From contig NZ_VYGV01000006.1 of assembly GCF_013387465.1 (NCBI RefSeq), positions 963,638 to 1,027,637 of the forward strand: a stretch of 64,000 nt of DNA. Direction: 5' to 3'. The notes beneath the pieces are model-generated. The model was not told where the DNA came from and did not search any database. It saw only the letters and a program-made list of their open reading frames with translations. Below are positions 1 to 64,000 of this stretch, in pieces. Positions within the stretch are counted from its first letter, which is position 1. Each line of letters starts with the position of its first letter. This stretch comes from Hydrogenophaga aromaticivorans. Its GTDB lineage: Bacteria; Pseudomonadota; Gammaproteobacteria; Burkholderiales; Burkholderiaceae_C. Made by a program: the position numbers and the translations under genes.

Positions 1-17
1 TCTTTGAACAAACTCAT
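1..17 (-). CDS. start of a downstream gene, cut off by the window edge
   Basis: The stop codon of livF (TGA, minus strand) overlaps an ATG in an ATGA arrangement, and the frame stays open for the five codons visible (MSLFK). This overlap is typical of translationally coupled operon genes. Only five residues can be seen, so no product can be named. Confidence 0.3.
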
Positions 18-748
18 TGGTGTGCTCCCAGCGAAAGGCCCAGCAGTCGCGACTGCATCGATTCATCGGCCGCCAGCTCGGCCATCGAGCCGCTGTGCAC
101 CACGCGTCCGTCGTCCATCACGGCCACCGTGTCGCCGAGTTGTCTGGCGAAGTTGAAGTTCTGCTCGACCAGCAGGATCGTGGTCTGCGCCGCCTTGAGC
201 TGGCGGAAGGCCTCGATCATGTTCTGGATAATCGCGGGCGCCAGGCCCTTGCTGGGCTCGTCGATCAGCAGCAGCTTGCGCGGTTCGACGATGGCGCGCG
301 ACACCGCCAGCATCTGTTTCTGCCCGCCGGACAGCTTGCCCGCCGGGTGCGTCCAGAACTTCTTCATGGCCGGGAACAGGCCGAAGATCCATTCGAGCCG
401 CGTGGTGTCGATGTCATCAAGCGTGCGCGCACCGCGCGCGGCCAGCAGCATGTTTTCGCGTACCGAGAGGTCCGAGAAGATGCCCATGCTTTCGGGCACG
501 TAGGCCACGCCGCTGTGCGCGATGTCGGGCGTCGGTTTCTGCGTGATGTCCTCGCCGTCGAGCACCACCGTGCCCTGGCTGGCGTGCCACAGGCCCATGA
601 TGGTGCGCAGCGTCGTGGTCTTGCCCGCGCCGTTGCGGCCCAGCAGCATGGTCAGCTGCCCGGCGGGCACGTCGAGGTCCACGCCGTGCAGGATGTGGTA
701 CGCGCCGATGTGGGTGTGCACGCCCTTGAGAGTCAGGAGATTGCTCAT
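14..748 (-). CDS. livF: branched-chain amino-acid ABC transporter ATPase LivF
   Basis: ATPase of a high-affinity branched-chain amino-acid or related (amide, aromatic acid) importer, at the inner face of the cytoplasmic membrane. The 244-residue length fits LivF (about 235-245). Walker A GRNGAGKT is at about residues 37-44, the signature LSGGQ at 139-143 and Walker B LLLIDEP at 159-165. It overlaps livG by 4 bases, so the two are probably translationally coupled. No permease gene (livH/livM) lies between it and livK. The permeases are either left of the window or elsewhere. The substrate cannot be read from sequence. Confidence 0.9.
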   Translation of the reverse strand: MSNLLTLKGVHTHIGAYHILHGVDLDVPAGQLTMLLGRNGAGKTTTLRTIMGLWHASQGTVVLDGEDITQKPTPDIAHSGVAYVPESMGIFSDLSVRENMLLAARGARTLDDIDTTRLEWIFGLFPAMKKFWTHPAGKLSGGQKQMLAVSRAIVEPRKLLLIDEPSKGLAPAIIQNMIEAFRQLKAAQTTILLVEQNFNFARQLGDTVAVMDDGRVVHSGSMAELAADESMQSRLLGLSLGAHQ

Positions 749-1506
749 GCTGACACCTCTTCTTCAGGGTTGATGCCGAGGTAGGCCTGCTGCACCACCG
801 GCGAAGCGATCACGGTGGCCGGGTCGCCGTCGGCCACCAGCTCGCCGTTGTGCAGCACGATGATGCGGTCCGAGAGTTCGCGCACCACGTCCATCTTGTG
901 TTCGACCAGCAGGATGGTCTTGGTCTTGTCGGCCTTGAGCTGGCGGATCAGGTTCAGGATCACCGGCACCTCGTCCACGCTCATGCCCGCGGTGGGTTCG
1001 TCGAACATGAACACCTGCGGCTCCAGTGCCATCAGGATGCCCACCTCCAGCTTGCGCTGGTCGCCGTGCGGCAGGCTGGAGGCGAACGCGTCGCCTTTGT
1101 CGGCCAGCGCCACGGCCTCCAGCACCTCGTCAGCGCGCACCACCAGGTCGCGCCGGTCGCTCCAGATGCGCCAGAGGTTCAGCCCCGCACCCGCCCTCGC
1201 CTGCACCGCCAGCCGCACGTTCTCGCGCACCGTGAGGTTGGGGAACAGGTTGGTGAGCTGGAACGCCCGACCCAGCCCTGCCTGTGCGCGGGCCGGCGCA
1301 CCCAGCGAAGAGACGTCCACCCCGTTCAGGCGAACGCTGCCCGCCGAGGCCCGGATCTGCCCCGAGATGAGGTTGAAGTAGGTCGTCTTGCCAGCACCGT
1401 TGGGGCCGACGATGGCGGTCAGCGTGCCCGGCTCGAAAGCGCAGGACACAGCATTCACCGCCACGTGCCCACCGAAGCGGACCGTGAGATCGCGTGTTTC
1501 AAGCAT
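745..1506 (-). CDS. livG: branched-chain amino-acid ABC transporter ATPase LivG
   Basis: Second ATPase of the Liv-type importer, partner of LivF. I chose the ATG at 1506 (protein begins MLETRDLTVRFGG), because the extra upstream 20 codons are alanine/proline rich and not family-like. The protein is 253 residues. Walker A GPNGAGKT sits near residue 37, the degenerate signature LPHGDQRKLE is characteristic of LivG, and Walker B reads VFMFDEPTAG. It lies about 170 bases downstream of livK, separated by a GC-rich repeat, and overlaps livF. Confidence 0.9.
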   Translation of the reverse strand: MLETRDLTVRFGGHVAVNAVSCAFEPGTLTAIVGPNGAGKTTYFNLISGQIRASAGSVRLNGVDVSSLGAPARAQAGLGRAFQLTNLFPNLTVRENVRLAVQARAGAGLNLWRIWSDRRDLVVRADEVLEAVALADKGDAFASSLPHGDQRKLEVGILMALEPQVFMFDEPTAGMSVDEVPVILNLIRQLKADKTKTILLVEHKMDVVRELSDRIIVLHNGELVADGDPATVIASPVVQQAYLGINPEEEVSA

Positions 1507-1569
1507 GAGGTCTCCGACAGGGAGAGGAAGTCTGGGCGCGGCAAGTGCCGCGGCCTTCGGGAACACGGT

Positions 1570-1650
1570 GGAACCGGCTTTGCCGGGCCACTCGTGTTGT
1601 CCCCCTTTAGGGGGAAGCCGCGTTAGCGGCGCAGGGGGTTGCGCCGAATA
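1570..1650. repeat. GC-rich intergenic repeat, Comamonadaceae type
   Basis: The spacer between livK and livG holds a CCCCCTTTAGGGGG palindrome followed by GCCGCGTTAGCGGCGCAGGG. Similar blocks occur at about 4559-4625 and 5320-5430. Such dispersed GC-rich dyads are common between genes of Comamonadaceae. They may act as transcript-end hairpins. Confidence 0.5.
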
Positions 1651-1672
1651 AATCGCAGGGGGTCAAGCGCTC

Positions 1673-2863
1673 TCAGCGCTTGTTTTTAATAGGCACATTC
1701 ATGTCCGCCGGCTTGATCTCGCGCACGAGCTCAGGCACACCCCACGGGAACGCCGGGTCCACCTTGATCTTGAAGTGGTACATGCTCTGCATCGCCTGGT
1801 GGTCTTCCTTGCGGAAGGTCATCGTGCCCTTGGGCGTCTCGAAGCTCATGCCTTCCATGGTCTTGATCAGCGTGTCGGTCTTGGTGTCGCCGTTGGTCTT
1901 CTTGAGCGCGGTCACCACCGCCATCGCAGCACTGAAGCCACCGGCGGTGAAGAAGTCGGGCGGGCTCTTGAACTGGCTGTAGTGCTGGGCCACCATGGCA
2001 TCGTTGACCGGGTTCTTCGGAATGCCGAAGTAGTAGTACGTGGCACCTTCCATGCCGGGGAAGTTCTTGTAGTTGGCCATCGCCGGCAGGATGTTGCCGC
2101 CGGTGGCGATCTCGATGTTGTAGCGCTTGAGGTCGAGGTCGGCGATCTTGAACGGGTTCCCTGCGCCGGCCCAGATGATGAAGATCACCTTGCGGCCCGG
2201 CAGGTCCTTGAGCTTGTCGATCAGGCGCTGCGCACCGGCGGTGAAGTCGGTGGTGCTGGTCGGCAGGTATTCCTCGTGCACGATCTTGGCGGTCTTGACC
2301 GCGTCCTTGAAGGCCTTCACGCCGTCACGCCCGAACGCGTAGTCCTGCGCCAGCGTGGCGATGTTCACGCCGGCCTTGTCCAGCGCCACGGCGTTGGAGA
2401 TCGCGTCCTGGCTGCTGTTGCGGCCGGTGCGGAAGATGTACTTGTTCCATTTGTCACCGGTGATGGAGTCGGCCACGGCGGGCTCCACCAGCAGGATCTT
2501 CTTGTATTCCTCGGCCACCGGCAGCATGGCCAGCGCCACGCCGGAGCCGGTCGGGCCCACGGCGATGTCGGCCTTGTCGTCGGCGAAGGCGGCCGCCAGC
2601 TGGGCCTTGCCCACGTCGGGCTTGAACTGGCTGTCTTTCTCGATCACCACCAGCTTCTTGCCGCCCACCATCATCGTGCCGCCGGTGGCGTAGTTCAGGC
2701 CCATCATCAGGCCGGTGTGGGTCTGCTTGGCGTAGGCTTCGAGCGGGCCGGTCTTGTCGTAGACGTGGGCGATGCGGATCTCGCCCTTGTTCGACTGGGC
2801 AAAGCCCAAGGTGGCCGTGCAGGCGAGCGCGATGACCGCCAGGCGGCGGGTGGTGTTGTGCAT
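1673..2863 (-). CDS. livK: branched-chain amino-acid ABC transporter substrate-binding protein (LivK-type)
   Basis: Periplasmic ligand-binding protein (type 1 periplasmic-binding fold) that delivers substrate to the Liv importer. I start it at the ATG at 2863, preceded by an AGGAG ribosome site. The protein then opens with a signal peptide (basic RR, hydrophobic core, AxA-like GFA-Q cleavage near residue 23). The 396 residues fit the family, with the N-terminal IRIAHVYDKTGPLEAYAKQ strand typical of it. A sigma54 promoter and three dyads lie directly upstream, so NtrC-type control by the neighbouring activator is inferred. Homologues near such activators often bind aromatic or aliphatic acids, so branched-chain amino acids are not certain. 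Confidence 0.88.
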   Translation of the reverse strand: MHNTTRRLAVIALACTATLGFAQSNKGEIRIAHVYDKTGPLEAYAKQTHTGLMMGLNYATGGTMMVGGKKLVVIEKDSQFKPDVGKAQLAAAFADDKADIAVGPTGSGVALAMLPVAEEYKKILLVEPAVADSITGDKWNKYIFRTGRNSSQDAISNAVALDKAGVNIATLAQDYAFGRDGVKAFKDAVKTAKIVHEEYLPTSTTDFTAGAQRLIDKLKDLPGRKVIFIIWAGAGNPFKIADLDLKRYNIEIATGGNILPAMANYKNFPGMEGATYYYFGIPKNPVNDAMVAQHYSQFKSPPDFFTAGGFSAAMAVVTALKKTNGDTKTDTLIKTMEGMSFETPKGTMTFRKEDHQAMQSMYHFKIKVDPAFPWGVPELVREIKPADMNVPIKNKR

Positions 2864-2916
2864 GTCTTGTCTCCTGGTTGGAAGTGTCACAGCGCGTGGC
2901 GCCGTGTCTTTCACAT

Positions 2917-2932
2917 TGCAGGGTCCGTGCCA
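2917..2932 (-). promoter_or_regulatory. sigma54 (-24/-12) promoter of livK
   Basis: The minus strand reads TGGCACGGACCCTGCA against the consensus TGGCACR-N4-TTGCW. The invariant GG and GC are correctly spaced and only one position of the -12 box differs. It lies about 55 bases upstream of the livK start codon and next to a sigma54 activator gene. Confidence 0.8.
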
Positions 2933-2942
2933 GGGAGACAAG

Positions 2943-2958
2943 TGTTTGATTTCAAACA
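2943..2958. promoter_or_regulatory. dyad activator site 1 upstream of livK
   Basis: TGTTTGA-TT-TCAAACA, a perfect 7-bp dyad with a 2-base spacer. It shares the TGTYTGA/TCARACA half-sites with the two sites further upstream. Confidence 0.6.
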
Positions 2959-2983
2959 GATTTTTCTGTGACGGCTGGGCGCT

Positions 2984-3000
2984 TGTCTGAGTTTCAGACA
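2984..3000. promoter_or_regulatory. dyad activator site 2 upstream of livK
   Basis: TGTCTGA-GTT-TCAGACA, a perfect 7-bp dyad centred about 60 bases upstream of the -24 box. This is in the usual range for enhancer-binding proteins. Confidence 0.65.
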
Positions 3001-3028
3001 GTCACGGGTGGATACACGTGACTATTAT

Positions 3029-4522
3029 TCAGACACTTGTCTGAATTTCAGACAAGCCCGCAGAACCCGCCGGGGCACCCAGCTTGTCGTACAGGCTGGC
3101 GCGCGAGATGCCGAGCAGGCGTGCTGCCGCAGCCCGGTTGCCCCCGCTGCGCTGCAGCGCCGCCGCGATCGCGCGCTGCTCCAGTTCGGCGATCTGTTCC
3201 GGCAGGGGTCGGGTGTCGGCCCCGCCCGCAGCCAGCGCCTGCGCGGGAGCGGGCACCACGGCAGGCTCGATGCGGTCCAGTCCCGATTCGCGCAGCACCG
3301 TCTCCACCTGCGGCGCCGCGATCTGCGGCGAGTCGCTGCGCAGGGCCAGCTGCTCCAGCACGTTGCGCAGCTCGCGGATGTTGCCGCGCCAGGGCTGGGC
3401 CGCGAGCAGGGCACGGGCGCAGGGCAGCAGGTCGATCTGCTCACCCGCGCCGCGCGCGGCAATGTCTTCGCACAGGGCTTCGATCAGCAAAGGCACGTCG
3501 TCGCGCCGCTCGCGCAGCGGCGGCACCCGAATCGGCAGCACATTGAGCCGGTAATACAGGTCTTCGCGGAAGCTGCCCTCGCGCACCATGTGCTGAAGGT
3601 CGCGCGAGGTGGCCGCCACCACGCGCACGTCAAAACGGATCAGTTTGTTCGAACCCAGCGGCTCGATCTCGCCTTCCTGCAAGGCGCGCAGCAGTTTGAC
3701 CTGCACCGACATCGGCATGTCGCCCAGCTCGTCCAGAAACAGCGTGCCGCCGTCGGCCAGCTTGAACTTGCCGTCGCGGCCCTTCTTGTCGGCGCCGGTG
3801 TAGGCGCCGGGCGCCACGCCGAAGAACTCGGCCTCCAGCAGCGTATCGGGCACGGCCGCCATGTTCACGCTCACGAACGGCCGCCCTGCGCGCGGTGACG
3901 AGGCATGGATGGCGTGGGCGAGCAGTTCCTTGCCGGTGCCGGTTTCGCCCAGCAGCAGCACCGGGCTGCTGGAAGACGCCGCGCGCCGCGCCTGGCGTTT
4001 CACCTCCAGCGCGCCCGGGCTGGTGCCCACGAAACTCGCGAAGGTGTATTTGCTGCGGCGCTGGCTGGCCAGCTCGCGCCGCGCGTCGCTCAGGTCCTGC
4101 TCCAGCCGCGCGAACTTGGCGATCAACGGCTGCAACGTGGTTTCGGGGTGGTCAAACAGCACGATGCCCAGCACGCCAATCACCTCGCCCGCGTCGTCGC
4201 GCAGCGGGATGCGGCTGACCACGAAGGTGCCCGCCTTGTTGGTGAGCAGGTCGATCAGGATCGGCTTGCCGGTGGCCAGCACCTGGTGCATCTGTGTGTT
4301 CTGCACCACACTGGAGACCGGGTGGCCGACGAAGTCTTCTTCGCGCTCGAAACCCAGCGCCGGCAGGAAACGGCGGTACTGGTCGTTGATCCAGACCACG
4401 CGCGCCTTGCGGTCCACCAGCATCATGCCTTCGCTGGCGGTGGCGAACAGGTCGAACATGGAACGCGCGGCGAGCTCCAGAATGCTCTGCGCGTCGCGGG
4501 GAAGTCGGTCGTCTCGGATCAT
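3029..4522 (-). CDS. sigma54-dependent transcriptional activator (PAS / AAA+ / Fis-type HTH)
   Basis: A 497-residue enhancer-binding protein that remodels sigma54 RNA polymerase. A PAS sensor domain occupies about residues 10-125 ([17 protein letters not shown]). The AAA+ domain at about 165-395 shows Walker A GETGTGKE, the sigma54-contact motif GAYTGA (variant of GAFTGA) and Walker [15 protein letters not shown]-terminal Fis-type helix-turn-helix follows ([21 protein letters not shown]). There is no receiver domain, so the PAS domain probably senses a ligand directly. Its 3' end overlaps dyad site 3 and it stands next to livK, which it probably activates. Confidence 0.9.
3036..3056. promoter_or_regulatory. 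dyad activator site 3, inside the end of the activator gene
   Basis: CTTGTCTGA-ATT-TCAGACAAG halves form a perfect 9-bp dyad. It is the strongest of the three sites and lies within the last codons of the activator gene, about 115 bases upstream of the livK -24 box. Confidence 0.7.
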
Positions 4523-4558
4523 GACGGGATATTAAGCCCACCCCCATCGCTTGTTCGC

Positions 4559-4625
4559 TTCGCGTAAGCGCTCCGCCCCTCAAGGGGCGATGCGAGCGGC
4601 CCGGCGGAGCCGGTTCCGCCGCATC
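4559..4625. repeat. GC-rich intergenic repeat
   Basis: The spacer between the activator gene and the HAD gene contains GCCCCTCAAGGGGC and further nested GC dyads (CCCGGCGGAGCCGG). It is the same type as the repeats at 1570-1650 and 5320-5430. No gene is visible here. Confidence 0.5.
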
Positions 4626-4669
4626 CTGGGTTGAGGCATTTCGCTCCGGGGCAGCTGCTGTCCGATCGG

Positions 4670-5308
4670 TCAGATCGGCAACAGCCCCGCTTCCACCAGT
4701 TGTGCCCTCACCTGCAACGCCGATTCGAAGCGAACACCACGCCAGCCGTGAGCATGGGCCGCGTCCAGGTTGCGCTGCACATCGTCGATGAACCAGACCT
4801 CATCGGCACCCAGGCCGAAGCGCTCGACGGCCAGCGCGTAGATACCCGGGTCGGGCTTGATCTGTTGCACATGGGCCGAGAAGATGCCGTCGTCGAAAGC
4901 GCTGAAAAACGCCTTGTCGCGCAGCAGTCGCTCGGCATACGGCGCCGGCATGTTGGAGAGGAAGCACAGCCGATGGTCCTGCGCGCGCAGCTCGTGCAGC
5001 AGGGCCTCGGTGCCTTCCAGTGTGGCCAGGTGCGGCGGGATCGCCTCGATCACCGCCTGCACATCCTGCACCTGCAGACCGGTGCGCGCGGCAATGCGTT
5101 GCGCCAGTGCATCGGGCTCGATCTGACCCAGGTCGAACAGTGCCCAGTCGCCACCGGGATCGAAGCCTTGAAACAGCTGCTGCGCCAGCGCCTGCGCGCC
5201 AGCGTGGTGGGGGGCGTGTTGCGGCAGCAGGTGCTGCAGCAGGGTCAGCGGCTGCCAGTGCAGCAGCACGCCGCCCAGATCAAAAATGACCGTCTTCTGT
5301 GGGCTCAT
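4670..5308 (-). CDS. HAD-superfamily phosphatase (haloacid dehalogenase-like)
   Basis: A 212-residue cytoplasmic hydrolase of HAD subfamily IA. Motif I VIFDLGGVLL supplies the nucleophilic Asp near residue 10. Motif II FLSNMP is mid-protein, motif III has the Lys in IKPDPGIY, and motif IV WFIDDVQRN supplies the metal-binding acidic pair. The size and GGV motif resemble FMN/sugar-phosphatase-type members such as YihX, but the substrate cannot be inferred. It is a single gene between repeat-containing spacers. Confidence 0.8.
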   Translation of the reverse strand: MSPQKTVIFDLGGVLLHWQPLTLLQHLLPQHAPHHAGAQALAQQLFQGFDPGGDWALFDLGQIEPDALAQRIAARTGLQVQDVQAVIEAIPPHLATLEGTEALLHELRAQDHRLCFLSNMPAPYAERLLRDKAFFSAFDDGIFSAHVQQIKPDPGIYALAVERFGLGADEVWFIDDVQRNLDAAHAHGWRGVRFESALQVRAQLVEAGLLPI

Positions 5309-5319
5309 GCCGCCATTGT

Positions 5320-5430
5320 CGCGCCCTGCCCCTCAGCGGAGGGGGCCAACGATCCGGCGCCGGGCCGCCCCAAGCCGGATCAGCCCCCTCGGGGGGCAGC
5401 GACCCGCGCAGCGGCGGAGCGTGGGGGCCA
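5320..5430. repeat. GC-rich intergenic repeat
   Basis: The gap between the HAD gene and tctA is filled with GC-rich inverted elements (CCCCTCAGCGGAGGGGG, CCCCCTCGGGGGGC, CAGCGGCGGAGCGTGGGGGCC). The last form is a hallmark of Comamonadaceae intergenic regions. It may act as a 3' stability or termination hairpin for the tctCBA transcript. Confidence 0.55.
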
Positions 5431-5435
5431 TTTCT

Positions 5436-6929
5436 TCAGGACCGCCGGTGCCAGGCCAGCAGGCGCGGCGTGACCAGCACCAGCACCACGATGGCCAGCA
5501 GCGTGGCCGACATGGGGCGTTCAAAGAACACCGCCAGACTGCCTTCGCCAATCGACATGGCGTTGCGGAACTGCGCCTCTGCCAGCGGCCCCAGAATCAG
5601 GCCCACGATCACCGGGGCGGTCGGAAAGTCGAACCGGCGAAGCACCACGCCCACCAGCGCCAGACCGAACATGATGAACAGGTCGAACGAGCTCTGGCGC
5701 ATGCCATACACACCCACCGTAGCAAAGATCAGGATACCGGCGTAGAGCGGTGCCTTGGGGATCTTCAGCAGCTTGACCCACAACCCCACCATCGGCAGGT
5801 TGAGCACCAGCAGCATCACGTTGCCGATGTAGAGCGAGGCGATCAGCGCCCACACCAGGGCAGAGGACGTCTCGAACAGCTGTGGCCCGGCGTTGATGCC
5901 GTAGTTCTGCAGCGCGCTCAGCAGGATGGCCGCCGTCACCGAGGTGGGGATGCCCAGCGTGAGCAGCGGCACCAGCGTGGCCGTCACGGCCGCGTTGTTG
6001 GCGGCTTCGGGGCCGGCCACCCCTTCGATGGCGCCGGTGGTGCCGAACTCCTTCTTGAACTCGGGGTCGGCCAGCTTGCGCTCCGTCGCGTAGCTCAGGA
6101 AAGTCGGGATCTCGGAGCCGCCCGCGGGGATGGTGCCGAAGGGGAAGCCGATGAAGGTGCCGCGCAGCCAGGCGGGCCAGGACCGCTTCCACTCGGTGCG
6201 CGTCATGTGCGCCTTGTTCATCTTGTTCAGGTTGGCTTCGCTCCTGCCTTCGTACAAGGCGTTGTAGAGCGCCTCGGTGACGGCAAACAGGCCCACCGCC
6301 ACCAGCACCACCTCGACGCCGTCCATGAACTCGATGACGCCGCCGGTGTAGCGCACCTGGCCGGTGATCTGGTCCATGCCCACCAGGCCCAGCGCCAGGC
6401 CGAAGAACAGCGCCGTGATGCCGCGCAACGTGCTCTGCCCCAGCACCGCGCTCACGGTGGTGAAGGCCAGCAGCATCAGGCAGAAATACTCGGGCGGGCC
6501 GAGCTTCACGGCGAACTCGGCCAGGATGGGCGCGAACAGCGTCACCAGCACCGTCGCGATGCTGCCGGCCACGAACGAGCCGATGGCCGACGTGGCGAGC
6601 GCGGCGCCGGCGCGTCCGCTCTTGGCCATCTTGAAGCCTTCGAGCGCGGTCACCATGGTGCCGGTCTCTCCGGGCGTGTTGAGCAGGATGGAGGTGGTCG
6701 ATCCGCCGTACATGGCGCCGTAGTAGATGCCGGCGAAGAAGATCATCGACGCGGTGGCCTCCACCTGACCGGTGATCGGCAGCAGCATGGCCACCGTGAC
6801 CGCCGGGCCCAGGCCAGGCAGCACGCCGATGGCGGTGCCCAGCGCGCAGCCGGCCAGAGCCCACAGCAGGTTGATGGGGGTGCCGGCGGTCACAAAGCCG
6901 CCGAGCAGGTTGTTCCAGGTTTCAAGCAT
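5436..6929 (-). CDS. tctA: tripartite tricarboxylate transporter, large permease TctA
   Basis: Large membrane subunit (497 residues, typical for TctA, about 12 predicted helices) of a TTT-family secondary transporter for citrate or other carboxylates. The family hallmarks are visible: [31 protein letters not shown] at the N-terminus, the [19 protein letters not shown] segment, and the mirrored [16 protein letters not shown] in the second half. It is last of the tctC-tctB-tctA operon. The transported acid is set by the receptor and is unknown. Confidence 0.93.
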
Positions 6930-6959
6930 GGTGAATTCCTTTCTGGTCCGTCACAGGGC

Positions 6960-7496
6960 TCACAGCCAGCCGGTGCCCGTGAGGCCCGGCAGGTTGACGG
7001 CGAGGAATTTGGTGAACAGCCAGAAGGTGGGCGCCGAGATCAGCATGCCGATCACCGCGTCTTTCACCGTCTGCATGGCGTTGCCCGCGGGCTTGCCTTC
7101 GCTGATGCGCAAGCCGCGCACCGCCAGCGTGAAGCACATCGCACAACTCAGGATGAAACCGATGGTGGTGATGAGCGCCGCGTTGCCCAGGATGCCGGCC
7201 GACACCCAGACCATGGCGTGCCAGTCGCCGCGGGCCGCGCCCGAGGGCTCGGGCATGTTGCGGAAACCGCCGGTGCGCACTTCCCAGATCAGCAGCACAC
7301 CGCACAAGCCCATGGCGGCCGACACCACCCAGGGCAGGAAGTCCGGGCCGACGCCCGCGTAGCCCGCGTCCGACGGGATGTTGGCCGCGCCGTAGGCCAG
7401 CCCGGCGGCCAGCAGCACGGCGGCAATGCCCAGGGCCAGCTGGCCGGGCCTGTGGTCCGCGCGCGCGGGTGGATCTCGGGAATCGGTGGTGTTCAT
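6960..7496 (-). CDS. tctB: tripartite tricarboxylate transporter, small permease TctB
   Basis: Small membrane subunit with four hydrophobic segments (LALGIAAVLLAAGLAYG, FLPWVVSAAMGLCGVLLIW, AALITTIGFILSCAMCFTLAV, VIGMLISAPTFWLFTKFLAV), the usual TctB topology. I prefer the ATG at 7496 (MNTTDSRDPP); an in-frame start four codons earlier at 7508 is possible. It sits between tctC and tctA with short gaps. Confidence 0.88.
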   Translation of the reverse strand: MNTTDSRDPPARADHRPGQLALGIAAVLLAAGLAYGAANIPSDAGYAGVGPDFLPWVVSAAMGLCGVLLIWEVRTGGFRNMPEPSGAARGDWHAMVWVSAGILGNAALITTIGFILSCAMCFTLAVRGLRISEGKPAGNAMQTVKDAVIGMLISAPTFWLFTKFLAVNLPGLTGTGWL

Positions 7497-7571
7497 GTGG
7501 GCCTCCAAAAAAAAACCGCGACAAAATGTGCCGCGGCCGGTGGGCAGCGCGCCGTGCGCGGCGCTGCCGCG

Positions 7572-8531
7572 TCAGGCCATGCCGGCGCGCACCATGGTGG
7601 CACGCAGGCTGGAGAAATCGCGGTCCACGAATTCGTCGAAGGCCTTGCCAGTCAGCAGCGCGGGTGTCCAGTTGTTCTTGACCAGCGCCTCCTGCCAGGC
7701 CTTGCTCTTGGTGGCCTTGACGATCATGTCGGTGAGCGCGTCGCGCTGCGCCGGGGTGATGCCAGCCGCGCCGTACACGCCGCGCCAGTTGCCGATCTCC
7801 ACGTTGATGCCCTGCTCCTTGAGCGTGGGCACGTCGATGCCTTTCACACGCTCGCCGGAGGTGATACCGATGGCGCGCATCTTGCCGCTGTCGATGTACT
7901 GCTGGAACTCGCTGTAGCCACTGCCGCCGATGGTGACGTTGCCGCCCAGGATGGCCGCCACGGCTTCGCCACCGCCACGGAAAGGCACGTAGTTGATCTT
8001 GGCCGCGGGCACACCCACCGACTGCGCGATCTGTGCCGCCGCGATGTGCTCGGTGGCGCCGCGCGAACCGCCGCCCCACTTGACGCTGCCCGGGTCTTTC
8101 TTGAGCTGTTCGACCACATCCTTCATGGTCTTGAAGGGCGAATTGGCCGGCAGCACGAACACGTTGTATTCGGTCGTGAGGCGGGCAATCGGCGTGAGCT
8201 GGGTGACCGACACCGGCGGCTTGCCGGTGATGATGCCGCCCAGCATGACGGCGCCCATGACCATCATGGCGTTCGGATCGCCCTTGGAGCTGTTGTAGAA
8301 CTGGGCCAGGCCGATTGCGCCCGCCGCACCGCCCTTGTTTTCAAAAGTCACCGAGTCGGCCACCTTGGCATCGCGCAGGGCTTCGCCCAGGGCGCGGCCC
8401 GTGCCGTCCCAGCCACCGCCCGGGTTGGCGGGGATCATCATCTTGACGTTGGCAGCAGCCCAGGCCAGGTTCGGCAAGGCGCCGGCAGCGGCCATGGCGG
8501 CCAGGGATTTGAGGAAGGTGTCGCGACGCAT
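7572..8531 (-). CDS. tctC: tripartite tricarboxylate transporter receptor TctC (Bug family)
   Basis: Periplasmic solute receptor (319 residues) of the Bug/TctC family, greatly expanded in Burkholderiales. The N-terminus has a signal peptide (RRDTFLKSLAAMAAAGALPNLAWA). The body has the family motifs MMIPANPGGGWDGTGR and the EHIAAAQIAQ/INYVPFRGGGEAVAAILGG segment lining the ligand cleft. It heads the tctCBA operon and is divergent from tctDE. Confidence 0.92.
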   Translation of the reverse strand: MRRDTFLKSLAAMAAAGALPNLAWAAANVKMMIPANPGGGWDGTGRALGEALRDAKVADSVTFENKGGAAGAIGLAQFYNSSKGDPNAMMVMGAVMLGGIITGKPPVSVTQLTPIARLTTEYNVFVLPANSPFKTMKDVVEQLKKDPGSVKWGGGSRGATEHIAAAQIAQSVGVPAAKINYVPFRGGGEAVAAILGGNVTIGGSGYSEFQQYIDSGKMRAIGITSGERVKGIDVPTLKEQGINVEIGNWRGVYGAAGITPAQRDALTDMIVKATKSKAWQEALVKNNWTPALLTGKAFDEFVDRDFSSLRATMVRAGMA

Positions 8532-8561
8532 GTGAAGTCTCCATTGGGTGTTGATCGACGG

Positions 8562-8589
8562 AGCCTATGTTCCTGTCGCACGCTGTCAA
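8562..8589 (-). promoter_or_regulatory. candidate sigma70 promoter of tctC
   Basis: The minus strand shows TTGACA (8584-8589), a 16-base spacer and TAGGCT (8562-8567), about 30 bases upstream of the tctC start. The -35 is perfect and the -10 weak, consistent with activation by TctD in this divergent control region. Confidence 0.45.
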
Positions 8590-8673
8590 TCGGCTGTCCA
8601 ACATCTAAGGAGAAACCCTAGTGATCTGGATCACCCCAGCGCTCCGCCCGGTGCTGCCGATAATCGAAGCCGA

Positions 8674-9363
8674 ATGAAACTGCTGCTGATCGAAGACAAC
8701 CCCACCATGCAGACCACGCTGCAGCGCACGTTCGAGCGGCGTGGCATGCAGGTGCTCACCTGTGGCGACGGTGCGCGTGCGCTGGCGCTCTGGCAGGCCA
8801 GCCTGCCCGACGCCGTGCTGCTCGACCTGAGCCTGCCCGGGCGCGACGGCCTGCAGGTGCTGGGCGACGCACGCGCCGCCGGCCTGACCACGCCGGTCAT
8901 CATTCTCACCGCACGCGGCACCGTGGGCGACCGCATCATCGGCCTGAACACCGGCGCCGACGACTACCTGCCCAAGCCCTTTGACCTGGACGAACTTGAA
9001 GCCCGCCTGCGCGCCCTGGTCCGCCGCTCCGCCAGCGCCAGCGAAGCCGGCAACGGCCCGACCGGACGCACCGCCGTCTGGTGCGGCATGCAGCTCGACA
9101 AGGACAACGGCGCGGTCTACTTCGAGGGCCAGCCACTCGAACTTGCGCCGCGCGAACTGGCCCTGCTGCGCGCCGTGCTGCAGAAGCCGGGCCACGCCAT
9201 CGCCAAGGAGCGGCTCACCGAGCTGGTGTTCCCGGGGGAAAGCCAGGTGCAGCCGGAGGCGATCGAGGTCGTGGCCTACCGCCTGCGCAAGAAGATCGCC
9301 CACACCGGTGCGCAGCTGGTCACGCTGCGCGGCCTGGGTTACCTGTTGAAAGCCACGACGTGA
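8674..9363 (+). CDS. tctD: response regulator TctD (OmpR/PhoB family)
   Basis: A 229-residue DNA-binding response regulator starting at the ATG at 8674 (MKLLLIEDNPTMQ). The receiver domain has the acidic pair ED, the phospho-acceptor Asp in AVLLDLSLPG, the switch Thr in ILTARG and the Lys in YLPKPF. A C-terminal winged helix of OmpR type follows (ELALLRAVLQ, VVAYRLRKKI, RGLGYLLK). It is divergent from tctC and followed by the sensor gene with a GTGA overlap. It probably induces tctCBA when the carboxylate is present. Confidence 0.9.
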   Translation: MKLLLIEDNPTMQTTLQRTFERRGMQVLTCGDGARALALWQASLPDAVLLDLSLPGRDGLQVLGDARAAGLTTPVIILTARGTVGDRIIGLNTGADDYLPKPFDLDELEARLRALVRRSASASEAGNGPTGRTAVWCGMQLDKDNGAVYFEGQPLELAPRELALLRAVLQKPGHAIAKERLTELVFPGESQVQPEAIEVVAYRLRKKIAHTGAQLVTLRGLGYLLKATT

Positions 9364-10781
9364 AGTCCCGCTCGCTCTCGCTGCGGCGCACCCTGCTGCT
9401 CGGCATCCTGTTGCCGGTGTTCGGCTTCGTGCTGATCAACACCGTGGTGCTCTACCGCCAGGCGCTCGCCGCCGCCGACACGGCCTACGACCGCACCCTG
9501 CTGGCCACCGCCAAATCGCTGGGTGAACAGCTGGAGGTGGTGAGCGGTGGCGCGGGTGCGCGGGTGACGTCATCGCTGGCCTACTCCGCGCTGGAGGCTT
9601 TCGAAGCCGACAACCGCAGTCGCATCTTCTACCGGGTCAGCGGGTTTGCCGGCGAGATGGTCTCCGGCTTTGAAGACCTGCCGCCAGCCCGCCAGCGCCT
9701 GCCCGACCAGAAGATCTACGCCGCCCTGGTGCACTTCTACGACGACCAGTACCGCGGCGTGCCGGTGCGCATGGCGGTGCTGCTGCAGCCGGTGGCCGGG
9801 GTGGCCGGACAGGGCATGACCACCATCCAGGTGGCCGAAACGCTGGAGCTGCGCCAGACGCTGGCGCGCCAGATCCTCATCGACACGCTGTGGCGCCAGG
9901 CGGCGCTGGTGATCGTGATCGCGGGCGTGGTGGTGTTCGTGGTACAGCGCGCCACGCGTCCGGTGCGCGCGCTCAGCCACGCGCTCTCGGCGCGCAGCGA
10001 AAACGACCTGTCGCCCCTGCCCACCAACAGCGCCCCACGCGAGCTGCTGCCCCTGGTGGAAGCCACCAACCAGCACATGCAGCGCCTGTCGCAGTTGCTG
10101 GAACACCAGAAGCGCTTTGTGCGCGACACCTCGCACCAGCTGCGCACGCCGCTGGCCGTGCTCAAGACCCAGGTGCAGTCGGCGCGCCGGGGCGATGTGG
10201 AGCCACAGCTGGCGCTGGAAGAAATCGGCCACACGGTCGAACGCGCCACCGAACTGGCCAACCAGATGCTGGCGCTGGCCAAGGTCGAGCAACTGCGCCA
10301 GGAGACCGACGCGCCGGTGGTGGACTGGGCCGACGTGGTGCGCGCCGTGGGACTCGATCTCGCGCCCCTGATCGCCGAGCACGCGCTCGATTTTTCGCTT
10401 GACGTCGTCAGCGCGCGGGTGCGTGCACACGAGTGGGCGCTGCGGGAACTCAGCCGCAACCTGCTGCACAACGCCATCAAGAACACGCCCGAAGGCTCGC
10501 GCCTCGCGGTGATGCTGGTGCGCGATGCCCACGCCGCGGCGCTCACCATCAGCGACAGCGGCCCCGGCATCTCGGCAGCGCTGCGCGAGCGCCTGTTCCA
10601 GCCTTTCGCCACCGACCCGCAGCGCGCCGGTGCACCGGGCAGCGGCTCGGGTCTGGGCCTGGCGATCTGCCACGGCGTCACCCTGTCGCTCGGTGGCAGC
10701 ATCGACCTGATCAACCGCGAAACCCATGGTCAGGTCTTGGGGCTTGACGCGACCGTCCGCCTGCCGCTGGCCTCCACCTGA
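9360..10781 (+). CDS. tctE: sensor histidine kinase TctE
   Basis: A 473-residue inner-membrane sensor. I place the start at the GTG at 9360, overlapping the tctD stop. The first membrane helix is TLLLGILLPVFGFVLINTVVLY, followed by a periplasmic TctE-type sensor domain of about 130 residues, then a second helix (AALVIVIAGVVVFVV) and a HAMP-like linker. The phospho-acceptor His is in DTSHQLRTPL, with N box NLLHNAIKNTPEG and G boxes DSGPGIS and GSGLGLAI. It forms a two-component pair with TctD. Confidence 0.9.
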   Translation: MKSRSLSLRRTLLLGILLPVFGFVLINTVVLYRQALAAADTAYDRTLLATAKSLGEQLEVVSGGAGARVTSSLAYSALEAFEADNRSRIFYRVSGFAGEMVSGFEDLPPARQRLPDQKIYAALVHFYDDQYRGVPVRMAVLLQPVAGVAGQGMTTIQVAETLELRQTLARQILIDTLWRQAALVIVIAGVVVFVVQRATRPVRALSHALSARSENDLSPLPTNSAPRELLPLVEATNQHMQRLSQLLEHQKRFVRDTSHQLRTPLAVLKTQVQSARRGDVEPQLALEEIGHTVERATELANQMLALAKVEQLRQETDAPVVDWADVVRAVGLDLAPLIAEHALDFSLDVVSARVRAHEWALRELSRNLLHNAIKNTPEGSRLAVMLVRDAHAAALTISDSGPGISAALRERLFQPFATDPQRAGAPGSGSGLGLAICHGVTLSLGGSIDLINRETHGQVLGLDATVRLPLAST

Positions 10782-10798
10782 ACCTAACAGACCTTTCG

Positions 10799-11260
10799 AT
10801 GAAGAACGTCCCGTCCACCAGCGCAGGCAGCGGCAAGATCCGGCTCGACAAATGGCTCTGGGCCGCGCGCTTCTACAAGACCCGCAGCCTGAGCTGCGAA
10901 GAAATCGACAAGGGCCGCGTGCGGCTCAATGGCCAGCCGGTCAAGCCCTCGCACGACGTGAAGCCGGGCGACACGCTGGAGATCCGGTCGGGCCCCATCG
11001 TCCGCACCGTGCTCGTGCGTGCGCTCAGCGGCGCGCGCGGTCCGGCCCCTGTGGCCGCCCTGCTCTACGAAGAAACCACCGAGTCGGTGGCCCTGCGCCT
11101 GGCCGCCGCCGAACAACGCCGGCTGGCCCCCGAGCCGGCCCACAGCCTCACCCAGGGTCGCCCGACCAAACGCGACCGGCGCCACATCGAAGGCCTGCGC
11201 GACGAGGGCAAGGCCCCGGGCTGGAATGAACGCTGGAGCGCTTCGCTGGACGACGACTGA
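10799..11260 (+). CDS. hslR: Hsp15-like RNA-binding S4-domain protein
   Basis: A 153-residue protein with an S4 RNA-binding domain at about residues 12-75 (IRLDKWLWAARFYKTRSL, then GRVRLNGQPVKPSHDVKPGDTLEI). It has a basic C-terminal tail, the arrangement of Hsp15. Hsp15 rescues dissociated 50S subunits carrying nascent chains after heat shock. It is 17 bases downstream of tctE but not functionally linked, and it converges on the EamA gene. Confidence 0.85.
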   Translation: MKNVPSTSAGSGKIRLDKWLWAARFYKTRSLSCEEIDKGRVRLNGQPVKPSHDVKPGDTLEIRSGPIVRTVLVRALSGARGPAPVAALLYEETTESVALRLAAAEQRRLAPEPAHSLTQGRPTKRDRRHIEGLRDEGKAPGWNERWSASLDDD

Positions 11261-11275
11261 TCGTCGAGCGGTCGG

Positions 11276-12184
11276 TCAGTTTTTTCGAGTGCCCAGCCAC
11301 ACCACCGTGGCCACCACCAGCAGGCCACCCGCCACCTGCACCGGCGCGATGCTCTGTCCCAGAATCGCCCAGGCCAGCATCAGCGCAAAGATGGGTTCGA
11401 TGTTCATGATGGCCGAGTTGCCCACCACGCCCAGGCGCGGCAACACGGTGAACATGATGGTGAAGGCCGTGCCATACAGGACCGTGAGCCCGAGCAGGCC
11501 CCACCAGCCGGCCACTGCCACGGGAAAATGGAACCCGCCCTGTGTCGCCACCCCGGCCAGGGCCAGCACCGCCACGATGCCCATGGTGCTCGCGGTGCGC
11601 AGGCGGCCATCCAGGTCGGCCGTCTCGTGCTGGGTCAGCACCAGCGCGAGTCCGAATGTGGCCGCCGCCGTGAGCGCGAAGGCCACGCCCACGCCAATCT
11701 GCGCCCAGTGACCCGAGGCACCCAGGCCCGAAGCGGCGCCGGACACATCGAGCGCCAGCGCCAGGCCCAGCAGCATCACCGGCATGGCGCGCACCATGCG
11801 CGCTTCGGGCCGGTGGCCGTAGACCACACGCGCCCACAGCGCGGTCCAAAGCGGGTAGGTGTTGAACGCCAGCAGCGCCAGCGCCACCGGCAGGCGGGCC
11901 ACCGACGAATACAGGCACAGGCTCTGGACACCGACCAGCAGGCCGATCACGGGCAGCGCCTTGCGGTGCCGGGGCCCGAGCCGCACCGGCACGCGGAACC
12001 AGCGCAACAGAAATGCCACCACCAGCGCCGTGACCCCGCTGCGGAAGACCACCGCGGTCGCGACATCGACACCGTTGTCGAAAGCCATGCGTGCCGCCAC
12101 GTGGTTGGCCCCCATCATGAAGGCGATCAGCAGCAGCGTGGCAAAGGCGGCGCGCGACAGCGCCGGGCTTGAAGTCGAAGACAT
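11276..12184 (-). CDS. EamA/DMT-family transporter
   Basis: A 302-residue inner-membrane protein with about ten hydrophobic segments in two homologous halves, the EamA layout of drug/metabolite exporters. N-terminal LLIAFMMGANHVAARMAF and C-terminal SAIMNIEPIFALMLAWAILGQ match the repeats (the IEP before the last helices is characteristic). I prefer the ATG at 12184; a TTG two codons upstream is possible. Substrate unknown. It is the last host gene before the prophage. Confidence 0.85.
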   Translation of the reverse strand: MSSTSSPALSRAAFATLLLIAFMMGANHVAARMAFDNGVDVATAVVFRSGVTALVVAFLLRWFRVPVRLGPRHRKALPVIGLLVGVQSLCLYSSVARLPVALALLAFNTYPLWTALWARVVYGHRPEARMVRAMPVMLLGLALALDVSGAASGLGASGHWAQIGVGVAFALTAAATFGLALVLTQHETADLDGRLRTASTMGIVAVLALAGVATQGGFHFPVAVAGWWGLLGLTVLYGTAFTIMFTVLPRLGVVGNSAIMNIEPIFALMLAWAILGQSIAPVQVAGGLLVVATVVWLGTRKN

Positions 12185-12219
12185 GCGCAAAAGGTCCTTG
12201 TGCGGGCAGTCCCAAGAAA

Positions 12220-12254
12220 AAACCCGTTCCAGCTTGCGCTGAAACGGGTTTCTC
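12220..12254 (-). terminator. intrinsic terminator behind the tRNA 3' remnant
   Basis: The minus strand reads AAACCCGTTTCAGC, loop GCAA, GCTGGAACGGGTTT and then a run of T. It is a 14-bp stem with one G.U pair. It follows the CCA of the tRNA-like 3' end by nine bases, a normal position for a tRNA terminator. Confidence 0.7.
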
Positions 12255-12258
12255 TGAT

Positions 12259-12289
12259 TGGCGGAGCGAGAGAGAAACGAACTACAGCC
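12259..12289 (-). other. putative attachment-site remnant: 3' end of a tRNA gene
   Basis: The minus strand ends TTCGTTT-CTCTC-TCGCTCC-G-CCA. The spacing is exactly that of a tRNA 3' end: 7-base T loop, 5-base T-stem strand, 7-base acceptor strand, discriminator, CCA. A terminator follows at once. The 5' T-stem strand is not complementary, so this is a fragment, not a gene. It lies between the last host gene and the terminator of the last phage gene, as expected for one half of a tRNA attachment site. The TTCG is followed by T where A58 is expected, which lowers certainty. Confidence 0.5.
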
Positions 12290-12360
12290 ATTTTCGCTTG
12301 TAAATCAACGGTGTTTCGCGGGAAACAATTCAGGATGCCTACACCCGTGCCCACAAAACG

Positions 12361-12390
12361 AAAAGCCCGCCAGTCCGAAGACCAGCGGGC
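12361..12390 (-). terminator. intrinsic terminator ending the prophage late operon
   Basis: The minus strand reads GCCCGCTGGTC-TTCG-GACTGGCGGGC followed by TTTT. It is a long GC stem with a stable UUCG tetraloop, about 20 bases after the stop of the giant virion gene. Confidence 0.85.
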
Positions 12391-12411
12391 GATTTCTTGG
12401 GACTCGAACGG

Positions 12412-15400
12412 TCAGGGCGCAGCAGCCAGCGACTTCCTCAGCCTCGCACCCAGCGTAGCGTCCCGCCGCGGCGCGTCAATCTCTGCCGCTGCCTCGTTCA
12501 GCTCTCGCATGACCGCGGTGCGCTCTTCGTCCAGGGCCTTGATGGCTTCGCTGTCTCCCACGGTTTCCATCGCCTCCTTGTTGAGTTCGCGCAGATCCTT
12601 GACGGCCCGGTTCTTCTCCTTCTTCAGCATCGCCTCGGGCTTGTCGGCTTCGATGCGGTCGGCCGCGTCCAGATCACCCTTCTTCTCGGCAGCGCGGATC
12701 AGCTTTTCCGCCTTCTCGATGGCGGTCAGGTTGTCGTAGTACCGGCTGCGCTGCACCGATGCGTCATCCACCTCGCCATAGAAGCGGCCGAACACCGGGA
12801 GCCCGGTCGGCTTGGTGTCTTCGCCTTTGGACATGGCGATGCTGGTGTTCACGGTCTTCTCGATTTCGCGCAGCAGTCCACCGCCGACCACCTGGGCCAG
12901 GTAGCGCACCATCTCAGGCGTCGGGCTGACCCGGCCGGCCTCGTACTCGTCGCCGTCGCTGACCTTGTTCAGGATGCGGCTGATTTCGAGGTAGGCCTGA
13001 CCGGTGGGCGCGCGCAGCGTTCCTTCCCGGGCGCGCTCGAAGCCTGGTCGCGGATCGTTGCCGTAGCCCTCGCGCTCAATGGCGGCGCCGGCAAAGTTCT
13101 TGTTCGACAGAACCTCGATCACCGGGTCGATCACGGTCGGCGCCACGGTGCGCAACGCGCCATCGGCGGTGAAGATGTTGCCACCACCCAGCGGGTTGAA
13201 CGCACCGGCAATCTCTCCAACGGCTGCGAATCCCTTGGATAGCGCATCCTTGCCGCCGTCCATCGTGAGTTCGGCCAGCACCCGCCCAGTGTTCGGCAGG
13301 ACATGCAGGCCCAGCGGCAGCGGGATCGTGAAGTACCGCTTCTTGCCTTCGTCGTCGGTGCCAAGCGGGATGATGAGCGCGCGCGACTTCACGAACTCCG
13401 GGATTTCGTCGTCATCGTAGCCAGCGGCCAGCAGCATCACCGCCTGCAGCACGCCCAGCGTCACACCGCCTGCGATGATCTTGGCGCCGTCCGGCCCGGC
13501 CAGGGTCTGCAGCGTGCGCGCGGAACCCTGAACCGATGCGTTGAAGAATGCGTACAGCGGCCCCAGCTCCCGGCCCATGCGACCTTTTCTGTTGAAATCG
13601 ACCGTCAGTTCGCGGCCAAGGCGCGCGGCTTCCGGCCGGCTCATGCCTTCCTGCAGGGCCTCGCGGTACGCGGCCAGGCGCACAGCGTTTTCCAAGGTCG
13701 TGTTGAAGATGTCCAACGCACCCAGCACCTTGCCGGCCACCTTGTCCGTGGTCAGCTTGCCGGCCTTCTCCATCGCCTTGAGTTCGGCTTCCAGTGCCTT
13801 GGCGCGGTCGTTGGCGTCCTTGAACATCTCGCGGTAGCCAGTCTGCCCGCCGTCCTGTTGGAACTGACGGAACAGCCGACCCCATTCGCCGGACTTCTTG
13901 CCGGACAACTCCAGACCGATGCCCTTGAGTGCCCCTGGTGTCATGGCCAGGACCTTCAAGGTCTTTCCGCGCAGCTTGGTCGAACTCAGGTTGATGGCCC
14001 CGCCCAGCGTGTCGCGCGTCAGGTTCACCAGACCGAATGCCGGGTTGAACTGCGTGTTCACGCTGGCCAGCCATCGCGTCGTCTTGCCGACGATGCTCCC
14101 GGCGATGTCGAACTTCGTCAGGCCGTCCATGTTCTTCAGGTTCTCGGCCATGCGCAGCCCGCGCGGGTCGTTGACGTTGACCATCAGCACCCGGTCTTCG
14201 CCGTTCACCTTGAGCACGATGGCGCCGGGCAGGCTCTTGTACATCGGGTTCGGCCGGCTGACCACGCGGCCCAGCGTCGGGTCCACGGTCTTGATTGTCG
14301 GAACGCCCATCATCCCGGCTTCGGCCACGGTCGGGTCAACGCCCATGCGCTGCAGTTCCCTGCCGATGGCCTCCGGACTCATGCCGGGCTTGATCGTGGT
14401 CCAGAAGTCCGGGTTCGGATTCGTCAGGGCCAGGCCGTACAGCGCCACCGCCACGCGGTTCTTTTCCGCCCTGGTGATCGCGGCTTCCCGTTGCATCAGG
14501 ACGTGCGCCAGGATGTTCGTCGCCTGCTTGGTTGAGCCCACGGCGCGCTTGCTGCTGCCACCGCGCACGCTCATCCCGGATCCGGTCGGGTGCGGGTTGC
14601 CGTTCTCGGCCTCGTCGCGGAACAGCGGGACATAGCTCTTGTAGGCGCCGGCCCATGCATCGATCGTTTCCTGCTTCTCCAGACCCTCGTCAACCAGCAG
14701 CTTCGTTGTGCCCTGGGTGATCGCGTCCACCCGCTTGGCCATGGCGGTCAGAACCATGCGCTTGCCTTCGGACAGGCCGGCGATGTGCGCCTTTGCTGCC
14801 TCAGTGGTCATCAGCACGCCCTTGCTGTTCTTGCCGGCGCCACCGTCTGGCAAGTCCGGGTTCACCTTGGCGATCTGCTTGTTCCGTTCCTCGGCATGGC
14901 GTGCGTGCAGGTAGTCGGCCAGTTCGTCCATGGTCACGTTGTTGCGCGCCATGGCATCCAGCAGCGGCTTGGCCTCGTCGTCAAGGAACTGCTTGGCTCG
15001 GGTCGCCACACGGCCCGGGTACAGCGTCTCCTGCAGACGGGCGTCGAACTTCTCGGGGATGGTGTTGGCCTTGGAGATGGCCTCCTGCACGCGCTTGAGG
15101 TCGATGCGACCATCGGCCAGCTCATAGATCACGCGGTCCAGTCGCGTTTCCTGCGGGGCATCCCAGAACCCGGGCTGGAACATCTCGGCCTGACCCGGCT
15201 TCGCAGCGCCTGCGGCCTTCTCTGCTTCGATGGATGCCGGGGCCTTGGCGGTGCGGCTGTACGCAGCCTCAATGATGCTCACGTCATCACCGGAGAACAC
15301 CACGTAGTTGAACGAGCCGTCGCCCTTGTCACGGCTGACACCATCGAGGTACTTTATGCCACGGATGCCGGCAGAGCGAAGCTCACGGGACGCATTTTTG

Positions 15401-18400
15401 TCGCTCCCAGACTCGCGCTGCATTGCCATGTACACAGCTTGGCCGGTGGTGTTACCAGCCTCCATCGGCTGCATCATCTCTGCCAGTGTCTGGTAGTAAT
15501 CAGCGCCATCAACTGCAAGCTGTTTTAGCGCCTCCAGAACCTTCTTCGGCTGCTCGCTCAACGGCTTGTCCCACAGAAGCATCTCGGTGTCTTCTGGGAT
15601 TTCGGCCTCGTAGAGCTGGCCTTGTGCACCTTTCACGGCGTCTTGCAGCTCCTGCGATGCATCGTAGGCGTCAAGCTCCTTGAATGCCGCCGTGATGGCC
15701 TGGGCCGGGTAGTCGAATCCGAGCCAGTCGTCAGCAGCCAGCGCACGGATCACGCGGGCGCGTTGCGGACTCATCGTGTCGGCGGCGTCGAGTGCTTCGT
15801 CAAAATCTGCGTCATCTGGCATCTCGTCGCGGAACTCTTTGACGATCTGCTTGTAGCTCAGGCCTTTGCGGTAGTGCTCGGCGATTTCCTTCTTGCTGGC
15901 GAAGTACAGACCCCACCCGTAGGCCTGTGCACCTTCACCTGTGCCGATGGCGTCCGTGGTGAAGCGCTCGAACCGGTGCGGCGTGCCGTGGTATGCGCGA
16001 GCGAACACCGGCTTTGCTGACTTCTTGGCGCTGTCCGTCCGCTTGCCAGCCTCAAGGAACCGCTGCGCATTCACCAGCGCGCCCTGCAGTTCGGCCATGG
16101 TCATCTTCACGTCGATACCGATAGAGCGCAGGAACTCGACCACCTTCGCATAGACCGACTTCACGAACCCGAAGCCTGGGCGGAAATTGCCGTCTGCGTC
16201 AACAGCCTGCTCGACCACCTTCGCGGCAATCTCGTCGGCTTCCTGCATCTCGGACAGGTTGAACTTTCCGGCGTCGTCCACGTAGGCCGCGCGAACGTCA
16301 TTGCGGATCGCGGCCAGCGGCTTGTTGCCGGTCTTAAGCGCAAGCTGGATGTTCCCCATGAACTTCTTCCAATCGTCCTTCCCCAGCATCTCGCGCAGGC
16401 CGTGGTGAGCAATGGCCTCATGGGTCAGCACCTCCATGGCCTTGGCCTTGTCGCGGATGTTCTGCGCCACGAGGTAGACCTTGCCGCCGAAGTACACGCC
16501 GTGCACGTCGCCCGGGGCAGGCATGGGAAGGTCTTTGGTCGTTGCCACCACCGTGACGTTCGGACCGTTCTGCCAGCGCTTGAGCACCGGGGCGATGGCC
16601 TTCTGCAGATCGGCGGTTTTCATGCCACGCTGCATCGGCGTGGTCATCTGGCGGAAAAGATCAGCCGTCAGGGGGCGGCTGTAGAAGATCCGTTCGTCTT
16701 TTGAGGCCGATGCAAGTTGCGCTCGTTGGCGAACAAGTTTGTCCAGTAGGCTTTCACCCGCACCGGTCCGCCCTGCTCCATCGCCACCCGTTCCCCGTCC
16801 GCGTAGAAGGGAACGGAACACAGCGCCTCGCGCAACCGTGCGCCACCCTGATTGAGCCTTGGCAAGGTCACTTCCCGGAAGTTTTTGTCGTGACTCGCTA
16901 CTTCTTGCTGCGAGCATCCCTCTAGGAATAGGTCGCCCAGTACGTCCCAAGAATTGTCCGGTTGCGAGGTCATAGGTGATCTGATCAGAGTCGGGATAGG
17001 CATTGTCCATCGCCCTGACAGACACGTCAATCATGCGCTCGATGTTGCCAACGTGATCGCCATAGACCCATTTCAGCGCTGGTACGCCGATCTTTGGCGA
17101 ACCTTCGGTCTGCCTTGGGTGCGGCGCCAGGTGGGCGGTCGTGCCAAACTTCAGAGCGCTGGAAATCATGTGCTCGGTGCGTCGGCGCATGGCTTCGTCA
17201 GATAGGCCAGATGGGTCGCCAATGAAGATGCGCCCCGTGTTGTGCGCGTAGGTCGCTGCGATGTTGTAGACCCGCGCACCGTTCTGGCCGGGCTTCAGGC
17301 TCGACACATCAATCCACACGTCTTCGGCGCTGTCAGGTACATCCTCTGGGTTCTCTCCGGGCCTGCCCATCTCCCATGTCGTGTTGTTGTCGGAATCGAC
17401 TTCACCGGCGTACACGCTGTTGGGGCCAGACTTTCGAACCGTGATCCTGGCCAGCTTGCCGTCAGGCATGGTCAGCGTGTACATCGTCTCGTTGCCCGGA
17501 AGGTTGGCCTTGCGGACTTTAATTTCCGGGTCGTGATCGGCCGTGATTCCTTCGATGGTTTCCTTATCGGACTTCGGCATCGAGTACAGGTCATCGGTTT
17601 CGGCGAGGATGGCCAGCGGGTCGGCGCTGCGCGAGAACATCGGCTGAGTCGTGTCCTGGCGACCATCCTCGACCGTCAGCGTGAAGCTGTCGGATCCGGC
17701 TTCGCTCTCGCGCTTGACCTGGGCGCGTGCATCCAACTCATCAGCGCGGCTTACACGTTCCTGCTGGGATTCGATGTCGGATTTCGTGGGGGCGGTGAGT
17801 GTCTGCGTCAGAACCTCGCGGGCCTTTACCGCCTGAGTCCTTCCCACCACCACACCGGTAGCGCTCGAGAGAATGGACTTCGCCGGGATGCCGGCAGCGG
17901 TCAGGCGTTCGCGCAGCGCCTTGGTGTCGCCCTTGACGGAGAGGGTTCCGTCCGGGCGGTCGGTCAGGCTTTCGCTGGTGCCTTCTCGCGCCGTGCGCAA
18001 AGCGCGCGCATCGTCAGAGATCGTCATCCCAGAACTCACAGGCGGAAGCTTTCCGCCGCGCGCCTCAAGCGCGTCATACAACGCCGAGCCAACACCGCGA
18101 CGACGGTCCTGCTCGCGAACGAACGAATCGATTGGACCTCCGTTCGGCATGAACGTCAGGCGACCGACTTCCTCGCCGGCATCGTTGGTAGCGATCAGCG
18201 TCTTGGGCTCACCGTACTCGCCTCGCACCAGCGATCCGAATGCCTTCGGCGCTGGCTGTTGAGAAATTGTGATCCGCCCGCCGTCCTTGAGCGTCACCCC
18301 ATCGGCTTGAACGTCACCGGCTCCAGTCGCTGTGGGTAGTCCTGCTGCGGCTGCATTGCCACCCGCTGGCGCTGGCGCTTCAACTGGCGCGGCGGCTGCT

Positions 18401-20772
18401 TGGGCTTCGGTTCCTGGCGCTGCGTTTTGGACATTGGCTTGCTCAGTGATATTGCCCAGCGGCTTGCGGGTTTCCTTGCTGCTGGCCCATGCCTTGAATG
18501 CCGGCATCGGCAATGCGGTGATGTTGGCCAGGCCATTCCAGTCGGCGCTGTAGTTGCGACGGTAGATCGCCTCGGCCTCTGCCTGGTCGGCGGCGCCGAA
18601 CACGACCTTGTGTTCATCGAACTTGCCGGTCTTCGGATCGACCTGATCCACCACGAACACCGGGCCGGCGTAGTCCTGCGGCGTTCCGGGCTTGATGAAC
18701 ACGTCCAGCTTGTCGCCATCGGCTGCGGTTGTCCCCTTGAAGTAGCCGTAGTGGTCGCGCATCGGCGTCGTCCACTCATTGCCGTCAGGATCAACCCCGC
18801 GGCGCTCGCTGCCTTGTGGGTTCTCGATGCTGATGTCCAGGCCGGACATGCGGATCTTGCCCACCTTGTAGTTACCGGCCTTCTTCTGTGCGTCGGTCGG
18901 CTCTGGAAGATCGTTCAGTGGGCTGGTCGCGGCGGCGTGCACTGCGTCCAGTTCAGGCGTCACCATCACATCGTTGATGTCGCTCAGTGCCGGTACGGCG
19001 CCCGGTTGATCGACTCCATCCACACCAGCGCCGCCAAGTCCTGGCGCTTCTGCTGCTGCGGTTTCAACGGCGGAGGTGGCAGCTTCTTGGGGTGCATCCT
19101 GTTGCTCCAGTTGTTCAATGTCGGCCATGGTCGACAAAACAGAGTCAAGCATGGCGTCACGCTGCGTTTCGATGGTCTGCGCCAGGGTATCAAGGCCGTC
19201 GAACGGCTGGGCCTGGCCGGCGTTCACCAGCCCGGTGATGGCCTTCTGCACAAACCCTGCGGCCTTCTCTGCCGGAACCTCGGCCAGCTTGTTGCTGATG
19301 GCTTCCTGCGCCTTTGGAGACAGGCCGGCCAGTTGCGCAGCCTGCTCGAAGTTCCAGCGCGCTGCGGTCTGCACCACTGCGTCACCGGTCTTTGCGCCGG
19401 CCAGTCGCGTGTCGCGGTAGCGCTGCTGCAAGTCCGGCCCGAAGTTGGCCAGGGCCTCAGTCTCGCGCTCGGTGGTGAACGCAGCCTGTTCCTTCTGCTG
19501 ACGGCGCTCCAGCAGCGCGGCGGAGGTTTCGTCACCGGTCTTGCGCAGGGCTTCGATCTGAGGCGTGCGGTCCACCGGGCGGGCGAACTGCTTGCGCGCT
19601 TCACTGATCGCCACCGGTCCACCACCCATGACGGCCGTCTGTCCGATGGTGACTTTCAACGTGTCGCCGGCCTGCTGCAGGTAGTCGGACAGCGCGGCCT
19701 CGGGGTTCTGTGCGCCTGGTCCGTACTTGTCTCCTAGGAATTGCACCAGCGTGGTCAGTTGCTCGCCCGGGATTTCCTTCATGATCTGGCGCGCGAAGAT
19801 CGGTGCCAGCTCTTCGGCTGGGATGCGCGCGGTCAGGCCTTTCAGGATCTTGATCTGTTCACCAAACCCGAATCGCTCACCCAGCACCTCGGCGCCAGCC
19901 ATGACGCCAGCCCGGGCGGCAGCGGTGCCACCGTCAAGGCCTGCGGCGCGGCCCTGGCTGTACTCCTGCGCAGCCGACTGCCCGAACAGCGCCGTCATCG
20001 CCGGCCCGCCACCCAGCCCCATGATCAGCGTCGGAGCGGTCTGCACGATGCTGTTTGTGATGTCGAACACCAACTTGTCGTTGCCGGCCTTGGGCTGCAG
20101 CGGTGCGGCGATCTGACGCCCGGTGCGCGCCGTGCGAGCGGCCACATCAGCCACGCCATCTGCACCTACGAAATCGGCAGCGGCCTCGACGGCGCCCGGC
20201 AGCACCTGGCCCAGCCCAGTGAATCCGGCCACCACACCACGCGCGGCCGGGTTCTTGATCGAATCCCGGATGTCCATGCCGATTCCGGCGGCAGTCGGTA
20301 CCGGTGTCGCGATGGATTCACCGCGGCGAACGGGCATGTCGTCAATGGCGCGGCGTGCCTCGCTGGCTTCTCGGAAGCTCCATGGCTTCTCGGGCTGCAG
20401 TTGAACGCCTTCCAGAACGCTCGCGCGCGGCGCGGCTTCACGCTTGGTCATCTGCCCGGCCATCGCCGAAGAGCCGAAGCCCTGCGCGTCACCGGTCAGG
20501 TCGATGTCATCCTGCGGCGGCGCAACTGGAGCGGCCTGACGGCTCGTTTCCGCCTCCGCCTTCGCGCGGTAGTCGGCCAATCCTGCGTTGCCGCGGCCAG
20601 CGCCAGCCGTCGATGGCGTGACGCCAGCTGGTAAGTCCTGGCGCGCAGAGTCAGAAAGCGAAAATCCCCCGCCAGAATCGGCGGGGGATGCGGCATCACT
20701 GACGGGCTCATCGCCCCAGTCGGAGCCGCCACCAGTCGATACCAGTTCGTCGCCCCATTCGTTCTTTGCCAT
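12412..20772 (-). CDS. giant polyvalent ejection protein (InPase-like, GNAT-like, zincin, ART and LPD38-like domains)
   Basis: A 2786-residue protein, last gene of the late operon, next to two ejection-protein genes. Residues 1-120 are disordered. An inorganic-pyrophosphatase-like domain of the polyvalent-protein type lies at about 629-764 (VGKIRMSGLDISIENPQGS, DGDKLDVFIKPG). A GNAT-like segment lies at about 860-908 (RRRGVGSALYDAL). A zincin motif HEAIAHH is at 1451-1457. An ADP-ribosyltransferase-like domain starts near 1593 (AYHGTPHRFERF, GWGLYFASKKEIAEHY). A helical domain resembling the large polyvalent-associated domain LPD38 spans about 2220-2425, before a charged coiled-coil tail. Polyvalent proteins are thought to enter the host with the DNA and disarm defences. 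Domain names are by recognition, not search. Confidence 0.85.
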   Translation of the reverse strand: MAKNEWGDELVSTGGGSDWGDEPVSDAASPADSGGGFSLSDSARQDLPAGVTPSTAGAGRGNAGLADYRAKAEAETSRQAAPVAPPQDDIDLTGDAQGFGSSAMAGQMTKREAAPRASVLEGVQLQPEKPWSFREASEARRAIDDMPVRRGESIATPVPTAAGIGMDIRDSIKNPAARGVVAGFTGLGQVLPGAVEAAADFVGADGVADVAARTARTGRQIAAPLQPKAGNDKLVFDITNSIVQTAPTLIMGLGGGPAMTALFGQSAAQEYSQGRAAGLDGGTAAARAGVMAGAEVLGERFGFGEQIKILKGLTARIPAEELAPIFARQIMKEIPGEQLTTLVQFLGDKYGPGAQNPEAALSDYLQQAGDTLKVTIGQTAVMGGGPVAISEARKQFARPVDRTPQIEALRKTGDETSAALLERRQQKEQAAFTTERETEALANFGPDLQQRYRDTRLAGAKTGDAVVQTAARWNFEQAAQLAGLSPKAQEAISNKLAEVPAEKAAGFVQKAITGLVNAGQAQPFDGLDTLAQTIETQRDAMLDSVLSTMADIEQLEQQDAPQEAATSAVETAAAEAPGLGGAGVDGVDQPGAVPALSDINDVMVTPELDAVHAAATSPLNDLPEPTDAQKKAGNYKVGKIRMSGLDISIENPQGSERRGVDPDGNEWTTPMRDHYGYFKGTTAADGDKLDVFIKPGTPQDYAGPVFVVDQVDPKTGKFDEHKVVFGAADQAEAEAIYRRNYSADWNGLANITALPMPAFKAWASSKETRKPLGNITEQANVQNAAPGTEAQAAAAPVEAPAPAGGNAAAAGLPTATGAGDVQADGVTLKDGGRITISQQPAPKAFGSLVRGEYGEPKTLIATNDAGEEVGRLTFMPNGGPIDSFVREQDRRRGVGSALYDALEARGGKLPPVSSGMTISDDARALRTAREGTSESLTDRPDGTLSVKGDTKALRERLTAAGIPAKSILSSATGVVVGRTQAVKAREVLTQTLTAPTKSDIESQQERVSRADELDARAQVKRESEAGSDSFTLTVEDGRQDTTQPMFSRSADPLAILAETDDLYSMPKSDKETIEGITADHDPEIKVRKANLPGNETMYTLTMPDGKLARITVRKSGPNSVYAGEVDSDNNTTWEMGRPGENPEDVPDSAEDVWIDVSSLKPGQNGARVYNIAATYAHNTGRIFIGDPSGLSDEAMRRRTEHMISSALKFGTTAHLAPHPRQTEGSPKIGVPALKWVYGDHVGNIERMIDVSVRAMDNAYPDSDQITYDLATGQFLGRTGRPIPRGMLAARSSESRQKLPGSDLAKAQSGWRTVARGAVFRSLLRGRGTGGDGAGRTGAGESLLDKLVRQRAQLASASKDERIFYSRPLTADLFRQMTTPMQRGMKTADLQKAIAPVLKRWQNGPNVTVVATTKDLPMPAPGDVHGVYFGGKVYLVAQNIRDKAKAMEVLTHEAIAHHGLREMLGKDDWKKFMGNIQLALKTGNKPLAAIRNDVRAAYVDDAGKFNLSEMQEADEIAAKVVEQAVDADGNFRPGFGFVKSVYAKVVEFLRSIGIDVKMTMAELQGALVNAQRFLEAGKRTDSAKKSAKPVFARAYHGTPHRFERFTTDAIGTGEGAQAYGWGLYFASKKEIAEHYRKGLSYKQIVKEFRDEMPDDADFDEALDAADTMSPQRARVIRALAADDWLGFDYPAQAITAAFKELDAYDASQELQDAVKGAQGQLYEAEIPEDTEMLLWDKPLSEQPKKVLEALKQLAVDGADYYQTLAEMMQPMEAGNTTGQAVYMAMQRESGSDKNASRELRSAGIRGIKYLDGVSRDKGDGSFNYVVFSGDDVSIIEAAYSRTAKAPASIEAEKAAGAAKPGQAEMFQPGFWDAPQETRLDRVIYELADGRIDLKRVQEAISKANTIPEKFDARLQETLYPGRVATRAKQFLDDEAKPLLDAMARNNVTMDELADYLHARHAEERNKQIAKVNPDLPDGGAGKNSKGVLMTTEAAKAHIAGLSEGKRMVLTAMAKRVDAITQGTTKLLVDEGLEKQETIDAWAGAYKSYVPLFRDEAENGNPHPTGSGMSVRGGSSKRAVGSTKQATNILAHVLMQREAAITRAEKNRVAVALYGLALTNPNPDFWTTIKPGMSPEAIGRELQRMGVDPTVAEAGMMGVPTIKTVDPTLGRVVSRPNPMYKSLPGAIVLKVNGEDRVLMVNVNDPRGLRMAENLKNMDGLTKFDIAGSIVGKTTRWLASVNTQFNPAFGLVNLTRDTLGGAINLSSTKLRGKTLKVLAMTPGALKGIGLELSGKKSGEWGRLFRQFQQDGGQTGYREMFKDANDRAKALEAELKAMEKAGKLTTDKVAGKVLGALDIFNTTLENAVRLAAYREALQEGMSRPEAARLGRELTVDFNRKGRMGRELGPLYAFFNASVQGSARTLQTLAGPDGAKIIAGGVTLGVLQAVMLLAAGYDDDEIPEFVKSRALIIPLGTDDEGKKRYFTIPLPLGLHVLPNTGRVLAELTMDGGKDALSKGFAAVGEIAGAFNPLGGGNIFTADGALRTVAPTVIDPVIEVLSNKNFAGAAIEREGYGNDPRPGFERAREGTLRAPTGQAYLEISRILNKVSDGDEYEAGRVSPTPEMVRYLAQVVGGGLLREIEKTVNTSIAMSKGEDTKPTGLPVFGRFYGEVDDASVQRSRYYDNLTAIEKAEKLIRAAEKKGDLDAADRIEADKPEAMLKKEKNRAVKDLRELNKEAMETVGDSEAIKALDEERTAVMRELNEAAAEIDAPRRDATLGARLRKSLAAAP
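20661..20688 (-). terminator. intragenic terminator-like hairpin early in the giant gene
   Basis: Minus-strand TCCCCCGCC-GATTCT-GGCGGGGGA is a perfect 9-bp stem directly followed by TTTTC, about 85-110 bases after the start codon of the polyvalent gene. It has the form of an intrinsic terminator inside a coding sequence and could act as an attenuator. Confidence 0.5.
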
Positions 20773-20775
20773 GGA

Positions 20776-22392
20776 TCACTTCTTCATGAAAATTTGACCG
20801 TTCGGGTCGATGTACTGGGTGCCGGCCGGCAATGCATCGCGCTCTGCCTTGGTCGTGACCTTCACCGGGGCCGCTTGTCGCGCGGGCTGCTGGGCAGAAG
20901 ACAGCCCAACCGCAGCCGACGATTTCGGAAGCCGGATGATCTCGCTCTCCAGCGCCTTGATGTCATTTGCAGCGCGAGAATCGGACGGGTTTCTTGCGTA
21001 TGCATCCCTGGCCTTTTTCAGCTCGGCATTGAGGATCGCCGCGCGGTCACTCTCTGCACTGGTCGATGCCAGTGACATGCGGCCAGATGGCCTTGCGGAT
21101 GGCGATTGGCCTGACGATGCGGTGGACAGGCTTGGCTTTCCGCCTCGGTTTCCGATGGCATCTCGGCTCATCTCATCAAGCGCAGCGTCGAACTCCTTCA
21201 CCCTGGCGGACGATGTTTGAAGCTCCTGTTGTGCCTCTTTAATCTGCCTCTGAATCTCTTGCAACCTGCCGTAGTGCTCACTTTTTGCGCCATCTCGCAC
21301 GGCAAACCGAAGATCACGGTCTTCTGCAATCTTCGATTCAAGATCGGCAATGACTTTCCGCTGATCTCGCACGGCAGCGGCGGCACTGTCTCGCTGACCT
21401 GAAACGGTCACGCGAAGCATTGTGTTGTCGCCGTTCTTCCTGTTAGCCGGGTCGGCTGGCCCGCCTGGGATGAATGTCTGCGCCGTTCTGTCCGCGTTCC
21501 ATTGCCATCCGGACGGTGCCTTGTCGCCCTTGTTGCGCGCCGCGATCTTCTCAAGCTCGCGCTCGTGCTTCATGTTCTCGTTGAGCCAGCCGATCTTCGT
21601 CTTGAAGTCCACCCGCGATGAATCTCGCACCCACTGCTCGGCGCCGCGCTCGGTGTTCTCGTAGCTTCCGACGATCTTGGTTTCCCCGCTGGGCAGCACG
21701 ACCTTGAATGAAACCGTCTTGCCGTCCTGCGAAAGAGCGGGATCAACCTGCATGCCCTGCAGTCCCGGCGCGTTGGATTTCGTCAGCGCTTCGGCGGCGC
21801 GCGCAGACCAGTCCGGGCCGGACGATGCGATGGTCAGGATCTGGCGGTTGAACAACTCGTTCACCTGGGCGATCTCTTCATCCTTCAGCGCCTTCTGGGT
21901 CTTGGCGGCGGTTGATGCGCTGTCGGCCAGTTTCAGGCCGCGCTCGGCGTCGATTGGCATCGCGGCGGTGCTCATGCGGCCCAGCGTGGCCGGCGTGCTG
22001 TTGTACTGCTGCTCTGCGGCTTGTGCCTGTTTCGGATCGCGGTACGCGGTGTCTTGCACGCGGGTTGCGCTGGCGAGGCTCGGCCGCTGATCGGCAACCA
22101 TGTCACCCATGACGGCAGCGGCATCGGCGTCCTTCGTGAACGCATTGCTGCCTGCGGCGTCGGTCACCTGATACCCGGCGTCCACCTGGGCCGGCCTGGC
22201 GGCTGCGGCCAGAGAGGTTTTGAGCTGTTGCTTCTGCGCGCGCTCGGCACGGATGGCATCACGCTGTTCGTTCTGCCATGCAATATCGGCATCCTCTTTC
22301 TCCTGGCGGCGCTTCTTGTCCACCTCGTCGTTGTAGGCTTTCAGCCCGGTTGTGCCCATGTTGGCCAGACCCGATAGCAATGCAGCACCCAT
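20776..22392 (-). CDS. internal virion / DNA-ejection protein, coiled-coil rich
   Basis: A 538-residue protein with a short glycine/alanine-rich hydrophobic N-terminus (MGAALLSGLANMGTTGLKAY) followed by long charged helices predicted to form coiled coils. Enzymatic motifs are absent. It lies between the giant polyvalent gene and another Ala-rich protein gene, the position of the ejection (internal core) proteins of podoviruses such as T7 gp15/16 or P22 gp7/16/20. Role inferred from position and composition. Confidence 0.6.
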   Translation of the reverse strand: MGAALLSGLANMGTTGLKAYNDEVDKKRRQEKEDADIAWQNEQRDAIRAERAQKQQLKTSLAAAARPAQVDAGYQVTDAAGSNAFTKDADAAAVMGDMVADQRPSLASATRVQDTAYRDPKQAQAAEQQYNSTPATLGRMSTAAMPIDAERGLKLADSASTAAKTQKALKDEEIAQVNELFNRQILTIASSGPDWSARAAEALTKSNAPGLQGMQVDPALSQDGKTVSFKVVLPSGETKIVGSYENTERGAEQWVRDSSRVDFKTKIGWLNENMKHERELEKIAARNKGDKAPSGWQWNADRTAQTFIPGGPADPANRKNGDNTMLRVTVSGQRDSAAAAVRDQRKVIADLESKIAEDRDLRFAVRDGAKSEHYGRLQEIQRQIKEAQQELQTSSARVKEFDAALDEMSRDAIGNRGGKPSLSTASSGQSPSARPSGRMSLASTSAESDRAAILNAELKKARDAYARNPSDSRAANDIKALESEIIRLPKSSAAVGLSSAQQPARQAAPVKVTTKAERDALPAGTQYIDPNGQIFMKK

Positions 22393-22410
22393 GATTTTTT
22401 CCTTCGCGTG

Positions 22411-23289
22411 TTACTTCTTGCCGAAATACGAACCTGCGGCACTGCCGGCCAGTCCGAACAAGGCGTTTGATGTGCTTCCCCACTGGTCAGCTTCACGCTG
22501 TTGGGCGGAAATCAGCAGGCGGTTCGCCCCACTCATGCTGCTCTGGTAGTCCTGCAGCGCGTTGCCAAGAAGCTGTGTGGACTGCGCGGCAGCGTTGACC
22601 GGGGCATAGGCCGCGCTTACCGCTCCGTTGCCAGCTTGCGTTGCCGTGCTTGCTGCTGTGGCCTGAGCGCTGGCCAGTCCGCGCCCGAGGCTGGCAGCGT
22701 CCATCTTGCGGGCAAACCCTTGTGTTTCGATCTTGTCGCGCGCTGCGGTGGCTGCAGACCCTTTGGCCGATGCAGCGGCAAGGCTCATCTGGTTGTTCAT
22801 GGCTAGTGAATTTCCGCTGCTCGGGTTCACGCCCATGCGCTGCTGATTGCGCACCATGGCCTGGCGCTCGCCGTCGATCTGCAGCCCGACATCAGCAACC
22901 GCCTTGCCGGCTTCGGCCTCGCGACGGGCTGGTGTGTCGAACTCGTTCGCGTTCTTGACGATGGAGTTTTCCAGCGGCCAGAACACCGACTTGTTGCGGG
23001 TGTGGTACTCGCCGGAAATCTGGCGCTGCTGGTCCATCAGAGCAACCTGCGAGTTCGCTACCTTGCCGGCAATGGCGTTCGCCTGCGCTTGAAGGCTTGC
23101 GCTTTGAGCGTCGCGGGACTTGTAGTAGTCCAACGTTTCCCTGGCGAGTGCGCGCTCGTCATCTGCTGCAGATGCTGAGGCTTTGATGGACCGCTTGTTG
23201 GCGGAGTCTGCTTTGTCTGCTGAGTACACGCCTGCAGCCACAGACCCCCAGAAAACACCGCCAGCAACGGCTGAAACTGCAAATGGCAT
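22411..23289 (-). CDS. internal virion / ejection protein, T7 gp14-like in layout
   Basis: A 292-residue protein with an N-terminal hydrophobic stretch (FAVSAVAGGVFWGSVAAGVY), then a long Ala/Ser/Gln-rich helical body and a C-terminal hydrophobic GLAGSAAGSYFG. This matches small ejection proteins that insert into the outer membrane (T7 gp14 type). It precedes the two larger ejection proteins in the same transcript. Function is inferred from layout only. Confidence 0.6.
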   Translation of the reverse strand: MPFAVSAVAGGVFWGSVAAGVYSADKADSANKRSIKASASAADDERALARETLDYYKSRDAQSASLQAQANAIAGKVANSQVALMDQQRQISGEYHTRNKSVFWPLENSIVKNANEFDTPARREAEAGKAVADVGLQIDGERQAMVRNQQRMGVNPSSGNSLAMNNQMSLAAASAKGSAATAARDKIETQGFARKMDAASLGRGLASAQATAASTATQAGNGAVSAAYAPVNAAAQSTQLLGNALQDYQSSMSGANRLLISAQQREADQWGSTSNALFGLAGSAAGSYFGKK

Positions 23290-23299
23290 GTCGATCCCC

Positions 23300-23830
23300 T
23301 TATTTGATGCAAGCGATCATCGTGATCCGCTCGTAGTTGGTTGGGTTTGGCACCCAATGCATGCTCTGGTTTTCAAACCAGAACAGATCCCCAGGCTTTG
23401 TCTCAAACTGAACATCCTCGAAGCAAAATGCTTGACCTGGAGCGCTGGCGATTTGAAGTCCGTACTTTTGATACTCCAATGCGTGCCAGCGAAGGTCTTG
23501 ATGCGGCTTGCAGGTCTTACCTGGCGGTATTCGAGTGATGAGAACACCGCCCATGACATCGCCTCCAACGGCGTGCATCAGGTCGCGCAGGAACGGCTTG
23601 AGGTCGAGTACGTCGGATGCCTCGTACCATTCTGAATCGTGGGCTTCTCCGTGCATTGCGGCATCCGACTTCCCGTATCGAATCCAGATGTCATCAAGTC
23701 CAAAATGCGGACTGTCCGGGCTCTCCGTTCGCATCGTGTGCTGGTTCCACAGTTGCGGGTTATTCATCAGCGCCCAGTACAGCGGCTGAACATTGATGCC
23801 GCTGGAAATCAACTTGATCTTGTCGGTCAT
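23300..23830 (-). CDS. Fe(II)/2-oxoglutarate dioxygenase-like protein (Asp/Asn beta-hydroxylase type)
   Basis: A 176-residue protein starting at the ATG at 23830 (MTDKIKLISSG), 4 bases inside the cupin gene. It shows a double-stranded beta-helix with metal ligands H-x-D in KPHQDLRWH and a distal His in QSMHWVPN. A following Arg in YERITMIA could hold the 2-oxoglutarate carboxylate. The pattern PGDLFWFENQSMHWVPN resembles aspartyl/asparaginyl beta-hydroxylases. The target is unknown: a virion protein, host factor or small molecule. It lies between lysis and ejection genes with a cupin partner. Confidence 0.65.
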   Translation of the reverse strand: MTDKIKLISSGINVQPLYWALMNNPQLWNQHTMRTESPDSPHFGLDDIWIRYGKSDAAMHGEAHDSEWYEASDVLDLKPFLRDLMHAVGGDVMGGVLITRIPPGKTCKPHQDLRWHALEYQKYGLQIASAPGQAFCFEDVQFETKPGDLFWFENQSMHWVPNPTNYERITMIACIK

Positions 23831-24306
23831 TGATGGGCTCCAGCTTCCATTGCTTCGATGACGTGCAGAGATTGTTCGATCTGCTCGCGCGGGGCGTCCT
23901 TCTCTGACCACAGGCAGTACCAGACAACGTCGGTGACGGCATGCACTTCGTGCTGAGAATCAGGTGGGACGCAAACGTGGGTTGGGCCGCTGTAGCGCGT
24001 GGTCACACCGTTGATGGTCACGTCGGCTGTGCCCTTGGCTAGCACGCTCATGTGCCCATGGGCGTGGCGGTGCGATTCCAGCTGGAAGCCGCCATCAATG
24101 TGGGTCACGACGGCCAGAACACCGCCACTGTCCACGTCACCACCGTAGACCTCGACGGCCCGGTGATCGTTGGTATCTTTTGCAGCAGCCATGGCGGCCA
24201 GCTCAATGGAAGTAGCCACTTCGGGCGTCAACACCTGGCCAAGGTGGGCGCCGATGGCCTCTCTCAATGGGTGAATATGCATCTCGGTACTTTCGTGGTT
24301 GGACAT
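23827..24306 (-). CDS. cupin-domain protein
   Basis: A 159-residue protein with a single cupin barrel. Motif 1 is HRHAHGHMSVLAKGTADVTING, providing up to four His ligands, and motif 2 is PPDSQHEVHAV. It is coupled to the downstream dioxygenase by a 4-base overlap, which suggests a joint task. The protein has no signal peptide. It could be an enzyme, a metal-dependent isomerase or a structural barrel. Confidence 0.65.
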   Translation of the reverse strand: MSNHESTEMHIHPLREAIGAHLGQVLTPEVATSIELAAMAAAKDTNDHRAVEVYGGDVDSGGVLAVVTHIDGGFQLESHRHAHGHMSVLAKGTADVTINGVTTRYSGPTHVCVPPDSQHEVHAVTDVVWYCLWSEKDAPREQIEQSLHVIEAMEAGAHQ

Positions 24307-24345
24307 GCTCTATATCCTCTTGGATGGCGGCGGAAATGTCACGCT

Positions 24346-24975
24346 TTACGGTGTCTGTGCTTTGTCGGCTTCGGTGCGGATGCGGTAGGCGCCGGCCCGG
24401 TCCAGCTCGGCGGGGTCGTTGCGGGTGCCGACCAGATCACGCATCAGGCTGTTGTTCTCGCGGGTGGTGAACGTGCTTACCTGCGCGTCGGTCACGATGT
24501 CCAACTTGCGTATTTCGCTGTTCTTGTCGATGGAGTACCAGGGGATGAACACCTCGGCCAGCGTCTGGCGCACCTCTCGGAACAGCTTCAGGCCGATGGA
24601 CTCGACCTTGGGCGGTGCGGCCAGGGCATAGCCGGCGCCGCCGATCTGCGGTGGCGGCGCGTAGACCCGGAAGGCCTTGGCATCGATGGTGATGGGCTTG
24701 CCATCGTGGGCTTCCATCTCGACCAGAGGCTGGGATGAACCCTTGGTGCCAACGCCTGCGATGGCCTTGATCGCACCGTAGTAGTCGCGGTTCATGAGCA
24801 CCGTGGCCGCATCCGACGACGACATGCCAGCGGTCACGCCCTTGGCGCTGCTGGTGTTTTCGTCGGTCAAGGTTTCGGCGACCTTGACGCTGGCGTCAGA
24901 CAGGCCGGTGATGTCCATTCCGGCGCAACCGGTCAAAGCGAGTGCGCAGGCGATCAGCAGGAAAAAGCGTTTCAT
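24346..24975 (-). CDS. prophage lipoprotein
   Basis: A 209-residue protein starting at the ATG at 24975 in an ATGA overlap with the upstream zinc-ribbon gene. It has a lipoprotein signal peptide (KRFFLLIACALALTGCAG) with the lipidated Cys at 17. The mature part mixes Ala-rich helices and polar strands and has no recognisable domain. It lies in the lysis/accessory cluster; possible roles are spanin-like lysis help or envelope modification (superinfection exclusion), neither demonstrated. Confidence 0.75.
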   Translation of the reverse strand: MKRFFLLIACALALTGCAGMDITGLSDASVKVAETLTDENTSSAKGVTAGMSSSDAATVLMNRDYYGAIKAIAGVGTKGSSQPLVEMEAHDGKPITIDAKAFRVYAPPPQIGGAGYALAAPPKVESIGLKLFREVRQTLAEVFIPWYSIDKNSEIRKLDIVTDAQVSTFTTRENNSLMRDLVGTRNDPAELDRAGAYRIRTEADKAQTP

Positions 24976-25256
24976 GGGTGGTCCTTCAGGGTGGTGGTTG
25001 GGGTGATGAATTGGGTGTTTGGCGACCATCCGACCAGTCGCACAAACTCGTGAAACTTGCATGATGGGCACTCGACGTTTTCAGGAGTTGGGCAGACAAC
25101 GCTCGGCGTTACCGTTCCGTCTCCTGCAATCCCATGGCCGCGGAGACTCATTGGCTTTGTGCACTCGCTGCAGTAGAAGGTCGCAGACATTCCGCCTTCC
25201 GGCTTTATCGTCGGCCACCACTGCCCCGGGCCGCGTCCTCTGGTTGATTCCTTCAT
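24972..25256 (-). CDS. small zinc-ribbon-like protein
   Basis: A 94-residue protein with Cys pairs CSEC (29, 32) and CPSC (63, 66) plus Cys55, a probable zinc ribbon. It overlaps the HNH gene stop (ATGA) upstream and the lipoprotein start downstream, so it is clearly part of the operon. An internal ATG at residue 23 just before the zinc ribbon could be an alternative start. Function unknown. Confidence 0.6.
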   Translation of the reverse strand: MKESTRGRGPGQWWPTIKPEGGMSATFYCSECTKPMSLRGHGIAGDGTVTPSVVCPTPENVECPSCKFHEFVRLVGWSPNTQFITPTTTLKDHP

Positions 25257-25662
25257 CGCATCCTCTCCGGGCTAGTGCCCAACTCTGTAATCGAGCCGAC
25301 CGCAGGCGGCTCATTGGTGGTGATGAATCGGCAGTACACGCGGCGTTCCCACCGGTCTTTGCAAAGCGCGCCGGCACAAGACTTGAGTTCAACCGGGAGC
25401 CACTGCAGGTTGAAAATCGCATCGGCGCCGCCGCAAATTAATGGCACCACATGATCGAGGTGCCACCGCGGACAGGCGCCTGACTGCAGGCCGGTGGACG
25501 GGCAAGGGTGGATGCGCTGGAACTCTCGCAGCACGGCACGCGAGCGCTTGATCGATCCGTCCGCATCGCGCGCTCAGGTGGACCGCCGTAACGCGGGTCT
25601 TGCGCCAGCGCCAGCGATGCCAGCAGCAGAAGGAATACCAGCAGGGTGATTGCTCGTGTCAT
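25253..25662 (-). pseudogene. exported HNH nuclease, split by a frameshift
   Basis: The first frame starts at the ATG at 25662 (ATGA overlap with the DUF1353 gene) and encodes a signal peptide (MTRAITLLVFLLLLASLALAQ) and DPRYGGPPER. The family sequence then continues one frame back as RDADGSIKRSRAVLREF, HPCPSTG, the HNH core WHLDHVVPLICGGAD and KDRWERRVYC, ending at 25253. The shift lies in a CGCGCG run at about 25567-25575. One missing base would explain it; programmed -1 slippage or a sequencing error are alternatives. Signal-peptide-bearing HNH proteins of this kind are common beside lysis genes of Burkholderiales phages. Confidence 0.7.
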
Positions 25663-26129
25663 GGCGCGGTCAGGACTTCGCCCGGGTCTTTGTTCGCGAT
25701 GTGCTCGCTGTACCAACTGACCCCGCGCACAACCCAGAGCGGGCGGACATAGGACAGCGCGATGAACGCCTTGCGGGTCACCCACGGCATGCGCGCGGCA
25801 ACGATCTGCATGTCTTGGCGCAGCATCTTGCCGAGCAGCTTGTCAGCCGCTGCGCGGCCGGCGTCGTCAATGATGCCAAGCGCCCAGAGTTGGCACAGCG
25901 CATCGTGCACCAGCGACGGGCGAACGAACGCGGTGTCGTTCCACGCTGGACCGCTGGCGCCGTCCCATGCGTAGCCGGCCGCGATGTACAGCAGGCCGTC
26001 ATCGCGCAGCGTGACGAACCGGTTCCCGCCTTGCTTGACGGGTTTGATGCCGGTGGGCCATTCGAAATCGGCCTCGGTCTGGTAGCGGTAGCCTTCGGTG
26101 TAGTGGACGAGCTGGATCATCTCAGCCAT
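25659..26129 (-). CDS. DUF1353 family phage protein
   Basis: A 156-residue protein carrying the DUF1353 signature (AGYAWDGASGPAWND, then PSLVHDALCQL with a His-Asp pair). The family is frequent next to endolysin genes in tailed phages and its activity is unknown; the conserved His/Asp suggest an enzyme. It overlaps the endolysin gene by 8 bases and the split HNH gene by 4. Confidence 0.8.
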   Translation of the reverse strand: MAEMIQLVHYTEGYRYQTEADFEWPTGIKPVKQGGNRFVTLRDDGLLYIAAGYAWDGASGPAWNDTAFVRPSLVHDALCQLWALGIIDDAGRAAADKLLGKMLRQDMQIVAARMPWVTRKAFIALSYVRPLWVVRGVSWYSEHIANKDPGEVLTAP

Positions 26130-26610
26130 CCAGCATGTCGGCGATGCGCCGCGCCCAGCCGCGCGAGAAGTGCGGCCAGGTCTTCAGGTCGGTCATGAAG
26201 CGCAGGCGCTGCGACAGCATCCGGCGCAGCACGAAATCAGGCGTCGATGCGCGAGCCATCATGATGGTCTGCGATCCGATCACGCCGTCGTCCTTGGCGC
26301 CGATGGCGCGCTGCAGCCACTTGGCGGACTGCGCCACCCCACTGTTGACCGCGGCGTCGAACACGGCATGGCGGATCGCTGGCGGCAGTTCGTCGGTTCT
26401 GGCCGGTGCCCAGTACTGGCGGTGGTAGATGCGCTTGGCCTCGGACTCCGGGAACTCGCGCATGTCGCCAACGTAGCCGGCCGCGCGCGCCACGCGCTCA
26501 GTGACTCCCCAGCGGGTGGCGCCACCTGGGTCTGCCGGGTGGTCAACATAGCCGCCCTCGGTGCCAAGAAGCACGCGGAAGCATTCGTCGAAGCTGGTCG
26601 GAGTTGTCAT
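26122..26610 (-). CDS. endolysin, glycoside hydrolase family 108 (N-acetylmuramidase)
   Basis: A 162-residue muramidase that cuts peptidoglycan glycan strands for lysis. The GH108 catalytic motif is LLGTEGGYVDHPADPGGATRWGVT, cut here to its key residues: Glu18 in EGGY and the PGG-TRWGVT that follows. The C-terminal half (GVIGSQTI, DGVIGS region) corresponds to the PG_binding_3 domain. Signal peptide or SAR helix is absent, so release depends on a holin. It overlaps the downstream holin-like gene region. Confidence 0.9.
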   Translation of the reverse strand: MTTPTSFDECFRVLLGTEGGYVDHPADPGGATRWGVTERVARAAGYVGDMREFPESEAKRIYHRQYWAPARTDELPPAIRHAVFDAAVNSGVAQSAKWLQRAIGAKDDGVIGSQTIMMARASTPDFVLRRMLSQRLRFMTDLKTWPHFSRGWARRIADMLDG

Positions 26611-26990
26611 GGCTTGTCGTCCAGGTCGGCCCAGTCGCTTTTCAGCATGTCGGACAGGTCGTCAACGAGACGCGCGGCCTTCTTACTGCTGCCTTCACGG
26701 CTGCGGCGCAGGTTGCCCAACAAATGGGCTCGCCAGACAATGCCGGCGCAGGTGATGGCCAGGCCAACCCGGAGCGATAGCCCGGCGTTCACCCAGCCCT
26801 GAGCGGGCGCGTGCTCCTGCATCGATAGGAAAAGGGAGGCCAGCAGCGACATGCACACGAAGATCAGGCCGATCTTGATGACCACGCCCTCTTTGATGTC
26901 GTTGCGCATGATCACCGCCACCAGCACCGCCACCACGAACATCGAGGACAGCACGCTGATCATCTGCATGGTTGGTGTCAGCATGGTCAT
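26607..26990 (-). CDS. small membrane protein of the lysis cassette (holin-like)
   Basis: A 127-residue protein starting at the ATG at 26990 (ATGA overlap). It has three hydrophobic segments (MISVLSSMFVVAVLVAVIM, IGLIFVCMSLLASLFL, LRVGLAITCAGIVW) and a charged cytoplasmic tail. It lies directly upstream of the endolysin, the usual position for a holin or antiholin. Which of the two neighbouring membrane proteins forms the pore cannot be told. Confidence 0.65.
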   Translation of the reverse strand: MTMLTPTMQMISVLSSMFVVAVLVAVIMRNDIKEGVVIKIGLIFVCMSLLASLFLSMQEHAPAQGWVNAGLSLRVGLAITCAGIVWRAHLLGNLRRSREGSSKKAARLVDDLSDMLKSDWADLDDKP

Positions 26991-27337
26991 TCCCCCTTCT
27001 TTCCGGGAATGAAGTCCGACAGCTTGGTGTTGCGGATCAACTCGACCGCGCGTTCCCGGCTGGCGTCCACCAAATTGAGCCCGAACAGGCCCAGCGCGAA
27101 GGCCAGGGCTGCAATCGTGGCGTCTGAATCCAGCACGAAGTATTCGGCCAGGGCCGGCGTCCAGAAGCCGGAAATCAGCATGCCGGCGATGGAGTTCAGG
27201 TAGCGGATTCGCCACGTCGAGCCGGGTACACCGCGCAGGGAAACAAGCGCGCCGATCAGGCCGATGAAGAAATGGCTCTTGAGAACCTTCAAAGCGAAAG
27301 CGCCGAATACTGTCCAGATGGATGGGTCTTCGTTCAC
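26987..27337 (-). CDS. holin-like membrane protein
   Basis: A 116-residue protein with an amphipathic start and about three hydrophobic segments (FFIGLIGALVSL, LNSIAGMLISGFWTPALA, IAALAFALGLFGLNL), ending in a basic tail KLSDFIPGKKGE. Size and layout fit class I/LydA-type holins. It overlaps the second membrane-protein gene (ATGA). Confidence 0.65.
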   Translation of the reverse strand: MNEDPSIWTVFGAFALKVLKSHFFIGLIGALVSLRGVPGSTWRIRYLNSIAGMLISGFWTPALAEYFVLDSDATIAALAFALGLFGLNLVDASRERAVELIRNTKLSDFIPGKKGE

Positions 27338-27690
27338 TGCGCAGCCTCCGGCCAGACCATCGGCGGCATCTCGGCGATGAACGCTTCAGGAGTCGGCAAG
27401 GTGCGCGCGCCGGACATCACGTCCGCAAGCACTTGCCTTCCTGCCGCGTAGCAGGATTCCATCCACAGTGCGAAGGCCTGCCCTTCGGCCTGCAGTGGTC
27501 CCGGGTAGCCAGCACGCAGAGCGCAGGTCACGCGGTTGTCGTAGCCGCGCATCTTGGCCGTGGCGTCGATGAATGCGTCCAGCGTGGCGGTGTACTGGGC
27601 CTGCAGCTCGGCAGGTGATGGATACACAACCGGTAGATCTTCGTGCTCGGTGGTTTCACCCGTCTGGGCGTTGTATTCGTAGCGCGCCAT
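27334..27690 (-). CDS. tail-fibre-associated small protein
   Basis: A 118-residue protein starting at the ATG at 27690, one base after the fibre stop. It begins MARYEYNAQTGETTEHEDLPV, and the rest is helical with two Cys (TCALRAGYPG, WMESCYAAGR). Similar short acidic-start proteins follow fibre genes and act as assembly chaperones, so that role is possible but unproven. Confidence 0.6.
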   Translation of the reverse strand: MARYEYNAQTGETTEHEDLPVVYPSPAELQAQYTATLDAFIDATAKMRGYDNRVTCALRAGYPGPLQAEGQAFALWMESCYAAGRQVLADVMSGARTLPTPEAFIAEMPPMVWPEAAQ

Positions 27691-27691
27691 C

Positions 27692-29158
27692 TCAGCTCCA
27701 AGTTGCCCATACGGAGCCAGCGTCAAAGTCGTCAGCCCCAGAGCGAGACAGAGCGATGCGATCCAGTGCACCGGGAAGGTCGATGTAACCCGTGGTCCAG
27801 ACAAGGCCACCGGCCGCACGCGATGTCATCCCTTGGCACTCCCACCGGTTTGTCCCCGGCTTCCTGAACAGCGTTACCGTCCCGCGCATCGTGGTTATCG
27901 CTAGGTTTATGGATATCGGGAATCCGGCAGTAATCGAACCAGAGAATGTCCCGGCGAATATGTCATACGAAGCAGCCTCGCCATACCCAGTAGCCACTAC
28001 ACCAGCAGATGTTCCAGCCTGCACCAGAATGGGCTGCGTGCCAGTGGTGCTCACAGCGTCCAGATGCAGTTCCACGCGGGTTGCGTAAGCCGGGATGCCT
28101 GTGATGACATGAGACGTCCCCGATGTGGTGGCGACGACCGCAGAAACCTGGCGTTTCACCTGCACCCACTCGGTGCCGTTGCCGAATTCCTTGGTTCCCA
28201 GCGTGCTGTTGAACCGGTCGTATCCAGCGACAGGCGATGCATCGCGCTGCGCAGTGGTGCCAGATGTTCCTTTTGCACTGCCCGTGGCACTTGTGATGCC
28301 GACCACTTCGCTGACTCTCGGGGCCTGCGATCCAGTGGCTCCAGCTGGCACCACTGGAGAACTGCCGAAAGTCTTGATCCCGTTGATGGTCTGATCGCCA
28401 GCAAGAAGCGCGACCTCGGAAGCCCGGGGAACGTTTGACCCAGTAGCGCCAGCCGGAACAGCCAGCGTGCCCGTCATGGTCACGCCACCGGCCAGCGGAA
28501 CCACCTCAGAGGCCCGCGGCACGTTGGAGCCTGTGGCGCCTGCAGGTACCGCAAGCGTCCCGGTCATCGTCACGCCGCCCGCCTTGGGCACGAACAGCGC
28601 CGGGTCGAACGTCGCTGCCGTGACCGCGCTGGCCGCAGCCTCTGCCGCCTTGGTGGTTGCGATGACGGCCTGTGCTGTTGCGATCACCGCTTGAGCCGCC
28701 GCGTCATCCTCGGAAGACTGCGCAGCATCGCGCGCGGCCAGCGTCACGTCCCGCGCTTCGAGAGTCGTGTCCATTGCCGCAACAGCCGACTGCTTGGCCT
28801 CGATGGCCGCGTCCATCTGCGTCTGGAAGTCAGGCTTCCCGGGGTACGGCGGCAACATGGCGATGTCGTGCAGGAAAGCCGCAGCCTCGTTCGGTACCGA
28901 TGCCGTGATGCGCTGCGTCTTGCCCGTGGTGCTGCGCATCTTCACGTCGTAGACGGATTCCGTGGTGCCGAGCTGGTTCGGCCACAGGTCGATCACGCAG
29001 GACCCGGTTTCGTCCGCAATGCCGCTCACCCGCTCGGGCACCACGAATCCTTCATAGACCTCGTACCGGTTCAGGCTGAATTCGAACGAAGCACCCGGTT
29101 CGGGCTCTCCATCCTGGCCGTGCATGGTGCACGTCACTGAGCAAACTGGAAGACTCAT
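27692..29158 (-). CDS. tail fibre / tailspike-like protein with tandem repeats
   Basis: A 488-residue protein. The N-terminal 110 residues look like a particle-binding domain, and an Ala-rich coiled coil follows (about 110-190). Then come three tandem units of about 30 residues (GGVTMTGTLAVPAGATGSNV, PRASEV and variants), a stalk pattern common in phage fibres. The C-terminal 200 residues are beta-rich and probably bind the receptor. It is followed by a small chaperone-like gene. Confidence 0.75.
   Translation of the reverse strand: MSLPVCSVTCTMHGQDGEPEPGASFEFSLNRYEVYEGFVVPERVSGIADETGSCVIDLWPNQLGTTESVYDVKMRSTTGKTQRITASVPNEAAAFLHDIAMLPPYPGKPDFQTQMDAAIEAKQSAVAAMDTTLEARDVTLAARDAAQSSEDDAAAQAVIATAQAVIATTKAAEAAASAVTAATFDPALFVPKAGGVTMTGTLAVPAGATGSNVPRASEVVPLAGGVTMTGTLAVPAGATGSNVPRASEVALLAGDQTINGIKTFGSSPVVPAGATGSQAPRVSEVVGITSATGSAKGTSGTTAQRDASPVAGYDRFNSTLGTKEFGNGTEWVQVKRQVSAVVATTSGTSHVITGIPAYATRVELHLDAVSTTGTQPILVQAGTSAGVVATGYGEAASYDIFAGTFSGSITAGFPISINLAITTMRGTVTLFRKPGTNRWECQGMTSRAAGGLVWTTGYIDLPGALDRIALSRSGADDFDAGSVWATWS
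28380..28590 (-). repeat. tandem 90-bp repeats in the fibre gene
   Basis: Two near-identical 90-base units encode AGGVTMTGTLAVPAGATGS plus NVPRASEV. A third, diverged unit encodes AGDQTINGIKTFGSSPVVPAG. They lie in the stalk of the fibre. Confidence 0.75.
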
Positions 29159-29349
29159 TGCAGCCTTTCGATGATGGCGTTGAGGCGGTCGATGATTTGT
29201 GCGGTCGTGGCCGTGGCCGGAAGCGGTGCGAGGCGACCGATGTTTCTTGCCTGACCAGTGATTTCGTCCAACGTCTGCTTCACAGCGGACATCACCAGAT
29301 CGGTTCGGATGTCGCCCGTGTGCACGCTGGGGATGGCTGGCTTGCTCAT
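29155..29349 (-). CDS. small virion-associated protein
   Basis: A 64-residue protein with one long predicted helix (TDLVMSAVKQTLDEITGQ) and a C-terminal helix. It overlaps both neighbours by 4 bases. Comparable mini-proteins sit between tail-tube and fibre genes in many podophages. No function can be assigned. Confidence 0.65.
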   Translation of the reverse strand: MSKPAIPSVHTGDIRTDLVMSAVKQTLDEITGQARNIGRLAPLPATATTAQIIDRLNAIIERLQ

Positions 29350-31598
29350 TGCGAAGCCCTGGCGAGTTCGGCCGTGGACTCGGCCACCGTCACGCTGTAG
29401 ACGCCGACCGATGCGCCGATTCCGATCCTCAGAATCTCTTGCTTGAGCCCAGCCGGCAGCTTGAACGGTTTCGAGTTGCTGACCTCGCGCGAGAAGATCG
29501 GCGTGTCACCGTCGTAAATCGTGAACTGCACGCGACGGAACGACAGCAGGTCCAGCAGCCACAGATGCGTGCCACCCACAGGGAGAACGCCGAACGGTTC
29601 GCTCCCGAAGTAGCCGCCGACCGCATCCGGACCGCTCGCGAAGATCGCCGCGTTGGCATCGTCCAGCGTGGTGTCTGGTTCCACGATGTCGCCGAACCGG
29701 GCGTGCACCTGGGCGACGGAGAAGTTCCGCGGCTTGTCGAGTTGGATTTCCGAACTGCGCCACTCGGACGGGTAACGTGCATCATCCCGTGCGTCCCAGC
29801 GGTAGACCTTCTGATCCTTCAGGATGTACAGCTCGCCGTCGTAGTCATTGCGATACAGAAAGTCGGCCGTCTCGTCCACGAACACCACGGAATCGAGTTC
29901 CGGGATGTCGGCCACCATCATCCTGGCGCGCTCGGCGCCTACCGGCGTGTGCACCGCGTAGTACTGGCCATCGTGGTAGGCCGCATCGAACGTGGCCGGC
30001 GAGTTGGTGCGCCACTCATCCTCGCGGTACAGGCGCTTTGTCAGGTTCTCCACCCGGCCTGCCGTTGCCAGCCACAGGCCATCGTGGCTCGGGTAGATGC
30101 AGCCACCGCCCACGTCCACGGCACCGCGCTTGCTCACGCACGGCGCATAGGTTTCCATGATCGACGGGCTCATGGACTCCGGATCAGATCCGGTCAGCAG
30201 CACCGGGTACTTGTCGGTCAGCACGATCACCGAGTTGCCGGCCGGGAAGATCGCCACGCCTCGACCGACGAAACTGTACCGGTTGGAGACCGGGTAGCTG
30301 TGCGGCTGGTACGGGACCGAGAAACACACTTCATTCCCCGCCAGCAGCACCGTGCAGCCGTTGGGCAGCGTGATCATGCTCGTCGCGTTCTTTGGCGGAG
30401 GAAGGTGGTCAGCGGTCTGGATCGGATCGCCTGTGAGAACGATCGTTGTGTCGCTGTAGGTAGTCGTGGCGGCTGGAATCTCTGCCAGGAAGAAGAATTG
30501 CGCCGCTGTTCCGTCCGTGCGGTAGATCCTCTTGACCATGCCCGTCGTGTTGATTGGCGCATCACGGACCCACGTTCCGCCCGACGTGTAGGTCTGCGCG
30601 GTTTCGAGCTGGAACACCACGTCGTCGCCTTCGACACTCGATATGCGATGCGCACCGTTCAGGTCCGTCATGCCGCCGATGCTGGCCATCGTCAGCGTGT
30701 CGAACGCGGCAAGTCCGAAGGCGGTGTCGAACGTGGCCGTCACGTAGCCAGGGGATGGCGTGTTGTTCGCCACCGCGGTGATGGTGCCGCTGTTCGGTGG
30801 CGCGGTCTGGATGCCGGTCAGTTCCCATGCACCATTGACCAGGCCGCTGCGCAGTGTGGTTGCCGGCGACGGCCCGGACTCTTCACCCAGTGCGGTGACG
30901 AACGTGAAGGCGTAGGACCTATCAACCGTGATGCCGGCGCGCGACCACGTACCGCCCGAGGTGTAGACCTGTGACGTGACCAGCGGGAACACCACATTCA
31001 GGCCGGTGATACTCTCGACCACCAGCGTGGTGTTCAAGGAGGTCATGCCGCCAACACTGGCAAACGTCACCGAATCACCGACGGCCAGGCCCTCGACGGT
31101 GTTGAACGTGACTTGCACCTTGTTGGCCGATGGCGTGTTCGCGACCGCTGCTGTGACCGTTCCAGACGACACATCGGCCGTCAGAACCGGTGCAGCGGGC
31201 GGCAACGGTAGACCGAGCGCGTACCAAGCATCCGGGTACGGTCCACCGCCGTTGATCGCCACCTCGTAGGTGCTCATGCGCGGCTCGTGATCGTCCGAGG
31301 TCCAGAACACGCGGCCATCGGCATCGTTGGCGATCAGGCTGGCCACCACATCGGCGTCACCCGGGAACGTAAACCAGTTGTCCACCGTCGAGCGGTCAGC
31401 CTGGGTGAATCGGTAGCGCCAGATCGTCCGGATCGCAGCAGCAAGCGAGGTGTGCGACAGCGCCAAGCCACGCAGTGGATCGATGCGCCCGGACGTGATC
31501 TTGATGTTCGTCGCCTCGCTGGCGAAGTTCGGCGTCAGCAGGCGCCCGCTGGTGCGCGGGACTGTCCCCCGGAAGCCCTTGATGGTGATAGCTGCCAC
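29346..31598 (-). CDS. tail stabilisation / needle-base protein (P22 gp10-like in position)
   Basis: A 750-residue beta-rich protein beginning AAITIKGFRGTVPRTSGRLL, a start typical of podophage proteins that plug the portal-adaptor channel. Two homologous segments at about residues 145-222 and 270-348 share GTVTA/GTITA, GGMT and TSGGTW anchors, pointing to an internal duplication of a small beta domain. The C-terminal part (ILKDQKVYRWDARDD) looks propeller-like. It is placed between the tail collar and fibre genes. Confidence 0.65.
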   Translation of the reverse strand: MAAITIKGFRGTVPRTSGRLLTPNFASEATNIKITSGRIDPLRGLALSHTSLAAAIRTIWRYRFTQADRSTVDNWFTFPGDADVVASLIANDADGRVFWTSDDHEPRMSTYEVAINGGGPYPDAWYALGLPLPPAAPVLTADVSSGTVTAAVANTPSANKVQVTFNTVEGLAVGDSVTFASVGGMTSLNTTLVVESITGLNVVFPLVTSQVYTSGGTWSRAGITVDRSYAFTFVTALGEESGPSPATTLRSGLVNGAWELTGIQTAPPNSGTITAVANNTPSPGYVTATFDTAFGLAAFDTLTMASIGGMTDLNGAHRISSVEGDDVVFQLETAQTYTSGGTWVRDAPINTTGMVKRIYRTDGTAAQFFFLAEIPAATTTYSDTTIVLTGDPIQTADHLPPPKNATSMITLPNGCTVLLAGNEVCFSVPYQPHSYPVSNRYSFVGRGVAIFPAGNSVIVLTDKYPVLLTGSDPESMSPSIMETYAPCVSKRGAVDVGGGCIYPSHDGLWLATAGRVENLTKRLYREDEWRTNSPATFDAAYHDGQYYAVHTPVGAERARMMVADIPELDSVVFVDETADFLYRNDYDGELYILKDQKVYRWDARDDARYPSEWRSSEIQLDKPRNFSVAQVHARFGDIVEPDTTLDDANAAIFASGPDAVGGYFGSEPFGVLPVGGTHLWLLDLLSFRRVQFTIYDGDTPIFSREVSNSKPFKLPAGLKQEILRIGIGASVGVYSVTVAESTAELARASQ

Positions 31599-31600
31599 GT

Positions 31601-32521
31601 TCAGCCGCCCTTGATGATCGGGAGGTAGGCGCGGGCGTAAGGTCGTGCTTCCGTCGCGTCACCGCTCGATGTGACGCTGACCGTGTGGGCGTGGGAACCG
31701 GCTGACGACGTGTTCGCCGATGAACTTCCGACGCTGCTCACGATGGTGATGCCAACGCCACCTGACGCCAGGTTGTAGCTTCCGCTCGCCACCGTTCCGA
31801 CCTGGCCCTGAGTGTGCGTGTGCGCTCCGGTGCTTCCGCTGGATGCCGCGTGCGTGTGGGTCAGGTTCACAGGCGCCTGAATGGCACCAACAGCAAGAGC
31901 CCCACCAGACGCCCGGATGAACCGGTTGTTCGTCACATCGTTGGGCAGGTTGAACGTCGTGGTTCCGTCGCCGATGCCGTGGTCGGTCCCGATGATCGCG
32001 AACAGCAGAGGGTTGTCCGCTCGTGAAACAGCCTGTCCGTTTCGGATAAACCAGCCCACAGGTGGCGTTGCAGCCGGCCAGTAGGCGATGACACCCGGAG
32101 GAATCGAACCACCACTGACCAGCGCCAGCGCATTCGTCGCCACCGTCTCAGCCTCTTGCGCTGCGAGCAAAGCCGCTTCGGCGTTGGAGATGGCCGACAC
32201 CAGATCGTTGGCGCTGAACGCCTGATAGGCCACAGCACCCACACCCCAGATCCTGGCCGTGGTCCCATCCAGCGCCCGGACCACGTTGCTCATGACATCC
32301 GAGCCACCAGCCCGCGTGCGCACGCCGACGATTTCGATCTGGCCAGAGACATCGGTGATGAACAGCTTGAACCAGTCGTCAACGCTGAACAGCGGGCCGG
32401 TGTCGGTGTCAGCCACCGGGAACAGATCGCCGTCGCCGGACTGAACACTCAGCGACGTTTCGGACGCCGAGATGCCAGCGGCAAGCACCGTGCGCGCGTT
32501 GTTGGAGAACTTCTGGGTCAT
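31601..32521 (-). CDS. tail-collar-domain protein
   Basis: A 306-residue protein with an N-terminal beta domain, a central coiled coil (AISNAEAALLAAQEAETVATNAL) and a phage tail collar domain (GVIAYWPAATPPVGWFIRNG, then FNLPNDVTNNRFIRA). The C-terminus carries paired HTH motifs (LTHTHAA, GAHTHTQG, GSHAHTVS) that bind metal in trimeric fibre tips. It probably takes part in receptor binding. A terminator separates it from the SGNH gene upstream. Confidence 0.8.
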   Translation of the reverse strand: MTQKFSNNARTVLAAGISASETSLSVQSGDGDLFPVADTDTGPLFSVDDWFKLFITDVSGQIEIVGVRTRAGGSDVMSNVVRALDGTTARIWGVGAVAYQAFSANDLVSAISNAEAALLAAQEAETVATNALALVSGGSIPPGVIAYWPAATPPVGWFIRNGQAVSRADNPLLFAIIGTDHGIGDGTTTFNLPNDVTNNRFIRASGGALAVGAIQAPVNLTHTHAASSGSTGAHTHTQGQVGTVASGSYNLASGGVGITIVSSVGSSSANTSSAGSHAHTVSVTSSGDATEARPYARAYLPIIKGG

Positions 32522-32545
32522 GTGGGGTTCCGATCAACGGAAATG

Positions 32546-32568
32546 AAAAAGCCCGCACATCGCGGGCT
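32546..32568 (-). terminator. intrinsic terminator within the late operon
   Basis: Minus-strand AGCCCGCGATGTGCGGGCT followed by TTTTC lies between the SGNH-protein gene and the tail-collar gene. It is one of several terminators interrupting the leftward operon. Confidence 0.75.
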
Positions 32569-32625
32569 TGTGGCTGATGGTTTGACAGTCAGGTCAGTCG
32601 GTGCGTGCTCACCTGTGCTGGGTGG

Positions 32626-34017
32626 TTACACAATGCCCATTTCGGTCAAGTTCCAGATCTGTATCTCGCTCAATTCAACAGCACCCACCGATGGCGTTGA
32701 AGTACCCGTCGTGACAAGTCGAAACTGGATAAGGATGGATGTGCTGCCAGCCACGGGTACGACAGACTCGGCCCAGACAATTGCCCCATCCAAGTCCCCA
32801 GAGAACACGGTTGGTTCCAGAGCTAGTGCAGACGATCCGCCATTCGGGAGACACCTGACATGACACCGAATCCCGGAGTCATAGCCCTCAAGGCTCACCC
32901 GGCCAGTGATGGCAATCCGAGTTCCAGCCGCGAGTGTCAATCCGCTGATCGTCCGCTCTTCGACGCGCTCACCAGCTACGCCGACCGCTGATCCGTTCAC
33001 GCCAGCAGTCTCCATCCTCCAGACGTTCCCGATGGCTCCGGCTACTGTCGTCTTTGTCGTGACAAGTGCATTGACTGCATACCCCGCCCAGCCATCGGGA
33101 GCGCCATCCATGTTCGTATCGAACAGAAAGTCGTTGGTCGTGATGATTGCACCGGGGACGCCAGTCATCGCTGACAACCCGTCCCATGCCTGTTGCAGCA
33201 TCGGGCTGATCTGGTCCCACGCATCTAGTGCGGCTGCTCGCGCTACCACTGCTGTTGGGTGGATTCCATCCGAGCTTGAGCCAGACAGCCATCCGCCATC
33301 TGTAGCAATGAAATTGCGGAATGGGTCGATGAGGACCAGCCCGTTTTCTGTACAGTAGGTCTGCACGGCAAGCTTTTTACTGATGATCTTGTCGCGATTC
33401 ACCGTCGAGTCGCTGCGCGGCGGCATCAAGACTACGCAGGCACTTGCTCCAATCGCCTGCGCGTATTTGTACATGCCAACGATGTTTTGCACCGTGAGTG
33501 CATCTGAAATCGCAGTGTCATTTGTGCCACCTTCGATGAACACGATGTCGCTCTTCGTGGTCTTTGGTATGTCCGTTGCGATGCGGGCAACCATCTGAGT
33601 CGTGGTGTTTGAGGCGACTCCGGCGTTCGTTGCAAGCCGAAGCATACCGCCAGAATACAAGCACATTTGCTTAAACCAGCTTGCTAACCCAGTCGCAGTG
33701 ATTGACGTTCCAATAGCAGATGCCCGCCCAGCCTTCAGCAATCCGCCAGCCCCAATCCCCGCCCGAAAATCCGCTTTCTGCCCCGCATCCAGCGCAGCAC
33801 CAGCCACTTGCACTTCGTTGGTGATGGGGTCGAGGGTGACGCCGTTTACGACGGCTTGCGAGTCGCCTGCGTCTTCGAACTCGGCAAAGCGCAGCATCTC
33901 GGTCGCCAAGGCATCGTCAAGCACCGTGTCAACCTTGCCCGGCGTCCAGATGATCTGCGTGCGGTCGAAGAACGCGTCTTCTGTGGGCTTGGTTCCGATG
34001 TACTTGATGTTGCGCAT
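32626..34017 (-). CDS. virion protein with SGNH (GDSL-like) hydrolase domain
   Basis: A 463-residue protein. Residues 1-50 form a small module shared with the 35298-35735 product (IKY-G-K, EDAF, W-PG, ML pattern). A linker with a short coiled segment follows. An SGNH esterase fold starts near 100, with nucleophile block GTSIT, block III EGGTND and block V DGIHP. The C-terminal 150 residues are a jelly-roll-like beta domain. It is probably a spike or head-fibre protein that deacylates host surface glycans. A terminator follows. Confidence 0.72.
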   Translation of the reverse strand: MRNIKYIGTKPTEDAFFDRTQIIWTPGKVDTVLDDALATEMLRFAEFEDAGDSQAVVNGVTLDPITNEVQVAGAALDAGQKADFRAGIGAGGLLKAGRASAIGTSITATGLASWFKQMCLYSGGMLRLATNAGVASNTTTQMVARIATDIPKTTKSDIVFIEGGTNDTAISDALTVQNIVGMYKYAQAIGASACVVLMPPRSDSTVNRDKIISKKLAVQTYCTENGLVLIDPFRNFIATDGGWLSGSSSDGIHPTAVVARAAALDAWDQISPMLQQAWDGLSAMTGVPGAIITTNDFLFDTNMDGAPDGWAGYAVNALVTTKTTVAGAIGNVWRMETAGVNGSAVGVAGERVEERTISGLTLAAGTRIAITGRVSLEGYDSGIRCHVRCLPNGGSSALALEPTVFSGDLDGAIVWAESVVPVAGSTSILIQFRLVTTGTSTPSVGAVELSEIQIWNLTEMGIV

Positions 34018-34032
34018 GGTGGTCCTTGTTGA

Positions 34033-34689
34033 TCAGTTCTTGGGAGCGACAGCGGCGCTCGATTGCAGTTGCACGCCCAGCAGTTGTTCTGCGCGCGCCA
34101 GATAGCTCGATGCGAGACTGGGGTTCGCTTCACCCTCCAAATCGGTCAGCATCGCGTAGGAGGTCGAGACGAAGATCAACGCCGTGGCCCATTCATCGCG
34201 CAGCGAAATGTTTCCGGTTGCTGTGCTGGACGCGGCGCCTGTGGGCTGCGTGATGTCGATGGGGTAGAGCGAGGCTTCGAGTTCGACCGACACACCGGTA
34301 GCCGCGGCTGGCGGGTAGAGCCAGAACGACCGCGGAACCCGCTGGTCGTGCATGAAGTGCTTGATTTCGATGGCGCCCTGCTTGCTGCGCCAGTTCGGTT
34401 CGCTGGCGTCCAGCATCTCCATGTCCACCTTGGTGATACGGCGTTGGTTGCCTTCGGCGTTTGCTGGAACGTCGATCAGCACTGAGGCTTCCTGCGGCAG
34501 CGCCTGCTTTGCGCCGGCCACCGGGATGAACGTGAAGTTCGAAGCCGTCACATCCGGGCGCACGCTGTGGATATCGCGCTGTGCCCGGTTGACGAAACCT
34601 GCCACGTCGGTAGCCGGGTAGCGATCCCCGTTCAGGTCGTTCAGGTTGCGCTGCACCTCGCGGATGATGTAGGCGGACGTGGTTGCCAT
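34033..34689 (-). CDS. phage adaptor protein (DUF6682-like)
   Basis: A 218-residue protein with a helical N-terminus (IIREVQRNLNDLNGDRYPATDVAGFVNRAQRDI) followed by beta strands and a helical end (WATALIFVSTSYAMLTDLEG). This layout matches podophage portal-to-tail adaptor proteins (DUF6682 by recognition). It forms part of the head-completion cluster. Confidence 0.7.
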   Translation of the reverse strand: MATTSAYIIREVQRNLNDLNGDRYPATDVAGFVNRAQRDIHSVRPDVTASNFTFIPVAGAKQALPQEASVLIDVPANAEGNQRRITKVDMEMLDASEPNWRSKQGAIEIKHFMHDQRVPRSFWLYPPAAATGVSVELEASLYPIDITQPTGAASSTATGNISLRDEWATALIFVSTSYAMLTDLEGEANPSLASSYLARAEQLLGVQLQSSAAVAPKN

Positions 34690-34690
34690 G

Positions 34691-35296
34691 TCAGAGCCCT
34701 GCTTTCGCCACGCGGTGGTGTTTCGAGCGCATGAAGTTGAGGTTCGCCGCGTAGTTGATGCGGCTCATGAAGGCCTGCCCATCCACAGCGGCCTGCGTCA
34801 TGTCGAACCACGCCGTGCGCGGCATGCGCTGCAGCATCGCCCTGGCGCCGGCTGCGATGGCGTCGGAGTACATCGAGAACACCTCGTCGTCCACGCCGAT
34901 CCCGTCCGTCGAAGGCTTGAGGTGCAGCGTCATGCTGATTTCGTCGGCCGCGGTTGGCACCGGGAAGATGCGGTACTCGAGCTGGTTGTCCTGATACAGC
35001 GTCTCGTCGTCGGGCGTGTTGCTGTCCCAGTCCTCTGGCAGATCGTCCGAGGTCTTGATGTCGTATTCCTTGCCGTTGACGCGCACGCGGCCGACCTTCA
35101 CCAGCTCGGTGCCGAACGGCATGTCGAACTCGAACAGGGTCTGTCCTGAGACATAGACCAGTTCGGTCTGCTTCCAGCACAGCGTCTTGTGGCAGAACTC
35201 GCGTGCCGCATCGATCAGGGCCGTGTCCACGACCGGGATCGGGCAACCCAGCACGTAGGGCATCACACGCGGGTGGAAATCGACCCAGAGCTTCAT
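34691..35296 (-). CDS. head-tail adaptor-like protein
   Basis: A 201-residue protein, helical at both ends and beta-rich in the middle, with ALIDAAREFCHKTLCWKQ near the start. It is one base from the DUF6682-like gene and shares its general layout, suggesting a paired ring component of the neck. Assignment is from position and fold pattern only. Confidence 0.55.
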   Translation of the reverse strand: MKLWVDFHPRVMPYVLGCPIPVVDTALIDAAREFCHKTLCWKQTELVYVSGQTLFEFDMPFGTELVKVGRVRVNGKEYDIKTSDDLPEDWDSNTPDDETLYQDNQLEYRIFPVPTAADEISMTLHLKPSTDGIGVDDEVFSMYSDAIAAGARAMLQRMPRTAWFDMTQAAVDGQAFMSRINYAANLNFMRSKHHRVAKAGL

Positions 35297-35297
35297 G

Positions 35298-35735
35298 TCA
35301 GCCCTTCACGTGGAAAGCTTCTGCCAGCTTCTGGCGGATCTTCTCTTCGCCGGAGTTGCCCACGGCGATGTCTAGTTCCTTGGCCAAGGCTTTCAGCGTG
35401 TCCTTGTCGAGGCCGTCCAGTGCGAGCGGGCCGCTGGAGGTCTGCATGATGTGCTTGCCGGCCAGCTCTTCAGGGGCTTTGTCGCCTTCTGGAGTGGCGG
35501 CTTGTTCGTGGTCGGGTTCGACAGGGATCGGCTGCACCGTCATGGCATCGGCCAGGGTCAGCGATTCAGGCTCTTTCACAGGAACACCAGCGATCTCGAA
35601 CACGTCGGGGTGCTTGAGCATGCGAGCGGCAACAGCGTCTTCGATGTCGTGCTCAACGCCAGGCCCCCAGGTCTTGCCGCTCTCGCTCTTGAATGCGTCC
35701 TCAAAGCCCTTGAGGCCCACGTACTTGATCTTCAT
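35298..35735 (-). CDS. small head-associated protein with a module shared with the SGNH protein
   Basis: A 145-residue protein. Its first 50 residues (KIKYVGLKGFEDAF, then W-PGVEHDI, ARMLKHPDVFEIAG) are clearly similar to the start of the SGNH protein. The rest is Pro/Glu-rich linker, and a C-terminal helical SAP/LEM-like segment follows (LDGLDKDTLKALAKELDIAVG). The shared module may dock both proteins to the same particle site. Function not established. Confidence 0.6.
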   Translation of the reverse strand: MKIKYVGLKGFEDAFKSESGKTWGPGVEHDIEDAVAARMLKHPDVFEIAGVPVKEPESLTLADAMTVQPIPVEPDHEQAATPEGDKAPEELAGKHIMQTSSGPLALDGLDKDTLKALAKELDIAVGNSGEEKIRQKLAEAFHVKG

Positions 35736-35747
35736 TTGGTGCTCCTG

Positions 35748-35784
35748 TGAAAAAGCCCCCCCGGCCTTGTGGGTCGGGAGGATT
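35748..35784 (-). terminator. intrinsic terminator within the head gene cluster
   Basis: The minus strand reads CCTCCCGACC-CACAA-GGCCGGGGGG followed by CTTTTTC. The stem is long with one mismatch. It lies between the 35797-36237 gene and the 35298-35735 gene. Confidence 0.65.
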
Positions 35785-35796
35785 CTCGGTTCCTGC

Positions 35797-36237
35797 TTAC
35801 TTCACGCCTTCGGCAGCGCCGACAGCGATCATGCAGATGTCGCCGGCAGCGAATGTGGCCGAGTTCGTGGCGATGGTGATCGTCACGTAGACGTCCTCTT
35901 CGAACTTGATGGGCTCGAAGGAACAGTGCAGCGTGCCGCCACCCTGCGCCGTGGTCTGACCGGCTGCGGCAAAGTAGGTGGCATTGGCCGACAGCGAAGA
36001 ACCGGTGGTCGCGGCGCGGTAGCCCACGCTGAACACGATTTCCGGGGTTCCGGTGTCGAGGTCATCGCTGCGGATGTCCAGCATGCCCAGGCGCAGGCCA
36101 GCGGGCAGCAGGAAGTTCACCACGTCGCCATCGGTGGGGTTCGCTGCCACCGAGTAGGTGTCATCGATCATCACCGCGCGACCGTCGCCGGGCATGTTCT
36201 GAGGCGCTTTGGCCTTTTTGCCGTAAAGATGTGCCAT
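35797..36237 (-). CDS. head decoration-like protein
   Basis: A 146-residue beta-rich protein directly downstream of the capsid gene. It has a short polar start (MAHLYGKKAKAPQN) and no enzymatic motif. Position and size suggest a capsid decoration or stabilising protein. The assignment is inference. Confidence 0.5.
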   Translation of the reverse strand: MAHLYGKKAKAPQNMPGDGRAVMIDDTYSVAANPTDGDVVNFLLPAGLRLGMLDIRSDDLDTGTPEIVFSVGYRAATTGSSLSANATYFAAAGQTTAQGGGTLHCSFEPIKFEEDVYVTITIATNSATFAAGDICMIAVGAAEGVK

Positions 36238-36298
36238 GTTTGGCTCCTATGAATGTGAGGGGTTGGGAGCAGCGGGCGTCAACCCGCCGCTGTGTTCA

Positions 36299-37600
36299 TC
36301 AGACGTTGCGCTTGCGCACCACGCTGTTGATGACGGCCACACCGAAGTCGGTGGGCTCCAGCTCGCCATCGGCGTTCGGCAGGCTCCAGCGGAGCTTTTC
36401 TTCCACGCCCATGATTTCGCCGGCCAGTTCGAGGTTTCGCTCGAAGTTGGTGCGGGCTTCCAGCAGCGAGTAGGTTTCCTCGCTGGTCTGGTTGCCACCG
36501 GAAACCACGGCCAGGGCTTGGGCACCCAGGAATATCGATGTCGCCACTTGGTGGGTGGTGGACAGGCCTGCGGCCACGGTCACATCGGTCTCGGTCGCCG
36601 TCAGACGGTTGGCCGCGGTGATGTGCTTGACCAGATCGCTCGCGTCGTGCCGGATGGCGTACTGCATCTTGCGGTGCAGGATGCCGTTCCAGAAGATCGG
36701 CGCGCCACTGAACAGCGGGTGCTTGCCCAGTTCGCCGTACTTCGCGCGCTGCATGGCTTCGGCTTCGAACTTGCGCAGGTTGCCGGTCGCCGTGGTGTCG
36801 GTCAGCAGCGCGTCCCAGGCCAGGGAGTCGTGATACATCACGCCCTTGATCGGGTCATCGCCAGCGGCCGGGTCACCGGGGATCATGATCGGCGCCATAC
36901 GCACGGTCATTTCGTCCCAGATCGCAGCGAACTCGTCCAGATGCGACAGCTTCAGGGCGTCGGTCGTGGCCACGGAAGCCAGTTGCGCGCCGCCTTGCGT
37001 CAGACTCGAACCGTTGACCACCCAGTGGCGGTTGTAGGTCGGGGCCTTGATGGCGTTGACCATCATGTCAGCGAACTCGGCATCGCTGGCCAGGGGCAGC
37101 ACCCAGTCGGTTCCGTCCTGCTTGCCGCGGGCGCCGGCCAGGAAGGCCAGGCAACGCTGCCAGCGGAAGGCGGGGATACCGCGCTTGAGCTGGGCCAGGG
37201 CATTCAGGCGCATGCTGTGGGGCGTGCGTTGCTGAGTCATCTTTCCGCCCGCGGACACCGGGATGGTGGCCATGTCGAGCGTGATGTCCTTGGAGCTGTA
37301 CTTCAGCGCGGCGCCTTTGCCTTCGGCGTTGGCATCACCCATCACTGGGCGCAGCTTGACAACGTGGGCACAGTCGATCTGCACCACATCGCCAGGGCCT
37401 TTGCTCAGTTCATCGACGCGGACGATGGGCATCTCGGTCGTGGACTGCTGCTTGAGCTTGCGCATCGCGCCGTCGTGGGTTGGCATCGGGCCGGTCAGGG
37501 CCGTCATGGGGGTGGGCTGGCGAACAGCCATGGCGGACAGCGCCTTCGAGAACTGCTTGTTCGCGAGTGCGGAGCCGCGGGGAACGGAAGTCTGGGACAT
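36299..37600 (-). CDS. major capsid protein (DUF4043 / N4-gp56-like family)
   Basis: A 433-residue coat protein. The N-terminus has LANKQFSKALSAMAVRQPTP, and the body has the stretch GDVVQIDCAHVVKLRPVMGD and AGGKMTQQRTPHSMRLNALAQL typical of the N4-gp56/DUF4043 capsid group (HK97 fold). It follows a scaffold gene and a P22-type portal gene, as expected for a podovirus head module. Confidence 0.8.
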   Translation of the reverse strand: MSQTSVPRGSALANKQFSKALSAMAVRQPTPMTALTGPMPTHDGAMRKLKQQSTTEMPIVRVDELSKGPGDVVQIDCAHVVKLRPVMGDANAEGKGAALKYSSKDITLDMATIPVSAGGKMTQQRTPHSMRLNALAQLKRGIPAFRWQRCLAFLAGARGKQDGTDWVLPLASDAEFADMMVNAIKAPTYNRHWVVNGSSLTQGGAQLASVATTDALKLSHLDEFAAIWDEMTVRMAPIMIPGDPAAGDDPIKGVMYHDSLAWDALLTDTTATGNLRKFEAEAMQRAKYGELGKHPLFSGAPIFWNGILHRKMQYAIRHDASDLVKHITAANRLTATETDVTVAAGLSTTHQVATSIFLGAQALAVVSGGNQTSEETYSLLEARTNFERNLELAGEIMGVEEKLRWSLPNADGELEPTDFGVAVINSVVRKRNV

Positions 37601-37632
37601 GGAAAACTCCTAGATGGATGTGTCCCCTGCCT

Positions 37633-38547
37633 TCACTGCGTGGCCGACAAACTGGCGAGGACTTCCTCGTCGGTCATGCGGCTGTAGTTCAGGGTCGGGG
37701 CGGATGCGGGTTGACCACCGCCGAAGTCGCTGATGCTTTTCGGCCCTGCGGGCTTGAGCGCAGCGATGGCGGCGGCGGGATCGGTACGGGGTGCGGGTGG
37801 GGCCGCTGGATTGGGAGCAACGGGCTTCACACCGAACGCGCGCTTGGTGCGTTCGACGGCTTCAGCGAGGCGTTCGAGAATCGGCTTGTCGGCCCAGTCG
37901 GGATCAACGAACAGCGAGCTGTCATAGGCGATGGCGCGCTGAAGCTTGTCCTGTGCATCTGGGTCGTGTTGCCAGTTCAGGAGGTCCGGCACTTGGTCCA
38001 CGAGAACCTGAACGTCGTTCCGGAACTCGATGGGTTGAAACTCGTCGCTGGTGGTCGCTGGCTGCGGCACTGCGGCGCGCGTCTCGGCGATCTGCTTGGC
38101 GAGTTCCTGCTGTTTGACGTAGAGCTTGTACTGGGCCGGGAAATCGACTTGCATCGATGCCAGCTCTTCCGGGGTGAAGTCCTGCTCGTTGGCGGCAACT
38201 GGTACCGCCTTGCGCAGTTCTTCGATTTCCTGGCGCGCCTTTTCGAGTTCAGCCTTGGTCCGTTGCTCAGAGCGGCGTGAGGCGCGCAGTGCGGCCTTCA
38301 CATCGCCTTGAGACTGTTCCGTGGCGGGCTTGTCGTCGGCGGGCTTCACATCGGCCTGGGCCGGTGCGCTCGCGTCAGGCGTGACAACTGGTGCAGGGTC
38401 GGGCGTTGCTGCTGGGGCAGCGTCGGCCGGTGCACCGTCTACCGTGGCTGCATCGACGGCTTGCATCTCACCGTCTTCGTCGGCCAGGATGGCGCTCAGG
38501 ATCTGTTGCTCTTCACTGTCAAACGTGGGGTGTGCGGATTCGTTCAC
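37633..38547 (-). CDS. capsid scaffolding protein
   Basis: A 304-residue acidic protein rich in Ala, Pro and Asp, with a disordered first 80 residues and a coiled coil at about 85-125 (RRSEQRTKAELEKARQEIEELRK). It lies between portal and capsid genes, the usual place of the scaffold that templates procapsid assembly. No protease motif is visible. Confidence 0.75.
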   Translation of the reverse strand: MNESAHPTFDSEEQQILSAILADEDGEMQAVDAATVDGAPADAAPAATPDPAPVVTPDASAPAQADVKPADDKPATEQSQGDVKAALRASRRSEQRTKAELEKARQEIEELRKAVPVAANEQDFTPEELASMQVDFPAQYKLYVKQQELAKQIAETRAAVPQPATTSDEFQPIEFRNDVQVLVDQVPDLLNWQHDPDAQDKLQRAIAYDSSLFVDPDWADKPILERLAEAVERTKRAFGVKPVAPNPAAPPAPRTDPAAAIAALKPAGPKSISDFGGGQPASAPTLNYSRMTDEEVLASLSATQ

Positions 38548-38691
38548 TGGTTGCTCCTGTCTCGTTTACGGTCGATCACCGAGCCTTGCGGCACCGTCCT
38601 GATCCACACCCGGCGCGTGGACGATTCGCTTCCGGGTGGCTTCCGCGGGGTACACATCCATGCAGTGCGGGGCTGCGGGATGGCGCAATGC

Positions 38692-38714
38692 AAAAAGCCC
38701 GCACTTGGCGGGCT
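38692..38714 (-). terminator. intrinsic terminator between portal and scaffold genes
   Basis: Minus-strand AGCCCGCCAAGTGCGGGCT followed by TTTTGC lies in the 190-base gap downstream of the portal gene. It would block the capsid genes unless read through. Confidence 0.75.
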
Positions 38715-38736
38715 CTTGCGATTGATGGGGTGGATG

Positions 38737-40869
38737 TCAGGCGGCGGCTTCTGCCAGCACCTGTTCCAGAATCTGGTCTTCGTTGGCAGCGGCGTCGGCG
38801 CGCATGGCCTGCTCGGTCTTGGCCATCGTCTCGGCGACGTTCGCCTGCGGTTCACCGGCTTCGATGCGCTGCTGGATCAACGCGGCGTTGGCCATGGCCT
38901 GCTGTGCGCTGGCCCGGTTGCGCTCGGCTGCTGACACCTGCACGTCCAGCGTGGCAGCGGCAAGCTGTGCCTGTTGCTCCATCTGAGCCTGCTGCATGCC
39001 TTGCTGCTGTTTCTCGGCGTTGGCAACGGCTTCCTTGTCGCTCGGGTCTGGCAGGCCGGACACCTTGCGAAGATCGGCGGCGACCTGTTCGCGGTTGTTC
39101 ACGCTGGTCGATTCGATGTAAGCCGGGGCCAGAACTGCGATGGCCTGCGGGTTGTTGCCCAGCGCCTGGATGATCTGGGCAAGCTGCTGCTGGCTCTGCT
39201 GGCGGTAGGCTGGCGTGTTCGGAACTTCGGCCAGCGAGGTCTTGATGTGAGCATCGCCGACCTGATTGATCGGCATGCCTTCTGGCGTCCAGTCGTTGAG
39301 CACCACCACGCGGCGGGTCTTGCCGGTGCCGACCGGTACTTGGGTGCGCTCGCCCTTCAGGTCTTCCAGAATCTCGTCCACAGCCAGCTCGAACGCGATG
39401 CGGCGCGCGTAGCTGTAGTTGTCGTTCATCTCGCCCATGGACTGCTCGCCCTGCTCGATCAGCATGGAGTTGGCAATCCCGGACTGCACCTGAGCGCTGC
39501 CCAGTTGGTTGGTGTAGCGGCCAGCCGTGGCCTGGATCAGTTCCTTGCTGTCGGCCATGATGGCGAACTGCTCGGGCTGCATCTGCAGGTCGTTGCGGAT
39601 CTTGATCGCCGTCTGGTTGCGGTTCTGCCGGTTCGGGTTCGTGATCGCCACGAAGTCCGGGCGCATGACGTTGGCTGCGATGTCGTCAATGGTGTTGAAC
39701 TCGGTGTCCAGCGCATCGCTGTCCATCTCGACCTGACGGGCCTTGAGCATCCACTGAACGCGCAGCCGGCGCTCGTTGTATTCGTCCTGCGGCGCGATCA
39801 TGCCTTCGATCAGGCCGTAAGGACTGCTGTCCTCGTCGTCGCGGAAGGCGAAGAACGGGACATAGGGGAAGTGGCGCTTCGTGGTGCCTTCATCGATCAG
39901 TCGGTGCGGGCCGGCGTACAGCGCGCGGCGCACCTGGCTGGTGATGCCCTTGGACAGCTTGACCAGACCACGGCTGACCGCTTCGACGTGGCGCGGGTCC
40001 TTGGCGTCGTAGGGAACATTGCGCCCACCCAGGTGCAGCACAACCACCTCGGCCGGCACGCGGTACCAGACCTCGTACAACCGGATCATCTTGCGCGCGC
40101 TGTCGAGCCAGTCCCATTTCTTGACGGTCAGGGCGAAGCGGGATTCGTTCTCGTAGGCGCTGGCCAGGTCGTATCTCTCGGGCTGGCCCAGATGGGAACC
40201 GTCGTCGTCCATGCCTTCGGACCAACCGGACACGCTCTGACGAAGAATCGCGCGGTGCTCCGGCATACCGGCTTCCACCTCATCCAGATCCACCATGCGC
40301 GAGCGAACCACCCAGCGGCAGCGGTGATCTAGCGTGACACCCTTCTGGCCGCGCCAGTCCCACCACATTTCATCGACCGGGACGGACTCGAAGCGGTACG
40401 GGTAGGCCAGCGGGTCGCTGCTGCGGCTCACATGAACCCAGCCCAGACCCTTCTTCACCATCGATGCGTAGGCTTCCGAGACGGCCATGTGGGCGCGTGT
40501 CTCGCGCTCCAGTTCCTTCAAGCGGCTGCTGGTGACTTCGGCGACATCTGCATGGGTGTCGTCGTCGGCTTCGACCTTCACGTCGGTGCGGCTCTTCGCT
40601 TCCTGGCCGAGCACCGAGTTGATGACCGGGCGGATCAGGTTGATCGCACGCTCTTCGAGGTCTTCCTGGCGGATGTTCCAGCGCTGGGTTTCGCTCAGTT
40701 GCTTGCCGTCGTAGTAGGCGTTGGCCAGCTTGGCGCGAAGCCTCCATTCAGGCTGCTCCATGCAGTCGCGGAGCATTCTTTCGAGGGCGAAAAGTGAGAA
40801 CGCACCTTTCCCAGCGAAGTCGCGCGACGTGTCGCCGGAGCGGTCTTCGTATGGGGTGGTTGGTTTCAT
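38737..40869 (-). CDS. portal protein, P22 type
   Basis: A 710-residue portal (P22 gp1 is 725). I start it at the ATG at 40869, overlapping the terminase stop by one base (TAATG). The N-terminal stem-wing region (RQEDLEERAINLIRPVINSVLGQEAKSR) is the conserved P22-portal segment. The C-terminal 100 residues are Gln/Ala-rich helices forming the long barrel. It forms the dodecameric DNA gate and docks the terminase. Confidence 0.88.
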   Translation of the reverse strand: MKPTTPYEDRSGDTSRDFAGKGAFSLFALERMLRDCMEQPEWRLRAKLANAYYDGKQLSETQRWNIRQEDLEERAINLIRPVINSVLGQEAKSRTDVKVEADDDTHADVAEVTSSRLKELERETRAHMAVSEAYASMVKKGLGWVHVSRSSDPLAYPYRFESVPVDEMWWDWRGQKGVTLDHRCRWVVRSRMVDLDEVEAGMPEHRAILRQSVSGWSEGMDDDGSHLGQPERYDLASAYENESRFALTVKKWDWLDSARKMIRLYEVWYRVPAEVVVLHLGGRNVPYDAKDPRHVEAVSRGLVKLSKGITSQVRRALYAGPHRLIDEGTTKRHFPYVPFFAFRDDEDSSPYGLIEGMIAPQDEYNERRLRVQWMLKARQVEMDSDALDTEFNTIDDIAANVMRPDFVAITNPNRQNRNQTAIKIRNDLQMQPEQFAIMADSKELIQATAGRYTNQLGSAQVQSGIANSMLIEQGEQSMGEMNDNYSYARRIAFELAVDEILEDLKGERTQVPVGTGKTRRVVVLNDWTPEGMPINQVGDAHIKTSLAEVPNTPAYRQQSQQQLAQIIQALGNNPQAIAVLAPAYIESTSVNNREQVAADLRKVSGLPDPSDKEAVANAEKQQQGMQQAQMEQQAQLAAATLDVQVSAAERNRASAQQAMANAALIQQRIEAGEPQANVAETMAKTEQAMRADAAANEDQILEQVLAEAAA

Positions 40870-42323
40870 TACTGGAGTCCTCTGAGCGCTCGATACTTCG
40901 ATGCGCTTTGTGATGAGTTCGTCTTCGCCAGGTGGATGCCAGTGACCACCAGATAGCGGGTGCCGTCCATCAAGTGGTCGTTCTTCTTGACGATGTGGCC
41001 CTTGTCGTCTCGGTGGTAGATGCGGTATTCCGCGAACCACGGCTTGCAGGACTTGAACACCTTGAGTCGGCCGGTTGCCAGGCGCTGGTGCACCTCATAC
41101 AGACCGGACTCGACCGAGTTCTCGGCTTCCGTGAGCGTCAGGCCCAGGTCGCGGTAAATCTGCAGGAGTTGCTGGCCATCCTTCTGGCTTCTGCCGCGGC
41201 TGGCTGGATCGATCGTTCCGGGAATCCATTCACCGCGCGCCTTGATCGCTGCGACGTGCGTACTGGGCTCCTGCTGGCCCTGGTAGTGGCACGAGTAGAT
41301 GTAGACGATGTCGGCGTCACGGTCGATGGCTGCGAACGGTGCGGCCGTCTTGTTCCATCCCACATCCAGGCCGTAGACACGAGGCCAGTGATCAGGGATG
41401 GCGAAGTCTTCGACCGATATCTCATCCTCGGCGACCGGGTAGATTGCGCCGGCTCCGATGCTCGGGATGCCTTTGGACCGTGCTTCCCTCAGGTGCGGTT
41501 CGCAGTCTCGAAGCAGCCGGTCCTTGGTGTCTTCGTCCAAGTGCGGGGCGTCGTCCCATCCGGCCATCACCAGCGCCTGGTGCCCGGCCTTGCCGATTCG
41601 GTCACTCGGAACCTCGGCGTCTTCGCCCAGGTACTTGAGCACCACCGGGGTCAACCCTCGCAGCGGCGTGAACGTCTCCATCAACAGGCCGCTGGTGGTC
41701 GCCAGACGCATAGCGCATTCAGCGCGGATTGCCTCGTTCGATTCCTCGTCCAGCCAGATCAGATCCTTGGCCGTTCCCTGGAAAGCCTCTCGGCCCTGGT
41801 CGAACGACTTGAAGCCCAGCCGGGAGAACTTGCCCGTTACGTGCTTGACGATGATGTAGTCCACCGCGCCGCCACCGTTGGGGCGCTTGACCACCTTCAC
41901 GATGTCTTCGCCAGGGATCAGGCCGGTGCCGTGTCCGCCATCCGGCCCGAGCATCTTGAGCTGAACGATGTCCCGGACGGTTTCCTTCGTGTCGCCAGCA
42001 GCCCAGGCGTCAATCGCATGGTCGAACCGATGGCCAGCCCACCAGAACGGGTAGCGTCCCGTCAGGTGCAGTGCGGTTTCGTAGCCTCCAGCCTCAGATT
42101 TACCAACACGATTTCCAGCCATGAAGCCGCGCGTGGCGAACGTGGCGCCCAGCTCGAAGAACGCCATGTGCTGAACGTACAGCTCTCGGCGCAGCGGCCC
42201 GACATCCGGGTAGTAGGTGAACAGCTTGCGGTGCCGCGCCCTGCGCTCACGCTCTTCCAAGAGCGCCAACAGCTCCAGCTTGTCGCGGCGCTGCTTCTCC
42301 GCCAGGTCAGAGGCCAGCGACAC
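40869..42323 (-). CDS. terL: terminase large subunit
   Basis: A 484-residue packaging motor. The ATPase has Walker A GNRVGKSE at residues 70-77 and Walker B DLIWLDEES near 186. The C-terminal RNase-H-like nuclease begins at YGLDVGWNKTAAPFAA near 324, with further acidic residues after it. Upstream is the small subunit (17-base overlap), downstream the portal. The portal type suggests headful packaging, but that is not proven. Confidence 0.92.
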   Translation of the reverse strand: MSLASDLAEKQRRDKLELLALLEERERRARHRKLFTYYPDVGPLRRELYVQHMAFFELGATFATRGFMAGNRVGKSEAGGYETALHLTGRYPFWWAGHRFDHAIDAWAAGDTKETVRDIVQLKMLGPDGGHGTGLIPGEDIVKVVKRPNGGGAVDYIIVKHVTGKFSRLGFKSFDQGREAFQGTAKDLIWLDEESNEAIRAECAMRLATTSGLLMETFTPLRGLTPVVLKYLGEDAEVPSDRIGKAGHQALVMAGWDDAPHLDEDTKDRLLRDCEPHLREARSKGIPSIGAGAIYPVAEDEISVEDFAIPDHWPRVYGLDVGWNKTAAPFAAIDRDADIVYIYSCHYQGQQEPSTHVAAIKARGEWIPGTIDPASRGRSQKDGQQLLQIYRDLGLTLTEAENSVESGLYEVHQRLATGRLKVFKSCKPWFAEYRIYHRDDKGHIVKKNDHLMDGTRYLVVTGIHLAKTNSSQSASKYRALRGLQ

Positions 42324-43044
42324 GCAGGCGCTCGCTGATTCTGGCGTTCAAGTCTTCGTCGGACAGATCGCCGATTTCGTCAACAGGGGGAGGCGCTTCC
42401 GGGTCATCCAGACCGTGAGCCTGACGCTCAAGCCCGATGAGCTTCCCGGCCGTGGTTGCCAACCGCTGCATCACAAGGCTGCGAGCGGGAAGCTTCACGA
42501 TGGCGGAAACCCCGGCGCGCAACTCGGCAACCTGCTCTTGCGTCAGGCTGTCGTCCAAGAGCATTTCAGCCATCGTCTTGAGGTCTGACTTTCCAAGTTG
42601 CTGAAGCTCGGACGCCATGTCAACCATGATGCTGGTGAGAACCTGAATGTCTTTGCGATGCCCAAGAATCACGTTCTTGTTCAGCTCTGCTGCTGCCAGG
42701 ACCGTGCTGCTGACCTTCTGCTGACCACTGCTGATTTCCTTGCTGACTAATTCCTCGACCAGCTTGGCATTGGTTGCGGCCTTGATCGCTTTGGACAGGT
42801 CCTGCGTCCATCCGTCCTTCTTGGCCTTGCGGGATATCAAGCCATTGTTGGCGCCGTGCTTGGCTTCGAGTTCGCGCAGGGTGAACTGGCCGGTTCGGTA
42901 GTCCCGCTCTACGGCTTCCCAGTCTGTGCGCTTGCGCTTCTCTGGCGCGGGTGCTGGTGCGGAAAGCTCGGCATCCAGCGAACCTGACGCGCCTGGAGTG
43001 CTGCTTTTTTGTGCAGCAGCGAGCGATTCGGCCAGTTTCGACAT
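42307..43044 (-). CDS. terS: terminase small subunit
   Basis: A 245-residue DNA-recognition subunit. The segment RTGQFTLRELEAKHGANNGLISRKAKKDGW is a helix-turn-helix typical of TerS proteins (residues about 50-80). A helical oligomerisation region follows. It overlaps terL. The N-terminus is a Pro/Ala-rich linker. Confidence 0.8.
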   Translation of the reverse strand: MSKLAESLAAAQKSSTPGASGSLDAELSAPAPAPEKRKRTDWEAVERDYRTGQFTLRELEAKHGANNGLISRKAKKDGWTQDLSKAIKAATNAKLVEELVSKEISSGQQKVSSTVLAAAELNKNVILGHRKDIQVLTSIMVDMASELQQLGKSDLKTMAEMLLDDSLTQEQVAELRAGVSAIVKLPARSLVMQRLATTAGKLIGLERQAHGLDDPEAPPPVDEIGDLSDEDLNARISERLRVAGL

Positions 43045-43045
43045 C

Positions 43046-43450
43046 TCAGAACGCGGCGATGCGCTCGGCCAGGACGGAGCTGAGTTGGCGCTGCAGGTTC
43101 AACTGGCGGACCAGGCGGTGCTGTTCGGCGAGGTCGAGGGAGCGGAAGGTGTCCGATCCGGTGAAGGCGTGCAGGCGCTCGATGTTGCCTTCCAGATCCA
43201 GGCGTTCGGCGATGACGCGCATCTGGTGCAGCGGCTTTTCGGTTGCATCGAGCACCTTGACGGCGTTCTCTTCAAGGAACGTCATCTTCCTTCCGCTGCG
43301 CTTGCTGCAGACGTGAAGGCGGTGGAACTCCACTCCATCAACGCTGTCTTGATCGACGTCTTGCACAACGAATTGGCCCCAGCCTGGCTCTCCTTTGAAC
43401 TCGACGGTATCGCCGACTTCGAAACGGCTGGCTTCGGTGGTTTCGCTCAT
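43046..43450 (-). CDS. small phage protein with crAss001_48-like C-terminal region
   Basis: A 134-residue protein. A beta-rich N-terminal domain (EVGDTVEFKGEPGWGQFVVQ) resembles a YodF/SH3-like fold. The C-terminal helical hairpin (HQMRVIAERLDLEGNIERL, then HRLVRQLNLQRQLSSVLAERIAAF) matches the small family known as crAss001_48-related. Function unknown. Confidence 0.6.
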   Translation of the reverse strand: MSETTEASRFEVGDTVEFKGEPGWGQFVVQDVDQDSVDGVEFHRLHVCSKRSGRKMTFLEENAVKVLDATEKPLHQMRVIAERLDLEGNIERLHAFTGSDTFRSLDLAEQHRLVRQLNLQRQLSSVLAERIAAF

Positions 43451-43469
43451 GGCTCAGACCTCTGGGTGT

Positions 43470-43508
43470 AAAAAATCGCCCGGGTCCGGGTGGTCCGGTA
43501 TCCGGGCG
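43470..43508 (-). terminator. intrinsic terminator before the packaging genes
   Basis: The minus strand reads CGCCCGG, a GC-rich inner stem (CCGGACCACCCGG region), CCGGGCG and then ATTTTTT. It lies between the GIY-YIG gene and the 43046-43450 gene. Confidence 0.75.
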
Positions 43509-43575
43509 CTGTGAAGGGCTGCGCGTGAAAAAAGCCTGTGAAAGCCACGCAGCCGGGAGACTCTGTCTGTGGAAA

Positions 43576-44013
43576 CTAACGACCCCACGATTCAAGTTGG
43601 ACAGAAGCGCTTTCTGCTTTCTTTGCCCACTTGAATCGAACCTTGAGGTTGTGGCGATCATCGCTCCCGGGCCGCACCCCTTTTTCCGCTTGAAGCGGGG
43701 TGTACAACTCTCCGTGAGCCAAGGCGTTTGCAGCGCCACCTGTCCGCAGCTCCATCAAGAACTTCTGAAAGGCTGGCATCCGGCCCGGATACCATTCATT
43801 TGGCGGCATTGGGACAAAAACCTGGGTGAACACCTCTCGAAGAACGCTGTGTATTGCCTGCTCTTGTCGAAGCGTTCCATCTACAGTGAACAGGGGTTTG
43901 ATTTCAAAAGGAGAGCCTGTTTGAAGCTCGGAAATCCTTTTGCTCACATCCGGGTTACCCGAGTACCCGATCTTCACGTACTGGCTATTGAGAATATGGA
44001 CTGCGTAGATCAC
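43576..44013 (-). CDS. GIY-YIG nuclease-like protein (T5orf172/MUG113 type)
   Basis: A 145-residue protein with the GIY-YIG-like core AVHILNSQYVKIGYSGNPDVSKRISELQTGSP, cut here to its keys: IYAVHI, YVKIGYSGN and RISELQTG. Glu in RQEQAIHSVL may be the metal ligand. It is a small stand-alone nuclease, possibly a homing enzyme, immediately downstream of the permuted tmRNA gene. That position is suggestive because homing nucleases often sit beside conserved RNA genes. Confidence 0.7.
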   Translation of the reverse strand: MIYAVHILNSQYVKIGYSGNPDVSKRISELQTGSPFEIKPLFTVDGTLRQEQAIHSVLREVFTQVFVPMPPNEWYPGRMPAFQKFLMELRTGGAANALAHGELYTPLQAEKGVRPGSDDRHNLKVRFKWAKKAESASVQLESWGR

Positions 44014-44299
44014 ATTGCCCTCACACGCGCAAAGCGCAAGGCCACACTGAGAGAGCTATCGGAAAGGGTGGTGTGATCACCCCTTATCGGCCGGCCAGCC
44101 TATCCGAAGCCAAAAACTGTTGCTCACCCCCGCCCGCCTTCCAGAATGAGGGGCTGAATGCGTCGTCCTACGTGGTGAGCTGCGGCCCATATTCGCCGGA
44201 TGGGTTCCGCTATTCCGGAGCGAGAAACCGTATGAGGCCAACCCCTGACGGGGATGTGACGGCCTGATGCTTGGCTTCTTTCGTCGCTGGTTTTCTTGG

Positions 44300-44700
44300 C
44301 CCCAGACGTTGCCTCTCGGGAGCCTCTGAGCAAGGCCCGATCAGTTTGTGATGTCTGGGTTTGAATGGGTGCCCTGCTTCTGTTGCCGAGCGCAGGGCGG
44401 CTCCGAAGGCGGTTTTAGGCCGCTTTCAGGAACGTGCTTTCATTGGCAGTTCTGGGTTTTGCTTCGCTTACGGCGAACGCCTGTCGGATCGTCGGCATCG
44501 GCTTCCGGGCACTGTCGAAACCAGTACACCCCCGCATGGTGGAGGTGGCGGAAATCGAACCCGCGTCCAGCACACTTTCACGTCAGCTTCTGGCGGGGTT
44601 TCGCCCGCCTACGATCATGTTCACTGCGGGCCGACGAAAGCCCTTGGTGGATGGGTGCAGGGCTTGGACCTTGGGCTTGTAGCCGTATGGGTGGTGTCCG
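44300..44700 (-). ncRNA. ssrA: permuted (two-piece) tmRNA
   Basis: The 3' tRNA-like half comes first: T arm GGACGCGGGTTCGATTTCCGCC and acceptor strand CACCTCC, A, CCA ending at 44537. After only three bases (TGC) the 5' half starts at 44533 with GGGGGTG, fully complementary to the acceptor strand (one G.U), and the tmRNA D-loop motif CTGGTTTCGAC. P2 can form between 44487-44496 and 44607-44616 (9 pairs, one mismatch). The tag reading frame lies at 44415-44447, its stop in the loop of a P5-like GCGG/CCGC hairpin. Pseudoknot-like stems GCCCTGC/GCAGGGC and CCCAGAC/GTCTGGG (44353-44359 with 44301-44307) follow. Permuted ssrA is known in Alphaproteobacteria, some Cyanobacteria and one Betaproteobacterial lineage. 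Outer boundaries are approximate. Confidence 0.88.
44415..44447 (-). other. tmRNA tag reading frame, peptide ANESTFLKAA
   Basis: GCC AAT GAA AGC ACG TTC CTG AAA GCG GCC TAA encodes ANESTFLKAA. It begins with the canonical Ala-Asn and ends in Ala-Ala. The usual C-terminal LAA that binds ClpX is KAA here. The resume codon is GCC, preceded by the A-rich CCCAGAACT. Confidence 0.85.
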
Positions 44701-44716
44701 CGCCTGCGTAAAAGAG

Positions 44717-44746
44717 AAAAGCCCCGTGGTTTCCCTTGGGGCTTTT
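44717..44746. terminator. bidirectional terminator upstream of the tmRNA gene
   Basis: AAAAGCCCC, a 12-base loop, GGGGCTTTT: a perfect 9-bp stem with T runs on both strands. On the minus strand it would stop transcripts entering from the early genes just before the tmRNA. Confidence 0.75.
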
Positions 44747-44747
44747 C

Positions 44748-45162
44748 AATGGCTGTTATGCCGTTTTCGCGTACTTGGCAAGACGCTATAGCATTTTGGC
44801 ATAGCTTCAGGCAACAGGCAAGACGATAGGCATTGACCTACCGTGTTGGATTCTTTGCCCTGCGTTGTCCGACCGGGGAGCGGATCGAGTCCGCTTGAAT
44901 CTGTTGTGTCGTACCCTGTTGGTTCATCAGGCGCCGTTATTACGCGTTGGCCCTCGCGCCTACCCGTTGCCGGGTGTCGTAGCCATATGCCTGTTTCGCG
45001 ACTATCCAGGGACCTGTCGCCTGCCGTCTTGCCAGTAAGCAGCGCCACGATTCGTCGTAGCCCGTCCACCTCTTTGATCCGTGCGGTTTCAGTGGAGTAC
45101 CCGATGTTTCGGCCCGGAGTGCCGTTTGAGCCGTTCCTTGAGGCTCGAAAAGTGATTGGGCA
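44748..45162. other. 415-base stretch without a convincing gene
   Basis: Between two terminators. A minus-strand frame (44746-45177, 143 codons) contains a plausible helical segment (TARIKEVDGLRRIVALLTG) but has no clear ribosome site and ends inside the terminator hairpin. A minus-strand TTGCCT (44809-44814), 18 bases, TATAGC (44785-44790) is a weak promoter candidate facing the tmRNA. Nothing else is recognised. Confidence 0.4.
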
Positions 45163-45187
45163 AAAGAAAACCCGCACTTGGCGGGTT
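45163..45187 (-). terminator. intrinsic terminator at the end of the ninR-like genes
   Basis: Minus-strand GAACCCGCCAAGTGCGGGTTTTCTTTT, a 7-bp GC stem with a T-rich tail, about 110 bases after the last early-type gene (45298-45564). Confidence 0.8.
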
Positions 45188-45297
45188 CATTTACCTTCGT
45201 TTGAAGGCGGCTGACCATCGAAGAGGACGGTTTACCGTCATCGCCTGTGGCCAGCTGTCAGCAGCGCGGAACGAATCGAGCGCTACCGGTGGCAGGA

Positions 45298-45564
45298 TTA
45301 TGCATGATCGCTGCTTTTTTGTGCAACTGGTTGTTTCTGCACGTCGCCAACCTCGTCCATCCACATCGCATCGGCTTCCAGGCCTTTGAACTTGTGGCCT
45401 GGATTGTTCGGCGTGGTCATCACTATGGCGGTCTGCCGGGCCTGTTCGCAGATGTCGCAGATCAACCGCTTGCCGAAGTCCTTGGTTCCGATCTGGTTGC
45501 CGTGCCTGCAACGCTCCTGGCCAACGTCCAGCGACGGGATGATTGTTGTCGAGCGCAGCTTCAC
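45298..45564 (-). CDS. small phage protein of unknown function
   Basis: An 88-residue protein with a GTG start at 45564 overlapping the NinX-like stop (GTGA). It begins KLRSTTIIPSLDVGQERCRHGNQ and has Cys residues CDIC mid-protein. The C-terminal HKFKGLEADAMWMDEVGDVQ is acidic. Nothing diagnostic is recognised. It is the last gene before a terminator. Confidence 0.5.
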   Translation of the reverse strand: MKLRSTTIIPSLDVGQERCRHGNQIGTKDFGKRLICDICEQARQTAIVMTTPNNPGHKFKGLEADAMWMDEVGDVQKQPVAQKSSDHA

Positions 45565-45935
45565 AAATCCACCTCGTCGCCCAGCTTCGAAGCCACAAAG
45601 CACCGCATGGCCGCGATCAGGGCGGTTTCGCCTTCCTGCTGGTGGTCCATTTCAAGCGCTTCACGGCTCGAAACACTGGCGTTCACGCCAGCGATCCATT
45701 TGAGCCTTGAATCGAATAAAGGACAGATCAGGCTGATTTCCTCGCGCTCAATGAGTGGCCCGCCCTGTGCCCAATCGGTCGATGGGCTGTACTGCTTGGC
45801 GGAATAGGCGTGAATCCTCGCGCTCTCTGCGTAGGCAAGGTATCCACCACGGCACTGAGCAACTTCAATGCATTCAGCCTTCGCCACAGCAGCGTCAAGC
45901 AGGGATCCTGAAAGCTCAGAGGTCTTGTGTTTCAT
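45561..45935 (-). CDS. NinX-like protein (DUF2591)
   Basis: A 124-residue protein. The start MKHKTSELSGSLLDAAVAKAE and the downstream PSTDWAQGGPLIEREEISL are characteristic of the NinX/DUF2591 family found in ninR regions of lambdoid phages. Function unknown; the family is thought to aid growth in the host. Confidence 0.8.
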   Translation of the reverse strand: MKHKTSELSGSLLDAAVAKAECIEVAQCRGGYLAYAESARIHAYSAKQYSPSTDWAQGGPLIEREEISLICPLFDSRLKWIAGVNASVSSREALEMDHQQEGETALIAAMRCFVASKLGDEVDL

Positions 45936-45938
45936 GGC

Positions 45939-46199
45939 TCAGTCCTTGAATATGCTGTGCGGGTTTCGCTTCACGTTCAGGCCGTCGCGCATCATGATCC
46001 CGATGCGCTCAAGAAAGGCCATGACCCGGCCGAACTCGTCTTCACTGCGCCAGTCGATGCCGAGAAGCTTCATGCGGAATCCGAGCTGCAGACCGTTCAG
46101 GTTTGCGACGTGGGTCCAAGTTTCCGGCAGCATGGCCTTCACCTTGTCCTCGTTGTCCTTCAGCCATTGTCCGTTTCCGAGGGTGTCCATCAGGCTCAT
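45939..46199 (-). CDS. small phage protein
   Basis: An 86-residue, mainly helical protein (MSLMDTLGNGQWLKDNEDKV). It overlaps the candidate antiterminator stop by 4 bases (ATGA). Motifs are lacking. It is conserved in position within the ninR-like block. Confidence 0.55.
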   Translation of the reverse strand: MSLMDTLGNGQWLKDNEDKVKAMLPETWTHVANLNGLQLGFRMKLLGIDWRSEDEFGRVMAFLERIGIMMRDGLNVKRNPHSIFKD

Positions 46200-46771
46200 G
46201 CCAACTGCCTCCGAATTTCCATCTCAGCGAAGCTGTACGCGCCGGCCATGGCGTGCATCAGGTCGGCGGCGAATTCCTTCTGCAAAACGTCCAACCCTAC
46301 CGCGTCCTGTGATTTCCCTGATCCACCACAGCGCCGGCAGATGTTCTGAATGCTGCCATCGTACCCGCCGATCAGGCCGGTTCCGCTGCATGTCGGGCAT
46401 GTCGGGCTCAGGAACGATGACAGGCACCCGCCGACGATGGCGGCGATCTGCTTGTCCGACAGCATCACCCGACGTTTTGTCGCTCGGTCCAGTGCCCACA
46501 GGTGCAGCGCTTCCTTCGTTTCGCGCAGGGTCCGAAGCTCCATCAGGATCAGCAGCATACCGGTCAGGTCGTTGTCGGCCGTCTTGCGCACGTCCTGGGC
46601 CACGGAGTCGTATTCCTGCATGAGCCTGAGCAGCTTCGGTCCGATGCCGTGCACCATGCCGGCCGCGGCGATCATGTCCACATCCCCTTGCCGGTGCTCG
46701 CTCATTCCGAGGTGGCTGGTGTGCGCGGCTCGGGCGTAGCGCTCGGCTGTTGTGGGTTTGTCGTCGCTCAA
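46196..46771 (-). CDS. candidate late regulator with DnaJ-type zinc motif (antiterminator Q-like)
   Basis: A 191-residue helical protein with a zinc motif CPTCSGTGLIGGYDG then CRRCGGSG at about 122-150, inside a helix-rich body. Late antitermination proteins (Q group) of many phages have this arrangement, and the gene sits at the end of the early block, upstream of terminator-studded late genes. The Q role is inferred from position and motif; it could also be an unrelated zinc protein. Confidence 0.5.
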   Translation of the reverse strand: MSDDKPTTAERYARAAHTSHLGMSEHRQGDVDMIAAAGMVHGIGPKLLRLMQEYDSVAQDVRKTADNDLTGMLLILMELRTLRETKEALHLWALDRATKRRVMLSDKQIAAIVGGCLSSFLSPTCPTCSGTGLIGGYDGSIQNICRRCGGSGKSQDAVGLDVLQKEFAADLMHAMAGAYSFAEMEIRRQLA

Positions 46772-47037
46772 GATAGCACCTCCAGCCCATTGCTCTCCGG
46801 CATGCCGACTTTCAGCAGCATCTCGTCTGTGCCAGAGCCAGGGTCGATCAACTTCATGTTTGGCTCAGACCAACCGCACTCCAGGCCATCAAAAGCAATT
46901 GCTGGTGGGTCGAAAAACCACGCCCCCGCATCCGGTGTTCGCTCCCTGAGCGTTTGAACAGATCCAACAAACGGATCACAGAATGCATTTCTGGAGCGCA
47001 ACAGCATCACCAACGCACCTGGTTTGAACTTGCTCAT
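46768..47037 (-). CDS. small phage protein with SH3-like N-terminus
   Basis: An 89-residue protein starting at the ATG at 47037 (MSKFKPGALVMLLRSRNAFCDPFVG), which resembles KOW/SH3-like beta folds. A second part ends LEVLS. It is four bases inside the next gene. No function can be given. Confidence 0.5.
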   Translation of the reverse strand: MSKFKPGALVMLLRSRNAFCDPFVGSVQTLRERTPDAGAWFFDPPAIAFDGLECGWSEPNMKLIDPGSGTDEMLLKVGMPESNGLEVLS

Positions 47038-47291
47038 GTCGTCGTTCCTTTTTGGTGTTGTCGAATCTTCTTGGCCCACTCGCGCACACGCGCATGGCCG
47101 GCTTCCTCGTTGCCTTCGCCGAACACCTGGCTCAGGGCCTTGGCGTACTCCGGGGACTTGATGCCGGCGCGTTTGCTTTCGAACAGTTCGCGGCCTTGGG
47201 CCAGTGCACGGGCCTTGCACTCTGGGCAGTCGGCGTGGAATCGCCCGGTGGCCGGGTTGTGGCTGGCGGTGGTGCAGGCTTCGCAGGTCAC
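47034..47291 (-). CDS. small zinc-binding-like protein
   Basis: An 85-residue protein opening MTCEACTTASHNPATGRFHADCPECKAR: two CxxC pairs with intervening His that probably bind zinc, followed by a helical C-terminus. It overlaps both neighbours. Function unknown. Confidence 0.6.
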   Translation of the reverse strand: MTCEACTTASHNPATGRFHADCPECKARALAQGRELFESKRAGIKSPEYAKALSQVFGEGNEEAGHARVREWAKKIRQHQKGTTT

Positions 47292-47488
47292 ATCTGACCT
47301 TTCAGCCTCATGTTTTCTTCGCGCAGCTCGAACACCAGCTTTTCCAGCGCCATGGCGTAGCCCGCTTCATGGCCTTGCTCTCCAGTGAACGGGTCGATGC
47401 GATCAATCTGCTCGCGCAGCCAGCGCTGATCGTCTGTTTCGGTCTTGATGATGTCGGCCGGGATGTCTTCGTAGACGGGTTCAATCAT
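47288..47488 (-). CDS. small helical phage protein
   Basis: A 66-residue protein with an acidic start (MIEPVYEDIPADI) and a C-terminal coiled-coil-like helix (LEKLVFELREENMRLKG). It is in the chain of overlapping early genes. Function unknown. Confidence 0.5.
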   Translation of the reverse strand: MIEPVYEDIPADIIKTETDDQRWLREQIDRIDPFTGEQGHEAGYAMALEKLVFELREENMRLKGQM

Positions 47489-47505
47489 GGTTTTCTCCTG
47501 TGATT

Positions 47506-48036
47506 TCAGTGGGTGGTTGATCGCATGGCTTCAAGAATCCGCATCCGGGCCTGAGTCGCCAGAACCATCTGCTGCGGGCTGCTGGCCTGCAAGATAGCCT
47601 CATAGACCAAGATCGCGTCCCCCAGCGCCAGCTGCTCCGGTCGGGTGGTTGCCCATTTACCCAGCGTGTTGCGGCGGGTCTGGATGCTGCGCAGCGCTTC
47701 CGATCCGGCCCGGCAGTCAGCCACTGGCTGGCAATCATCTCCGCCGATTTCGATCGATCGGATCAGGGCTACCCCGATGGCGTGGGCCAATAGATCGAAC
47801 TCCGCTGACTCTTCTGGCTTGAGCTTGTGGCTCACCAGCGCACCCAGCGCGCGGTTCACGATGTTGCGGGCGTTGTCGGCGGCGTCTTGCGTTCCTTCGA
47901 GCCAGCTACCGGGAAGCGGTTCGTCGGTGTAGGGCCGGCAGCGTTGCAGGGTGTTCAGGAACTCGGCGCCGTTGAATGTCCTGGCGGTGGGGTTGCCCAG
48001 TCGCTTGCGGGCGTAGGCGGTCATCTTCTTGCCCAT
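47506..48036 (-). CDS. phage protein, helical
   Basis: A 176-residue protein (start MGKKMTAYARKRLGNPTAR), almost wholly helical, with Cys in GDDCQPVADC. It resembles small regulatory or replication-accessory proteins of ninR regions, but no family is recognised. It shares ATGA-type coupling with the upstream HNH gene. Confidence 0.5.
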   Translation of the reverse strand: MGKKMTAYARKRLGNPTARTFNGAEFLNTLQRCRPYTDEPLPGSWLEGTQDAADNARNIVNRALGALVSHKLKPEESAEFDLLAHAIGVALIRSIEIGGDDCQPVADCRAGSEALRSIQTRRNTLGKWATTRPEQLALGDAILVYEAILQASSPQQMVLATQARMRILEAMRSTTH

Positions 48037-48581
48037 CAACGTGCTCCCAGACCGGAGAACGGGTTCGCCCTGCGGAACCGCCCAGCCTTGCCAAGCCGGT
48101 AGGCGGAAATCAGCGACTGGTCCACACCGAGTTCCTTCGCAAGGTGCACACCCTTCTCTTCGCCGTCCATGATTCGAATGATCGCGGCGTCGTCAAGTTT
48201 TCCGAGCCTCTTTGTCTGGGTCGCTGATATCTTCGCGGCGCGCGCTTCCTGATTCGTGTTCTTGCGCGTGCGGATCAACATCTTCGATTTCGTGATGTTC
48301 CTGGCGTGCTCGGGGTTCACGCACCAGCTGTTCTCGCACGATGTGCTGGCCACATGGCCTGGTGGCGTAGGTCTGTCTTTCAGACCAGCCATGATCAGCG
48401 CTCGCACGGGACGGCGGATTCCCTGGTGGTACATCATTGGCACACTGCCACTGGTGAACGAACCGCCCCACTCCCAGCAGTCTCCGCACTCTTTGCTTCG
48501 TGAACGGATGACTTGCAGCAGGTACGGGCCCGAGAGGTCTTTTGGCGGGCCGATGAGGCCCTTCTTTTTCGGTGTGCTCAT
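48036..48581 (-). CDS. HNH homing-type endonuclease with HTH tail
   Basis: A 181-residue protein. An N-terminal HNH fold of the type seen in small phage nucleases (CGDCWEWGGSFTSG, then CENSWCVNPEHARNIT with paired Cys and His) is followed by a helix-turn-helix (GVHLAKELGVDQSLISAYRLGK). This combination is typical of free-standing homing endonucleases. The target site is unknown. Confidence 0.7.
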   Translation of the reverse strand: MSTPKKKGLIGPPKDLSGPYLLQVIRSRSKECGDCWEWGGSFTSGSVPMMYHQGIRRPVRALIMAGLKDRPTPPGHVASTSCENSWCVNPEHARNITKSKMLIRTRKNTNQEARAAKISATQTKRLGKLDDAAIIRIMDGEEKGVHLAKELGVDQSLISAYRLGKAGRFRRANPFSGLGAR

Positions 48582-48928
48582 GCTTCATCCACCCGGCACG
48601 GCGAAGGGTTCTCATCGAACCGGACCGCCTTGATTGTTGGGAGGCCCTTCCACATGCACTTCATGATCCGGTGCCGGCCATCCATGATTTCGCCGTCTTC
48701 GTCCAGAATGATCGGCATGGCCAAGTCGGCGGCTTCGATGGCCTTGATGTGCATGACCAGCTCTCGCATGGTCAGCTTGTTGTAGTTGTGCCAGACGTTC
48801 AGGTGAGCGAGCGGAACTTCCATCACGGGAAGGTCTTTCGACAGCTCGAACAAGCGAGGCACGCTCCACTGGTGCCTTCCGATATGCGACATCTGGTCTT
48901 TCGGTTCGATCCAGGGTTTGATCTTCAT
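48578..48928 (-). CDS. ParB/Srx-fold nuclease-domain protein
   Basis: A 116-residue protein with the ParB-like signature LDEDGEIMDGRHRIMKCMW (the DGRHR loop) and a preceding VPLAHLNVWH strand. It lacks the DNA-binding domain of partition ParB. Phage stand-alone ParB-fold proteins may be nucleases or CTP-dependent switches. It is in the early block. Confidence 0.65.
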   Translation of the reverse strand: MKIKPWIEPKDQMSHIGRHQWSVPRLFELSKDLPVMEVPLAHLNVWHNYNKLTMRELVMHIKAIEAADLAMPIILDEDGEIMDGRHRIMKCMWKGLPTIKAVRFDENPSPCRVDEA

Positions 48929-49203
48929 GCGGTCATCCTCAGTGCATCGTCCAGCAGGTCGCGCTGGGTGAATGGGTAGTGCTTGTCGAAACCTTTGGTG
49001 CCGAGTCCGTGGATGCCGAGCGGGCCTCTATGGTGGGCCGGGCAGAGCGGAACAAGGGTCTTGTAGTCGCCGCGGCCCCATCCGCCACCGCGGTAGTGGT
49101 GCAGCTCAACTGGTCCTGGTGCGTGCGGGCCGTGGATGCGCAGGCAGGCCAGGCAACCGAGTTCTGCCAGCTTGCCCTTGTGGATGTGCTCGGCTCGGGT
49201 CAT
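48925..49203 (-). CDS. Ref-like HNH nuclease (RecA-dependent type)
   Basis: A 92-residue protein with GCLACLRIHGP, VELHHYRGGGWGRGDYKTLVPLCPAHHRG and GIHGLGTKGF, shown here by its key groups CLAC, ELHHY, CPAHH. This matches the C-terminal nuclease of phage P1 Ref, which cuts DNA at RecA filaments. It lies beside NinB, so it is probably part of the recombination set. Confidence 0.7.
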   Translation of the reverse strand: MTRAEHIHKGKLAELGCLACLRIHGPHAPGPVELHHYRGGGWGRGDYKTLVPLCPAHHRGPLGIHGLGTKGFDKHYPFTQRDLLDDALRMTA

Positions 49204-49685
49204 GCGGCCACCTCTTCACGCTTCGGCGCTCGGGTTGTCTCGACCATCTGGCCGTCGATGCGCTGCACTTCGGGGATTTCGTAGCCCTGCTGCGCCGCCC
49301 ACGAAAACACGAACTCGATCAGCTCGGCCATCTCGCGGCCTGTCAGCTCGGATGTCCGTCGGAACACGATGTCGATGCCGTGGCCGTCCAGAGCTGGCAG
49401 GTATCCCACGGGCTCACCGATGGCGCGGCACCAGCTGGCCACCAGGAGGCGCTTCCATGTCTCGATGTCGCGCTTCGACCCAGCCCATTCGATGTTCTTG
49501 CTGATCCATCCCAGCATCGCGTGCAGGCGGGCGCTGTGCTCTTGCGTGCGCTTCGCTGGCTTGACGGTCAAGGTCAGGCGGTGCTCGGCCATCAGCATGG
49601 CTTTCGCCCATGGCCAGACCACCTCCTTGATTTCCTTGTAGGCCTGCACTGGGTTGTGCAGGGTGATGGTGATGCCGGTGGTCAT
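49200..49685 (-). CDS. NinB-type recombination protein
   Basis: A 161-residue protein starting at the ATG at 49685. The NinB/Orf family pattern is visible: the central HSARLHAMLGWISKNIEW, WKRLLVASWCRAIGE, and the end TSELTGREMAELIEFVFSWAAQQG. In lambda this protein binds ssDNA and supplies RecFOR-like loading for phage recombination. It is coupled to the methyltransferase by 4 bases. Confidence 0.85.
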   Translation of the reverse strand: MTTGITITLHNPVQAYKEIKEVVWPWAKAMLMAEHRLTLTVKPAKRTQEHSARLHAMLGWISKNIEWAGSKRDIETWKRLLVASWCRAIGEPVGYLPALDGHGIDIVFRRTSELTGREMAELIEFVFSWAAQQGYEIPEVQRIDGQMVETTRAPKREEVAA

Positions 49686-50590
49686 GCGGCCTCGCTCAGT
49701 TCTTCGGGTTCGTCCGGGGCGAACAGCCCTTGCGCCTGCTCTTTCTCGGCCATCAGCAGGTTGGCGGATGCCTGCTTGAAGTAGCTGTCCTTCAACTCGG
49801 CACCGACGAACTTGCGGCCCATTTCCAGCGCCACGAAACCTTCGGACCCGATGCCCGTGAACGGCGACAGCACCACGTCGCCCGGGTTCGTCCACAGGTC
49901 GATTCCGCGCCGGATCACTTCGAGCTGGAGCGGGCAAATGTGGCGTTCGTCGTCGTGCTCGCGGGCGCTGCGGAACTGCAGGGTGTCGTTCGGGTTGATG
50001 TCCATCCAGACCGGTGATGCCACCTTCTGCCACTTGTCCACCGGGTAGGTCTCAGGCGTGTGCGTCACCTTGTCCATCATTTCACCGGGAGCGCGCATGG
50101 TCACGAGGTAATCAGGGATGCCCTGGCGGCTCATGCACGCATTGGTGCGGACGGTCTTGTGCAGCAGGCCCAGCGCCTTGGTGCGCTGCATGGAGGTCAC
50201 CGGGTCTTTCCAGATGCACACCTCGCTGGCGTAAATGAAACCGTGCTTCTGGAACGCGCGGATCAGTTCGCCGCGGAAGTCCTTCAGCCCGATGTATCCG
50301 TCACGCTCTTTGCTGGTCGGCATCAGCATGCAGTGGAAGCTGACGTTGTGGCCCGGCTTCATCACGCGCGCCAGTTCGGCAACAAGGAAGTCGAAGTGCT
50401 CAAAGAACTCGGCATCGTTGCGCACGTTGCCCATGTCGCGCGGGCTGTTGCTGTAGGTGTACAGGCTGGCGAAAGGCGGCGAGAAGATCGAGTAGTCCAC
50501 CGACTGAGAAGGCAGGCCACTCATGACCTCCACGCAATCGCCATGGAACAGGGAGAAGTTTTTGCCGTTGGTTTGATTGATGCAGTTCAT
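49682..50590 (-). CDS. DNA methyltransferase, beta-class (N4-cytosine/N6-adenine)
   Basis: A 302-residue methyltransferase. Catalytic motif IV SPPF is near residue 37 and the SAM-binding motif I DVVLSPFTGIGSEG near 241, the order of the beta class. SPPF rather than DPPY suggests N4-cytosine specificity. There is no adjacent restriction gene; it is coupled to an SNF2-type helicase upstream. It probably protects phage DNA. Confidence 0.85.
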   Translation of the reverse strand: MNCINQTNGKNFSLFHGDCVEVMSGLPSQSVDYSIFSPPFASLYTYSNSPRDMGNVRNDAEFFEHFDFLVAELARVMKPGHNVSFHCMLMPTSKERDGYIGLKDFRGELIRAFQKHGFIYASEVCIWKDPVTSMQRTKALGLLHKTVRTNACMSRQGIPDYLVTMRAPGEMMDKVTHTPETYPVDKWQKVASPVWMDINPNDTLQFRSAREHDDERHICPLQLEVIRRGIDLWTNPGDVVLSPFTGIGSEGFVALEMGRKFVGAELKDSYFKQASANLLMAEKEQAQGLFAPDEPEELSEAA

Positions 50591-51987
50591 GCGGCCACCA
50601 GAAAAGAAGGGACGTTGATCGGGGTGTTCGCGGCGTAGTCATTGCTCTCGCGGGACTGGCCAAACAGTTCGGACTTGACGGATTCGAGGACTTCTGTCGC
50701 CAGGGCTTCGGCCATTTGGTTGGCGTCCTCTTCCTTGCGCTTGAGGTTCGACACGATGGAACCCTCTTGCTCGCTGGCGAAGATGTGCACATGCACTTCC
50801 TGTTTTTGGCCGAAGCGGTAGCAGCGGCGCACGGCCTGGTAATAGGCCTCCCACGAGTCCGTCACGCCGACGAAAGCCACGTTTCGGCAGTGCTGCCAGT
50901 TCAAGCCCCATCCGGCGATAGACGCCTTTGTGACCAGCACTCGGGTGCGTCCTTCGGCGAAGTCGTGCAGGCGTTTCTCCTTGGTCTGTTCGTCGTCGGC
51001 GCCGCGAATCTCCACGGCGTCAGGGATGGCTGCGCGCAGTGCTTCGCCCTCGGCATTCAGGTCGCACCAGATAACCCATGGCTCGGTGCTGGCGTTGACC
51101 ATGGCAGCGCAGGCTTTTACGCGCTCTTCAATGCTGGCCTTGCGGGCGCTGCGGCGCTCCATCAGGTCATTGGCCTTCATGGCGAACAGGAACCCGGTTT
51201 CTTCCTGGCTGTGCTCGCTCTCGACGGTGTGCTGATGCACGGTCAGCGGCGGCAGGTTGTAGGCCGATGCGTCATAACCCAGATCGGAAGGGCTGCGCAG
51301 CATCACGCCCCACGAAGCCACCCAGCGCCAGAAGATTTGCCGGGCGTGGCCCTTGACGCGCCATGTCTGGGTGTCGCCGCCGTCATGGACGAAGAACTCT
51401 GCCAACATCTCGGCGCGCGAGCGGATGCCCAGGAACTCGGCATGCGTTCCAAGCTCGGTCCAGTCGTTCGGCGCCGGAGTGGCCGTGGCGCACAGCCGGT
51501 AAGGCGTGCGGCTGAATGCGTCCAGCAGCGCCTGCAGGGTCTTGCTGGTGTGGTGCTTGATGACGCTGGATTCGTCCAGAACGACACCCACGAACCGCGA
51601 TGCATCGAACTTGTGCAGCCGGTCATAGTTCGTGATGTTGATGCCTGGCTTCACATCATCCGCATCGTGAGCGTGCGTGATCGTCACGCCACATGCCGCA
51701 GCTTCAGCAACCGTCTGTTGCGCCACTGCCAACGGGGCCAGGATCAGAATGTCGCCGGAAGTCTCTCGGCACACCACGTCAGCCCATGCGACTTGCATAC
51801 GGGTCTTTCCAAGACCGGTATCAGCAAAGATCGCGCAGCGGCCACGGCGCAGCGCCCAGCGGACGAGCGCCACCTGATGCGGGAACAGTCCGTCGATCAG
51901 GTCAACGTCGTGCGTGATGCCAACGGGTGGCGTTGATGTGAGCTTTTGACGGACGAATCCGCCGTAGTCGATAATCGTTTCAGCCAT
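50587..51987 (-). CDS. SNF2-family DNA helicase/translocase
   Basis: A 466-residue protein with two RecA-like domains. Walker A ADTGLGKT is at 55-62, motif II reads VVLDESS near 137, and the C-terminal motif VI is VRRCYRFGQ near 390. It overlaps the methyltransferase start, so the pair is probably co-translated. Phage SNF2 proteins of this size are usually replication/recombination accessories. Confidence 0.87.
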   Translation of the reverse strand: MAETIIDYGGFVRQKLTSTPPVGITHDVDLIDGLFPHQVALVRWALRRGRCAIFADTGLGKTRMQVAWADVVCRETSGDILILAPLAVAQQTVAEAAACGVTITHAHDADDVKPGINITNYDRLHKFDASRFVGVVLDESSVIKHHTSKTLQALLDAFSRTPYRLCATATPAPNDWTELGTHAEFLGIRSRAEMLAEFFVHDGGDTQTWRVKGHARQIFWRWVASWGVMLRSPSDLGYDASAYNLPPLTVHQHTVESEHSQEETGFLFAMKANDLMERRSARKASIEERVKACAAMVNASTEPWVIWCDLNAEGEALRAAIPDAVEIRGADDEQTKEKRLHDFAEGRTRVLVTKASIAGWGLNWQHCRNVAFVGVTDSWEAYYQAVRRCYRFGQKQEVHVHIFASEQEGSIVSNLKRKEEDANQMAEALATEVLESVKSELFGQSRESNDYAANTPINVPSFLVAA

Positions 51988-52014
51988 AGTCGTTTCCTTT
52001 GTTGATGACTGGGG

Positions 52015-52218
52015 TCAGAGGCCTGTCTGTTCGCGCAGACAGGTTTCGTTTTTTGTGGCGTCGAAAAGGTCGGCGGTCTTGTCGTCGCGCGCTGGCGCTG
52101 CCTGCTTTGCGCCTGGCATGAGGCCCCACTTGGCAGCGCACACCGGGCCATATGCCGCGTGGCCGTGCTTGACGGCTGGCTTCTTCAGGGGTCTGTGGCA
52201 GGCGGCGCAGATGGTCAT
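52015..52218 (-). CDS. small zinc-finger-like protein
   Basis: A 67-residue protein starting at the ATG at 52218: MTICAACHRPLKK, then YGPVCAAKWGL, three Cys that could bind zinc. It overlaps the membrane-protein gene upstream. Function unknown. Confidence 0.6.
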   Translation of the reverse strand: MTICAACHRPLKKPAVKHGHAAYGPVCAAKWGLMPGAKQAAPARDDKTADLFDATKNETCLREQTGL

Positions 52219-52436
52219 GCAACACCCCACTGAATCAGCGCGCCGCGCAGGTAGACCAGCGTGTAGGCGGCAACCAGAACCATCAGGCCCCATGCGCCAG
52301 CGTCCAGCGCGAAAACAAACCAGAACGGCTGTCCTGCGAGGCCCACAATCGGCGCCCACTTGCGCAGCGTGAGATTGCGGCCCATGGCGAACCAGATGGA
52401 CGTGAGGCCGAAGCTGGCCATGAGGAACTGCGTCAT
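52215..52436 (-). CDS. small two-helix membrane protein
   Basis: A 73-residue protein with two hydrophobic stretches (FLMASFGLTSIWFAMG and GAWGLMVLVAAYTLVYL). It is coupled to both neighbours by 4-base overlaps. Many phages carry such membrane proteins in early operons; function unknown. Confidence 0.6.
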   Translation of the reverse strand: MTQFLMASFGLTSIWFAMGRNLTLRKWAPIVGLAGQPFWFVFALDAGAWGLMVLVAAYTLVYLRGALIQWGVA

Positions 52437-52924
52437 GCGAATTTCGCCTTCCCGTAATGCGCCATGAGCAGGGCGTCTGCCCGGCCGTTGTCCTTTTGGC
52501 GGCTCAGATGGCTTGCTGCAATCGCCGGGTACAGTGAGCGGGCCAGCGTCAGTGCCTTGGCTTTGTCGGCGTCAAGGCCATACATGCGCTTCCAGCGCTG
52601 CGCGTTGACCAGCTTCACATCCATGCGAAGCACAGACAGCACGCCCTCGATCACGCCCTTGCTGTGCATGAGGCTGGTGTTCGCGCCGCTGCCAGACTTG
52701 TTCGATGGCATGGCGTGCACGTCCTCCAGCACCACGATGGCCGACTCTTCGGCAGGGATCATCTTTCGCAGGAGAACAGCCAGCGCGTAGCCGTGAATGA
52801 TTCGCTTGGTGCGGCCAGAGCCAGCAATCTCCAGCGTCGGGATGTCGGCCACGCTGGCGCCGTTCGGGCCAATGGCCGCGATGGCACCAGAGATGCCGGG
52901 ATCGATCGCGCAGAAGATCGCCAT
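52433..52924 (-). CDS. RuvC-like Holliday-junction resolvase
   Basis: A 163-residue RNase-H-fold nuclease. Catalytic acids are visible in CAIDPGISGAIA (Asp8), VVLEDVHAMP (Glu near 70) and KDNGRADALLMAHYG near the C-terminus. It is of phage/bacterial RuvC type. It probably resolves branched replication or recombination DNA before packaging. Confidence 0.83.
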   Translation of the reverse strand: MAIFCAIDPGISGAIAAIGPNGASVADIPTLEIAGSGRTKRIIHGYALAVLLRKMIPAEESAIVVLEDVHAMPSNKSGSGANTSLMHSKGVIEGVLSVLRMDVKLVNAQRWKRMYGLDADKAKALTLARSLYPAIAASHLSRQKDNGRADALLMAHYGKAKFA

Positions 52925-52927
52925 GGC

Positions 52928-53557
52928 TCAGTGCACCGCTGCAGCTTCGGTACCGGGCACCACGCCGGCCGTGAAGATGTCTTCGGCGGTCAGTTCCTTG
53001 TCTTCCTCGTCCATGCCGGGCAGGATCAGGCTGGGCTCTTCTTCCACCTCGGCCTTCACCTCGGGCGGCGTCAGCGTCACACGCACTTCCTGGCTGATCA
53101 GCATGGCCAGCTTCCCGATGATCTGTTCCGTCAAGCCGCTGTTGGCCTGCACGCGGAACTTCATGGAAACGGTGCCGCCTTCCTTCAGCTCCAGCGAGAA
53201 CTTGCCCACGTTGACGGCCGGCAGCACGATGCCGACTTCTTCGTCGATGCCGTATTCGACGGCGAAGCGGTGGCCGACCATTTCGGTGCCCAGCTTCTGC
53301 GCGCCCAGGTTGTTGAAGCGCAGCAGCGGCTTGGCGCTGATTTCGAAGCCGTCCATCGTGGCCTGGCTGTCGTCGCCGGCTTCGGCGGCTTTGTAAAAGG
53401 CATCCAGCAGCCCGGGCTGGAAGTCGTCAAGGATGGTGTTCGGCGCGTCGTAGTTGATCGACAAGTCGATGGCGCTCACGCTGTCGTCGCCGTGTTTCTC
53501 GACACGGGTGTTCAGGTTGCTCAGGGTGACGTAGGTCGGCTTCAGGAGGGAAAACAT
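52928..53557 (-). CDS. early phage protein of unknown function
   Basis: A 209-residue acidic, beta-rich protein starting at the ATG at 53557 (MFSLLKPTYVTLSNLN). It ends in a very acidic tail (KAEVEEEPSLILPGMDEEDKELTAED cut here: EEEPSLILPGMDEEDK). The acidic tail and the position between a DnaC-type loader and RuvC suggest an ssDNA-binding-like or replication-clamp role, but no family is recognised. Confidence 0.55.
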   Translation of the reverse strand: MFSLLKPTYVTLSNLNTRVEKHGDDSVSAIDLSINYDAPNTILDDFQPGLLDAFYKAAEAGDDSQATMDGFEISAKPLLRFNNLGAQKLGTEMVGHRFAVEYGIDEEVGIVLPAVNVGKFSLELKEGGTVSMKFRVQANSGLTEQIIGKLAMLISQEVRVTLTPPEVKAEVEEEPSLILPGMDEEDKELTAEDIFTAGVVPGTEAAAVH

Positions 53558-53591
53558 GGTTGGCTCTTTCTCAGGTGGGTTGGTGGTGTAG

Positions 53592-53735
53592 TCAGGCGAA
53601 CTCGTTGATCGGCTCGCCAAGAACGGCAAGCGCCCAGTTGACAGACCGCGCGCTGTGCCAGATGCCAGCTCGGATCTCGTCAAGGATTCGGTGCGCCAGG
53701 CTGGCGCGCGGGTTGTTCGTGCGCAGCATGCTCAT
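53592..53735 (-). CDS. 47-residue early phage protein
   Basis: A short frame starting at the ATG at 53735 in an ATGA overlap with the helicase-loader stop and ending at 53592. It encodes MSMLRTNNPRASLAHRILD, then a helix (EIRAGIWHSARSVNWALAVLG). The overlap and codon pattern support translation. Function unknown. Confidence 0.6.
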   Translation of the reverse strand: MSMLRTNNPRASLAHRILDEIRAGIWHSARSVNWALAVLGEPINEFA

Positions 53736-54538
53736 GACGCACTCCTGCGGGCCTGTGGCCGATAGCTTTCCCAGTCGAAGGCCACCCAGCGCGCCGTCTG
53801 GCGCATGCGGTCATAGGCGCGCTCTCCGATGTACTGGGTGAAGCCGGCGCGGTCTTGGTTTGTGATGAAGATGCTGGGCTTCATTTGCCGATAGCGCCGA
53901 TCGATCACGTCAAACAGGATCGTCTGCTCACCGTCCGTCCCGTACTGAACGCCGATTTCATCCACGATCAGCAGGGCGACACGCTCGTACTCGGAAAGCA
54001 CATCCGTCTCACTGACCGGGGAGTCCTTGCGCCACGTATCGCGCACCGAACGAATCAGGTCGAGACAGGTCGTGTAGATCGGAAGCTTGGCGGGCATCAG
54101 CTTGTTCATCACGGCTGCGGCCAGGTGCCCCTTCCCGGTTCCTGGAAGGCCTGCAAAGATCAGCGTTTCACCGCTCACCATGTGGCGATCAAAGTCGGCC
54201 GCGAAGTCCATGGAGACCTGCATCGCGTGCTTCTGCTGGTCGGTGGAGGCGATGTAGTTCGCAAAGCTGCACGGCTCTAGGCGAACAGGAAGGCGAGACT
54301 GCCGTATCACATCGGCGCGGCGCATGTTTTCCATGATGTTCCGGTCGCGCTGCTCAGCCGCCAACCGGTCCGCCTTTTCCTGTTCTGCGCACCCAGGACA
54401 TTGAGACCAGACCTCACGGCCACCTCGCAGTCGCAAACCGGTTGCGATGTACTCGCCATGGATTTGGCAATTGATCGTTTTCGGATCAATTGCGACCGGA
54501 ATCAATCCAGAAATTTTGGAATCAGATGAGGCTTCCAT
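53732..54538 (-). CDS. DnaC-like helicase loader (AAA+)
   Basis: A 268-residue replication protein starting at the ATG at 54538. An N-terminal zinc-binding region (Cys24, Cys47, Cys50) precedes the AAA+ domain: Walker A GLPGTGKG at 130-137, Walker B VALLIVDEIG, and sensor-type SIFITNQDR. It is coupled to the initiator gene (17-base overlap). Together they should load the host DnaB helicase at the origin in the initiator gene. Confidence 0.88.
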   Translation of the reverse strand: MEASSDSKISGLIPVAIDPKTINCQIHGEYIATGLRLRGGREVWSQCPGCAEQEKADRLAAEQRDRNIMENMRRADVIRQSRLPVRLEPCSFANYIASTDQQKHAMQVSMDFAADFDRHMVSGETLIFAGLPGTGKGHLAAAVMNKLMPAKLPIYTTCLDLIRSVRDTWRKDSPVSETDVLSEYERVALLIVDEIGVQYGTDGEQTILFDVIDRRYRQMKPSIFITNQDRAGFTQYIGERAYDRMRQTARWVAFDWESYRPQARRSAS

Positions 54539-55358
54539 CGGTGCTCGCTCCTTCTCGGTAGTTCTTGCCGGCGAATCCGGCGTGACGGGTTGCTGTGCGG
54601 GGTTTGTTTTTCGGCTCCCAAAGCCCTTGCCATCCGTTTTCAATGGCGGTGTCGATCACGGTTTCCGGCGTGAATCCAGCGGCCAGGTGTTCGCCCAACT
54701 TTTTGACCTGCAGCTTTGCGGCCTCTTCGGTGATCGGCTTGTTCCGGGTTTTCCGGTCACGGACCCAACGTCCCCATGTCTCCCGATCCAGCCACTCAGG
54801 AAGTTCAATCAATCCAGCATCGAAGGGTCGCGAACGCGATCCCTTATTACTGGTTCCTTCTAGGTTCTTTACTGGTTCTTTACTGGTTCCGTGTCCCGTT
54901 TTCGGGACTGTTTCATTCCGTTTTTGGGACTCTTCATGTCCGTTTTCGGTACTCTTCATGTCCAAATTCGGTACTGTTTGAATTTCTGAAACAGTCCCGT
55001 TTTTGGTACTGCTGCTGGTGCCGTTTTCGGGACTGTTTTCGTCCGTTTCCGGTACCGCTTGATCGGCTTTAACAGTCCCGTTTTTGGGAGTCTTTAACTC
55101 ATAGACAAACACCTGGCCTGTCATCCCTCGGCGTTCTTTTTGCTGCTCAAGGAATCCAAGATCGCGCAGTCGTTTGATGTTTTCAAGAACCGTTTTTCTA
55201 TCCTGGGCTGTCACATCGGATATATGCTTTGTGGAAGGCCAGCAAAGCATTTGCTCGCCATCCACATTCACGCAATCAGCCATCGCCACCAAAACAAACT
55301 TGGTTGACGACTTTGGAATTGGCTGGGAAAGCGCCCAACGAATCGCATCAAAGCTCAC
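54522..55358 (-). CDS. O-type replication initiator
   Basis: A 278-residue protein with a proposed GTG start at 55358 overlapping the previous stop. Residues 1-90 form a winged-helix region (WPSTKHISDVTAQDRKTVLENIKRLRDLGFLEQQ by its core VTAQDRKTVLENIKRL). A low-complexity Asn/Gly/Thr-rich linker comes next, encoded by the iterons. The C-terminal domain (LIELPEWLDRETWGRWVRDR) probably contacts the loader. The layout parallels lambda O, where the origin lies inside the gene. Confidence 0.82.
   Translation of the reverse strand: MSFDAIRWALSQPIPKSSTKFVLVAMADCVNVDGEQMLCWPSTKHISDVTAQDRKTVLENIKRLRDLGFLEQQKERRGMTGQVFVYELKTPKNGTVKADQAVPETDENSPENGTSSSTKNGTVSEIQTVPNLDMKSTENGHEESQKRNETVPKTGHGTSKEPVKNLEGTSNKGSRSRPFDAGLIELPEWLDRETWGRWVRDRKTRNKPITEEAAKLQVKKLGEHLAAGFTPETVIDTAIENGWQGLWEPKNKPRTATRHAGFAGKNYREGASTDGSLI
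54841..55095. other. probable phage replication origin: 8 iterons
   Basis: Eight copies of CCGTTTTCGGGACTGTTT and close variants start at 54896, 54918, 54940, 54962, 54997, 55021, 55043 and 55078 (plus strand). Spacing is mostly 22 bases (two helical turns), with 24 and 35 at block borders. Next to them (54847-54890) are three TACTGGTTC repeats in an AT-richer stretch that could open first. All lie inside the initiator gene, as in lambda O. Confidence 0.75.
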
Positions 55359-55596
55359 GCAGCGACTCCTGATAGGCGTCTTCGCGCTGCTCTTCAATGC
55401 GGTCCAATTGCTGCAGATCACGGGATCGCTCCATCGCCTCGACCATCTCAGGCGACCGCAGCGCCACCAGGCGGCGGACATCATCGAAAGCCTCGCGGGC
55501 CTTCTGGCGGTGACCAGCGTTCTGGTGTGCCTCGACTTGAGCGCCTGCCGCTCGGATGGCGGCTTCCAGCTCGTCTGGGGTGTATGCGGGTGTCAT
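55348..55596 (-). CDS. small helical early protein
   Basis: An 82-residue, highly charged, all-helical protein (MTPAYTPDELEAAIRAAG, REAFDDVRRLVALRSPEMVEAMERSRD region). Its stop lies just past the initiator GTG. It overlaps the next upstream gene by 4 bases. Function unknown. Confidence 0.6.
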   Translation of the reverse strand: MTPAYTPDELEAAIRAAGAQVEAHQNAGHRQKAREAFDDVRRLVALRSPEMVEAMERSRDLQQLDRIEEQREDAYQESLREL

Positions 55597-55898
55597 ATGC
55601 CACCCCTTTTGATCTGGTCGCCGCGGCTGCTTCCACGCGGGCCGATGGTGATCGACTGCGGTGCGTTGTTCAGCAGCTTCTTGCCGCGCTTGGACAGGCC
55701 CTTGAGGGTGGCGTGGCCGAATCCGGTACCGCGCGCCTTCTGGGCTTCCTTGGAGTGATCTGCAGCGGCCTGCTTGCGTGCCAGCGTGGCCTTTCCAACT
55801 TCGCCAGGATCGTTCGCAAACAGCGATGCGCGCGCCTGGGTGAAGGCGTTGTTGGTGGACTTGATGATCTTGGTATCTGGCCAGTAGACGGAGGTCAT
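55593..55898 (-). CDS. basic early phage protein
   Basis: A 101-residue protein starting at the ATG at 55898 (MTSVYWPDTKIIKSTNNAFTQ). It is rich in Lys/Arg in the second half (KARGTGFGHATLKGLSKRGKK), suggesting nucleic-acid contact. It is coupled to the CII-like gene by a 4-base overlap. Function unknown. Confidence 0.6.
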   Translation of the reverse strand: MTSVYWPDTKIIKSTNNAFTQARASLFANDPGEVGKATLARKQAAADHSKEAQKARGTGFGHATLKGLSKRGKKLLNNAPQSITIGPRGSSRGDQIKRGGI

Positions 55899-56284
55899 GC
55901 CGAGACCCCCATCTTCAAACTGGCAATCGCCCGCTCGATGCGCGAGGCGCTTTCTCCGTCCTGCTTCTTTGCTGCCAGATACTCGCGCAGCAGCTCGGCA
56001 AGCTCGTCCTTCGGGTTGATCGGCTGGGGCTCCGAATAGCCCAGCATGGAGCACATGAAGAAGAACGCGCCGTGATGCCCTTGGTCGCGCGCCATGCGCA
56101 GAAGCAGCATCAGATGATCTGGACTCAAGCGCTCGGGCTTGTCCTCGTTCAGGCACGCCAGCAGGTGCCGCTGGGCGGCGTCCACCATCTTCTCGGGCCA
56201 GAGCTTGTGCGCCACAACCTTGCTGCCGCCAAGGTCCTTAACGACAGAGATCAGCGCTGCATTCAGAGACTGGTCTTCACCCAT
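55895..56284 (-). CDS. CII-like phage regulator
   Basis: A 129-residue helical protein. The segment GGSKVVAHKLWPEKMVDAAQRHLLACLNEDKPERLSPDHLMLLLRMARDQG, represented by GGSKVVAHKLWPE and RLSPDHLMLLLRMA, follows the pattern of the CII/YdaT-type phage regulators: an HTH followed by an aggregation-prone helix. It is the second gene after the Cro-like gene, as CII is in lambdoid phages. The exact role in the lysis/lysogeny choice is inferred. Confidence 0.55.
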   Translation of the reverse strand: MGEDQSLNAALISVVKDLGGSKVVAHKLWPEKMVDAAQRHLLACLNEDKPERLSPDHLMLLLRMARDQGHHGAFFFMCSMLGYSEPQPINPKDELAELLREYLAAKKQDGESASRIERAIASLKMGVSA

Positions 56285-56293
56285 TCCTCTGCA

Positions 56294-56340
56294 CTCCTAA
56301 AAATTGGGAACCGTTGGGAATGACACCCAACAGGCAAAAA
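56294..56340 (-). terminator. tR1-like hairpin between the Cro-like and CII-like genes
   Basis: Minus-strand GTTGGG-TGTCATT-CCCAAC, then GGTTCCCAATTTTT. The moderate stem with a T run a few bases later resembles a leaky early terminator. The rest of the 211-base gap (56285-56495) shows no convincing gene. Confidence 0.45.
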
Positions 56341-56495
56341 AAGAGACTGTTGGCATGGAAACGAACCACGCCATCAGTCACATGAAGAAAAAGCCCACCA
56401 CCGGCACTCACTGCCTGCCACGCCAGGGAGGAAAGCGGGAGACGTTGCTCGTGCCGGCCGGATACGGCTATGCGGCGGTGGGCGAAAAACACGGG

Positions 56496-56723
56496 TCAGA
56501 CCTCGGTCTTGATCGCGGGCTGCTGATTCGAAAGAGCGGTAGCTGCAACCACATCGACGCCCTCAAGCGCCTCTGGCTTTGCGACCTGGAGGAACATCAT
56601 TCGTGGCTTGGGGATTCCGTGGTACCGCCACGCACTGACAGATGGCATGCGCACTTCAAAAAGCCGTGCTGCTTCGGCGGTACCGCCAAGGGCGTCGATG
56701 ATCTTTGCTGCATTCGTGTTCAT
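56496..56723 (-). CDS. Cro-like / YdaS-type DNA-binding protein
   Basis: A 75-residue protein with a helix-turn-helix (NAAKIIDALGGTAEAARLFEVRMPSVSAWRYHGIP, core GGTAEAARLFEVRMPSVSAWR), the YdaS/Cro-like type. It is divergent from the CI-type repressor across a 70-base operator region and is first gene of the leftward lytic operon. It probably shuts off cI. Its promoter places the start site at or near the ATG. Confidence 0.8.
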   Translation of the reverse strand: MNTNAAKIIDALGGTAEAARLFEVRMPSVSAWRYHGIPKPRMMFLQVAKPEALEGVDVVAATALSNQQPAIKTEV

Positions 56724-56727
56724 GCGG

Positions 56728-56756
56728 CTATGTTAGCCCAAGCAAACGTTTTGCGC
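56728..56756 (-). promoter_or_regulatory. leftward early promoter (cro promoter)
   Basis: The minus strand reads TTGCGC (56751-56756), a 17-base spacer and TAACAT (56728-56733), only five bases before the Cro-like ATG. The predicted start falls on the ATG, so the message may be leaderless. It overlaps two repressor operators. Confidence 0.65.
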
Positions 56757-56794
56757 AAGCCTAGACTAACATTGGTGCTGTTAGGCTAGACTTA
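56732..56794. promoter_or_regulatory. repressor operator region, three sites
   Basis: Three related sites between the divergent genes: GTTAGCCCAAGCAAA (56732-56746), GTTAGTCTAGGCTTG (minus strand of 56756-56770) and GTTAGGCTAGACTTA (56780-56794). The consensus is GTTAGNCNNRGCTNR. The same motif recurs at 59388-59428. Confidence 0.65.
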
Positions 56795-57507
56795 TGCCGA
56801 CACTGCAAGAACGAATGGCCGAGGTGCTGGGAGACACATCAGCACGCGGGCTTCAAGCTGAGATAGCTAGGCTCTGTCACAAGAGCAGGCCGACCGTTTC
56901 TGCATGGATCAACAACCCGGACAAGGTGACGACCATCAGCAGGTCGGATGCTGAGTTGATCTGCGCCAGATGGAGGCCAGAAATTTCACCCGCCTGGCTT
57001 GCGGAAGGGGCCATGCCGAAGATGGCTTTGCCTGAAGGCACTCGTCTTGGTGGGCCATATGAGAACGTATCGGACGGACCGAAACAAAATGGGCCTTACC
57101 CATTGATATCGGATGTGGTTGCCGGATCTTGGGCGGAGCTTTGCGACAACTTCCATCCGGGAGAGTCAGATGAAAAATTCATGTCCACAAAGAACCTTGG
57201 GCGCCACGGCTACATGCTTCGCGTGTATGGAAGGTCAATGGAAAACCCGGGCGGCAGGTACTCGTTCCCAGAGGGAATGATCTTGCATGTCAACCCAGAC
57301 ATGGACCCCGTGCCTGGTCAATTCGTGATCGTGCGCCGCGAGTCTACGAAGGAGGCTACCTTCAAGAAGTACGTGATTTTTGAAGGCGTTCCGTTCCTTG
57401 AGGCCATCAATCCAGACTGGCCGCGAGAACTCAAGTATTTGGCTCTTCAGCCGGGCGACGTGTGGTGCGGCGTGGTGGTTGACGCCTCTATTGGATCGCT
57501 GCCGTGA
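56794..57507 (+). CDS. cI: CI/LexA-type prophage repressor with S24 peptidase domain
   Basis: A 237-residue repressor. The N-terminal DNA-binding region (LQAEIARLCHKSRPTVSAWIN) is followed by the LexA-fold self-cleavage domain: Ala110-Gly111 cleavage site in DVVAGSW, nucleophile Ser148 in VYGRSMENP and general base Lys191 in EATFKKY. All three are present, so RecA-stimulated cleavage and SOS induction are expected. The ATG follows an operator directly and may be leaderless, as in lambda PRM transcripts. Confidence 0.88.
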   Translation: MPTLQERMAEVLGDTSARGLQAEIARLCHKSRPTVSAWINNPDKVTTISRSDAELICARWRPEISPAWLAEGAMPKMALPEGTRLGGPYENVSDGPKQNGPYPLISDVVAGSWAELCDNFHPGESDEKFMSTKNLGRHGYMLRVYGRSMENPGGRYSFPEGMILHVNPDMDPVPGQFVIVRRESTKEATFKKYVIFEGVPFLEAINPDWPRELKYLALQPGDVWCGVVVDASIGSLP

Positions 57508-57555
57508 AAAACGGGAAGTCGGCGCCCGATTCTTCGCCGAAACCAGGGAGTTATC

Positions 57556-57903
57556 ATGAAAAAGTACGTCATTGCCGCCTTTATATTCGCGGCATTTAGT
57601 GCCCATGCCGATTGCTACGGAACAGGATCATTCCGTACATGCACCGACGACAGCGGAAACAACTACACGATCAACAAATCCAGAAACAGCACCTATGTTC
57701 AGGGGAGCAATGCCGAGACGGGTAGCACATGGAACTCTCAGACGTACCGCAGTGGGAACACGTCCAGCACCTACGGAACTGACTCAGACGGCAACTCATG
57801 GAACGCCCAGACGCACCGCACCCCAAGAGGTAGCACCACCTATGGGACTGACAGCAATGGAAACAGCTTCACCAGGATTTGCGATAGAACTGGATGCTAT
57901 TGA
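57556..57903 (+). CDS. secreted Gly/Asn/Ser-rich repeat protein
   Basis: A 115-residue protein with a signal peptide (KKYVIAAFIFAAFSAHA-D). The mature part is made of repeats around YGTDSDGNSW, GNTSSTYGTD, YGTDSNGNSF, with two Cys near each end. It resembles small exported proteins widespread in Burkholderiales. It is expressed from the repressor side, so it may alter the lysogen's envelope. Role unknown. Confidence 0.7.
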   Translation: MKKYVIAAFIFAAFSAHADCYGTGSFRTCTDDSGNNYTINKSRNSTYVQGSNAETGSTWNSQTYRSGNTSSTYGTDSDGNSWNAQTHRTPRGSTTYGTDSNGNSFTRICDRTGCY

Positions 57904-57914
57904 AGTCGATCATC

Positions 57915-58325
57915 ATGATGAATATTCGCCACTTAACCACCCTGCTTTTTGCGCTTTCTCCAGCGATATGCCTTCCGCAGAACGCTTGGGAAAAAATCTC
58001 AGGAAACTTGACTGGTACATCAGAGTTCTTTATTTTGAGAGACTCTTTCGAAGTTCGATCTAATAAAAATGGTGATGAAATTGCTGTTGTGACTGGAAAG
58101 TTAACAGATCACAAATCATCAAGTATTGATATTTATCAGTGGTACGTCAAAACGGAAGACTGCTACAGGCAGAAAGGAAAACTTATCACGTTAAATCTAG
58201 ACGGAGAGTTTAAATATGAAAGCGATTTCATTTTTGATGCTGGAAATATTGCGTCTGTAAATGCAGAGGCAATATGCAGCCTATACGCTGAAAAGTATCT
58301 GAAAAATCGCGGAAAAGGGCTCTGA
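57915..58325 (+). CDS. exported protein in an AT-rich segment
   Basis: A 136-residue protein (start MMNIRHLTTLLFALSPAICL) with a signal peptide and a beta-rich mature domain (SGNLTGTSEFFILRDSFEV, IYQWYVKTEDCYRQKG) containing two Cys. Its base composition is clearly more AT-rich than the rest of the window, suggesting recent acquisition. It is a candidate lysogenic-conversion (moron) gene. Family not recognised. Confidence 0.65.
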   Translation: MMNIRHLTTLLFALSPAICLPQNAWEKISGNLTGTSEFFILRDSFEVRSNKNGDEIAVVTGKLTDHKSSSIDIYQWYVKTEDCYRQKGKLITLNLDGEFKYESDFIFDAGNIASVNAEAICSLYAEKYLKNRGKGL

Positions 58326-58338
58326 AATAGAACGCATC

Positions 58339-58434
58339 ATGCACCGCCTCATGCGTCGCGCCCTGCCGTGGGCCTTCATGTGCGCTGCCGTGATTGGCGC
58401 TGCACTCGCTTTCAAAGACTGGGTGACGGCATGA
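58339..58434 (+). CDS. 31-residue single-helix membrane peptide
   Basis: A short frame MHRLMRRALPWAFMCAAVIG, then AALAFKDWVTA, with a basic start and one hydrophobic helix. Its stop overlaps the next ATG (ATGA), supporting coupled translation. Function unknown. Confidence 0.6.
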   Translation: MHRLMRRALPWAFMCAAVIGAALAFKDWVTA

Positions 58435-58730
58435 CACCTGAGAAGAACCAAGAGATTCGCGCCAACGCTAAGGCTTGGGCAGGTCGCCTGCTGGCCCTTT
58501 GGTCGGCCGAGCTTGTCCGAGGCTTGCTGCTGCCTCCCGGAGCATCTGGGCGATCCGAGCAGCTGAGGTCACTGGAATTGCATCTATCGCGGCAACGCTC
58601 AGAGGTGGCCATGACAGTGTTTCCAGAGATGACTCCGGTGGAGTCTGATCTGTGGGCTGGCGAGGCCCTGGACGCCTTTGACGCTCTTGCATCTGAGTTC
58701 CTTGAGGTATTGAACAAATCCAACACGTAA
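58431..58730 (+). CDS. small helical phage protein
   Basis: A 99-residue protein starting at the ATG at 58431 (MTPEKNQEIRANAKAWAGRL). It is helical throughout, with a conserved-looking ESDLWAGEALDAFDALASEF end. It is coupled to the preceding membrane peptide. Function unknown. Confidence 0.6.
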   Translation: MTPEKNQEIRANAKAWAGRLLALWSAELVRGLLLPPGASGRSEQLRSLELHLSRQRSEVAMTVFPEMTPVESDLWAGEALDAFDALASEFLEVLNKSNT

Positions 58731-58736
58731 AGCCTT

Positions 58737-58830
58737 CGCACCCCCTGCCGCAACCGATTGGCGGAGCGATATCCGCCAGTGCTTGCAAGCCGGCGGCAGG
58801 GGGAGCGCCGTGGGAGTCGCTATCCCACGG
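58737..58830 (+). ncRNA. structured RNA element: three-way junction plus hairpin
   Basis: An outer stem CCCCCTGCCGC (58741-58751) with GCGGCAGGGGG (58793-58803) is perfect over 11 bp and extends by 3 bp beyond an A.A mismatch. It encloses TGGCGGA-GCGATA-TCCGCCA (58759-58778) and GCTTGCAAGC (58781-58790). A further perfect 8-bp hairpin CCGTGGGA-loop-TCCCACGG follows (58808-58830). The folding could occur on either strand. A C4-type phage antisense RNA is one possibility; no Rfam search was possible. Confidence 0.55.
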
Positions 58831-58952
58831 ATCGCCGGCCAAGAGTACTGGGCAAGCTAGCTAGGCAAACCCCGCCCTCGTAACCGGCAAGCCAACGTCC
58901 GTCATTCGGCGGTCGCTGGGGCCTCAGTGGCCGCTCCATCAAGGATAGTCCC
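58831..58952. other. noncoding stretch with further short dyads
   Basis: It contains CCGTCATTCGG, GGCCTCAGTGGCC and a CCCC/GGGG pair (58870-58873 region with 58918-58921 region) between the structured element and the 30-codon frame. No protein gene is seen. Confidence 0.4.
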
Positions 58953-59045
58953 ATGTTGGAGTTTTCACTGGTGGTGAGGATCACCGTAAAGCAAGCTCTC
59001 TCACTCGGACGAGTGTTGATAGCCATCCTGCTTCTATCGGTGTAG
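58953..59045 (+). CDS. 30-residue hydrophobic peptide ORF
   Basis: ATG at 58953 preceded by AAGGAT at ribosome-site distance. The peptide MLEFSLVVRITVKQALSLGR, then VLIAILLLSV, is amphipathic with a hydrophobic end, like type I toxins or phage membrane peptides. It is flanked by structured RNA on both sides. Translation is not proven. Confidence 0.4.
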   Translation: MLEFSLVVRITVKQALSLGRVLIAILLLSV

Positions 59046-59054
59046 CCCCTCACC

Positions 59055-59098
59055 TGGCTATGGCGGGTCGTGGTGCAATCCACGGCCCGCTCATAGTT
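59055..59098. repeat. long imperfect inverted repeat (hairpin)
   Basis: CTATGGCGGG-T-CGTGG, loop TGCAAT, CCACG-G-CCCGC-T-CATAG: about 15 bp of pairing with one mismatch and one bulge. Neither strand has a T run, so it is not an ordinary terminator. It directly follows the 30-codon frame. Confidence 0.7.
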
Positions 59099-59107
59099 CA
59101 TTGAACA

Positions 59108-59296
59108 TCATCTCGTCGCAGATGACGCCTTGAGTTTCCATTGAAGCTCGGCTCGGTCTTCCACGCCGGGTCGATCAACACCGCTTCGGCAAATGAACTC
59201 CATGCGCTTGCGCATGAGCCAGTTGTAAGGCCATGCCGGCGCCGCTGCCAAGTCCAGCAACAGATCTGAAAACACAAGTCGGTCCAGTAGCTTCAT
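59108..59296 (-). CDS. small protein antisense to the end of the rightward transcript
   Basis: A 62-residue protein with ATG at 59296 and a good GGAGAGG ribosome site. It has a Leu-rich N-terminus (MKLLDRLVFSDLLLDLAAAPAWP) and a basic second half. It lies on the minus strand between plus-strand genes. Without homologues in view, it is only a probable gene. Confidence 0.4.
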   Translation of the reverse strand: MKLLDRLVFSDLLLDLAAAPAWPYNWLMRKRMEFICRSGVDRPGVEDRAELQWKLKASSATR

Positions 59297-59312
59297 CACC
59301 CTCTCCAGTTTG

Positions 59313-59336
59313 AGCCCGCCGTGCGCGGGCTTTTTT
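59313..59336 (+). terminator. terminator ending the cI-side transcript
   Basis: Plus-strand GCCCGC-CGTGC-GCGGGC followed by TTTTTT, just upstream of the second early promoter. Confidence 0.85.
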
Positions 59337-59387
59337 GCGTCCGGTCTGGATGACCGTTTGTAGCTTCAGAATATTTTACTGAATTTT

Positions 59388-59428
59388 GTTAGCTTGGGCT
59401 ATTGACTTGTTTGGTAGCTCAGGCTAAT
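59388..59428. promoter_or_regulatory. two repressor operators at the second early promoter
   Basis: GTTAGCTTGGGCTAT (59388-59402) overlaps the -35 box, and ATTAGCCTGAGCTAC (minus strand of 59414-59428) overlaps the -10 box. Both match the operator motif of the cI/cro region. Confidence 0.65.
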
Positions 59429-59430
59429 AT
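59402..59430 (+). promoter_or_regulatory. rightward early promoter for the recombination genes
   Basis: TTGACT (59402-59407), a 17-base spacer, TAATAT (59425-59430): near-consensus sigma70 promoter, about 60 bases upstream of the first gene of the rightward operon. Confidence 0.85.
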
Positions 59431-59489
59431 TCTCCCCATCGGTTCCCAGATGCTGCATCCCGCAGCAGACCGACAAGGGGTGAAACAAG

Positions 59490-59906
59490 ATGAGCTACAG
59501 CAGCAATCCCGTGCTCGATGCGATGCGTCACTGCGACGCGCTCTATGAGGCATCAGACGCACAGATCGAGTCCGAGGCCGATCTGGCTGGTGACTTTCTC
59601 AAGGCCTGCAAGAAGGTCGATGCCAACGCATTGGCGCCGTGGGCTGGCCAGGTGGTCGACAACGAGCAGCGCATGGCCTTGGGCTTGGACTGGTCAGCGA
59701 AGAACCTTCCTCAGCGCCAGCAGGCCCTGCACGAAGTCATGGTCGAGTCGCTGGACTACCCCGATGGCCCAACGATGTGCGAGGCGATGCAGCTCTTGCT
59801 GAACGTCGCGTACAGCGCTGATCTGGTGAACACCCCATCGATGGCGCGCGGCCTGATCGAGCGCATGGGCCGCAGCTTCGCGTTTCACAACAGCGGGGTG
59901 GAGTGA
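59490..59906 (+). CDS. first gene of the rightward early operon, unknown function
   Basis: A 138-residue acidic helical protein (MSYSSNPVLDAMRHCDALYE). It is first behind the repressed early promoter, the position of host-takeover or recombination-accessory genes. No motif is recognised. Confidence 0.65.
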   Translation: MSYSSNPVLDAMRHCDALYEASDAQIESEADLAGDFLKACKKVDANALAPWAGQVVDNEQRMALGLDWSAKNLPQRQQALHEVMVESLDYPDGPTMCEAMQLLLNVAYSADLVNTPSMARGLIERMGRSFAFHNSGVE

Positions 59907-60337
59907 TGAAGTTGGCCATCGTCATCGCTGCCCTGATCTGCACCAGCGCTCAAGCCGAGGGCCTCACGCCTTCCACGATGGGCCTGCACATCGGAAGCCA
60001 CCACTTCACGGCCCGCGAGTCCGGTACTTGGAACGACATCAACCCCGGTGTGTACGCCCGCTGGGATTCCGGTCTTGTTCTGGGCACCCTGCGCAACAGC
60101 GAGCGCCGGCAGAGCGTTTACGCGGCCTACGTCATGGAGTCGCAGCGCTGGAACGGATTGTCTGCCGCCGTCATGGTCGGCGGCATCACCGGGTACTCGC
60201 GCAGCGTGTCGCCGATGGCATCGGTCAGCGTTGCAGCGGCCGTCACTGATCGCGCATCGATGCGTGTTTCCCTGCTGCCAAAGGCGTACCCGAAAGGGTC
60301 TGCTGTGGTGCACCTTTCAACTGAGTGGGGGTTTTGA
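59906..60337 (+). CDS. exported beta-barrel-like phage protein
   Basis: A 143-residue protein with a signal peptide (KLAIVIAALICTSAQA-E) and alternating strands ending in an aromatic residue (AVVHLSTEWGF), a typical outer-membrane barrel signature. The pattern GLHIGSHHF, NPGVYARWDSGL, NSERRQSVY is familiar from many phage proteins of unknown role. It starts in a TGATG overlap with the previous gene. Confidence 0.7.
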   Translation: MKLAIVIAALICTSAQAEGLTPSTMGLHIGSHHFTARESGTWNDINPGVYARWDSGLVLGTLRNSERRQSVYAAYVMESQRWNGLSAAVMVGGITGYSRSVSPMASVSVAAAVTDRASMRVSLLPKAYPKGSAVVHLSTEWGF

Positions 60338-60338
60338 A

Positions 60339-60599
60339 ATGAGCAAGCCATTCAACTGGATGGGCCACCTCGGATTCGAGGTGCAAGACGCTGGCGGCGT
60401 TCCCGTCATCAACGAAGAAGGCGACATGCGCGAGGCCGATCTGTGCCACCAAGTGCTGTGGGACAAAGTGGTTTCGCTCAAGGCGCAGCGTGACGATCTG
60501 CTGAAGGCTTGCAAACAAGCCCTGGTCGCGCTCAAGGGCCGTGAGCATGACCAATTCCTTCGTGACGCCATCGAAGCCGCAGAGAAAGGCGGTACGTGA
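60339..60599 (+). CDS. small phage protein
   Basis: An 86-residue protein (MSKPFNWMGHLGFEVQDAGG), with a C-terminal coiled helix (VVSLKAQRDDLLKACKQALVALKG). It is in the tightly packed early operon. Function unknown. Confidence 0.6.
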   Translation: MSKPFNWMGHLGFEVQDAGGVPVINEEGDMREADLCHQVLWDKVVSLKAQRDDLLKACKQALVALKGREHDQFLRDAIEAAEKGGT

Positions 60600-60763
60600 T
60601 GGCCCTGGCAAACCTCTTCACAGAACACCTGCTGCGCGCACGAATCTGGTTCTACGAACTGGCCCTGCAGCAGATAGACCCATGCCATGCCGACGTGCCG
60701 GAAATCGTCCTGCGCCTGTGCAACCTCTACGACCAACTTGATGACCTGAAAGGACTGTCATGA
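60599..60763 (+). CDS. 54-residue helical protein
   Basis: A short frame with start and stop both in overlaps with its neighbours (TGATG and ATGA). It encodes MALANLFTEHLLRARIWFYE and a second helix. The double coupling supports it being real. Function unknown. Confidence 0.6.
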   Translation: MALANLFTEHLLRARIWFYELALQQIDPCHADVPEIVLRLCNLYDQLDDLKGLS

Positions 60764-61086
60764 ACAACACCCAACGAATCAGCGAAGGCCCTGCATCGGC
60801 AGCGCGCCTGATCGGTGCAGCCCGATGGGAGGCCCACGAGTGCGGTCACGGGACCTGTGCCGCAGCGGTGGATTGCATCGGCGAGTGCGAGCTGAAAGCT
60901 GCAGTTCTGAACCTTCCCGTCATCGACGCCAAGTTCCTCGACTCGCAGCTCAAGTGCGATATGCCCATCGAAATGATCGAGCCCGTCAAGTCCGTGATCA
61001 GCGGCGCTGAACGGCTCAAAACTGCCGCCCTGGTCATCGCCGCAATGCTGGCTCTGGCCTGCACTTTCTACGTTTCTTCCATCTGA
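60760..61086 (+). CDS. small protein with C-terminal membrane anchor
   Basis: A 108-residue protein. It has a Cys-rich central part (HECGHGTCAAAVDCIGECEL) and a C-terminal hydrophobic helix (TAALVIAAMLALACTFYV). It may be a membrane-tethered zinc or disulfide protein. Function unknown. Confidence 0.6.
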   Translation: MNNTQRISEGPASAARLIGAARWEAHECGHGTCAAAVDCIGECELKAAVLNLPVIDAKFLDSQLKCDMPIEMIEPVKSVISGAERLKTAALVIAAMLALACTFYVSSI

Positions 61087-61093
61087 GGACCAC

Positions 61094-61276
61094 ATGAGCA
61101 CGAACTCTTCTTCATCTTCCGGCGTCTCGTTTTTGAGCCTGCTTGGCCTGCTGTTTATCGGACTCAAGCTGACTGGGTTCATTGATTGGTCGTGGTGGTG
61201 GGTGCTTGCGCCTTTTTATGTCGGCCTGTTTTTGGTCATTGCAGTGATCGCTTTCGTTATCGCAATCAACAAGTGA
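61094..61276 (+). CDS. two-helix membrane protein
   Basis: A 60-residue protein with a Ser-rich start and two hydrophobic segments (VSFLSLLGLLFIGLKL, PFYVGLFLVIAVIAFVIAI) separated by a Trp cluster (DWSWWWV). Such proteins of early operons may be involved in exclusion or host takeover. Function unknown. Confidence 0.6.
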   Translation: MSTNSSSSSGVSFLSLLGLLFIGLKLTGFIDWSWWWVLAPFYVGLFLVIAVIAFVIAINK

Positions 61277-61284
61277 TTCAAGCC

Positions 61285-61662
61285 ATGAAAACAACCGCAA
61301 CCATTCTCTGCGCCGCCGCGCTGCTGACCGCCTGCAATGACGCCGATGTGGCAAGCCGCAACCTGTCGAAGGCTGCCGACATGTTCGAGGTCACGCGCCG
61401 CATCGTCTTCTACAACGGCATCACGGGCGAGTACATGCTGACCATTCAGGGCTTGTGCTCACTGGGAAACCAAGACCCGGCGCGGACGCTGACGGTGACG
61501 TGCAAGACCGCTCCGACTGAATACAAAAAGAACTTCCTCGGCCTGTCCGACAACGTGACGTATTTCGTTGAGCAGATCGACGGTGTTGCGGCAAGCCCGT
61601 ATCAGTACCGCGTCGTCTTCAAGCCACTGGCCATCATTCCTGACATCGAAATCCGCAAGTGA
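61285..61662 (+). CDS. beta-sandwich lipoprotein
   Basis: A 125-residue protein starting at the ATG at 61285 with a lipoprotein signal (TATILCAAALLTAC, lipidated Cys near 17). The mature part follows the phage beta-sandwich lipoprotein pattern (ASRNLSKAADMFEVTRRIVF, then YKKNFLGLSDNVTYFVEQIDG). These are common in recombination operons of Burkholderiales phages, perhaps for exclusion. Role unproven. Confidence 0.75.
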   Translation: MKTTATILCAAALLTACNDADVASRNLSKAADMFEVTRRIVFYNGITGEYMLTIQGLCSLGNQDPARTLTVTCKTAPTEYKKNFLGLSDNVTYFVEQIDGVAASPYQYRVVFKPLAIIPDIEIRK

Positions 61663-61669
61663 GAACCAC

Positions 61670-62572
61670 ATGAGCAACGCACTTTTAACCCTCACGCACA
61701 AGCTGGCCAAGCGCCTGGACATGGGCGACGGCACCAGCCTTGTCGAAACCCTCAAGCTGACTTGCTTCCGACAGCGCGGGAACGACATCGTTACCGACGC
61801 CCAGATGGAGGCTCTGCTGATCGTGGCAGAACAGTACCGATTGAATCCTTTTACGAAGGAGCTTTTTGCTTTTGCCGACAAGGGCGCCATTGTCCCGGTG
61901 GTGTCGGTCGATGGCTGGTCGCGCATCATCAACGAGAACCCCGCCTTCAACGGACTGGAGTTTCGGTACTCGGATGAAATCGTGACCATGCCGCGCGGCA
62001 AGCCTTGCCCGGCCTGGTGCGAAGTTGTGATCTACCGCAAGGACCGCGACCGCCCGACCGTGGTTCGTGAGTATCTTGACGAGGTGTACCAGGCGCCTCG
62101 CGGCCAGAACGCTTATGACGGCCCTTGGCAGAGCCACACAAAGCGCTTCTTGCGCCACAAGACCCTGATCCAAGGCGCCCGCATCGCCTTCGGTTTCGCC
62201 GGCATCTACGACGAGGACGAAGCTCACCGGATCATCGACGCCGGCTCCATTGACGCAACGACCGGAGAAATCACCCAGCAGAAGCAGCCCGAGCGCCCCA
62301 CACTGCCCGCCTACGCGCAAGCCGACTTCACAAAGAACCTGCCGCAGTGGGCCGGCATCGTGAAGTCAGGCCGCAAGACGCCGGATGAACTGATCGCCAT
62401 GGTGGGAACCAAGGGCGTGCTGTCCGAAGCCCAGAAACAGGGCATCCGCGATCTTGCGAAGTCGCAGGACGTGACCGATGCGCCGATCAAGAACGAGGTG
62501 CCCGCTGAACCGGCCATGAGCGCCGCCGAACAGGAAGCGCACGCCGAGTTCCTGGCTGGACTGGAGGGCTGA
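61670..62572 (+). CDS. bet: phage recombinase Bet (RecT/Redbeta family)
   Basis: A 300-residue single-strand annealing protein starting at the ATG at 61670. The Bet core is clear: LVETLKLTCFRQRGN, EALLIVAEQYRLNPFTKELFAF, VVSVDGWSRIINENPAF, and the KRFLRHKTLIQGARIAFGF segment. The C-terminal 70 residues are a flexible tail. It works with the YqaJ-type exonuclease downstream in double-strand-break recombination. Confidence 0.92.
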   Translation: MSNALLTLTHKLAKRLDMGDGTSLVETLKLTCFRQRGNDIVTDAQMEALLIVAEQYRLNPFTKELFAFADKGAIVPVVSVDGWSRIINENPAFNGLEFRYSDEIVTMPRGKPCPAWCEVVIYRKDRDRPTVVREYLDEVYQAPRGQNAYDGPWQSHTKRFLRHKTLIQGARIAFGFAGIYDEDEAHRIIDAGSIDATTGEITQQKQPERPTLPAYAQADFTKNLPQWAGIVKSGRKTPDELIAMVGTKGVLSEAQKQGIRDLAKSQDVTDAPIKNEVPAEPAMSAAEQEAHAEFLAGLEG

Positions 62573-62575
62573 CCG

Positions 62576-63394
62576 ATGAGCAACACATTGAACCGTGGGG
62601 ATACGGTCTACAACCAGCACGGGCAAGAGGCAATTCTTGTCGCATCAAGTTGCGGAGAGCATCTGGTCCGTCCAATCTTTGAAGACGACGATGGATCGCA
62701 CGAAGGCGACGTTGAAACGTGGCGCACGGTCTTCCGCACACCGCCAGCGCCGAAGCTGGATGCCGAGACGGCAGCAGCTGAAAAGCGACTGCACGACCTC
62801 AACGTGCAAGTGTCCGCAATTCGTGACCAGATCAACGAGTTCAACAAGAGCGAGAAAGATCGTCTGGCCCGCATCAAGCAGCACGGCGCTCTTGAACTTC
62901 TGGACCGCTATCTGGCCGGTGAAATCACGCACTACGTTGCGGTCAAGGAATACGGGTTCGGCGTGGAAATCATCCCGGTCTCTGACACGCTGGAAAGCTA
63001 CCCATCCAACAACGGTTATGGGCTACTGACACTCCATCCGTTCATGGGCTGGAACAAGCAAATCAAGTGGTCCATCTACTACAACAAAAAATGGGAAAGC
63101 CGCTACACCAACGACAGGACTGAGCGCGTATTTCCCTGCTGCGGTGAAGAGGATGCAAAGGCAAAGGCCGTGGCGATCATCCTGGCAGAAATAGCGGCCC
63201 AGATGGCCAAGGACGACAAGGATCGTCGCAACACCAGCGAACTCATCAAGTTTGCAAAAGCCCACGGTGTCGAAGTTCCGCAAGAGTTGATCGACTCAGT
63301 TGCCGCCGCCCGAGTCGCCATGGTTGAGCGCGAGATTGCCGAGAAGTCGAAGCAGATCGAAGCGCTCAAGCAACAACTCGCAGCCACCGCCTGA
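62576..63394 (+). CDS. protein of unknown function between Bet and exonuclease
   Basis: A 272-residue protein. An N-terminal beta region (RGDTVYNQHGQEAILVASS) is followed by a coiled coil (about 65-105), a mixed central domain, and a C-terminal coiled coil (EREIAEKSKQIEALKQQLA). It may be an annealing or ssDNA-handling accessory given its place. Family not recognised. Confidence 0.65.
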   Translation: MSNTLNRGDTVYNQHGQEAILVASSCGEHLVRPIFEDDDGSHEGDVETWRTVFRTPPAPKLDAETAAAEKRLHDLNVQVSAIRDQINEFNKSEKDRLARIKQHGALELLDRYLAGEITHYVAVKEYGFGVEIIPVSDTLESYPSNNGYGLLTLHPFMGWNKQIKWSIYYNKKWESRYTNDRTERVFPCCGEEDAKAKAVAIILAEIAAQMAKDDKDRRNTSELIKFAKAHGVEVPQELIDSVAAARVAMVEREIAEKSKQIEALKQQLAATA

Positions 63395-63414
63395 ACCACA
63401 CACCGGAGAACACC

Positions 63415-64000
63415 ATGAACATGACCTTTCACGACTTCGCACAGGGTTCGCCTGAATGGCACCAGCACCGCAGCACGCATTTCAACGCATCTGACGCCCC
63501 AGCCATGATGGGCTGCAGCCCGTACCAGACCCGCACCGAACTGCTGACCCGCATGAAGACCGGCATCAGCGCCGAAGTGGACGCGGGGACGCAGCGCCGT
63601 TTCGATGATGGCCACCGCTTCGAGGCCCTGGCCCGCCCGCTGGCAGAGAAGATCATCAGCGACGACCTATACCCGGTGACCGGATCGCGCGGCGATTTGT
63701 CGGCCAGCTTCGACGGCCTGACGCTGGACGGAATGACGGCTTTTGAGCACAAAACTCTGAACACCGAACTGATCGTCTGGTTCGGGCAATACGACCGGTC
63801 GGACGTTGAAAGCATCATCAACTCAGCAGGAAACCATCTTCCGTTGACCTACCGCGTTCAGATGGAACAGCAGATGGCCGTTTCTGGTGCAGATCGCGTG
63901 CTGTTCATGGCGTCGAATTGGCAAGGCGAAACGCTGGTCGAAGAGCGCCACTGCTGGTACGCATCGGATTCCTATCTGCGCGCCAAGATCGTCGCCGGCT
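63415..64000 (+). CDS. YqaJ-type viral exonuclease, cut off by the window edge
   Basis: An open frame from the ATG at 63415 past the right edge (195 residues visible). It begins MNMTFHDFAQGSPEWHQHRS. It has the YqaJ pattern: E-WH-HR, ASDAPAMMGCSPYQTR, FDDGHRFEALARPLAE, the catalytic acid/lysine pair in GMTAFEHKTL, and YRVQMEQQMAVSGADR. It is a 5'-3' exonuclease partner of Bet. The C-terminus is missing from view. Confidence 0.9.
   Translation, partial: MNMTFHDFAQGSPEWHQHRSTHFNASDAPAMMGCSPYQTRTELLTRMKTGISAEVDAGTQRRFDDGHRFEALARPLAEKIISDDLYPVTGSRGDLSASFDGLTLDGMTAFEHKTLNTELIVWFGQYDRSDVESIINSAGNHLPLTYRVQMEQQMAVSGADRVLFMASNWQGETLVEERHCWYASDSYLRAKIVAG

Follow-up and report, generated by a model that had tools for sequence, protein, structure and literature searches.

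The locus and its prophage

The window, a stretch of 64,000 nucleotides from Hydrogenophaga aromaticivorans, contains part of a prophage of approximately 59.7 kb that is inserted in a tRNA-Ser gene. A 15-bp attachment repeat marks the prophage ends, and the integrase gene is located outside the window. The phage features of the window that are relevant here are as follows.

12258-12272, plus: left attachment repeat, 15 bp (right copy outside the window, at the end of tRNA-Ser(GCT))
12412-20772, minus: 2786-aa protein, DarB-like with other phage matches (family matches)
36299-37600, minus: major head protein (phrog_334, E 2e-66)
38737-41040, minus: portal protein (phrog_156, E 3.5e-113); the ORF start is probably overextended into the terminase gene
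40869-42323, minus: terminase large subunit (phrog_2; Terminase_6N/6C)
42307-43044, minus: terminase small subunit (phrog_1206, E 8.4e-44)
44324-44653, minus: permuted (two-piece) tmRNA gene, outer limits (ARAGORN 44324-44629; RF04321 44415-44595; RF01850 44362-44653)
44716-44747, minus: terminator-like hairpin upstream of the tmRNA gene (-24.6 kcal/mol, z -3.35, 1 of 200 shuffles as low)
49682-51987, minus: methyltransferase (49682-50590) and helicase (50587-51987), common to the tmRNA-bearing phages G787 and G788

Downstream of the tmRNA gene lie the terminase, portal and head genes and those for an internal virion protein and the DarB-like protein, and upstream of it the methyltransferase, helicase, replication and RecT-type genes. 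The best match of the portal protein was that of Achromobacter phage CF418P1 (36.8% over 78%), which has a tRNA-Val gene ahead of its large terminase gene with three small annotated genes between them; the idea that this tRNA-Val is a hidden tmRNA was rejected, as Rfam assigns it to tRNA.

Because the prophage ends are marked by the attachment repeat in tRNA-Ser, the tmRNA gene is cargo of the prophage and not its attachment site, as an earlier note on this DNA had held. The same note placed the gene mid-operon. It is indeed inside the prophage, but the term was too loose, since the gene lies in a stretch of about 1.8 kb without called genes (43451-45297), downstream of the strong terminator-like hairpin (44747-44716). 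ORFs of at least 70 aa are present in this stretch, and the three that were scanned gave no family match. A promoter scan of 43000-46500 returned one site, 45325-45297, which is about the number expected by chance, and Rfam detected no riboswitch match anywhere in the window.

Structure of the two-piece tmRNA gene

The permuted tmRNA gene, first recognized from the letters of the DNA, was confirmed by two Rfam models searched against the 64-kb window, RF04321 (tmRNA_permuted; 96.5 bits, E 1.7e-17, cut-off 47) and RF01850 (beta_tmRNA; 93.6 bits, E 4.8e-27, cut-off 84). ARAGORN, which had been proposed as a check, also called a permuted tmRNA (tmRNA*) at 44324-44629 on the minus strand, the sole tRNA or tmRNA gene that it listed in the window. 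The scores are far above chance and the observation is real. The parts of the gene are listed below.

44628-44643, minus: leader hairpin GGGC-TTTCGTCG-GCCC (alignment with a relative)
44537-44595, minus: 3' piece with T arm, acceptor strand CACCTCC (44547-44541), A73 (44540) and CCA (44539-44537) (RF04321 alignment and sequence)
44568-44573, minus: P2 helix, 3'-piece strand GTGCTG, pairing with 44509-44514
44534-44536, minus: three-base intervening segment TGC between the two pieces (sequence), presumably excised
44371-44533, minus: 5' (coding) piece from G1, its 3' limit provisional, with GGGGGTG (44533-44527), the conserved CTGGTTTCGAC, tag and post-tag hairpin (Rfam and sequence)
44509-44514, minus: P2 helix, 5'-piece strand CAGTGC, pairing with 44568-44573
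44415-44447, minus: tag reading frame, very likely ANESTFLKAA, and stop (aligned to ANDSSYLKVA of G787/G788)
44371-44398, minus: post-tag hairpin GCCCTGC/GCAGGGC with GGCAACAGAA in the loop (fold; loop motif also in relatives)

The order on the minus strand is T arm, acceptor 3' strand, CCA, TGC, GGGGGTG and CTGGTTTCGAC, and thus the 3' half is encoded before the 5' half. The boundaries described earlier, with CCA ending at 44537, a three-base spacer and a 5' half starting at 44533, were read again in the sequence, and all seven of the claimed acceptor pairs form. The acceptor has the elements of alanine identity, namely G3.U70 (44531/44543), A73 and CCA. A P2 helix joining the two pieces is present, but it consists of six contiguous pairs; the nine of ten positions counted previously were an overstatement that we could not reproduce. 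All six pairs are kept in the closest phage relative despite three one-sided changes. The leader hairpin of the relative is TGGC/GCCA with an identical loop (one two-sided change), and the putative pseudoknot region contains the post-tag hairpin, the loop of which is conserved in relatives.

The Rfam alignment flagged several non-standard pairs, and the gene scores below chromosomal permuted genes (93.6 bits versus up to 335.9). Compared with 200 mononucleotide shuffles, the two-piece co-fold of the window gene was 2.9 sd below the mean, but that of the copy in the related phage only 0.8 sd. The co-fold of minimum energy contained the acceptor helix and lacked the canonical T arm; for these reasons folding energy alone gives weak support. 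The lower model scores, the broken pairs and the absence of a clear promoter are what would be expected if the gene were a captured ssrA that decays as a passenger and has no present function, and none of the other genomes of the genus that were searched (G114, G208, G280 and G341) showed a permuted gene; G208 alone passed the cut-off, with a gene that ARAGORN called one-piece. However, the tRNA-like identity elements and the tag frame are intact, and the tmRNA aligns to its relative along the full length, whereas the sequence above the leader hairpin has no clear alignment. We consider decay quite unlikely.

A one-piece ssrA (200.6 bits, tag ANDERFALAA) is present on a different contig of the 5.6-Mb host genome, which also has a single smpB, located outside the prophage. 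Since the host keeps its own ssrA, the phage tmRNA is not a stand-in for a missing host tmRNA, and the earlier suggestion that it replaces one is abandoned.

Relatives of the phage tmRNA

The closest relatives that we found are two metagenomic phages, G787 and G788, whose tmRNAs are almost the same. Two pattern searches among viral contigs had returned 7 and 10 contigs, 10 of them distinct, one being the window prophage. The helicase and methyltransferase of G787 and G788 share 89% and 91% amino acid identity, respectively, with those of the window, and in both phages the tmRNA is surrounded by small genes, with a RecT gene nearby. The structural genes of G787 are unlike those of the window, with a tape-measure protein and with portal and head proteins of different families, and G788 has a phrog_156 portal protein that gave no blastp match to the window portal.

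In a tmRNA tree, the window, G787 and G788 form a 99/99 clade on a long stem, which argues for descent within phages. The clade joins two other viral and three chromosomal tmRNAs (family f4) with support of 85/84, in a tree built from a short RNA with several long branches, the deep order of which we do not trust. G351 has a related structural operon in which a permuted tmRNA and three tRNAs are located between the portal gene and the next gene; the order at this locus (L105, 15989-17001) is tRNA-Arg, tRNA-Ser, permuted tmRNA (29-aa tag call) and tRNA-Met.

Searches of the phage collection with the window tmRNA (blastn) gave no match, and those with window positions 27000-50000 (megablast) gave no DNA relative. 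The IMG/VR locus L014 was considered as a second copy, being 100% identical over its 5684 bases, but its contig maps to 12412-71758 in window coordinates; it is the window prophage or a near-identical one and is not counted as a relative. A tag-pattern scan gave 11 contigs, three of them already known, and the eight new ones, which had no ARAGORN gene, were taken as chance matches. EBPR podovirus 1 has helicase, methylase and terminase genes in common with the window prophage, but no tmRNA.

The tag peptide

The tag frame claimed in the earlier note is present with its stop. ARAGORN reported the tag as EAKPRTANESTFLKAA, very likely with too early a start; alignment with relatives indicates ANESTFLKAA. 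Compared with ANDSSYLKVA of G787 and G788, this tag has four conservative replacements (E/D, T/S, F/Y and A/V) and no break of frame.

All 38 permuted tags counted from bacterial genome records (10 distinct; 24 of 27 loci in one set and 14 of 15 in another, some of which may lie in prophages) end in A[LIMV]AA, whereas in a post hoc count this end was found in 5 of 18 phage permuted tags and was absent from 13. Similarly, K or R occurs within the last five residues of 8 of the 18 phage tags versus none of the 10 distinct bacterial ones. The Fisher values, 0.0002 for the canonical end and 0.014 for K/R, are post hoc and come from non-random samples. Dropped from the phage count were JWDelta (doubtful ARAGORN tag) and Axy11 (no ARAGORN call), and, as not in phages, G168, G227, G641, G819 and a Pandoraea plasmid; dropped from the bacterial count were L021 (odd tag), L027 and L043 (no call) and L095 (second copy of G641). 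The tag starts of the window and Marzo were trimmed, G351 (29 aa) and Tunturi_4 (33 aa) were counted in spite of uncertain frames, the near-identical phages L017 and L018 were both counted because their tags differ, and G549, which also has a one-piece gene, was counted as bacterial. The aberrant tag of L021 (1112-1518, a Rhodocyclaceae MAG with a permuted tmRNA call) has 26 aa and ends in PVKA.

One could envisage from these counts, and from the LK shared by the window and G787/G788 tags, that the altered end (LKAA or LKVA) is the purpose of the gene, so that rescued proteins would be sent elsewhere than to ClpXP and phage products spared or re-routed. Yet an aromatic residue and the last Ala are retained. 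For E. coli ClpXP, the last two alanines weigh most and the antepenultimate residue modestly (excerpts of PMC7652416), so the loss of the antepenultimate Leu should have only a modest effect, and a weaker rather than a dead degron is to be expected for ANESTFLKAA. Moreover, five phage tags have canonical ends, the phage tags are diverse with some uncertain frames, and the samples are not independent. A switch of tag as the purpose of the gene thus seems to us distinctly improbable.

A proposed function in infection

The best explanation of the locus, in our view a moderately probable one, is a phage-encoded two-piece tmRNA that would use the SmpB and alanyl-tRNA synthetase of the host during infection. 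We infer its expression, processing, charging, tagging and role in infection. Cuts after CCA and before G1 would divide the minus-strand transcript into an acceptor piece and a coding piece, which the acceptor and P2 helices would keep together. The alanyl-tRNA synthetase of the host would charge the RNA by way of G3.U70, and host SmpB would carry it to stalled ribosomes, which would read the tag ANESTFLKAA and then be freed. Rescue capacity would in this way be added during phage growth, beside the one-piece tmRNA of the host, and the products would be marked with a phage-specific tag, an expected protease signal weaker than one ending in ALAA.

This explanation draws on the Rfam and ARAGORN matches, the intact acceptor with G3.U70, the CCA and a tag frame kept with respect to G787, and also on the one-piece ssrA and one smpB of the host and the related tmRNA in the structural operon of G351. 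Evidence against it includes the lack of a good promoter in one scan, the terminator-like hairpin just upstream, scores below those of chromosomal permuted genes with several non-standard pairs, and the near identity of G787 and G788, which leaves one effectively independent close relative; furthermore, the benefit may be small where the cell already has an ssrA. We conclude that the window tmRNA is a real and probably functional two-piece phage tmRNA, unusual in its tag and found in a host with a one-piece tmRNA of its own, and ribosome rescue is our best functional guess.

Several phage tmRNAs have been described in publications cited here from excerpts. Melnitz, a marine myophage of Methylophilales, has a two-piece ssrA of alphaproteobacterial type under a glutamine riboswitch, and 53 of 133 unique phage tmRNA structures were called two-piece, 50 of the 53 being marine or aquatic (PMC9004378). 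PMC4131195 reports ssrA-bearing phages as well as second or third alleles of ssrA, sometimes plasmid-borne, and PMC11915505 reports 79 phage tmRNA sequences; PMC10865867 and PMC12493166 added nothing decisive. The earlier note was right about phage cargo and named no prophage example in this group; two-piece phage tmRNAs are already published, and GenBank phages contain more. The window gene clearly adds a new case to a known kind; Melnitz was the only case that our search of open-licence literature for permuted tmRNA and prophage returned, and it may well be that a prophage example has been published. Like Melnitz and other phages of PMC9004378, the window phage has a complete two-piece tmRNA as cargo; unlike Melnitz, it is a prophage with a podovirus-like structural module and a beta-type tmRNA. 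With the betaproteobacterial two-piece tmRNAs (RF01850 and RF04321), the window gene shares the permuted order, the beta-type architecture and scores above both cut-offs, but it is phage-borne, accompanied by a one-piece ssrA in the same genome, and its tag ends in LKAA rather than A[LIMV]AA.

The tmRNA of Bxz1-group mycobacteriophages is one-piece. The mycobacteriophage tmRNAs (Bxz1 group, Wildcat and DS6A) are likewise phage cargo, and the DS6A RNA, as the excerpts of PMC4131195 describe it, has little beyond the tRNA-like domain and no tag. A decoy effect on SmpB or ribosomes has been reported for a molecule of that kind (PMC4131195 and PMC11915505, excerpts), and the window RNA might in the same way mainly titrate host SmpB or ribosomes and damp host trans-translation; the phage has no smpB of its own, the sole genomic copy being outside the prophage. 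Unlike the DS6A RNA, however, the window tmRNA retains a complete tag frame and stop, conserved in its relative, which argues against a pure decoy because such an RNA would need no tag. We regard a decoy as unlikely and favor ribosome rescue. In a lysogen with both forms of tmRNA, one could test directly whether the phage tmRNA serves as a backup to host trans-translation, competes with it or redirects it, and whether the phage-made tag alters the fate of proteins.

Permuted tmRNA genes in phages and bacteria

The RF04321 cut-off was passed in 23 of 399 genomes of the host family. ARAGORN, applied to 22 of these loci (L069 left out), called four permuted (the own genome, G168, G227 and G351) and 18 one-piece. 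RF01850 matches at 1e-14 were found in 16 of 399 genomes of the host order. Sixteen permuted-bearing genomes, comprising 13 of these 16 (G507, G545 and G751 left out) together with G168, G227 and G351, were searched for a one-piece gene; it was also present in six (the own genome, G168, G227, G351, G641 and G549), and none was detected at 1e-20 in the other ten. Among 369 sampled genomes of the host class, a draw with stricter filters in which the remainder of the order was represented by a single genome and the Acidobacteria by none, a permuted match at 1e-12 was seen only in the own genome and G819, which amounts to 1 of 366 sampled genomes outside the host family.

Permuted tmRNA-family genes were found in 11 phage types by blast with phage and second-copy tmRNAs, all above the RF04321 cut-off except Marzo, which was called by ARAGORN only. 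These are Bordetella PHB04; Alcaligenes QDWS595; Achromobacter Axy11 and JWDelta; Stenotrophomonas Menderavirus IME-SM1/Marzo and QDWS359; Pseudomonas PaMx31; Acinetobacter BUCT628; Xanthomonas XacN1 and Rb1; and Tunturiibacter Tunturi_4. Their host genera presumably have one-piece tmRNA. Caulobacter phage CcrPW and a Pandoraea plasmid also passed the RF04321 cut-off, and phage Phass-1 matched the one-piece model. The tmRNAs of the Bordetella, Alcaligenes, Stenotrophomonas, Pseudomonas, Acinetobacter and Xanthomonas phages resemble the window gene in being phage-borne RF04321 matches above the cut-off but belong to other sequence groups with other tags. We found no report of two-piece tmRNA in Stenotrophomonas in open-licence literature. 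Among the record stretches examined, tmRNA was annotated in Marzo only; the permuted tmRNAs of PHB04, QDWS595, Rb1, Axy11, JWDelta, QDWS359, PaMx31, BUCT628, XacN1 and IME-SM1 (L126, L127, L131 and L132-L138) are unannotated, and the PaMx31 record is wholly so.

With the permuted form in the phage and the one-piece form in its host, where permuted ssrA arose and how it spread become testable questions. We tentatively suggest, as a rather doubtful reading, that phages are a standing reservoir of permuted ssrA, bringing it into one-piece hosts with tag ends of its own and supplying the scattered chromosomal permuted genes outside the classic lineages. If so, the permuted ssrA of G819 would be a completed replacement. 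This genome, of the same class and another order, is possibly a further lineage with permuted ssrA; the gene (L142/L143, G819:C1:605801-605991; tag ANDDNFEVALAA) lies some 470 bases away from smpB, and a search of G819 for a one-piece ssrA detected none at 1e-20.

Second, permuted ssrAs with divergent tags are present alongside a one-piece ssrA in G168 (L103, 15952-16291), G227 (L101, 14256-14597) and G641 (L107, 14311-14671). That these are phage-borne was rejected, since 10 neighboring proteins, searched against Pfam only, included no phage family (three had no match of any kind); they are perhaps relics of mobile elements. Both forms of ssrA occur in G549 (L093, L096), the permuted one with the tag ANDENFAMAA, and the family member G643 has the permuted form only. 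The conjugative plasmid pPO70-1 of Pandoraea oxalativorans carries a permuted tmRNA (L129, 2110-2444; tag GKNDAFYYEAA) where no gene is listed. In Tunturi_4 (L139, 319-666 and 637-1171), a small gene with an RF-1 domain, release-factor-like, directly precedes the permuted tmRNA, and the two genes may constitute a two-part ribosome-rescue cassette.
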